Positions 1 through 33,640 of a DNA stretch of 33,640 bases are shown one piece after another. Where the stretch lies: contig CAJPFL010000152.1 in NCBI GenBank assembly GCA_905339315.1, forward strand, positions 1 through 33,640. Reading direction: 5' to 3'. Source of the stretch: Rhodocyclaceae bacterium (GTDB lineage Bacteria > Pseudomonadota > Gammaproteobacteria > Burkholderiales > Rhodocyclaceae). The notes under the pieces were generated by a model. It was not told the DNA's origin. It was given only the letters and a program-made list of their open reading frames with translations, and searched no databases. Made by a program: the position numbers and the translations under genes. Position 1 is the first letter of the stretch. Each line of letters opens with the position of its first letter.

Positions 1-2
1 AC

Positions 3-986
3 TACAAGCGCCTGCGCCATCGGGAAAAGGGCAACGAGGACGTGGAGCTCGCCAAGAGCAACATCCTCCTCATCGGCCCCACCGGCTCGGGCAAGACCCT
101 GCTGGCCCAGACCCTGGCGCGTCTGCTCAACGTGCCCTTCGTCATGGCCGATGCCACGACGCTGACCGAAGCCGGCTATGTCGGCGAGGACGTCGAGAAC
201 ATCATCCAGAAGCTGCTGCAGAAGTGCGACTACGAGGTCGAGAAGGCGCAGCAGGGCATCGTCTACATCGACGAGATCGACAAGATCTCGCGCAAGAGCG
301 ACAACCCGTCGATCACCCGCGACGTCTCGGGCGAGGGCGTGCAGCAGGCACTGCTCAAGCTGATCGAGGGCACCATCGCCTCGGTGCCGCCGCAGGGCGG
401 ACGCAAGCACCCGAACCAGGACTTCGTCCAGGTCGATACCACCAATATCCTGTTCGTCTGCGGTGGCGCCTTCGACGGGCTGGACAAGGTCATCCGCAAC
501 CGCACGGAGCAGGCCGGCATCGGCTTTGGCGCCGAGGTGAAGAGTCGCGACAGCAAGGACGTTTCCGAGACCTTGCGCATGATCGAGCCGGAGGATCTCA
601 TCAAGTTCGGCCTGATTCCGGAGTTCGTCGGCCGCCTGCCGGTGGTGGCCACGCTGCATGAACTGGACGAGGCGGCGCTGATGGAGATCCTCGTCGAGCC
701 GAAGAATGCCCTGATCAAGCAGTACCAGAAGCTGTTTGCCATGGAAGGCGCGGAACTCGAAGTCCGTCCGCAAGCCCTGCAGGCGATTGCCCGTCGCGCG
801 CTCAAGCGCAAGACCGGCGCGCGCGGCCTGCGCTCGATTCTCGAGTCGGTGCTGCTCGATACCATGTATGAACTTCCCAACATGGAGAATGTCTCCAAGG
901 TGGTGGTAGACGAGGGCATGATCGAGGGCGCCTCGAAGCCGATCCTGATCTATGCCGACCAGCCCAAGGTGGCCGGTTCCAACTGA
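3..986 (+). CDS. clpX: ClpX, ATP-dependent unfoldase of ClpXP (5' end outside window)
   Basis: This is the last 327 residues of ClpX, the AAA+ hexamer that recognises tagged proteins, unfolds them and feeds them to ClpP. The frame is already open at the window edge, so the zinc-binding N-terminal domain and true start lie upstream. Visible parts, in order, are Walker A GPTGSGKT, pore-loop region GYVGEDVE, Walker [11 protein letters not shown], the [11 protein letters not shown] stretch, the ClpP-docking IGF loop (AGIGFG), and sensor 2 GARGLRSI near the C-terminus. All are intact. lon follows 154 bases downstream on the same strand, the order known from E. coli (clpP-clpX-lon-hupB-ppiD), which supports the assignment. 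E. coli ClpX is about 424 residues, so roughly 100 are missing through truncation by the window only. Confidence 0.97.
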
Positions 987-1077
987 TTGTTTCAGCTGGC
1001 CTTACCTGGTCTTAGTTACGGCGTAACCTGAAGATTGGCCTTCACTGAAACTACGCCTTCGGGCTGCCGCAAGTTTT

Positions 1078-1105
1078 CTTGATTTTTTGCCGTTGCCCCC
1101 AACAT
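1078..1105 (+). promoter_or_regulatory. candidate sigma-32 (heat-shock) promoter of lon
   Basis: CTTGATT at 1078-1084 is followed after 12 bases by CCCCAACA at 1097-1104, close to the sigma-32 consensus (CTTGAAA, about 13, CCCCATNT). It lies about 35 bases before the lon ATG. lon is a classical sigma-32 gene in E. coli. The match is imperfect and this is inference. Confidence 0.4.
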
Positions 1106-1140
1106 TCATGTGACGGCTGTCTCCATAAAGGATAAACATC

Positions 1141-3552
<2,412 letters not shown>

Positions 3553-3560
3553 ACCGTCCT

Positions 3561-3606
3561 GCGCAATGCCCTGGCGCGAAGCTGCGGCAGGGCATTGCGC
3601 GTTTCT
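3561..3606 (+). terminator. hairpin terminator after lon
   Basis: A perfect 13-bp inverted repeat, GCGCAATGCCCTG (3561-3573) against CAGGGCATTGCGC (3588-3600), has a 14-base loop and is followed by GTTTCTCC. The T tract is poor, so it may act with Rho or only stabilise the lon mRNA 3' end. Confidence 0.65.
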
Positions 3607-3642
3607 CCTCTGAAAATCTTTGCCTCACCTCCAGAAAGTTGC

Positions 3643-3672
3643 TTGACACGGGGTTTTTCAGCTTGCTATAAA
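3643..3672 (+). promoter_or_regulatory. sigma-70 promoter of hupB
   Basis: Consensus -35 TTGACA (3643-3648), an 18-base spacer and TATAAA (3667-3672) lie about 55 bases before the hupB start. This is one of the best promoter matches in the window and suits a highly expressed nucleoid protein. Confidence 0.8.
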
Positions 3673-3727
3673 GCGCCTTCGTCCTTCATGGTCAGTCATT
3701 CACCTATCCAAAGCAGAGGGGGCTTTT

Positions 3728-4000
3728 GTGAACAAATCCGAACTCATCGACCAAATCGCCAAGTCGGCCGATATCTCCAAAGCCGCCGCCGGCCGGGCGC
3801 TGGACGCCACCGTTGGTGCCATCAGGACCTCGCTGAAAAAGGGGGGCATGGTGACGCTGGTCGGTTTCGGCACGTTTTATGTAGGCAAGCGCGCAGCGCG
3901 CAGCGGCCGCAACCCGCGCACCGGCGCGACGATCAAGATCAAATCAGCGCGCGTACCCAAGTTTCGCGCTGGAAAAGCGCTGAAAGATGCGGTAAACTAG
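3728..4000 (+). CDS. hupB: HU-type nucleoid DNA-binding protein
   Basis: The 90-residue protein is a full-length HU/IHF-family histone-like protein that bends and compacts DNA as a dimer. It starts [18 protein letters not shown], has the core [21 protein letters not shown] that includes the flexible DNA-binding arm with its conserved RNP turn, and ends in the usual short helix. GTG at 3728 is the start, preceded by the purine-rich AGAGGGGGC. Position after lon and before ppiD matches hupB in E. coli, which favours HU-beta over IHF. A second family member, ihfA, lies at 24885. The strong upstream promoter indicates independent transcription. Confidence 0.96.
3970..3998 (+). promoter_or_regulatory. 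possible stable-RNA promoter for the tRNA-Val/tRNA-Asp pair
   Basis: TGGAAA (3970-3975), a 17-base spacer and TAAACT (3993-3998) lie at the end of hupB, followed by the GC-rich discriminator AGCGCGC typical of stringently controlled tRNA promoters. The -35 is weak, so read-through from hupB is an alternative. Confidence 0.3.
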
Positions 4001-4043
4001 CGCGCTTTTGCTGGGCCGCCTGGCGCTGGCGGCGAAAGCAAGC

Positions 4044-4119
4044 GGGTGCTTAGCTCAGCTGGTAGAGCGTCGCCTTTACACGGCGAATGTCGGCGGTTCG
4101 ATCCCGTCAGCACCCACCA
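4044..4119 (+). tRNA. tRNA-Val (anticodon TAC)
   Basis: The acceptor stem GGGTGCT pairs with AGCACCC, followed by A and encoded CCA. The D arm (TAGCTCAGCTGGTAGAGC), the anticodon loop TTTACAC with TAC, and the T loop GGTTCGATCC are all standard. Its length is 76 bases. It is co-oriented with tRNA-Asp 41 bases downstream. Confidence 0.97.
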
Positions 4120-4160
4120 GCCGGGGTTTGTGACGATCACGGCTGGGACAGCAGGACTCA

Positions 4161-4237
4161 GGAGTGGTAGTTCAGTTGGTTAGAATACCGGCCTGTCACG
4201 CCGGGGGTCGCGGGTTCGAGTCCCGTCCACTCCGCCA
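4161..4237 (+). tRNA. tRNA-Asp (anticodon GTC)
   Basis: Acceptor GGAGTGG pairs with CCACTCC, followed by G and encoded CCA. The anticodon stem CCGGC/GCCGG encloses the loop CTGTCAC with GTC, and the T loop GGTTCGAGTCC is standard. Its length is 77 bases. It ends 14 bases before a strong terminator and is likely cotranscribed with tRNA-Val(TAC). Confidence 0.97.
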
Positions 4238-4251
4238 ACACCGCAGGAAAG

Positions 4252-4275
4252 GGCGAACGCGAGTTCGCCTTTTTT
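4252..4275 (+). terminator. Rho-independent terminator of the tRNA-Val/Asp unit
   Basis: GGCGAAC (4252-4258) pairs with GTTCGCC (4263-4269) around a GCGA tetraloop and is followed by six T. It separates the tRNAs from ppiD. Confidence 0.9.
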
Positions 4276-4309
4276 CTTAGTATTTCCCTATCGACACGGG
4301 TAATCGATC

Positions 4310-6277
4310 ATGTTTGACGCGGTTCGCAACAACAAGCGGATTGTTCAGGTTTTCCTGGCTCTGATCACGTTGCCATTCGCCTTCTGGGGCGTGGATTCCT
4401 ATTTCCGCAGCAGCAGTGGTACTGACGAGCTGGCGAAGGTCGGAGGCAGCCCGATTTCACGCCAGGAGTTTTCCCTGGCAATGCGCGACCAGCAGGAACG
4501 CCTGCGGGGACAACTGGGGCGAGAGTTCAATCCGGCCATGCTGGAAACGCCGGAAGCGCGCCTGGCCATGCTCGACTCGCTGGTGACCCAGCGCCTGTTG
4601 CTGTTGCATGCGACGAAATCGGGCCTTACGGCCAGTGATGCGCAGCTGATCCAAGTGATCAGTTCCATCCCGGCCCTGCAGGAGGACGGTCAGTTTTCCA
4701 AGCGCCGCTACGAGCAGGCGCTGCGCGCCCAGGGCCTGACCCAGGCCGGTTTCGAAGCCAAGCTGCGCCAGGACCTGACGCTGCAGCAACTGGTCCAGGC
4801 GGTGTCCGATACCGCCGTGGTTTCCGGTGCCGCAGCTGAACGGGTGATCGCCATTCAGCTTGAGGAGCGGCAGGTGAGCGAAGCGATCATCCGCCCCGAG
4901 CAGCATGCCGGCCAGTTGAAGATTTCGGTGGAAGCCGTCAAGGAATTCTACGAGAAGAATCGCAAGCTGTTCGAGATACCGCAGCAGATCCGTGCCGAGT
5001 TTGTCGTGCTGAGCCGCGAAGCCCTTGCCGAGCAGACGACGATCAGTCCGGACGACATCAAGAGCGCCTACGAAAAGAATGCGAAGAATTACGCAACCGA
5101 GGAGGAGCGCCGTGCCAGCCACATCCTCATCCAGATGCCGGCAGACGCGCCCGAGGCCGAGCAGAAGGCGGCCCGTGCCAGGATCGAGACAATCCTGCAG
5201 CAGGTGAAGCGGACTCCCGGGGAATTCGCCCGGCTGGCAAAGGAGCATTCGCAGGATCCCGGATCGGCGGCGAAGGGCGGCGATCTCGGTTTCTTTCCTC
5301 GCGGTGCCATGGTCAAACCCTTCGAGGAGGCAGTTTTTTCGCTTAAGGAAAACCAGATCAGCGATGTGGTGCGCAGCGAATTCGGCTTCCATATCATCCG
5401 CCTGACCGGCATCAAGCCCGGCAAGGTGCGTAGCCTGGAGGAGGCGCGCGATTCAATCGCGGCGGAGCTCAAGCTCCAGGCTGCGGGCAGAAAATTCGCA
5501 GAGGCGGCCGAGTCTTTTTCGAACCTGGTTTACGAACAGGCCGACAGCTTGAAGCCGGCGGCGGAGACGTTCAAGCTGCCGCTACGGCAGACGGGTTTGT
5601 TCGACCAGCAGAACCGTGCCGCAGCGGGGCCCCTGGCAAGCAATGAAAAGCTGTTCGCGGCATTGTTTTCCGATGACGCCCTGAAGAACAAGCGCAACAC
5701 CAACGCCATCGAGGTTGCGCCGAACACCCTGGTGGCGGCGCGCGTTGTCGAGGTGCGGCCGGCTGAATTGCGTCCCCTGGAAGCCGTCAAGGCAGAGATC
5801 GAGAAAAACCTGGCAGCAGATGAATCGGCCCGCCTGGCGCAGAAGGAAGGCGAAGCGAAACTGGCCCGGTTGAACATGGGTGAGGCGGTGGCCATCTCCT
5901 GGACCCAGCCGCAGACCGTCGTGCGGCAACCGATGCGCGGCCTGGCGGCCGAAGCGCAGCGCGTCATTTTCAAGGCGCCCGCCGACAAGCTGCCCGCCTA
6001 TGCAGGGACGCAGCTGCCGAATGGAGCGTACGTTCTCTACCGCATCTCGCAAGTCAATTCCGGTGCTGCCAGGAACGCAGCCGATCCGCGCGCCAAGGCA
6101 CAGCGGGGACAACTGGCGCAACTGGCTGGCGCCGAGGATTTTAACGCCTACCTGGCCGCGTTGCGGCAACGCTACGGCGTGAAAATCGACAAGGCTGCGC
6201 TGGCCAAGGGTGATGACCAGGATGCCCCTGCTCCGGCTACTGCGCCTAGCCGGCCGAAGAAGAGCGGCAAGTTCTAA
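4310..6277 (+). CDS. ppiD: PpiD-like membrane-anchored periplasmic chaperone/parvulin
   Basis: PpiD is an inner-membrane-anchored SurA/parvulin-family chaperone that works at the Sec translocon exit on outgoing proteins. The 655 residues begin [20 protein letters not shown], a positively charged tip and a single transmembrane helix (about 12-30, [17 protein letters not shown]). A SurA-N-like segment follows (about 37-165), then one PpiC domain (about 265-370) with RASHILIQ, the [21 protein letters not shown] core and [11 protein letters not shown]. The long C-terminal part is divergent, as is usual for PpiD, and ends in a Pro/Ala/Lys tail. The ATG at 4310 has only a weak GGGTA upstream. The lon-hupB-ppiD order supports the name. 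A convergent terminator separates it from fabI. Confidence 0.93.
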
Positions 6278-6300
6278 GCGGCGCGATCTCCTGCAAGCTA

Positions 6301-6330
6301 AACGGGCTGCCAAGGCAGCCCGTTTCTTTT
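6301..6330 (+). terminator. terminator between convergent ppiD and fabI
   Basis: AACGGGCTGCC (6301-6311) pairs with GGCAGCCCGTT (6314-6324) and is followed by TTCTTTT. The stem is symmetric and A/T rich on both flanks, so it may serve both ppiD (+) and fabI (-). Confidence 0.85.
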
Positions 6331-6344
6331 CTGGCAATGTCGCT

Positions 6345-7142
6345 TTACGGCAGCGGTTCCGGGTTTCCGAGGGCGGTGGTGTTGAGGCCTCCGTCGACGT
6401 AAAGGATTTCACCGGTGATGGCGCTGGCGAGATCGGACAGCATGAAGGCGGCGGCATTGCCGACTTCCTCGATGGTCACGTTGCGCCTGAGCGGCGCATG
6501 GTGCGCGTTATAGGCCAGCAGCTTGCCGAAGTTGCCGATGCCGGAAGCGGCCAGGGTCTTGATCGGGCCGGCCGAGATGGCGTTGGCGCGAATGCCCTGC
6601 GGGCCGAGGCAGAAGGCGAGGTAGCGTGTGGCGGCTTCGAGGCTGGCCTTGGCCAGGCCCATGGTGTTGTAGTTCGGCAGGGTGCGCTCGGCGCCGAGGT
6701 AGGACAGGCACAGCAGCGCAGGATTGCGTCCCTTCAGCAACATCGGCCGCGCCGCCTTGGCGAGCGCCGGGAAACTGTAGGAGGACACGTCGTGGGCGAT
6801 GCGGAAGGCATCGCGCGTGATGCCGTCGAGAAAGTCGCCCTCGATGGCCTCGCTCGGCGCGAAAGCGATGGAATGCACCAGGCCTTCGAGGCCGTCCCAG
6901 TGCTTGCCGAGTTCGGTGAAGAGGGCATCGATCTGCGCGTCCTCCGCGACGTCGCAGGGGAAGATCAGCTTGCTGCGGAATTCCTCGGCGAACTTCGTAA
7001 TCCGTTCGTGGAACCGGTCGTTCTGGTAGGTGAAGGCCAGTTCTGCGCCCTCGCGATGGCAGGCCTTGGCAATGCCGTAGGCGATCGAGCGGTTGGATAG
7101 CAGGCCGGTGATGAGGATGCGTTTTCCAGCGAGAAAGCCCAT
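6345..7142 (-). CDS. fabI: enoyl-[acyl-carrier-protein] reductase, FabI type
   Basis: FabI performs the last NADH-dependent reduction of each fatty-acid elongation cycle. The start chosen is the ATG at 7142 ([13 protein letters not shown]), giving 265 residues against 262 for E. coli. A further 19 in-frame codons upstream would not match family N-termini and would run across the -10 box. The nucleotide-binding segment is [15 protein letters not shown] (11-25). The catalytic residues are Tyr148, Tyr158 and Lys165, in the Y-x6-K spacing, each offset by two from E. coli Tyr146, Tyr156 and Lys163. The C-terminal substrate-binding part ends GEILYVDGG. The gene is monocistronic with its own promoter and diverges from the ABC importer operon. 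Confidence 0.97.
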
Positions 7143-7169
7143 CGTCGAATCCCGTAAAATGACTGTGTG

Positions 7170-7199
7170 ATTATAGCGGAGCGCCGCAGATGACGCCAA
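7170..7199 (-). promoter_or_regulatory. sigma-70 promoter of fabI
   Basis: On the minus strand TTGGCG (7199-7194), an 18-base spacer and a perfect TATAAT (7175-7170) lie about 28 bases before the fabI ATG. The -35 overlaps the -35 region of the divergent importer promoter. Confidence 0.7.
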
Positions 7200-7218
7200 T
7201 TGGCCCTTCGGCTACACT
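7190..7218 (+). promoter_or_regulatory. weak promoter candidate for the peptide ABC importer operon
   Basis: ATGACG (7190-7195), a 17-base spacer and TACACT (7213-7218) would start RNA at about 7225, only three bases before the ATG at 7228. Each hexamer matches consensus at four of six bases. No good Shine-Dalgarno site exists, so a near-leaderless mRNA is possible. Confidence 0.35.
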
Positions 7219-7227
7219 CTTCGCACG

Positions 7228-9411
7228 ATGCGCGATTCGCCGATGCACGCCTGGCTGCTGGCCTTTGCTGTATTCCTCTCCGGTTGCGGCGAGGTCTGGA
7301 ATAATCCCTATCCGGCGCAGGAGACTGGCCGGAACATTCTCTACAGCGCCTTTACCGAGCGGCCCAAGCATCTCGATCCGGTGCAGTCCTACAGCGAGGA
7401 CGAGGCCGAATTCAATGCGCAGATTTACGAGCCGCCGCTGCAGTACCACTACCTGAAGCGTCCCTATACCCTGATTCCGCTGACGGCCGAGGCCCTGCCG
7501 CGGCCGCGCAGCGTGGATGCGGCCGGACGCGAGGTGCCGGCGGATTCGCCACGCGTGGCCCACACGCTGTACGAGATCCGCATCCGGCCGGGCATCCTCT
7601 ATCAGCCGCATCCCGCCTTTGCGCGCGACCCGGACGGAAAGCTGCTCTACCACAATCTCAAGCCGGATGATCTGAAAGGCATCTATTCGCTGCGCGACTT
7701 CCCTCAGACCGGCACGCGCGAACTGACGGCGGAGGACTATGCCTACCAGATCAAGCGCCTCGCCCATCCGCGCCTGCACTCGCCGGTGTTCGGCCTGATG
7801 AGCGAATACATCGTCGGCCTGAAGGCGTTCGCCGAGACGTTGAAGACCGAGGACAAGGCACTGGCTGCCTCCGGAACCGGGAATGCCTGGCTCGACTTGT
7901 CGAAGTTTCAACTCGCCGGCGTCGAACTGGTCGACAAGTACCGCTACCGCATCCGCATCAAGGGCCGCTATCCGCAGTTTGCCTACTGGCTGGCGATGAA
8001 TTTCTTCGCACCGGTGCCAATCGAGGCCGACCGCTTCTACGCCCAGGCCGGCATGGCCGAGAAGAACCTGACGCTCGACTGGTACCCGGTCGGCACCGGC
8101 CCCTACATGCTGACGGAGAACAATCCCAACGCCCGCATGGTGCTGGAACGCAACCCGAACTACCGCGGCGAGGCCTATCCCGCCGAAGGCGAGGCGGGCG
8201 ATGCTTCTGCCAGCCTGCTCGCCGACGCCGGCAAACGCATGCCCTTCATCGACAGGGTGGTGTTCTCGCGCGAGCGCGAGGGCATTCCCTACTGGAACAA
8301 GTTCCTGCAGGGCTACTACGATTTTTCCGGCATCAGTTCCGACAGCTTCGACCAGGCGGTGCGCATCTCGGTCGAGGGCGAGGCCAGTGTTTCCCCGGAA
8401 ATGAAGTCAAAGGGCATCAAGCTGGAGGCTTCGGTCGGTACCGCCACGCGCTATTTCGCCTTCAACTGGCTCGACCCGGTCGTCGGCGGCGGCCAGGCCG
8501 ATGCGCCCGGCCGCGAGCGCGCAAGAAAATTGCGCCAGGCGATCTCCATCGCGCTCGACTGGGAAGAGTTCATCTCCATCTTCGCCAACGGCCGCGGCAT
8601 TCCCGGACAGGGTCCGATCCCGCCCGGCATCTTCGGCTTCCGGACGGGCGGTGAAGGCATCAACCCGGTCGTGTACGACTGGGTGGGCGATGCGCCGCGG
8701 CGCAAATCGATCGAGGCGGCGAAGCAGCTGCTCGCCGAGGCCGGCTACCCGGACGGGCGCGAGGCGAAGAGCGGCCAGCCGCTGGTGCTCTACCTCGACA
8801 CCACCGACCGCGGCCCGGGCGACAAGCCGCGCCTCGACTGGTACCGCAAGCAGTTCGCCAAGCTCGACCTGCAACTGGAAATCCGCGGCACCGACTACAA
8901 CCGCTTCCAGGAGAAGGTGCGCAAGGGCGCGGCGCAGATTTTCGTCTGGGGCTGGAACGCCGACTATCCCGACCCGGAGAATTTCCTCTTCCTGTTCCAT
9001 GGCGCGCAGAGCCGGGCGAAATTCCAGGGTGAGAACGCCGCCAACTACGCCAACCCGGAATACGACCGGCTCTTCGAGCAGGTGAAGCACATGGAGAACG
9101 GCCCGGCGCGCCAGGCCCTGATCGACCGCATGCTGGCCATCCTGCGCGAGGATGCGCCCTGGTCCTTCGGCTTCCATCCCAAGGACTACAGCCTGCATCA
9201 CGACTGGGTGGGGAATCTGAAGCCCAACAACATGGCGAGGAACGGCCTCAAGTACCGGAAGATCGATGCGGCGCGACGCGAGAGATTGCGGGCCGAGTGG
9301 AACCGGCCGGTGCTGTGGCCGCTCGGCCTGCTTGCCGCCGTCCTCGCCGCCAGCGCGGCGCCGGCGGCATGGGGTTGGCGCCGGCGGGAGCAGTCGAAAG
9401 GGCGTACTTGA
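7228..9411 (+). CDS. peptide/oligopeptide ABC importer, substrate-binding protein (family 5) with C-terminal membrane anchor
   Basis: This is a 727-residue family-5 solute-binding protein, of the type that delivers peptides to YejABEF/Opp/Dpp importers. The N-terminus MRDSPMHAWLLAFAVFLSGC is a lipoprotein signal with lipobox LSGC and lipidated Cys20; Met6 is an alternative start. The body has typical family features such as PVGTGPYML and VWGWNADYPDPENFLFLFHG. Unusually, the C-terminus carries a hydrophobic helix (about 694-717, PVLWPLGLLAAVLAA onward) followed by WRRREQSKGR, whose charge predicts a cytoplasmic end. The protein could therefore be tethered to the inner membrane at both ends. 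Its stop overlaps the next start (TGATG). The substrate cannot be told from sequence; YejA-like peptides are the best guess. Confidence 0.9.
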   Translation: MRDSPMHAWLLAFAVFLSGCGEVWNNPYPAQETGRNILYSAFTERPKHLDPVQSYSEDEAEFNAQIYEPPLQYHYLKRPYTLIPLTAEALPRPRSVDAAGREVPADSPRVAHTLYEIRIRPGILYQPHPAFARDPDGKLLYHNLKPDDLKGIYSLRDFPQTGTRELTAEDYAYQIKRLAHPRLHSPVFGLMSEYIVGLKAFAETLKTEDKALAASGTGNAWLDLSKFQLAGVELVDKYRYRIRIKGRYPQFAYWLAMNFFAPVPIEADRFYAQAGMAEKNLTLDWYPVGTGPYMLTENNPNARMVLERNPNYRGEAYPAEGEAGDASASLLADAGKRMPFIDRVVFSREREGIPYWNKFLQGYYDFSGISSDSFDQAVRISVEGEASVSPEMKSKGIKLEASVGTATRYFAFNWLDPVVGGGQADAPGRERARKLRQAISIALDWEEFISIFANGRGIPGQGPIPPGIFGFRTGGEGINPVVYDWVGDAPRRKSIEAAKQLLAEAGYPDGREAKSGQPLVLYLDTTDRGPGDKPRLDWYRKQFAKLDLQLEIRGTDYNRFQEKVRKGAAQIFVWGWNADYPDPENFLFLFHGAQSRAKFQGENAANYANPEYDRLFEQVKHMENGPARQALIDRMLAILREDAPWSFGFHPKDYSLHHDWVGNLKPNNMARNGLKYRKIDAARRERLRAEWNRPVLWPLGLLAAVLAASAAPAAWGWRRREQSKGRT

Positions 9412-10388
9412 TGCTGGCCTACATTGTCCGCCGCCTGCTTTATGCCCTGCCGATCCTGATCGGCGTGAACCTCCTCACCTTCACCCTGTTCTTCGTGGTG
9501 AACACGCCCGACGACATGGCGCGCATGCAGCTTGGCATCAAGCGCGTCACGCCGGAGGCCATCCAGAAGTGGAAGGCGGAGCGGGGCTACGACCAGCCGC
9601 TGCTCTACAACGAGGCGGCCGAGGGTGCCGGCAAGGTCACGCGCACCATCTTCTTCGAGAAGTCGGTGAAACTGTTTGTCTTCGACTTCGGACGAGCCGA
9701 CGACGGCCGCGACATCGGGCACGAGATCAAGACGCGCATGGGCCCGAGCCTGGCGATCGCCGTGCCGGTGTTCCTGCTCGGCCTCTTCGTCACGGTGTCC
9801 TTCGCCCTGGTGCTGGCCTTTTTCCGCGCCACCTATCTCGATTTCTGGGGCGTGGTGGCCTGCGTCGCCATGATGTCGATCTCCAGCCTGTTCTATATCA
9901 TCGGCGGGCAATACCTGGTGAGCAAGATCTGGCACCTGGTGCCGATCTCGGGCTACGCCGGCGGGCTGGATGCCGCGCGCTTCCTGATCCTGCCAGTGCT
10001 GATCAGCATGGTGGCCGGCATCGGCAGCAGCACGCGCTGGTACCGCACCATCTTCCTCGAGGAGATCGGCAAGGATTACGTGCGCACGGCGCGCGCCAAG
10101 GGGCTGTCGGAGATGGCGGTGCTGTTCCGCCACGTGCTGAAGAACGCCATGATCCCGATCCTCACCGGCGTGGTGGTGGTGATCCCGCTGCTCTTCATGG
10201 GCTCGCTGCTGGTCGAATCCTTCTTCGGCATTCCCGGGCTGGGCTCGTACACCATCGATGCCATCAATGCGCAGGACTTCGCCGTGGTGCGCGCGATGGT
10301 CTTCATCGGCTCGGTACTCTACATCGTCGGCCTGCTGCTGACCGACCTGTCCTACACCCTGGTCGACCCGAGAGTGAGGCTGCAGTGA
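9411..10388 (+). CDS. peptide ABC importer permease 1 (OppB/DppB/YejB-like)
   Basis: This 325-residue inner-membrane permease begins MLAYIVRRLLYALPILIGVN, the standard N-terminal transmembrane signature of the OppB/DppB family. About six membrane helices can be seen. The ATPase-contacting EAA loop is in the stretch DYVRTARAKGLSEMAVLFRH, and the C-terminus LLTDLSYTLVDPRVRLQ is the family ending. The frame is open upstream, but MLAY at 9411 is the only start that fits the family and overlaps the previous stop by one base (TGATG), indicating translational coupling. It pairs with the next permease to form the pore. Confidence 0.93.
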   Translation: MLAYIVRRLLYALPILIGVNLLTFTLFFVVNTPDDMARMQLGIKRVTPEAIQKWKAERGYDQPLLYNEAAEGAGKVTRTIFFEKSVKLFVFDFGRADDGRDIGHEIKTRMGPSLAIAVPVFLLGLFVTVSFALVLAFFRATYLDFWGVVACVAMMSISSLFYIIGGQYLVSKIWHLVPISGYAGGLDAARFLILPVLISMVAGIGSSTRWYRTIFLEEIGKDYVRTARAKGLSEMAVLFRHVLKNAMIPILTGVVVVIPLLFMGSLLVESFFGIPGLGSYTIDAINAQDFAVVRAMVFIGSVLYIVGLLLTDLSYTLVDPRVRLQ

Positions 10389-11824
10389 TGCCGATCATCC
10401 TGTGGACCGACGCCCTCGTCTTCCTGCTGATCGCCTGCGGCATCGGCTCGGGGTTCTACATCGGCCGTCGCGAGTATTTGCTGGCCTCCTGGCGCCGTGT
10501 CGGCGAGAGCCGCGCCGGCATGGCGGCGCTGACGGTGCTGGCGGCCTTCATCGTCCTCGGCCTGCTCGACTCGCTGCACTACCGGCCGCGCCTGGAAGCC
10601 GTCGCCGGACAGCCCGCCAATGGTTACAGCAGCGAGGTGCGCAGCGCGCTCGATGCACTTTTGCTGCCGCTGAGATCCGGCACCGAGAAGACCTACTCCG
10701 CGCCGCTGGCGACCCATCTGTATGCCCGGGAGACGGTGGAGCTGCCGGACGGCACACAGGCGCGGGTGTTTCCCCGCCTCAGGCACGGCGGCGCACATCT
10801 CCAGGATCCCGTCGAAGAGTGGGCGCGCGATGTGTCATGGAAGGTAGCGCGCGGACTCGCCTTCGCCGTGCTGGCGGGACTGACTTTTGCGGCGATCGCG
10901 GTGCAGGCGGCCGCCCTGCGCTGGGGCGTGGGCTGGCCGGCGGCCTGGCGCCGCATCCGGCGCGGCGAGACGCAATTTGCCTGGAACGCGGTGCTGGCCA
11001 CGCTGGCGGTCCTGCTGCTGCTCGGCGGCCCCGTCGCGGCGCTGGCCGGCGGCTACCATGTATTCGGCACCGACAAGGTCGGCCAGGACGTGCTCTACCT
11101 CACCCTGAAGAGCATCCGCACCGGCCTCGTGATCGGCACCATCACCACGCTGGCGATGCTGCCCTTCGCGGTGGCGCTGGGCATCGTCGCCGGCTATCTC
11201 GGCGGCTGGGTGGACGACGTAATCCAGTACCTCTACACGACGCTCAACTCGATCCCCGGCGTGCTGCTGATCGCCGCCTCGGTGCTGATGATGCAGGTGG
11301 TGATCGACACGCATCCGGACTGGTTCGCCACATCCGCCCAGCGCGCCGACGCGCGCCTGCTGGCGCTCTGCTTCATCCTCGGCGTGACCAGCTGGACGGG
11401 CCTGTGCCGACTGCTGCGGGCGGAAACCCTCAAGCTGCGAGAGCTCGATTATGTTCAGGCGGCGCAGGCCTTCGGGGCATCGGCGACGGGCATCATGGGC
11501 CGCCACATCCTGCCCAACGTCATGCACATCGTGCTGATCGCGGTGGTGATGGATTTTTCCGGCCTGGTGCTGGCCGAGGCGGTGCTGTCCTACATCGGCA
11601 TCGGCGTCGACCCCAGCACCATCAGCTTCGGCACGATGATCAACACCGCGCGCCTGGAGCTGGCACGCGAGCCGGTGGTGTGGTGGTCGCTGGTGGCGGC
11701 CTTCGCCTTCATGTTCGTCCTGGTGCTGGCGGCCAACCTGTTCTCCGATGCGGTGCGCGATGCCTTCGATCCGCGCATCGCCGGTCGGCGCATCGCCGCT
11801 ACTGCACAGGGACAAGCGGCATGA
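10388..11824 (+). CDS. peptide ABC importer permease 2 (OppC/DppC/YejE-like), enlarged
   Basis: This is the second pore subunit, 478 residues, clearly longer than usual (E. coli YejE is about 340). The extra length is N-terminal: helices at about 8-25 and 44-60, a soluble, probably periplasmic segment (about 61-150), another helix (about 153-175) and a short basic loop. The family core begins near residue 226 with FGTDKVGQDVLYLTLKSIRTG. The EAA loop follows in DYVQAAQAFGASATGIMGRH, and the end (FSDAVRDAFDPR) is typical. The ATG at 10388 overlaps the previous stop (TGATG) and its own stop overlaps the ATPase start (ATGA). The role of the inserted segment is unknown. Confidence 0.9.
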   Translation: MPIILWTDALVFLLIACGIGSGFYIGRREYLLASWRRVGESRAGMAALTVLAAFIVLGLLDSLHYRPRLEAVAGQPANGYSSEVRSALDALLLPLRSGTEKTYSAPLATHLYARETVELPDGTQARVFPRLRHGGAHLQDPVEEWARDVSWKVARGLAFAVLAGLTFAAIAVQAAALRWGVGWPAAWRRIRRGETQFAWNAVLATLAVLLLLGGPVAALAGGYHVFGTDKVGQDVLYLTLKSIRTGLVIGTITTLAMLPFAVALGIVAGYLGGWVDDVIQYLYTTLNSIPGVLLIAASVLMMQVVIDTHPDWFATSAQRADARLLALCFILGVTSWTGLCRLLRAETLKLRELDYVQAAQAFGASATGIMGRHILPNVMHIVLIAVVMDFSGLVLAEAVLSYIGIGVDPSTISFGTMINTARLELAREPVVWWSLVAAFAFMFVLVLAANLFSDAVRDAFDPRIAGRRIAATAQGQAA

Positions 11825-13836
11825 GCCTGCTGCGCGTCGAAGGCTTGCGAACTTGTTTGCTGAGCGCCGCCGGGATTGTGCGCGCAGTCGATGATGTGTC
11901 GTTCGACGTCGAAGCGGGGGAAACCTTCGCCCTGCTGGGCGAGTCCGGCTGCGGCAAGTCGATGACGGCGCTCTCGCTGATGCGACTGCTGCCGGACGCC
12001 GGCAGCATAGTCGGCGGACAGGTACTGCTGGACGGGCGCGACCTGCTGGCGCTTTCCGAGGCCGAGATGCGCGATGTGCGCGGCCGCGAGATGGCGATGA
12101 TCTTCCAGGAGCCCGCCACCAGCCTGAATCCGGTGCTCAGCGTCGGCCGGCAGATCGTCGAGGTGCTGGAACGGCATACCCCGATGCAGGGGACGGCGGC
12201 GCGCCGGCGCGCCCTGGAGCTTGTCGACGCGGTCGGCATTCCCGATCCGGCGCGGCGCCTCGACGAGTTCCCCTTCCAGCTCTCGGGCGGCATGAAGCAG
12301 CGCGTCATGATTGCCATGGCGCTGGCCGGCGATCCCCGCCTGCTGATCGCCGACGAGCCGACCACCGCGCTCGACGTGACGATCCAGGCGCAGGTGCTCG
12401 GACTGCTCGGGCAGCTGCAGCGCGATCGCAACATGGGCATGCTGCTCATCAGCCACGACCTGGGCATCGTCTCGCAACTGGCGCAGCGGGTCGGCGTGAT
12501 GTATGCCGGCGAGCTGGTCGAGGTTGCCGCGCGAGGGGCGTTTTTCGCATCGCCGAAGCATCCCTATACGCACAAGCTGTTTGCCGCGCTGCCCCGCCCG
12601 GAGCGTCGCGGCGGCACGCTGGAGACCATCCCCGGCAGTGTCCCGCCGCTGACGACGATCTTTTCCGGCTGCCGCTTCGCCGAGCGCTGTCCGCGCGCCT
12701 GGGCGCGCTGCCGGGAGGAAGTGCCAGCCTGGCATGTTGCGTCGGACGGCCATGCCGTGCGCTGCCATCTGTACGATCCGGAGCAGGCCGGCGAGAGCGG
12801 CCGGCACCGTGCTGCAGCATCGGTGGCGCCCTTCAGCACGGACACCGGGGCCACATCGCCGCCGGCCGGTGCACCACTGCTGGAAGTGGCCGACCTGAAA
12901 ATGCATTTCCCCATCCGCAAGGGCGTTTTCCAGCGTGTCGCCGGGCAGGTCAAGGCAGTCGACGGCGTATCGCTGAGACTGACTTTGGGCCGCACGCTGG
13001 CGCTGGTGGGGGAGTCGGGCTGCGGCAAGACGACGGCCGGCAAGGCCATCCTGCAACTGCTGCGGCCGACCGGCGGCAGCGTGCGCTTCGAGGGCGAGGA
13101 ACTCACCGCCCTGCCGCCGGCCCGCCTGCGCGCGCTGCGGGCGGACATGCAGATCGTGTTCCAGGATCCTTATGGTTCGCTGGATCCGCGCATGCGGGTA
13201 GGCGACATCATCGAGGAGGGCATGGCCGCCCTCGACACGGCGTCCGGTCGCGCTGCGCGCGACAGGCGGATCGATGAACTGCTGGAACGGGTCGGGCTGT
13301 CGGCCGGGATGCGCGGGCGCTATCCGCACGAGTTTTCAGGCGGGCAGCGCCAGCGCATCGCCATTGCACGGGCGCTGGCCGTCGCGCCGCGCCTGCTGGT
13401 CTGCGACGAGCCGACCAGCGCGCTCGATGTCTCGGTGCAGGCGCAGATCCTCAATCTGCTGAAGGAACTGCAGGCCTCGCTCGGCCTTGCCTATCTGTTC
13501 ATCACTCACAACATCGCCGTCGTGGAGTACCTGGCGCACGAAATCGCGGTGATGTACCTCGGCCGCATCGTCGAGCGGGGGACGGTGGAGGAAATCCTGC
13601 AAGACCCGAAGCATCCCTACACGGAAGCCCTGCTGTCGGCCGTGCCACGCCTCGATGCCGAGGGGCAGCGCCCGGTGATCGTGCTCAAGGGCGACATGCC
13701 GTCGCCGGCCAATCCGCCCGCCGGCTGCCATTTTCATCCGCGCTGTCCACGGGTGATGCCGCAGTGCGCCAGGGCCTACCCCGCCGAAACGCTGCTCGGC
13801 GGGGCACGCAGCGTGCGCTGCTTCCTCTACGAATAA
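11821..13836 (+). CDS. peptide ABC importer ATPase with two fused nucleotide-binding domains (YejF-like)
   Basis: This 671-residue protein joins both ATPase subunits (OppD-like and OppF-like) in one chain, as in YejF. Domain 1 has Walker A GESGCGKS at 40-47, signature LSGGMKQR and Walker B LLIADEPTTALD. Domain 2 has Walker A GESGCGKT at 397-404, signature FSGGQRQR and Walker B LLVCDEPTSALD. Both domains end with the oligopeptide-transporter C-terminal extension containing Cys clusters (GCRFAERCPRAWARC and GCHFHPRCPRVMPQC), which in relatives can hold an iron-sulfur cluster. All catalytic motifs are intact. ATG at 11821 overlaps the permease stop by four bases (ATGA). It is last in the operon and converges with mltD seven bases downstream. 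Confidence 0.95.
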   Translation: MSLLRVEGLRTCLLSAAGIVRAVDDVSFDVEAGETFALLGESGCGKSMTALSLMRLLPDAGSIVGGQVLLDGRDLLALSEAEMRDVRGREMAMIFQEPATSLNPVLSVGRQIVEVLERHTPMQGTAARRRALELVDAVGIPDPARRLDEFPFQLSGGMKQRVMIAMALAGDPRLLIADEPTTALDVTIQAQVLGLLGQLQRDRNMGMLLISHDLGIVSQLAQRVGVMYAGELVEVAARGAFFASPKHPYTHKLFAALPRPERRGGTLETIPGSVPPLTTIFSGCRFAERCPRAWARCREEVPAWHVASDGHAVRCHLYDPEQAGESGRHRAAASVAPFSTDTGATSPPAGAPLLEVADLKMHFPIRKGVFQRVAGQVKAVDGVSLRLTLGRTLALVGESGCGKTTAGKAILQLLRPTGGSVRFEGEELTALPPARLRALRADMQIVFQDPYGSLDPRMRVGDIIEEGMAALDTASGRAARDRRIDELLERVGLSAGMRGRYPHEFSGGQRQRIAIARALAVAPRLLVCDEPTSALDVSVQAQILNLLKELQASLGLAYLFITHNIAVVEYLAHEIAVMYLGRIVERGTVEEILQDPKHPYTEALLSAVPRLDAEGQRPVIVLKGDMPSPANPPAGCHFHPRCPRVMPQCARAYPAETLLGGARSVRCFLYE

Positions 13837-13843
13837 AGCGAGA

Positions 13844-15190
13844 TCAGTTCCTGGCGGGCGATTTTTGTTTGCTGACGGTCTTCGCGGGCGCACGCTTTTT
13901 GCCGGCTGGCTGCTTGCCGCCCTTGCTTGCAGCCTTTTTGCTGCTTTTGCCAGGCGCCTTGCGGGTCGTCGGCGTGGCCACGGGAAGATTGACGGAGAGC
14001 AGGTTGTCGGCGGACGCCCCTTCCTTGGCCGGTACCAGCAGCGTGTGCCCCGGGCCGATGCGCATCCTTGCGCTGATGCCGTTAACCTGCCTGAGTCGGG
14101 CCGTCGTCAGGCCATGCTTCCTTGCCACGCTGTCGAGACTCTCGCCCTTCCTGATGGTGTAGGCCTGCCAGCTGGTCAGCGGCTTGTCGTGGGCTTCGAG
14201 ATTGGAGAGGAAAACCTCGACCTTCTCCGCCGGCAGGACGATGCTGGTGCCACCCTTGTCGAGGATGACCGGCCGGTTGTAGGCCGGATTGAGGGCGAGA
14301 AACTCCTCGACGGTCATCTCCGCCAGGCGCGCGGCGATGGCAACGTCGATGTGAGTGGCAACCTCGATGCTCTGGAAATACGGCTTGTTGGGGATGGGGT
14401 CGAGGCTGACGTTGAACAGCTGCGGCCGGGCGATAATGTTTTTCAAGGCCTGCAGCTTGGGCACATACCAGCGCGTCTCGTTGGGCATGCTCAGGCTCAG
14501 ATAGTCGGTCGGAAGCCCCTTGGCCCGGTTCTTGTTGATGGCGCGCGCGACGGCGTTCTCGCCCCAGTTGTAGGAGGCGAGCGCCAGATGCCAGTCGCCG
14601 TGCATTTCATAGATGGACTGCAGGTAATCGAGGGCAGCACTGGTCGAGGCGATGATGTCGCGGCGCTGGTCCATCCACCAGTTCTGGTCGAGCTGGTAGG
14701 TCTTGCCCGTGGAGGGGATGAACTGCCACATGCCCGAGGCGTGGGCGCGCGAATAGGCCATCGGATTGTAGGCGCTCTCGACGATTGGTAGCAGGGCCAG
14801 TTCCGTCGGCATGCCGCGCTTTTCCAGTTCCTCGATGATGTGGTGCATGTAGCGACGGCTGCGCTCGACGACGCGCCTCAGATAGTCCGGACGGGCGAGA
14901 TACCAGGCCTGCTGCTGCTGCACCAGGGGACTGTCGATGTCGGGCATGCCGAACCCGTTGCGGATACGGCCCCAGAGATCGTCGGGGGGCAGGGTCAGGT
15001 CGATCGTCGCCAGGGGCGGCGGGTCATCCCTGAGTTCGATAGTCGTAACGGGCTCGGAGGACGAGGCTTCCGCGACTGCCGGCGCGGCAACGGCCGCTTG
15101 ATCCTCCTCTGAGGCGGCGGCAACAGTGGAAAACAGGCAGAAAACGAGGCAGGCGAGGATTCCCGGCAGGGCCGGTCGGAACTTGAACAT
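13844..15190 (-). CDS. mltD: membrane-bound lytic murein transglycosylase D-like, with LysM
   Basis: This 448-residue exported enzyme cleaves peptidoglycan glycan strands, forming 1,6-anhydro ends. It has a signal peptide (about 1-26, cleavage after AAA), with no convincing lipobox, unlike the E. coli lipoprotein. The family-1 transglycosylase domain spans about 95-260. The catalytic Glu138 is in LPIVESAYNP, with SGMWQFIPSTGK and LASYNWGENAVARA following. One clear LysM sits at about 342-388 (YTIRKGESLDSVARKHGL), and a second degenerate one may lie near 274-322. A Lys/Ala/Pro-rich tail (about 409-448) ends the chain. It lies downstream of gloB on the same strand, as in the E. coli mltD-gloB neighbourhood, and has its own promoter. 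Confidence 0.93.
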   Translation of the reverse strand: MFKFRPALPGILACLVFCLFSTVAAASEEDQAAVAAPAVAEASSSEPVTTIELRDDPPPLATIDLTLPPDDLWGRIRNGFGMPDIDSPLVQQQQAWYLARPDYLRRVVERSRRYMHHIIEELEKRGMPTELALLPIVESAYNPMAYSRAHASGMWQFIPSTGKTYQLDQNWWMDQRRDIIASTSAALDYLQSIYEMHGDWHLALASYNWGENAVARAINKNRAKGLPTDYLSLSMPNETRWYVPKLQALKNIIARPQLFNVSLDPIPNKPYFQSIEVATHIDVAIAARLAEMTVEEFLALNPAYNRPVILDKGGTSIVLPAEKVEVFLSNLEAHDKPLTSWQAYTIRKGESLDSVARKHGLTTARLRQVNGISARMRIGPGHTLLVPAKEGASADNLLSVNLPVATPTTRKAPGKSSKKAASKGGKQPAGKKRAPAKTVSKQKSPARN

Positions 15191-15214
15191 TGCGCCTTGG
15201 CGTAGGAAAGCCCA

Positions 15215-15243
15215 ATGCTACCGTCGCCTGCCAGCGTCGTCAA
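15215..15243 (-). promoter_or_regulatory. sigma-70 promoter of mltD
   Basis: On the minus strand TTGACG (15243-15238), a 17-base spacer and TAGCAT (15220-15215) end 24 bases before the mltD ATG. AAGGCGC just before the ATG is the ribosome site. mltD can therefore be transcribed separately from gloB. Confidence 0.6.
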
Positions 15244-15305
15244 TTTCCGGCATGCGATGCGCTCGGAATCTGAAGTTCGCACCGGGGAAGCAGTGTCAGC
15301 AGACC

Positions 15306-16070
15306 TCAGCGAAAGCCGTTTTTCCACTCGCGCAGCGCGGCGAAGACCTGGCTGTCCGCAGACAGCTTCCCGCCGCTGTGGCGTTCGGCCGAAGCGACCA
15401 CTTCCGCTTCTCCGCAGCGCAGAAAGGGATTCGTTCCGAGCTCTTCTGCAAGCTTGAAGGGAACCGTCGGCTGTTTGTCGGCGCGCAGTTGCGCCACGCG
15501 CAGGGCGCGCATTTGCAGCGCGGCGTTGCCGGGCTCCACGGCGAGGGCGAAGCGGATGTTCGATTGGGTGTATTCGTGGGCGCAGTACACCAGGGTCTCG
15601 CCTGGCAGGGCGGCCAGCCTGCACAGCGAAGCCCACATCTGCTCCGCCGTTCCCTCGAACAGCCGGCCGCAGCCGCAGGCGAACAGCGTGTCGCCGCAGA
15701 ATAACGCGCCATGGCCGTAATACGCGATATGGCCGCGGGTATGGCCGGGAACGTCCATCACCTGAAATCTGCCCTGCAGCTCCGGCAGGTGGACGGTGTC
15801 GCCCCCACGCCGCGGCACGGTTACACCGGAGATCGCTTCTCCGGCGGGGCCGAATACCGGAACCGGGCTTCGCGAGAGCAGGTCGTCGATGCCGCCGGTG
15901 TGGTCGCCGTGATGATGCGTGATCAGGATGGCGGCCAGGCTGGCGTTCTGCTCTTCCAGATAGCGGAGCACGGGTGATGCGTCGCCGGGGTCGATCGCCA
16001 CGACGCGGCGCCCGTCCCGCAGCAGCCAGATATAATTGTCCTCGAAGGCGTGCAGAGCTTGGATGTCCAT
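15306..16070 (-). CDS. gloB: hydroxyacylglutathione hydrolase (glyoxalase II)
   Basis: Glyoxalase II hydrolyses S-D-lactoylglutathione to D-lactate and glutathione, finishing methylglyoxal detoxification in the cytoplasm. The 254 residues match the family. The binuclear metal site shows as THHHGDHTGG, with His52, His54, Asp56 and His57. Later ligands fit VPGHTRGHIAYYG, and Asp in ALFCGDTLFACGCGRLFEG. The substrate-binding C-terminus has the conserved stretch NPFLRCGE. The ATG at 16070 lies only 27 bases from the divergent methyltransferase start. The order with mltD, the methyltransferase, rnhA and dnaQ is the same as in E. coli. Confidence 0.95.
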   Translation of the reverse strand: MDIQALHAFEDNYIWLLRDGRRVVAIDPGDASPVLRYLEEQNASLAAILITHHHGDHTGGIDDLLSRSPVPVFGPAGEAISGVTVPRRGGDTVHLPELQGRFQVMDVPGHTRGHIAYYGHGALFCGDTLFACGCGRLFEGTAEQMWASLCRLAALPGETLVYCAHEYTQSNIRFALAVEPGNAALQMRALRVAQLRADKQPTVPFKLAEELGTNPFLRCGEAEVVASAERHSGGKLSADSQVFAALREWKNGFR

Positions 16071-16097
16071 ACCGCGATTCTCTGACTTCGGAGCGAA

Positions 16098-16820
16098 ATG
16101 TCAAATCCAGCAATCGATGCCTGGCTGCAGACCCCGCAGGGGAAGTACATCCTCGAATGGGAACAGGGCCGCTTCGACCAGATGGTAGCCGACATTTTCG
16201 GTTTCAACGCCGTGCAGATCGGACTGCCGCAATGCGACTGCCTGCGCGCCAATCGCATGCCGCTGCGCTTCAACTATGATTCCGCCATGCCGGCCGGCGT
16301 GCTGGGCGATGCCCATCATCTGCCCCTGGCCGGGAACAGCGTCGATCTGGTGGTGTTGCCGCATGTTCTCGAATTTGCCGCCGATCCGCATCAGATCCTG
16401 CGCGAGGTGGAACGCGTACTGGTTCCCGAAGGCCAGGTGCTGATCTCCGGCTTCAATCCCTTCAGTCTCTGGGGCATCAAGCGACGCCTGGCCGGCCGCA
16501 ATGCGGCTTTCCCGTGGCAAGGGCAGTATTTCGGCGTGCGGCGCCTCAAGGACCTCCTGACGCTGCTCAGTTTCGAGACCCAGGCGGGCTGTTTTGGCCG
16601 TTACTCGCCGGCAGTGACGCAGGAAAAATGGCTGCGCCGCTGGCATTTCATGGAACTGGCCGGCGACCGCTGGTGGCCGATCGCCGGCGCGGTGTATCTT
16701 TTGCAGGGAATCAAGCGCCAGCACGGCCTGCGCCTGCTCACGCCGACCTGGCACGACCGCAAGGCACGTGCCAAGGCGCTGGCGCCGGCAGTGCAGAAAA
16801 TACAGAAGGATGGTCAATGA
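16098..16820 (+). CDS. class I SAM-dependent methyltransferase, YafS-like
   Basis: This 240-residue protein has a methyltransferase-11-like core (about 70-130): [25 protein letters not shown]-type motifs in the order acidic ribose-binding loop, LP-D-LV strand, then [20 protein letters not shown], ending in FNPFSLWG. The canonical GxGxG loop is not obvious, as in YafS relatives. The substrate is unknown. In E. coli the YafS gene holds the same position between gloB and rnhA, which supports orthology. GGAGCG precedes the ATG. The stop overlaps the rnhA start (ATGA), so it is translationally coupled to rnhA and dnaQ. Confidence 0.85.
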
Positions 16821-17275
16821 GTCCGGCGACGGAGATCGTGGAAATCTTCACCGACGGCGCCTGCAGCGGTAATCCGGGCCCTGGCGGGTGGGGCGCCCTG
16901 CTCAGGATGGGCGGGCATGAGCGGGAGATTTTCGGGGGCGAGGCGGATACCACCAACAACCGCATGGAACTGACGGCCGTGATCCGTGCCCTGGAGGCGC
17001 TCAAGCGGCCGGTGCATGCCCGCGTGCATACCGACTCCCGGTACGTGCAGAAGGGTATCAGCGAGTGGATCCACGCCTGGAAGCAGCGCGGCTGGCGCAC
17101 CGCCGACCGGCAGCCGGTGAAGAACGTCGAGCTATGGCGGGAACTCGACGAACTGGCTTCCCGCCACCGTATCGAGTGGCACTGGGTGAAGGGCCATGCC
17201 GGACACGCCGAAAACGAACGTGCCGATGCGCTGGCACGCCGGGGCATCGAAACCCTGAAAGGCAGGCACGCTTGA
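16817..17275 (+). CDS. rnhA: ribonuclease HI
   Basis: RNase HI cleaves the RNA strand of RNA-DNA hybrids, removing R-loops and primers. The 152 residues are full length. The four acidic catalytic residues are Asp13 ([12 protein letters not shown]), Glu51 (NNRMELTAV), Asp73 (HTDSRYV) and Asp137 (ENERADALA); the catalytic His is His127 in VKGHAGH. The basic handle segment [16 protein letters not shown] (about 88-103) is present. The start at 16817 overlaps the upstream stop by four bases, and its own stop overlaps the dnaQ TTG start by three bases, so three genes form one coupled unit. Confidence 0.97.
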
Positions 17276-17973
17276 GACAAATCGTACTCGACACGGAAAC
17301 CACCGGCCTCGATTACCGGCTGGGGGATCGCATCATCGAAATCGGCTGCGTGGAGCTGCTCAACCGCAAACTGACCGGGCAGCGCTTCCACCGCTACGTC
17401 AACCCGGAACGCGAGGTCGAAGCCGGGGCGATGGCGGTGCACGGGCTTTCCAGCGAATTCCTGCTGGACAAGCCCCGCTTCGGCGAAATCGTCGCCGCCT
17501 TCCTCGAGTTCATCCGCGGGGCGGAGCTGATCATCCATAACGCCGCTTTCGATATCGGCTTCCTCAACAACGAAATGGCCCTGCAGCAGCAGGCACCGCT
17601 GGAGCAGGCCTGCTCTGGCATTGTCGATACGCTGAAGATGGCGCGCGAGCTGCATCCCGGCCGCAGGAATTCGCTGGATGCGCTGTGCGAACGCTACGCC
17701 ATCGACAACTCCGGCCGCACGCTGCATGGCGCCCTGCTCGATGCCGAGTTGCTGGCGGAAGTCTATCTGGCCATGACCCGGGGGCAGGAGACCTTGGTGA
17801 TGGAGCTGGAGGCCGCGCCTGCAGCCGGCCTGCAAGCCGAACTTCCGGCGGAGCGTCCCGCCCTGCGCGTGTTGCGCGCCAGTGCGGAGGAACTGGCAGG
17901 GCATGAGCGGGTACTGGCGGAAATCGGCAAGGAAAGCAGGGGCAACTGCGTTTGGCAGGGACCGAAAGCCTGA
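17272..17973 (+). CDS. dnaQ: DNA polymerase III epsilon subunit (proofreading exonuclease)
   Basis: DnaQ is the 3'-5' proofreading exonuclease of the replicative polymerase core. I chose TTG at 17272, giving 233 residues (E. coli 243): it is preceded by GAAAGGCAGG at a good distance, and the family motif starts almost at once ([14 protein letters not shown], Asp7 and Glu9, Exo I). Exo II is [16 protein letters not shown] and Exo III is [18 protein letters not shown] with the catalytic His and Asp. The C-terminal region, which binds the alpha subunit in E. coli, is present but divergent. The frame is open further upstream inside rnhA but has no family similarity there. tRNA-Val follows with its own promoter. 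Confidence 0.95.
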
Positions 17974-17988
17974 GCGTCACTCCGCTGT

Positions 17989-18016
17989 TTGAAAAGCATG
18001 CGGTTTCCGCTACAAT
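17989..18016 (+). promoter_or_regulatory. promoter of tRNA-Val(GAC)
   Basis: TTGAAA (17989-17994), a 16-base spacer and TACAAT (18011-18016) are followed by a GCGC discriminator. The transcript leader contains a small hairpin GCTCGC-TTGC-GCGAGC (18041-18056), probably removed during tRNA 5' processing. Confidence 0.65.
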
Positions 18017-18083
18017 GCGCATCTTTAGTTGCGGCATAGCGCTCGCTTGCGCGAGCATTAGCCTGCACTGAAACGTTGTTTTC

Positions 18084-18160
18084 AGGCGCGTAGCTCAGCT
18101 GGTTAGAGCACCACCTTGACATGGTGGGGGTCGTAGGTTCGAGTCCTATCGCGCCTACCA
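18084..18160 (+). tRNA. tRNA-Val (anticodon GAC)
   Basis: Acceptor AGGCGCG pairs with CGCGCCT, then A and encoded CCA. The anticodon stem CCACC/GGTGG encloses TTGACAT with GAC, and the T loop GGTTCGAGTCC is standard. Its length is 77 bases. It is a second valine isoacceptor in this window, after TAC at 4044. Confidence 0.97.
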
Positions 18161-18189
18161 ATTCGAAAACAGAAGTCAGAGGACGGGGG

Positions 18190-18208
18190 CCGAAGCGGCT
18201 TCGGTTTT
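18190..18208 (+). terminator. short terminator after tRNA-Val / thrS leader hairpin
   Basis: CCGAAG (18190-18195) pairs with CTTCGG (18199-18204) over a three-base loop, then TTTT. It lies 30 bases before thrS. If it terminates, thrS needs read-through or a promoter I cannot identify; it could also be a leader element of thrS. Confidence 0.5.
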
Positions 18209-18238
18209 CTGGCTTTTGTTGTTTATGGCGGTTTGGGA

Positions 18239-20155
18239 ATGCTGACGATTACATTGCCGGATGGTTCGAAGAGGGAATTCCCGCAAGCGGTGACGGTGGC
18301 CGAAGCGGCCGCTGCGATCGGCGCCGGCCTGGCCAAGGCGGCGTTGGCCGGCAAGGTCGATGGCAGGCTGGTCGACACCAGCTACCGCATCGAACGGGAC
18401 TGCGCTCTGGCCATCGTCACCGACAAGGATGCGGAAGGACTTGAGATCCTGCGCCATTCGACCGCCCACCTTCTGGCGTATGCGGTGAAGGAATTGTTTC
18501 CCGATGCCCAGGTCACCATCGGCCCGGTGATCGAGAACGGCTTCTATTACGACTTTTCCTACAAGCGACCCTTCACGCCCGAAGACCTGGCGAAAATCGA
18601 AGTGCGCATGGCCGAACTGGCGAAGAAGGATTTTCCTGTCCTGCGCGAAGTCTGGCAGCGTGACAAGGCGGTGGACTTCTTCAAGTCGATCGGCGAACAC
18701 TACAAAGCCGAGATCATTGCCTCGATTCCGGCCGATCAGGATGTCTCGCTTTACCGCGAGGGCGATTTCGTCGACCTCTGCCGCGGCCCGCACGTGCCCT
18801 CCACCGGCAAACTGAAGGTCTTCAAGCTGATGAAGCTGGCCGGCGCCTACTGGCGCGGCGATTCACGCAACGAGATGCTCCAGCGCATCTACGGCACTGC
18901 CTGGGCAAAGAAGGACGAGCTCGAGGGCTATCTCCACATGCTGGAGGAGGCCGAGAAGCGCGACCACCGCAAGCTGGGCCGGCAGCTCGATCTCTTCCAC
19001 CTGCAGGACGAAGCCCCCGGAATGGTGTTCTGGCATCCCAAGGGTTGGGTGATCTGGCAGGAGGTCGAGCAGTACATGCGCGGGCTGCTTTCTGCCAACG
19101 GCTACCTGGAAGTGCGCACGCCGCAGGTGATGGACCGCGTCCTGTGGGAACGCTCCGGCCACTGGGAGAACTATGCCGAGCACATGTTCACCACCAGGGC
19201 CGAGGAACGCGAATATGCGGTGAAGCCGATGAACTGCCCGGGCCACGTGCAGATCTTCAACCAGGGTATCAAGAGCTACCGTGACCTGCCGCTGCGGCTG
19301 GCCGAATTCGGCTCCTGTCACCGCAACGAGCCCTCGGGCGCGCTGCACGGCATCATGCGCGTGCGCGCCTTCGTGCAGGACGACGCCCATATCTTCTGTA
19401 CCGAGGAACAGATCCTCGGCGAGTCGGCCGCCTTCATCGACCTGTTGCGCAAGGTCTATGCGGACTTCGGTTTCAGCGACATTCTCGTCAAGCTGTCAAC
19501 GAGGCCGGAGAAGCGCATCGGCGCCGACGAGACCTGGGACCGGGCCGAGGCGGCGCTGGCGCAGGCGCTCGACGCCAAGGGCCTTGCATACGACCTGCAG
19601 CCGGGCGAAGGCGCTTTCTATGGGCCGAAGATCGAGTTTTCCCTCAAGGACTGCCTTAACCGCGTCTGGCAGTGCGGCACGCTGCAACTCGACTTTTCCC
19701 TGCCGGGCCGCCTTGGCGCCGAGTATGTGGCGGAGGACAACAGCCGCCGCCAGCCGGTCATGCTGCACCGGGCCATCCTCGGCTCGATGGAGCGCTTCAT
19801 CGGCATTCTCATTGAACATCACGCCGGCGCCTTCCCGCTCTGGCTGTCTCCGGTTCATGCGGTGGTCATGAATATCTCCGAGCACCAGGCCGATTACGCT
19901 GAAGTTGTTGCAGAAAAGCTACGCCTGGCCGGCCTTCGGGCCGTTGCGGATTTGCGCAATGAGAAAATTAGCTATAAAATACGCGAACATAGCTTGCAAA
20001 AGCTGCCTTATCAAGTCGTCGTCGGCGACAAGGAAAAGGCAGCAGGGTTGGTCGCCGTGCGTGCCCGGGGCGGACAGGACCTCGGGCAAATGTCCCTCGA
20101 GTCGTTTGTCGAACGCCTGACGCGAGAACGCAATGCGCGGGCAGGGGCGACCTGA
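18239..20155 (+). CDS. thrS: threonyl-tRNA synthetase
   Basis: This cytoplasmic class II synthetase charges tRNA-Thr and edits Ser-tRNA-Thr. The 638 residues (E. coli 642) hold, in order, a TGS domain (about 1-60, [13 protein letters not shown]), the editing domain with [10 protein letters not shown] (HxxxH), the class II catalytic core with MNCPGH (zinc Cys), motif 2 in [12 protein letters not shown], motif 3 in [14 protein letters not shown], and the anticodon-binding domain. ATG at 18239 fits the family start; a TTG two codons earlier is in frame. The ribosome site is weak. It heads the thrS-infC-rpmI-rplT-pheST block. Confidence 0.97.
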
Positions 20156-20181
20156 TTTTCGATATTTTGGAGACTTGAACC

Positions 20182-20718
20182 ATCGCACAGCCACAGCAGA
20201 AGGCGCAGCGCCTGAATGAAGAGATCAACGCCCCGGAGATACGCCTGATCGGGGTTGAGGGTGAGCAGGTCGGGATCGTGTCGGTACAGGCGGCATTGAA
20301 GATGGCCGAAGACGCCGGTGTTGATCTGGTTGAAATTGCGCCTCTGGCCCAACCGCCGGTCTGCCGCATCATGGATTACGGCAAGTTCAAGTATGCCGAG
20401 GCAAAAAAGGCGCACGAGGCCAAGCTCAAGCAGAAGCAGATTCAGGTCAAGGAAGTGAAGTTTCGCCCCGGTACCGACGAGGGCGACTACCAGATCAAGC
20501 TGCGGAACCTTGTGCGGTTCCTGCAGGAAGGCGACAAGACGAAAGTGACCCTGCGATTTCGTGGCAGGGAGATGGCGCACCAGGAGTTCGGTGTGCGTCT
20601 GCTGGAGAGGGTAAAAGCCGACCTGGAGCCGTTTGGCACGGTCGAGCAGTTTCCCAAGATGGAAGGACGCCAATTGATCATGGTGCTGGCGCCAATCAAG
20701 AAGCAGTTGAAGCACTGA
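20182..20718 (+). CDS. infC: translation initiation factor IF-3 with AUC start codon
   Basis: IF-3 binds the 30S subunit and rejects non-canonical start codons. The start is ATC at 20182 ([18 protein letters not shown]), giving 178 residues. An in-frame TGA at 20176-20178, two codons upstream, excludes any earlier start, and the first ATG in frame falls well inside the conserved N-terminal domain. TTGGAGA precedes the ATC. The N-domain (about 12-80), linker helix with [15 protein letters not shown], and C-domain ([12 protein letters not shown] onward) are intact. A rare start codon is the hallmark of infC, because IF-3 represses its own translation through it; the same control is inferred here. 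Confidence 0.95.
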
Positions 20719-20843
20719 GTTTCGCGCCTTGCAGGCGCAAAGCGGCAAGAACCGGCCAACAGGTTCACACAAGTGGTTGCGGGTTGTAGAAGCGCTCCTC
20801 GATCGGGAGCCACCTGGCGCCATGTTAGAAAAGGAGTTCTTTG
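20719..20843 (+). promoter_or_regulatory. structured infC-rpmI intergenic leader
   Basis: The 125-base gap holds GCGCC-TTGCA-GGCGC (20724-20738) and a second hairpin of the form GCTCC-N6-GGAGC just upstream of the rpmI ribosome site. In E. coli, L20 represses rpmI-rplT through a structure in the equivalent region. A similar role here is inferred from position only. Confidence 0.35.
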
Positions 20844-21041
20844 ATGCCGAAGATGAAGACCAAATCGGGCGCTGCCAAGCGCTTCAAAGTACGGCCGGGG
20901 GGCAGCGTCAAGCGTTCCCAGGCCTTCAAGCGCCATATCCTTACCAAGAAAACCACGAAGGCCAAGCGCCACCTGCGTGGGATAACGAGTGTCCATGATT
21001 CGGACACCGCCTCCATCCGGGCCATGCTGCCCTACGCCTAA
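20844..21041 (+). CDS. rpmI: 50S ribosomal protein L35
   Basis: The 65-residue basic protein starts [20 protein letters not shown], the near-invariant L35 N-terminus, and ends with the usual RAMLPYA. ATG at 20844 is preceded by AAGGAG with good spacing; an in-frame TTG just before it is not needed. It lies between infC and rplT, the universal order, and is very probably cotranscribed and coordinately controlled with rplT. Confidence 0.97.
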
Positions 21042-21053
21042 GGAGACCAGACC

Positions 21054-21413
21054 ATGCCACGAGTCAAACGCGGTGTAACGGCGCACGCGCGCCACAAGAA
21101 GGTTCTGGACCAGGCCAAGGGTTACCGTGGCCGGCGGGGCAGTGTTTATCGCATTGCCAAACAGGCGGTGATGAAGGCGGGGCAGTATGCCTATCGCGAT
21201 CGCCGGCAGCGCAAGCGCCAGTTCCGCTCACTGTGGATCGTCCGCATCAATGCAGCAGCGCGCGAATTGGGGCTGACCTATAGCGTGCTGATGAACGGCC
21301 TGAAGAAGGCATCCATCGAAGTCGATCGCAAGGTGCTGGCGGACCTGGCCGTATTCGACAAGGCTGCCTTTGCGCAGATTGCGAACCAGGCCAAGGCGAG
21401 CCTCTCCGCCTGA
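21054..21413 (+). CDS. rplT: 50S ribosomal protein L20
   Basis: The 119-residue protein is full-length L20, an early-assembling 23S rRNA binder. It starts [20 protein letters not shown], has the long basic N-terminal arm ([35 protein letters not shown]), and the globular C-terminal domain ([33 protein letters not shown]) that in E. coli binds its own mRNA as a repressor. AAGGAGA lies ahead of the ATG, 12 bases after rpmI. A strong terminator-like hairpin follows 20 bases after the stop. Confidence 0.97.
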
Positions 21414-21433
21414 GCGCGAACTAAGCGGAAAAA

Positions 21434-21457
21434 GGAGGCCCCAAGCCTCCTTTTTTT
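21434..21457 (+). terminator. terminator/attenuator between rplT and pheS
   Basis: GGAGGC (21434-21439) pairs with GCCTCC (21445-21450) over CCCAA, followed by seven T; flanking A and T residues can extend the stem. It ends 11 bases before the pheS ATG, so any pheS transcript from upstream must read through it. A pheM-like leader peptide is not visible. Confidence 0.85.
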
Positions 21458-21465
21458 ACGTTTGA

Positions 21466-22494
<1,029 letters not shown>

Positions 22495-22496
22495 TC

Positions 22497-24875
22497 ATGC
22501 AGTTTTCCGAAAACTGGCTGCGAGAGTTTGTCAATCCGCCGCTTACCAGCGCCGAGCTGGCGCACAGCCTCACCATGGCGGGATTGGAGGTCGAGGCCCT
22601 TCAGGGCGTCGCGCCGGCCTTCGGCGGCGTCGTCGTGGCGCAGGTGCTGACGGTCGAAAAGCACCCCGATGCCGACAAACTGAAGCTCTGCCGCGTCGAT
22701 GCCGGGCAGGGCGACACGCTGCAGATCGTCTGTGGCGCGCCGAACGTTTCCGCCGGAATGAAGGTGCCTTGCGCGCTGGTCGGCGCGGAATTGCCGGGCA
22801 TCAAGATCAAGGCGGCCAGGGTGCGCGGCATCGAATCCTTCGGCATGCTTTGCTCGGCCCGCGAACTCGGCCTGTCGGAAGACCACAGCGGCCTCCTGGC
22901 GCTGGCCGACGATGCGCCGGTGGGCGAGGACATACGCGTCCATCTTGCGCTCGACGACAAGCTGTTCACCCTGAAGCTGACGCCAAATCGGGCTGATTGC
23001 CTCAGCCTGAAAGGCGTCGCCCGCGAGGTGGGGGCCCTGACGGGCGTGCCCGTGGCGCTGCCGGTGGGTCGTGAAACTGCGGTCGCCGTCGAAAGGCGTC
23101 GCGAAGTGGTGCTGGATGCGCCGGCTGCCTGTCCGCGCTACTGCGGGCGCGTGGTGACCGGCATCGACCCGAAGGCGCCGACGCCGGGCTGGATGAAGCG
23201 CCGCCTCGAGCGCAGCGGCATCCGTTCCATCAGCGCCGTGGTCGACGTCACCAACTATGTCATGCTCGAACTGGGCCAGCCCCTGCATGCCTTCGACAAT
23301 GCACGCCTCCATGGCGCGGTGCATGTCCGCTTCCCGGCAGCGGGCGAGCAGCTGTTGCTGCTGAACGGGCAGACGGTCGAACCATCCGCCGATACGGCCC
23401 TGATTGCCGACGACAGGCGTGCGCTGGCCCTGGCAGGCATCATGGGCGGCGAGGAGAGCGGCATCGGCGATACCACCGCAGAACTTTTCCTTGAAAGTGC
23501 CTTTTTCGCTCCCGACGCCGTCGCCGGCAAGGCGCGCGCACTGGGATTTTCCTCGGATGCGTCCTATCGTTTCGAGCGAGGCGTCGACTTTGCCAGTACG
23601 CGCGAGGCGCTGGAGCGGGCCACCCAGCTGATACTGGAGATCTGCGGCGGGCAGGCAGGCCCGGTGACGGAGGCGATCGACCGCAGTCATTTGCCGAAAC
23701 GCGAGGCGGTGAGGGTGCGCGTGTCGCGAGCCGAAAAAATCCTCGGCATCCGGCTGGGCGGCGAAGTGGCGGCGAGGCTGTTCAAGGGACTCGATTTCCC
23801 CTTCACGCAAGAAGGTGACACCTTCACCGTGACCCCGCCGTCGCACCGCTTCGACATTGCCATCGAGGAAGACCTCGTCGAGGAACTGGCGCGCCTCCAC
23901 GGTTACGACAATATTCCCGCGCGACTGCCGCAAGGCTCACTTGCGATACTGCCGCAGAACGAGCTGGCGCGCAGCGTCTGGCGCCTGCGCCGCTTGCTGG
24001 CGGGGCGCGATTACCAGGAAGTCGTGAATTACAGTTTCGTGGAGACTGGCTGGGAGCAGGACTTTTGTGCAAACCGCGAGCCGGTAGTACTTGCCAATCC
24101 CATCGCCAGCCAGATGGGCGTGATGCGGTCCAGCTTGATTGGCGGTCTGGTAGCGAATCTCGTGAATAACCTGAACAGGCGCATCGAACGGGTCAGGGTG
24201 TTCGAAACCGGCCGCTGTTTTCAGCGGGACAGCCAGGGAGACCAGGTCGCAGGCTTCCTGCAACCCAAGCGTATCGCTGCCCTGGCCGCGGGTCCGGTAG
24301 CGCCAGAGCAGTGGGGTTTGCCGATGCGGCGTGCAGATTTCTATGACGTCAAGGCCGATGTCGAGGCGTTGCTGGCCCCCTGGCTGGCCGGGTTCGAGCG
24401 ATTGGACCATCCCGCCCTCCATCCTGGCCGGTCCGCCTCCGTGATCCTGCACGGCAGAGTAGTCGGCCTGGTCGGCGAATTGCATCCTCAGTGGGTGCAG
24501 AAATACGAACTGGGTACAGCCCCGGTGGTGCTCGAACTGGATCTGGACGCTGTTTTGCAGCAGCCTCTGCCGAAGTACCGGGAGGTTTCCCGCTTCCCGG
24601 CGGTAGTGCGCGATCTGGCACTGGTGGTGGATCAGGAACAGCCAGCCCAGGCTATGCTGGAAGGCTTAATTGCCGCCGCCCCTGCCTTTGTCAGGGAGGT
24701 TGTCCTGTTCGATGTGTACCAGGGAAAAGGGGTCGAGCCGAACAAAAAAAGTCTTGCATTTCGGGTAGTTATGCAAGATACTGAGAAAACACTTTCTGAT
24801 GGCGAAGTCGATGCGGCGTTGGTCAAAATGATTGAAGCCGCCACGCAAAAATTCGCTGCCAAGCTGCGTTCTTAG
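22497..24875 (+). CDS. pheT: phenylalanyl-tRNA synthetase beta subunit
   Basis: PheT edits mischarged Tyr-tRNA-Phe and binds tRNA. The 792 residues hold the expected domain order: B1 start MQFSENWLREFVNPPL, an EMAP/OB tRNA-binding domain (about 40-150, VLTVEKHPDADKLKLCRVDA), the B3/B4 editing domain (about 210-380, with GIRSISAVVDVTNYVMLELG), B5 (about 400-470), the catalytic-like core and a C-terminal FDX-ACB domain (PKYREVSRFPAVVRDLAL onward) that binds the tRNA anticodon. It follows pheS by two bases, and ihfA starts nine bases after its stop. From about 24700 the base composition becomes slightly A-richer. Confidence 0.97.
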   Translation: MQFSENWLREFVNPPLTSAELAHSLTMAGLEVEALQGVAPAFGGVVVAQVLTVEKHPDADKLKLCRVDAGQGDTLQIVCGAPNVSAGMKVPCALVGAELPGIKIKAARVRGIESFGMLCSARELGLSEDHSGLLALADDAPVGEDIRVHLALDDKLFTLKLTPNRADCLSLKGVAREVGALTGVPVALPVGRETAVAVERRREVVLDAPAACPRYCGRVVTGIDPKAPTPGWMKRRLERSGIRSISAVVDVTNYVMLELGQPLHAFDNARLHGAVHVRFPAAGEQLLLLNGQTVEPSADTALIADDRRALALAGIMGGEESGIGDTTAELFLESAFFAPDAVAGKARALGFSSDASYRFERGVDFASTREALERATQLILEICGGQAGPVTEAIDRSHLPKREAVRVRVSRAEKILGIRLGGEVAARLFKGLDFPFTQEGDTFTVTPPSHRFDIAIEEDLVEELARLHGYDNIPARLPQGSLAILPQNELARSVWRLRRLLAGRDYQEVVNYSFVETGWEQDFCANREPVVLANPIASQMGVMRSSLIGGLVANLVNNLNRRIERVRVFETGRCFQRDSQGDQVAGFLQPKRIAALAAGPVAPEQWGLPMRRADFYDVKADVEALLAPWLAGFERLDHPALHPGRSASVILHGRVVGLVGELHPQWVQKYELGTAPVVLELDLDAVLQQPLPKYREVSRFPAVVRDLALVVDQEQPAQAMLEGLIAAAPAFVREVVLFDVYQGKGVEPNKKSLAFRVVMQDTEKTLSDGEVDAALVKMIEAATQKFAAKLRS

Positions 24876-24884
24876 GGAGCAGAA

Positions 24885-25190
24885 ATGACGTTAACAAAGG
24901 CGGAACTCGCCGACCTCCTATTTGAAAAAGTTGGTCTGAACAAGCGCGAAGCGAAAGACATGGTCGAGGGCTTCTTCGAGGAAATCCGCACGGCGCTGGA
25001 ACGAGGGGAGAGCGTGAAACTTTCCGGCTTCGGCAATTTTCAGTTGCGCGACAAACCGCAGCGCCCCGGCCGCAATCCAAAGACGGGCGAGGAAATTCCC
25101 ATCACTGCGCGCCGCGTTGTTACCTTCCATGCCAGCCAGAAACTCAAAGCCTCGGTCGAGAAGTTGAGCAGCCATGGCAAGCAAGGATGA
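24885..25190 (+). CDS. ihfA: integration host factor alpha subunit
   Basis: IhfA pairs with IhfB to bend DNA sharply at specific sites, serving replication, transcription and site-specific recombination. The 101 residues start [20 protein letters not shown]; the core [20 protein letters not shown] has the arm with the conserved RPGRNP turn. The position after pheT is the widely conserved location of ihfA in proteobacteria, which decides alpha over HU. GGGAGCAGAA precedes the ATG. Its end overlaps the MerR-type gene by 17 bases. Confidence 0.97.
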
Positions 25191-25536
25191 CCTGCCCCCC
25201 ATCCCGGCCAAGCGTTACTTCACCATCGGCGAAGTAAGCGAACTGTGCGGCGTCAAGCCGCATGTGCTGCGCTACTGGGAGCAGGAATTTACCCAGCTGA
25301 AGCCGGTCAAGCGGCGCGGCAACCGCCGTTATTACCAGCACCATGAAGTTCTGCTTGTGCGCCGCATCCGCGAACTGCTCTATCGTGAAGGCTTTACCAT
25401 CAGCGGTGCGCGCAACCGTCTCGAAGAAGTTCCCGGAAAGGAACTGACAAACCATATCGCTGAAACGGACCTGCCTGCTTCTGCAGATTCGCTGCGCCGC
25501 GAGATTGCCGACATCATCGCATTGTTACGCGCCTGA
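25174..25536 (+). CDS. MerR-family transcriptional regulator
   Basis: This 120-residue protein has a MerR-type winged helix-turn-helix (about 14-85): [40 protein letters not shown], then the helix [20 protein letters not shown]. The remaining 35 residues are a short coiled segment ([15 protein letters not shown]), probably for dimerisation; no metal-binding Cys set is present, so it is not a metal sensor of the MerR/CueR kind. The start overlaps ihfA by 17 bases. The ihfA-merR-tRNA-Pro arrangement is typical of betaproteobacteria. Target genes are unknown. Confidence 0.92.
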
Positions 25537-25571
25537 ATTGCGCGCGTGGCGCATTCAATTTCCCCGCTCTC

Positions 25572-25580
25572 TGATATAAT
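25572..25580 (+). promoter_or_regulatory. extended -10 promoter of tRNA-Pro
   Basis: TGATATAAT (25572-25580) is a perfect extended -10 element (TGnTATAAT). No clear -35 is present, which an extended -10 tolerates. The tRNA 5' end lies 12 bases downstream, so the leader is very short. Confidence 0.7.
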
Positions 25581-25590
25581 CCACATTCAG

Positions 25591-25668
<78 letters not shown>

Positions 25669-25699
25669 TTAAAAAACAAGAACTTATCAAGAAATGAAG

Positions 25700-25722
25700 G
25701 CCAGCCAAAAGCTGGCTTTTTT
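25700..25722 (+). terminator. terminator after tRNA-Pro
   Basis: GCCAGC (25700-25705) pairs with GCTGGC (25711-25716) over CAAAA and is followed by TTTTTTATTTT. It is a strong Rho-independent terminator. Confidence 0.9.
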
Positions 25723-25727
25723 ATTTT

Positions 25728-25751
25728 GCGGTACGGTTTGCGGTACGGTTT
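25728..25751 (+). repeat. tandem 12-bp direct repeat beside the tRNA-Pro terminator
   Basis: GCGGTACGGTTT occurs twice in exact tandem (25728-25739, 25740-25751); an inverted TACCGC follows at 25761-25766. Short repeats at this position near a tRNA integration site resemble arm-type integrase binding sites. That role is inference; no integrase gene is visible. Confidence 0.6.
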
Positions 25752-25826
25752 TTCGTTTGCTACCGCACGTTGCATGTGTTGTTGCCGGACAACACCACAG
25801 GAAAAATGTCGCCGCACATGCGCGCG

Positions 25827-25855
25827 TTGACGCCAGTAACCCAACCGGTTAGGAT
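25827..25855 (+). promoter_or_regulatory. promoter candidate for the DUF4160/DUF2442 pair
   Basis: TTGACG (25827-25832), a 17-base spacer and TAGGAT (25850-25855) predict RNA start at about 25861-25863, on or next to the ATG at 25861. The mRNA could be leaderless. Confidence 0.5.
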
Positions 25856-25860
25856 TGTGC

Positions 25861-26109
25861 ATGCCAACGATCAGACGCATCGGAGCTTGCCGCGTGGTCG
25901 TCTATCCGAACGATCATCGCCCGGCGCATGTGCATATCATTGGCGAAGGATGCGAGGCGGTATTCAAGCTCAACTGCCCGAAGGGGCCGCCAGAGCTGCG
26001 CGAAAACTACGGCTTCAAGCCGGTAATGCTGGGCGCGTTCCTGACGGAATTGAAGGCCGAGGTTGAAGTGTTGTGCGAGGAATGGAGGAATATTCATGGC
26101 TATCCCTAA
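25861..26109 (+). CDS. DUF4160-family protein, possible toxin-antitoxin partner
   Basis: This small 82-residue protein matches DUF4160: a short basic N-terminus MPTIRRIGACRVVVYPNDH, then the family mark NDHRPAHVHI and a C-terminal helix (LTELKAEVEVLCEEWRNIHG). The biochemical role of DUF4160 is not established; it is often next to a DUF2442 gene, as here, and the pair is commonly predicted to be a toxin-antitoxin system. The ATG at 25861 is preceded by AGGA, but that overlaps a predicted -10 box. Its last 14 bases overlap the DUF2442 gene, indicating coupled translation. It is the first gene after the tRNA-Pro boundary. Confidence 0.8.
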   Translation: MPTIRRIGACRVVVYPNDHRPAHVHIIGEGCEAVFKLNCPKGPPELRENYGFKPVMLGAFLTELKAEVEVLCEEWRNIHGYP

Positions 26110-26509
26110 GAGCGAGATCGAGCAGGCCAATCGACGCGGCCGCGCCCGCCTGCGTTCTTCGCCCATTGCAAAAACTGCGCGCTACGATCGCGGCCGCATC
26201 ATCATCGAGATGAGCACGGGGCTGGAACTGTCCTTCAAGGCCCACGATGCCCAGGGCCTGGCGCGGGCAACACCCGCCCAGTTGCGCGAGATCGAGGTCA
26301 CACCGACGGGATTGGGGCTCCATTTTCCGCAGCTCGATGCCGATATCTACCTGCCTGCGTTGTTGGATGGTTTTCTCGGCTCGAAGATGTGGATGGCGCG
26401 ACTGGGACAACGCGGCGGCAGCGTGGCGAGCCCGGCCAAGGCCGCTGCTGCCCGCGCCAATGGAAAACTGGGCGGCCGGCCTCGCAAGACCATGAAGGAA
26501 GCCGCATGA
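26096..26509 (+). CDS. DUF2442-family protein, partner of the DUF4160 gene
   Basis: The 137-residue protein contains a DUF2442 domain (about 38-102): YDRGRIIIEMSTGLELSF, then LREIEVTPTGLGLHFPQLDADIYLPALLDGF. The C-terminal tail (about 108-137) is Ala/Gly/Arg-rich and basic (AAARANGKLGGRPRK), resembling a DNA-contacting tail. DUF2442 domains are small and often form the second gene of DUF4160 pairs; the usual guess is that this is the antitoxin or regulator. ATG at 26096 has an excellent GGAGGA seven bases upstream, inside the preceding gene. Confidence 0.8.
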   Translation: MAIPKSEIEQANRRGRARLRSSPIAKTARYDRGRIIIEMSTGLELSFKAHDAQGLARATPAQLREIEVTPTGLGLHFPQLDADIYLPALLDGFLGSKMWMARLGQRGGSVASPAKAAAARANGKLGGRPRKTMKEAA

Positions 26510-26525
26510 GGGTTCGATAGATTCA

Positions 26526-26559
26526 CGGCGGCGGGCGGTATTGCTGCCGCCACGCCGCC
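26526..26559. terminator. GC-rich hairpin between convergent genes
   Basis: CGGCGGCGGGCGG (26526-26538) pairs with CCGCCACGCCGCCG (26546-26559) apart from one bulge. It sits between the ends of the DUF2442 gene (+) and the exonuclease gene (-). No T tract follows on either strand, so it may be a transcript-end stabiliser rather than an intrinsic terminator. Confidence 0.5.
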
Positions 26560-26568
26560 GATGGGATC

Positions 26569-27432
26569 TCACTTCACCACCGTCACCCTCACCTCCTGCC
26601 TCCCTTCCCCGCGATAGCGGTCGAGATCGACACCGCGCAACTCCGGGATGCGCTTGTAATCCACGTTCCCGGGCTTCCACAGCCTCACCACGCTGACGCC
26701 GGCGCCTTGCTCCCGCGGATGCCGCGAGAGCGCCACCAGTGCCTTCCTGGCCGCTTCCAGTACATCGTCCGCAGCCTCCGCCTGCCGCTTCGCCATCAGG
26801 TAGTCCTGCGCGGCTTGTGACCACGCTGGATCGTCGCGCTGCGCCGAGTCTGCGTCTGTAAGCGGCGGCGGGGTGTCGCTGTCCAGATACGGCTGGAAGG
26901 CGTCCCACGCTTCGCGGATCAGGGACATCAGCTCCTCGTCGCGCTGCACGGTGACGAGCAGCCCCTCGCCCTCGGCATACACCCACAGGTGGGCGGTTGA
27001 GGCGCCCGAGACCATCAGCTGGTGCTGCACCTGGGCGGCGTAGTGGCCGGGGATCCTCCCCTCGGCCGCTTCGCGCCACAGGCTCGACTGCCGCCCCCGG
27101 AACGGGCACTTCACCTCGACGATGAGCGTGCCGGCGAGGTTGATGCCGTCGAGGCTCGCCGAATACAGCCCGTCCTGCAGCACCAGCGGGTTCATGATCT
27201 CGCCGGTCTGCGCTTCATACGCGGCGCGTGCCTGCGGCTCCAGCTGCGTGCCGTGGGCCATGGCCGGCGTCACCTGCTGGCTGCTGCGGCCGGTTTTCAC
27301 GAGCCACAGCCCGTAGGGGGTGAGCCAGGGGCTGATGCCCAGCACCGCCGGGGTCTCGGAGGCGTTCCTCATCTCCTTCCTGTAGGCCAGCCACTCGGGC
27401 GAGCCCTGCACCAGTTTCAGCACGGCGCTCAT
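26569..27432 (-). CDS. YqaJ-type phage recombination exonuclease
   Basis: This 287-residue protein has a YqaJ viral-recombinase/lambda-exonuclease-like nuclease domain (about 1-195). It begins with the family mark VQGSPEWLAYRKEMRNASE, then ETPAVLGISPW, HGTQLEPQARAAYEAQTGE, a catalytic Asp in SASLDGI, the E-x-K pair in IVEVKCPFRG, and HYAAQVQHQLMVSGA. These are the PD-(D/E)XK residues expected for a 5'-3' exonuclease that makes single-stranded tails. The C-terminal part (about 210-287) is helical and unassigned. Start ATG at 27432 overlaps the annealing-protein stop (TGATG), so nuclease and annealase are translationally coupled, as in Exo/Beta pairs. GGAGG precedes the start. Confidence 0.88.
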   Translation of the reverse strand: MSAVLKLVQGSPEWLAYRKEMRNASETPAVLGISPWLTPYGLWLVKTGRSSQQVTPAMAHGTQLEPQARAAYEAQTGEIMNPLVLQDGLYSASLDGINLAGTLIVEVKCPFRGRQSSLWREAAEGRIPGHYAAQVQHQLMVSGASTAHLWVYAEGEGLLVTVQRDEELMSLIREAWDAFQPYLDSDTPPPLTDADSAQRDDPAWSQAAQDYLMAKRQAEAADDVLEAARKALVALSRHPREQGAGVSVVRLWKPGNVDYKRIPELRGVDLDRYRGEGRQEVRVTVVK

Positions 27433-28061
27433 CACGCGGCCTCCTTGCGGTTGCGCGCCTGCTCCAGGCTGCGGATGACGCGGCTGGCCTCGTTCTTGGC
27501 GATGTCCTCCAGCCGATCGATGCCGAAGTAGTCGAGCACCTTCTGCCGCTCGGTGCCGGATTCCTCGATCAGGCGCTCGATGTAGCGCACCTGGGCCGAG
27601 GTGATGGCATCTCCAGTCTTCTTCTCCGCCGGTGGCGGGAAACTCGCCACCTTGGCCGGTGCCGGCGCCTCGGCTTCAACGAGGGGCAGGTCTTCGCCGG
27701 CGTAGATGCTCAGCCCCAGCCCGTGCAGCGCGATGGCCTTCACCAGGCAGCGCTGGATGCTGGTGTTGATGTCGAAGCTCGACGGCGCCAGAATCGGCCG
27801 GTTCTTCGCATCCAGCACCGGGTGGATCTGGCTCAGCGTGACTCCCTGCACCGTCACCGCCACCTCGACGAAGACGCCGAGGTCGGTGATCAGGTAGGGC
27901 AGCCCATTGAAGCGCTTCACTTCCCACTGTGCCTGCGGATCGGCCAGGCGCAGCTGGGCCACGGCATAGGGCCAGGACAGGTAGTCGAACTGGCCCTTCT
28001 TCTCCACGTACTTCGCCACGTCGATCTCGAACAGGCGACGAAACGCATTGCTCTCTTGCAT
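27432..28061 (-). CDS. single-strand annealing protein, DUF1071/Sak3-like
   Basis: This 209-residue protein matches the DUF1071 (Sak3-like) phage recombinase family. The domain (about 1-135) shows FDYLSWPYAVAQLRLADPQA, then HPVLDAKNRPILAPSSFDIN and TSIQRCLVKAIALHGLGLSI ending YAGEDLP, which is the strongest family mark. A Pro/Ala linker (about 130-150) leads to a small helical domain (SAQVRYIERLIEESGTERQK onward) common at annealase C-termini. It should anneal complementary single strands made by the downstream exonuclease. ATAGGAGAT precedes the ATG. A structured 190-base gap separates it from ardC upstream. Confidence 0.88.
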   Translation of the reverse strand: MQESNAFRRLFEIDVAKYVEKKGQFDYLSWPYAVAQLRLADPQAQWEVKRFNGLPYLITDLGVFVEVAVTVQGVTLSQIHPVLDAKNRPILAPSSFDINTSIQRCLVKAIALHGLGLSIYAGEDLPLVEAEAPAPAKVASFPPPAEKKTGDAITSAQVRYIERLIEESGTERQKVLDYFGIDRLEDIAKNEASRVIRSLEQARNRKEAA

Positions 28062-28091
28062 GATGGATCTCCTATCACGTGTGTAAACGAC

Positions 28092-28153
28092 GACGCCCCC
28101 GGCTGCGGGATTGCGGCCGAGGGCGTCACGGGTTGCCGGATCAAATGACCGGC
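28092..28153 (-). promoter_or_regulatory. tandem-hairpin leader upstream of the annealing-protein gene
   Basis: Read on the minus strand, GCCGG-N9-CCGGC (28153-28135) is followed by a second stem, GACGCCC/GGGCGTC (28127-28092), then GTTTACAC and the ribosome site. The arrangement resembles structured leaders (radC and STAXI motif classes) reported ahead of antirestriction and single-strand-binding genes of mobile elements. I cannot test a covariance match. Confidence 0.45.
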
Positions 28154-28254
28154 GAGGGTTCCGACGTTTTCAGTTTATCGAGCGCATAACCTCGGGAAAC
28201 ACTCTTGTTGTTGGAATGCACAGGCGGCAGGTACTGACAAAACCGCCAAAACCA

Positions 28255-29133
28255 TCAGGCCGCCAGCGCCTCGGCTTCCGGACTGGGCGCGGCGTGCGCC
28301 GTGCCGAGGACGAAGTCCGCCGCCTTCTGCGCGGCGCCCGCGGCGACAAAGATGAGGCGTTTGTCGTGGCGCAACGCCGCCAGCCACTGCTCGATGTAGC
28401 TGGCGTGCTCAAGGTGGCCCGGGATGCCGCAGTGGGCGCACAGGAAGGCCGCGCCCATCTCCGCCACCAGTTCCTCGTAGGCGTAGGCATCGATGCCGTG
28501 GCGCCGGCCGAGCGGCCGGTCGAGCCGGCGCGGATGCCCGGTCCAGTGAGCGAGCTCGTGCAGCGCCGTGGCGTAATAGCCCTCGGCCTCGGGAAACCAT
28601 CCCGGCGGCGGCAGTTGGATGAGATCCTCGCCCGGCAGGTAGCAGGCGCGGCTGCCGCCGTGGCGGATCAGCGCGCCGGATTCCCGGAGCAGGGTCTCCG
28701 CTTCGGCGACCGGCTGCCACTGCGGCTGCTGGCCGAGGTTGAAGCGCTCGGGCAGGAACTCCACCTGGCTGGCGTTGAACACCGTGTAGGCGCGCAGCAA
28801 CGGCACCACGCGCTTCGGTGCGTCGTCTTCCTCCGGGGCGTCTTCGTCCAGCTCGCGCCACTTGAAGAACACCACCGCGGCGCCGCGTTCGCCGCGCTTG
28901 ATGCGGCCACCCAGGGCGTTGGCCTGCCGGAGCGTCAGCCAGCGGCTGTCGGCGAAGCCGCGCTCCATCGCCTCGCAGGCCAGCATGAGCACGTTGATGC
29001 CCCGGTAGGGCTTGCCCGTGGCGAGGTTGGCGGGCAGCGCCATGCCCTCGCGCCAGGGGCAGAGCCAGGGCGGCGTGCCGGTTTCGAGCGCGGCGATGAT
29101 GCGCTCGGTGACTGCCTGGTACAGATCGTTCAT
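28255..29133 (-). CDS. ArdC-family antirestriction protein
   Basis: ArdC proteins bind single-stranded DNA and protect incoming mobile DNA from restriction. The 292 residues comprise an N-terminal ssDNA-binding domain (about 1-130: DLYQAVTERIIAALETGTPP, PWREG, GKPYRGINVLML, WLTLRQANALGG, GERGAAVVFFKW) and a zincin-like metallopeptidase domain with HELAHWTGH (His192, Glu193, His196) and the downstream acidic ligand in YEELVAEMGAAFLCA. All metal residues are intact. The ATG at 29133 has AAGGAG with good spacing. It is the middle gene of the minus-strand island operon. It probably acts early after transfer, before the host's restriction enzymes cut the element. Confidence 0.92.
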   Translation of the reverse strand: MNDLYQAVTERIIAALETGTPPWLCPWREGMALPANLATGKPYRGINVLMLACEAMERGFADSRWLTLRQANALGGRIKRGERGAAVVFFKWRELDEDAPEEDDAPKRVVPLLRAYTVFNASQVEFLPERFNLGQQPQWQPVAEAETLLRESGALIRHGGSRACYLPGEDLIQLPPPGWFPEAEGYYATALHELAHWTGHPRRLDRPLGRRHGIDAYAYEELVAEMGAAFLCAHCGIPGHLEHASYIEQWLAALRHDKRLIFVAAGAAQKAADFVLGTAHAAPSPEAEALAA

Positions 29134-29220
29134 GTCTCGACTCCTTGTAAAAGGCGAGACCCGCCGGGTTGATCGACGGGCCTCAAGGGTGGAAAGAATG
29201 AAAGGAATGGCGGGAATCGG

Positions 29221-29310
29221 CTACAACAGCAGCCGCCAGCCCCGGCGCACGATCTGTCGCGCCAGTTCGGCGGCGGCCGACCACAGGGCCACGTCGAGCA
29301 GGGTTTTCAT
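29221..29310 (-). CDS. putative 29-residue protein coupled to the membrane-protein gene
   Basis: MKTLLDVALWSAAAELARQI plus nine more residues (ending GWRLLL) forms an open frame starting at 29310, where its ATG overlaps the upstream stop by four bases (ATGA). The translated product is an amphipathic, Arg-containing helix. The overlap and composition suggest a real microprotein, but it is too short to be certain. It lies between the membrane protein and ardC. Confidence 0.35.
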   Translation of the reverse strand: MKTLLDVALWSAAAELARQIVRRGWRLLL

Positions 29311-29582
29311 ACGTTCAGTCGAATGCGCCCGACGATGTACGAGTTCCCGTCGATGTAGCCGAACAGCCGCTTCATCCCCGAGGTGGCCAGGCTCGTCAGG
29401 AGCCCCGCTACCGTCGCCGCCATCACGCCCGAGAACGTGCCCCAGTGCACCAGCAGCACGATCAGGCTCACCGCCAGATCGATGGCCAGGTCGTGCTTCA
29501 GGGCACGCAGCATCAGGCGGCGCGGCAGCTTCGCCAGGAGGAGGAAGACGCCGAGGAAGACCGTGAATCCGGTGACGATCAT
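29307..29582 (-). CDS. small membrane protein of unknown function
   Basis: The 91 residues show about three hydrophobic helices: about 3-18 (VTGFTVFLGVFLLLA), 33-50 (AIDLAVSLIVLLVHWG) and 50-67 (TFSGVMAATVAGLLTSLA), separated by basic KLPRRLMLRALKHD. The tail (KRLFGYIDGNSYIVGRIRL) is soluble. GGAGGAAG lies just ahead of the ATG at 29582. I do not recognise the family. Position upstream of ardC in a mobile-element operon suggests an accessory role in transfer or maintenance, but nothing in the sequence proves it. Confidence 0.7.
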   Translation of the reverse strand: MIVTGFTVFLGVFLLLAKLPRRLMLRALKHDLAIDLAVSLIVLLVHWGTFSGVMAATVAGLLTSLATSGMKRLFGYIDGNSYIVGRIRLNV

Positions 29583-29594
29583 GGTCTTCCTCCT

Positions 29595-29783
29595 TCAGGC
29601 GTTTGGGCCGGCGGACTCCCGCCAGGCTTCGCGCACATCGATACTCGCCTGGGCGAGCGCGGCCGGGACCTTCTTCGCCTGGACGGCGGCGAGGCGCAGG
29701 CCGCGGAAGACGGCGAGCGCGCCGCGTTTGACGGGGCGAGCAACCGGTTGCGGATGGGACAGCTGGATGGACTGGACTTGCAT
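29595..29783 (-). CDS. small hypothetical protein, first gene of the island operon
   Basis: ATG at 29783 is preceded by AAAGGAGCC and gives 62 residues (MQVQSIQLSHPQPVARPVKR onward). The frame is open 33 codons further upstream, but that part has no ribosome site and is Ala/Arg-rich shadow-like sequence. The protein is basic, with a Gln/Pro-rich N-terminus and a helical middle (FRGLRLAAVQAKKVPAALAQ). It has no recognised domain. Twelve bases separate it from the membrane-protein gene. Confidence 0.55.
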   Translation of the reverse strand: MQVQSIQLSHPQPVARPVKRGALAVFRGLRLAAVQAKKVPAALAQASIDVREAWRESAGPNA

Positions 29784-30127
29784 GGTGAGGCTCCTTTCGC
29801 GAGTGGCAAAGAAATGCGGCGCCGCAGCCACGAGGGCCAGGACGCCGCGACGATGACCTGCCCACTGTTTCGGGCCGGTCAATTCCGGGGTTCAGCCAGG
29901 ACGACGGATGCGCCGCACGGCGTGCGGCGTCGATCCGGTCAGTGCTGAACTACACGAAAGGAATAGCGGCGACCGGCGGGTTCTCGCCGGTCAAACTAGG
30001 CGCGATGAAAAAACTCAGCGAAGCGGGAAACCGGGATGGGACTCCCGTCGAATTCGGAAAACGAATCCGAAGTGGGTGGGTGGTTTCTGGGAAAGGGGGG
30101 AGGGGGTGGGGCGCGACTGGAAGGAGG
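29784..30127. other. 344-base gene-poor stretch with strong hairpins
   Basis: I see no convincing gene here. It holds CGCCGCAC-GGC-GTGCGGCG (29911-29929), GACCGGCG-GGTTCT-CGCCGGTC (29971-29992) and a G-rich run (30074-30111, separate entry). It probably contains the promoter/leader of the minus-strand operon; open frames on the plus strand here lack ribosome sites and domain content. Confidence 0.6.
30074..30111 (+). other. G-quadruplex-forming motif
   Basis: The plus strand has GGGTGGG (30074-30080) and, further on, G-runs of 3, 6, 5 and 4 (30089-30111) separated by AAA, A and T. Four runs with one- to three-base loops fit the canonical G4 pattern. The minus strand is correspondingly C-rich in front of the island operon. 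Confidence 0.7.
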
Positions 30128-30286
30128 TTATGCGGATTTCTGTCGCAAGTGCTCGCAGCAGTCGCGAATGATTTTCACGACGAAATTTCGATCCCTGGCG
30201 GAGAGGCTTTCAAGCCAGGTGGCGATCTTGGTGGAAACATCCAGCCTGATATTGGTTGCTCTGGACAGCAGTTCGCCGACTTGCAC
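30128..30286 (-). CDS. putative 52-residue protein, ribbon-helix-helix-like
   Basis: Read from GTG at 30286 the frame gives VQVGELLSRATNIRLDVSTK, then IATWLESLSARDRNFVVKII and RDCCEHLRQKSA. The NIRLDVS strand followed by two amphipathic helices resembles the ribbon-helix-helix fold of small regulators and antitoxins (pattern resemblance only). No good ribosome site is seen. The frame is the same as that of the upstream Cys-rich gene, starting directly after its TAA (30302-30304). It could be a separate small gene, a remnant, or an accidental open frame. Confidence 0.35.
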   Translation of the reverse strand: MQVGELLSRATNIRLDVSTKIATWLESLSARDRNFVVKIIRDCCEHLRQKSA

Positions 30287-30301
30287 ACAAAGATCGGCGG
30301 A

Positions 30302-31030
30302 TTATCTGCGGACACAAGTTGAGTTGTAGGGATTCCCGTCCAAGGACTCACACATGTAACCAATGTCGCACTGCGATGATGAGGAACATCGCATAACATG
30401 TGTTCCTCCTGCCTTTATAGAATAATCAGGAACACCCGGACTCTTCTCTACTTTGTGACAGACTCCCATAGATGCACCGCCAACCTTCACGCATTTTGTC
30501 CCATCAGGACACCCTACATCAGAAACACAATAATCCGCCGTTACATTAGGCCTTGCCGAAGAAGACCTGGCTGGTGGGCGAGGCAAGTGCGATGCACATA
30601 GGTTGGCCATAGCGTCCCCACCAGGTGCGCCTTTTTTCACCATTGCGAGCATCCGGTCTGAGCATTCCTGAAAACCCTTCATCTGCTTCTCAAGAATACG
30701 AACTTGTCGCTCTTTTTCTTCAGGAGAAACGCTTGATCGCTTTACTGGGTCTTCCTTTGAAGCCTTAATGTTTCTGTCGCGTCCCTCGTCTCTAGGAATT
30801 GGTTTATTGGATTGTTCCCTTAGGCCAGAATGATCCAGTGAGCTTACCGATCCGCGTGACAGAGCTTCTTCTTTGCCCTGACAGGGAATATCTGAGTACT
30901 CAACCTTTCCACTTGGCCCTCTACATTTATATATGCTCTGCGATTTTAGATCAGGCGAAATGATAACGATCAGAACAATAGAGGCTGCCAACAGAATCCG
31001 CGATTGAAGTTGTCTCGTGGCGAATGTCAT
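30302..31030 (-). CDS. secreted DUF4124-like protein with tandem Cys-rich repeats
   Basis: This 242-residue protein has an N-terminal signal/anchor (about 9-28, LQSRILLAASIVLIVIISPD) and then a DUF4124-like motif SIYKCRGPSGKVEYSDIPCQ (about 32-51). A charged middle (about 52-125, KEEALSRG to EKQMKG) follows. The C-terminal third has two copies of a C-x5-C-x5-C-x10/11-C pattern: CVSDVGCPDGTKC to MGVC, and CSSSSQCDIGYMC to NSTC. Even Cys number in each copy suggests disulfides and an exported location. GAGGGG precedes the ATG. It follows the Sel1 gene by 32 bases. The DNA is visibly less GC-rich than the core, pointing to transfer. Function unknown. Confidence 0.75.
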   Translation of the reverse strand: MTFATRQLQSRILLAASIVLIVIISPDLKSQSIYKCRGPSGKVEYSDIPCQGKEEALSRGSVSSLDHSGLREQSNKPIPRDEGRDRNIKASKEDPVKRSSVSPEEKERQVRILEKQMKGFQECSDRMLAMVKKGAPGGDAMANLCASHLPRPPARSSSARPNVTADYCVSDVGCPDGTKCVKVGGASMGVCHKVEKSPGVPDYSIKAGGTHVMRCSSSSQCDIGYMCESLDGNPYNSTCVRR

Positions 31031-31062
31031 CAGCCCCTCTTAGCGAAATAGAGTTAACAATT

Positions 31063-32193
31063 TCATCCAAGCGGCAATACCGCCCTATGTGGCGGAATTT
31101 TCAATGGCCGTGGCTTTTCCCGATAAACGCTCCGTATCTGCTCAGCTTCATCCTGCCAGTATGCGGCCTTCCTCTTGTCAACGGGCACGCCGTGGCCGTA
31201 ATAGTAGATCGAAGCAAGATTGTCGGCGGCAATCGGGTCGCCCACCTCTGCCGCATTCGTCAGCAGTGACAGCCCCTCGCTGACTTCTTCGGCGCTGCGC
31301 TCGGGACCTACCAAAGCATTCCCAAGATAGCGCATTCCTTCCCTGTCATTTTTTTCCGCGGCTTTGCGCAACCAGCGAAGGGCTTCACTCCGATCCTCCG
31401 CAACGCCCCAGCCATACAGATAGCAGGTTCCAAGCACTCCCATTGCTTCATCGCTTCCCTTCTCGACGGCGCGTCGGAATAGCTGAAATGCTCGCGCAAT
31501 GTCCTGAATCACACCCTCGCCGTTCATATACATCAGCCCCAGCACGTAGCTGGCAAACGGGTCTCGTTCAGACGCTGTCGCAAACCAACGGGCGGCTTCA
31601 GAATAATTCTGCAGAACGCCGAAGCCACCCAGATATATAACACCAACCTCTGTCTGCGCTTCGGCATCCCCCATTTCCGCCGCGCGCCGAAAGTAAGATA
31701 GTGCCTGGCCTGCATCGGGCGGAGCACCCTTGCCTTCCAGATACATGGCACCGAGCAATAGCATCGCTTTCGTGTGGCCAAGTTCAGCTGCGCGGCGATA
31801 TTTCTCCGCAGCACCCGACAAGTTTGCGGGCGTTTTCCTGTGTTCAACGAGACCTAGGGTATAAACGGCCTGCGGATACCCCTTTGCCGCTGAACTCAGG
31901 ATCAGCGCTATTCCTTCTGCTTGCTTGCCGCTTGCCAACAGCGTGCGGCCATACTGGTAAATGAGGCGGGAGTTTTCCGGCCCCTGCTCCATAGCCTTCT
32001 TGCAGGCGCTCAATGCTTCAGGCAATGGGATTTTCTCGAATGGCAGGCCAGCGTTCTTGCGTTCCGGATCATCCGGATGAGCCGCGAGGTTGTCACATTC
32101 ATCGATGTCTGATGCGCCGACAGAGGCAGAATGGATGAGTGCCGACGTTACAACGGCGAGAAGACAGGGCAGGCGGCGCGATTTGAGTTTCAT
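31063..32193 (-). CDS. secreted Sel1-repeat (TPR-like) protein
   Basis: The 376-residue protein starts with a signal peptide (MKLKSRRLPCLLAVVTSALI, cleavage near SVGA-S at about 27). A TPR-like segment (about 55-105) precedes about six Sel1 repeats (about 108-345) with the AA.LGH.KAM..LG..YLEGKG pattern, for example AAELGHTKAMLLLGAMYLEG and AVEKGSDEAMGVLGTCYLYG. Such solenoids mediate protein-protein contacts in the periplasm or outside. Repeats do not tell the partner. It is the first gene of a two-gene minus-strand unit with the Cys-rich protein, behind a good promoter at 32235-32263. Lower GC than the core suggests acquisition. Confidence 0.85.
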   Translation of the reverse strand: MKLKSRRLPCLLAVVTSALIHSASVGASDIDECDNLAAHPDDPERKNAGLPFEKIPLPEALSACKKAMEQGPENSRLIYQYGRTLLASGKQAEGIALILSSAAKGYPQAVYTLGLVEHRKTPANLSGAAEKYRRAAELGHTKAMLLLGAMYLEGKGAPPDAGQALSYFRRAAEMGDAEAQTEVGVIYLGGFGVLQNYSEAARWFATASERDPFASYVLGLMYMNGEGVIQDIARAFQLFRRAVEKGSDEAMGVLGTCYLYGWGVAEDRSEALRWLRKAAEKNDREGMRYLGNALVGPERSAEEVSEGLSLLTNAAEVGDPIAADNLASIYYYGHGVPVDKRKAAYWQDEAEQIRSVYREKPRPLKIPPHRAVLPLG

Positions 32194-32234
32194 CGTTGAA
32201 TGATGGCTGCGGCTTTCTAGTAAATGCCCAATGC

Positions 32235-32263
32235 ATTATGGTCGCCAATAGACCAATCTTCAA
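32235..32263 (-). promoter_or_regulatory. sigma-70 promoter of the Sel1 / Cys-rich protein unit
   Basis: On the minus strand TTGAAG (32263-32258), a 17-base spacer and CATAAT (32240-32235) lie about 40 bases before the Sel1 ATG. This is a near-consensus arrangement. Confidence 0.65.
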
Positions 32264-32402
32264 TACCGATTGTGTGACGATGATTCTTTGATTCGCGCTG
32301 ATCCGCTTGCGTGCCACAAACTCTGGGGAATAGATAAACTATTGTGAACTCAGCGGAATATCCTTAAACTGGGCGCACTTAGACCCTCTTCGGGAGCGCG
32401 CC

Positions 32403-32792
32403 ATGAACATCGTCGAACAAGTCAAGCAGACAGCGGTAAGTTCATTTCACAACATCCTGCGCGCAAGCGCCCACCACAATGGTCGGTTTCGGATGGTGCT
32501 GACGACGAGAATAGGCGATGGCGACAAGCCGCTTCTGATCGTCGGCAACGCGCATGGGGTTGTCGAGGACGGTCACTGCATTGCCATCCTGAATCCGGAC
32601 AAGGATCTGGCCAACCTGATCAGGCCGGGCTGCGCCTATGGCATAGGGGGCCTCAAGAAAATCGTTTCGAAGCGATGCGACCTAGCGCTCGATCTGTGGA
32701 TCGACGCTTACAAGGGGCCTAAGCACGCGGTTTCGGTGATCGCGCGCTACAGGGCTCGTCATCCCAAGCCGGCGAAGTTCATCGTGAGTTGA
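32403..32792 (+). CDS. hypothetical protein, 129 residues
   Basis: ATG at 32403 has GGGAG upstream. The protein (MNIVEQVKQTAVSSFHNILR onward) looks soluble, alpha/beta and basic toward the C-terminus (YRARHPKPAKFIVS). The stretch LLIVGNAHGVVEDGHCIAIL reads like two strands around a turn. I recognise no family. Divergent from the Sel1 gene, it is followed seven bases later by the terminase small subunit, with which it may form an operon. A weak promoter candidate is TTGTGA (32343-32348), 16 bases, TAAACT (32365-32370). Confidence 0.65.
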   Translation: MNIVEQVKQTAVSSFHNILRASAHHNGRFRMVLTTRIGDGDKPLLIVGNAHGVVEDGHCIAILNPDKDLANLIRPGCAYGIGGLKKIVSKRCDLALDLWIDAYKGPKHAVSVIARYRARHPKPAKFIVS

Positions 32793-32799
32793 GACAGCT

Positions 32800-33219
32800 G
32801 TGCAGCTGACCCTCCGCCAGGAGCGCTTTGTAGCCGAGTACGTCGTGACTCGGAACGGCGCGGAAAGCGCCAGGCGCGCCGGTTACAGTGAACGCACCGC
32901 TCGGCAGATCGCCGCCGAGAACTTGTCAAAACCTGACATACAGGCCGCCCTGGCAGCCAAGGAAGCTGAGCTGGCGGTGCGCCTGGAGATCGACCGCGAG
33001 GTGGTCGTCGGCGGCATCCTGCAGTCTATCTCTACGGCCATGGGACAAGGTAACCCTGGCCAGGCGATTCGCGGCTGGGTCGAGGTGGCGCGGATCCTGG
33101 GCTTGGATAAACCTGAGGCGGCGCACAGGGCGCTGAGCGCGGAGGACGCGCGGCTGAGGGCGAAGTTCGAGGGGATGACGGACGAGGAGCTGATGGCGAT
33201 TGCTGAGGGCAGAGCTTAA
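32800..33219 (+). CDS. phage terminase small subunit-like protein (TerS)
   Basis: This 139-residue protein matches the terminase_2 small-subunit family, the DNA-recognition component of phage packaging motors. The N-terminal helix-turn-helix-type domain (about 1-60) shows LTLRQERFVAEYVVTRNGAE, SARRAGYSERTARQIAAENL and KPDIQAALAAKEAEL, all typical. The middle (RLEIDREVVVGGILQSISTA) and WVEVARILGLDKPEA also fit. The C-terminus EGMTDEELMAIAEGRA is a common terminase-end helix. GTG at 32800 is the likely start. No large subunit, portal or capsid gene is in the window; it could be a prophage remnant, a satellite gene, or continue past the window. Confidence 0.82.
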   Translation: MQLTLRQERFVAEYVVTRNGAESARRAGYSERTARQIAAENLSKPDIQAALAAKEAELAVRLEIDREVVVGGILQSISTAMGQGNPGQAIRGWVEVARILGLDKPEAAHRALSAEDARLRAKFEGMTDEELMAIAEGRA

Positions 33220-33287
33220 CCATACGAGAACTGTAAGTTACTGAGGGTCGGGCTTTACGGATAAATGGGTGAAATGGCCGCTTGTCA

Positions 33288-33313
33288 GCCTTATGTGGAT
33301 ATCCGCATAAGGC
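33288..33313. repeat. 26-bp near-perfect palindrome
   Basis: GCCTTATG (33288-33295), T, GGATATCC (33297-33304), G, CATAAGGC (33306-33313): the two halves are complementary except at one position pair (33296/33305). It lies in the 208-base gap between TerS and the next gene, about 115 bases before its start. It could be an operator or recombination site; nothing distinguishes these here. Confidence 0.75.
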
Positions 33314-33427
33314 CGAGTCTGAGACGATGGTTACAGCACGGTATTCGGCCTAAAGAGCGAGTAACACACTTCATGCAAACAGGAATACCATTCGCATGGA
33401 ACAAGCCCAAATAAGCCGGGAGGTAAC

Positions 33428-33640
33428 ATGGAAATCATCATGTCTTATTTACATGTAGCTTTGAAATGGTGGCAATCCTTGGGGTATGACGTCCACTATA
33501 AAATCTGGCTGGGCGCAGGCATTGCCATGCTTGTCTTGTGGCTGTGGGCCGCGTACTACATGACGCGCCGCCTCTTGGGGCACCGGAAGATCAACGGTGC
33601 GTGGATAGGGGTCGAGGAATTTGAGGCTTTCCTTGACAGG
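33428..33640 (+). CDS. small membrane protein, 3' end beyond window
   Basis: ATG at 33428 is preceded by GGGAGG and the frame stays open for 71 codons to the window end. It begins MEIIMSYLHVALKWWQSLGY, then one clear membrane helix (about 31-50, IWLGAGIAMLVLWLWAAYYM), a basic boundary MTRRLLGHRK and the start of a soluble part (INGAWIGVEEFEAFLDR). The charge pattern predicts N-out, C-in. I do not recognise the family. The gap upstream (33220-33427) holds the palindrome but no gene. Confidence 0.7.
   Translation, partial: MEIIMSYLHVALKWWQSLGYDVHYKIWLGAGIAMLVLWLWAAYYMTRRLLGHRKINGAWIGVEEFEAFLDR

Follow-up and report, generated by a model that had tools for sequence, protein, structure and literature searches.

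A candidate PICI-like phage satellite with its own small terminase gene in a tRNA-Pro gene of a Rhodocyclaceae genome

Staphylococcal pathogenicity islands (SaPIs) are described, in the part of the account available, as encoding their own small terminase subunit (TerS), which directs packaging of the island by the helper machinery (PMC6092414). For Gram-negative PICIs, the consulted portion of a later study reports that a layout of inward-facing integrase, AlpA and primase separates these elements from prophages, the latter being reported with an outward integrase and without AlpA; Phage_AlpA occurred in all 203 fis satellite models, against 1 of 169 prophage models (PMC10111431). A core of int, alpA and a DUF3987-type primase is given for PICMI satellites in the accessible sections of PMC10803314, and two papers are listed for DUF3987 together with integrase and AlpA (PMC10803314, PMC9964261). 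In the open-licence literature, neither a phage satellite in Rhodocyclaceae nor a PICI in Zoogloea was found, which is a weak absence, and none of the matches listed there combined phage satellites, PICI or TerS with Betaproteobacteria.

Here we describe an island with one arm in a 33,640-bp stretch of DNA (the window), which makes up all of contig C152 in a draft assembly (2.28 Mb in 299 contigs, 77% complete), and the other arm on contig C153 of the same assembly. We consider it probable that this island is a TerS-bearing, PICI-like phage satellite integrated in a tRNA-Pro gene, a claim that an unassembled gap between the two arms keeps short of proof. The integrase of the island points inward and AlpA is present, which differs on both counts from the reported description of prophages.

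Boundaries and gene content of the island

The last chromosomal genes in the window are pheS and pheT, then genes of the HU/IHF and MerR types, and finally tRNA-Pro(ggg). The features of the tRNA gene and of the arm that follows it are as follows (positions in the window, strand, description).

25592–25668, +, tRNA-Pro(ggg) (ARAGORN), insertion target of the island
25624–25670, +, attL, a 47-bp repeat of the tRNA-Pro 3′ half, with an exact second copy, attR, at C153:26806–26852 (−)
25728–25751, +, doubled 12-bp motif GCGGTACGGTTTGCGGTACGGTTT, recurring within attR on C153 in the same orientation
26096–26509, +, DUF2442 protein, cargo (Pfam 9e-14)
26569–27435, −, YqaJ-type (RecE-like) exonuclease (Pfam 3.1e-25; PHROG 434 3e-41)
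27432–28061, −, Sak single-strand annealing protein (Pfam 1.1e-43; PHROG 8492 1.8e-53)
28255–29133, −, ArdC-type anti-restriction protein (Pfam ArdcN 2.9e-35 and MPTase-PolyVal 1.6e-46; PHROG 7245 1.9e-78)
30302–31030, −, DUF4124 protein, cargo (Pfam 8.1e-06)
31063–32193, −, Sel1-repeat protein, cargo (Pfam 2.8e-43)
32403–32792, +, ORF for a 129-aa protein, ending 7 bp before TerS
32800–33219, +, terminase small subunit TerS, 139 aa, GTG start (Pfam Terminase_2, PHROG 51, PDB TerS)
33428–33640, +, 5′ part of an ORF with a hydrophobic stretch, running off the contig; no match to any Pfam family, TerL included

The 47-bp attL sequence has exactly one further copy in the assembly, namely attR, past which C153 carries ORFs that were named by eye as surE, pcm, nlpD and rpoS. 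The doubled motif occurred at these two ends and nowhere else across the window and C153, and it likely represents the arm sites of the integrase or AlpA. Of 16 genomes searched in the genus, source included, 15 gave a match (G014 had none), and all 14 matching genomes other than the source displayed an uninterrupted tRNA-Pro/surE junction, or empty site, although in G003 the contig stops 20 residues into surE. Taken together, the second 47-bp copy, the doubled motif at both ends and the empty sites argue for the arms on C152 and C153 being parts of one element. In the part of the source at hand, HE-PICI attP sites carry a similarly placed doubled motif of other sequence, which the study did not detect in other PICIs (PMC10111431); the likeness of the island's doubled motif is therefore one of analogy only.

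The arms measure 8.0 kb at the window end and 6.5 kb at the C153 end, so that ~14.5 kb of the island is visible, with a gap of unread length between C152:33640 and C153:33362. No second copy of the last 200 bp of the window was detected in the assembly, the best other match being 17 bp. Over 234 bp, the terminal sequence of C153 (positions 13130–13362 of locus L022) is 95% identical to that of contig C184, so that C153 probably broke at a repeated Sel1 gene. The stretch shared with the Sel1 gene at the C153 break is, on C184 (locus L286, 4743–5428), the final part of a Sel1-repeat gene situated directly after a tRNA-Thr, which makes this tRNA-Thr a second location of the same cargo and perhaps the site of a second island.

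Reading inward from attR, one strand of the C153 arm encodes a tyrosine integrase, a 248-aa unknown protein, AlpA (two genes after the integrase; Phage_AlpA 1.3e-14 in Pfam), a 99-aa unknown protein, a CHC2 zinc finger, Prim-Pol and DUF3987 (3.3e-78). After DUF3987, the other strand carries a SRAP gene and then the cut Sel1-repeat gene, the latter named by eye. The original prediction had placed annealase and exonuclease genes in the island, and the Pfam matches of Sak and YqaJ listed above confirm both. Next to attL, an 84-aa ORF overlaps the start of the DUF2442 gene (25855–26509), a pair that we take to recall a toxin-antitoxin-like unit. PADLOC returned a single, very weak match, of YqaJ to DruA (E 0.005).

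Among the Pfam-searched ORFs of the ~14.5 kb visible in both arms, no TerL or structural family was found. The TerL families PF03237 and PF04466 also had no match in the source genome at E ≤ 0.1 (genome 77% complete); this search comprised these two families. C152 terminates 421 bp 3′ of TerS, so absence of TerL, portal or capsid genes cannot be read from the window itself, and this final segment contains an ORF of 49 aa besides the truncated ORF listed above.

DUF3987 relatives were present in 33 of 398 genomes, source included, and profile searches of stretches from 19 of the 32 other positive genomes revealed no TerS near DUF3987. One such genome, of another genus (G266; contig C169, loci L150 2175–20000 and L183), carries an Int-DUF3987 element after a tRNA-Pro(ggg), with ORFs of 719, 432 and 1152 aa that are type I restriction-like by size and order; no TerS was found in this element.

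The small terminase and its Zoogloea relatives

The gene at 32800–33219 had been predicted to encode a terminase small subunit, and this identification was borne out by Terminase_2 (6e-19; 69.5 bits, cut-off 26.1), by PHROG 51 (5.6e-21) and by PDB sequence matches to the small terminases 4zc3, 3zqp and 2cmp. A Foldseek search with an AlphaFold model of the protein (mean pLDDT 82.1) ranked SF6/SPP1-like small terminases in the first four places, although no match reached E ≤ 0.001. Promoter and terminator scans around TerS and the 129-aa gene did no better than shuffles.

TerS matches were found in 7 of 149 searched genomes, including the source, and in no other genome of the source genus. A scan of genome contigs with three TerS sequences produced six loci, the best being that of Zoogloea sp. 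MAG-181, whose TerS is 48% identical to that of the window over residues 2–139. In genome G142, the TerS relative looks like a chromosomal relic, with folD-, pyrD- and IS21-like ORFs (by eye) adjacent to it.

The MAG-181 TerS lies in an element (locus L187 9402–16885, JAEUNU010000190.1) that extends from a tRNA-Arg(ccg) over 7,431 bp to an incomplete repeat of the 3′ half of this tRNA (53 nt, 81% identical, the first 20 exact); this right boundary is inferred because only 178 bp lie past the repeat. Its genes encode TerS, a hydrophobic protein, a protein of 567 aa that looks helicase-like by eye and has no Pfam match above cut-off, a primase of the RepB type and an integrase that points inward. 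TerS is convergent with the replication genes, the integrase stands at the far end, and no TerL was detected by profiles. A doubled TACGGAA motif was observed near both ends (9496/9507 and 16708/16719), with one more copy in the locus. A cultured strain, Z. ramigera NBRC 15342, carries a TerS 46% identical to that of the window on one 4.7-kb contig (L104, the same as L188), which ends 1.7 kb after TerS. There, TerS is followed by a hydrophobic-protein gene (46% identical to its MAG-181 counterpart) and an opposite-strand gene, and a fragment of the 567-aa protein is 95% identical between the two. The TerS genes of the two Zoogloea elements differ by a dN of 0.048 and a dS of 0.208. The 7.4-kb MAG-181 element, with its sibling in the cultured strain, is probably a small phage satellite. 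Homologues of the window TerS are thus not confined to full prophages, the two closest among the matches listed being in Zoogloea elements without detectable TerL.

Viral contigs (up to 80 loci from each of two scans), phage records and genomes provided 175 TerS rows in which the position of TerL relative to TerS was surveyed, using TerL profiles built from five seeds within a range of 6 kb from TerS. Among the matches listed, no TerL was detected within 6 kb in 12 of the 175 rows, namely the window, L104, L107, L148, L149, L187, L188, L199, L204, L208, L231 and L251, of which L199, L204, L231 and L251 (contigs ending ≤1.9 kb downstream) and L104/L188 (at 1.7 kb) are not firm TerL negatives. 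A Terminase_6 TerL is present in genome G087. For the distance count, the window and the duplicates L188, L189 and L195 were dropped, leaving 171 rows; 158 of these had a same-strand downstream TerL, within 421 bp in 130 rows and further away in 28 (matches listed). As TerL stands more than 421 bp away in 28 of the 158, a stretch of 421 bp without TerL constitutes only mild evidence.

A careful tree of 32 hand-picked TerS rows placed the window in an 11-row group (support 93/92), inside which the order is open. The group consists of the window, L104, L187, L204, L105, L206 and five rows with TerL 1.8–3.5 kb downstream; in L105, a Uliginosibacterium prophage, and in L206 a Terminase_6 TerL overlaps TerS. 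In a quick tree of 172 rows, the window and Zoogloea TerS formed a clade with an SH-aLRT of 88, which the careful tree neither recovered nor rejected (p-AU 0.38). L204 (IMGVR_UViG_3300020704_000143, 1006–11696) is a viral contig with genes for HsdR/S/M and an Mrr-type nuclease. Its TerS, a member of the 11-row group, is followed by an opposite-strand AAA_25 ATPase gene and, 1.3 kb after TerS, by the contig end; L204 is possibly a defence-carrying satellite.

The C-terminal part of TerS contacts TerL. The N-terminal domain was read as DNA-binding on account of the solved DNA-binding domains matched in PDB and Foldseek. When the two halves of the window TerS were compared separately, 18–19 of 38 C-terminal and 18–21 of 57 N-terminal residues agreed with the Terminase_6 phages L189, L205 and L206, while the agreement with the Zoogloea TerS was 14–17 of 39 in the C-terminal and 37 of 60 in the N-terminal part. 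The corresponding values were 11/37 and 24/60 for L204, while other TerS types reached 6/38 (L030) and 6/29 (L028) in the C-terminal part. This pattern would fit a satellite TerS that docks on the TerL of local phages and reads other DNA, although an ordinary phage TerS (L193) is as close in the N-terminal half (39/60), which counts against the satellite reading.

The 129-aa protein upstream of TerS

A gene for a 129-aa protein had been noted seven bases upstream of TerS, an arrangement that the two ORFs at 32403–32792 and 32800–33219 confirm. No family match was obtained for this protein in Pfam, PHROGs, PADLOC or NCBIfam, no relatives were seen in the scans of genome contigs and viral contigs, and a single-sequence structure model was unusable (pLDDT 33). 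Among 398 genomes, three had matches: the source, G076 and G271. The relatives in the latter two, which belong to one genus of the family, are 30–31% identical over residues 4–98 and sit 6 bp upstream of SRAP genes. A tblastn search over 303 loci identified no relative outside the source genome beyond these two, and a weaker match was present inside the source genome, on contig C45 (E 4e-4). The pairs of homologue and SRAP gene, at 12324–13337 of L181 and 10980–12059 of L182, suggest a two-gene unit. The island has a SRAP gene too, on the arm opposite to the 129-aa gene.

The protein had also been proposed as a possible part of the packaging module. This role is unsupported, since its sole outside relatives across the 303 loci precede SRAP genes; it is probably not packaging-specific, a link with DNA repair being at least as likely as one with packaging, and the gene is presumably island cargo.

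Alternative explanations and known systems

The original prediction had likened the locus to phage satellites, naming a degraded prophage as the plain alternative. The core of the satellite reading gained weight from the inward integrase with AlpA and primase, from the Zoogloea TerS elements without detectable TerL and from the 14 of 14 empty sites, and it lost the packaging module built around the 129-aa protein. If the island is such a satellite, a helper phage would switch on AlpA, upon which the element would excise and replicate with its own primase, and Sak and YqaJ may help to produce concatemers. The island TerS would mark island DNA and dock on the helper TerL through its C-terminal part, the island DNA thereby being packaged into helper particles, and ArdC would guard this DNA against restriction on its entry into the next cell.

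The island could alternatively be part of a larger element, either a prophage or a satellite with capsid genes of its own, with TerL and structural genes located in the gap and the lone TerS being an artefact of the contig break. The stop of C152 421 bp after TerS is compatible with this, as are the phage-type recombination genes Sak and YqaJ and the 28 of 158 loci, among the matches listed, where TerL lies beyond that distance, five rows of the window's own TerS group included. We nevertheless regard such an element as unlikely, given that an inward integrase adjoining AlpA is the layout reported for PICIs and not for prophages, that PF03237 and PF04466 had no match at E ≤ 0.1 in the 77% complete source genome, and that the two closest TerS among the matches listed occur in elements without detectable TerL.

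TerS is encoded by an intact ORF, with the C-terminal part retained, and a homologous TerS recurs in two Zoogloea elements of the same layout, with dN below dS. Both observations speak against a mosaic genomic island that acquired terS from a decayed prophage and retains it as a relic or as DNA-binding cargo with no role in packaging. That explanation can draw on the lack of TerS around DUF3987 in stretches from 19 of 32 other positive genomes, on the G266 element, which occupies the same tRNA-Pro with restriction-like ORFs and no TerS found, and on the relic-like TerS of G142. It is also favoured by the strand of TerS, opposite to the integrase, AlpA and primase core and unlike the usual late zone of PICIs, a feature that counts against the satellite reading. 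Overall, we judge the mosaic origin rather unlikely.

A broader proposal, possible but doubtful, is that the satellite reading extends to a TerS-guided satellite line in the family of Zoogloea. Such a line would run across unrelated replication modules (DUF3987; RepB-type), its TerS combining a half that docks on local Terminase_6 TerL with a DNA-recognition half of its own, and Sak/YqaJ would make concatemers for headful packaging. If true, packaging hijack based on TerS would reach a family with no satellite described in the open-licence literature searched, and the Zoogloea 7.4-kb element would represent a near-complete natural test element. The class of helper would also be named, as Terminase_6 phages sharing the C-terminal part of TerS, and the question of how a satellite TerS picks its own DNA yet works with a foreign TerL would become directly testable.

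The Zoogloea elements resemble the island in having TerS followed by a hydrophobic-protein gene and convergent with the replication module, an inward integrase at the far end, a tRNA site and a doubled motif near both ends. The hydrophobic proteins themselves are dissimilar between the window and Zoogloea, and the Zoogloea element is 7.4 kb long, has a RepB-type primase and the 567-aa protein where the island has DUF3987, and showed no AlpA by Pfam among the searched ORFs and no Sak/YqaJ. Lactococcus bIL310, which is considered a satellite, is a 15-kb record that likewise has genes for an integrase and a helicase and, towards its far end, a TerS of the Terminase_2 type, with no TerL annotated; it differs by its Firmicute host, a TerS 31% identical, and repressor and anti-repressor genes.

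SaPIs share with the island the possession of their own TerS, a likeness drawn from the SaPI description in the available part of PMC6092414. They belong to another phylum and carry a repressor (Stl) and capsid-remodelling genes. With the PICMI of Vibrionaceae the island has in common int, alpA and a DUF3987-type primase; in the accessible sections of that report, PICMI occupy a fis site, have a prototype of ~6 kb and no terS homologue, whereas the island lies in tRNA-Pro, spans at least 14.5 kb and has terS (PMC10803314). As its site is tRNA-Pro and not fis, the island is not a PICMI despite the shared core.

Compared with Gram-negative PICIs, for which the island offers the genes of its two arms alone, the TerS of the island stands on the opposite strand, its cargo includes Sak/YqaJ, ArdC and Sel1, and its replication genes are of the DUF3987/Prim-Pol type. 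As far as the consulted parts of the two accounts describe them (PMC6092414, PMC10111431), Gram-negative PICIs have terS as an optional gene, and structural genes were not seen in the ~14.5 kb of the island; shared between the two are the att repeats, an inward integrase, AlpA and a primase on one strand, and an att site in a tRNA or other gene.
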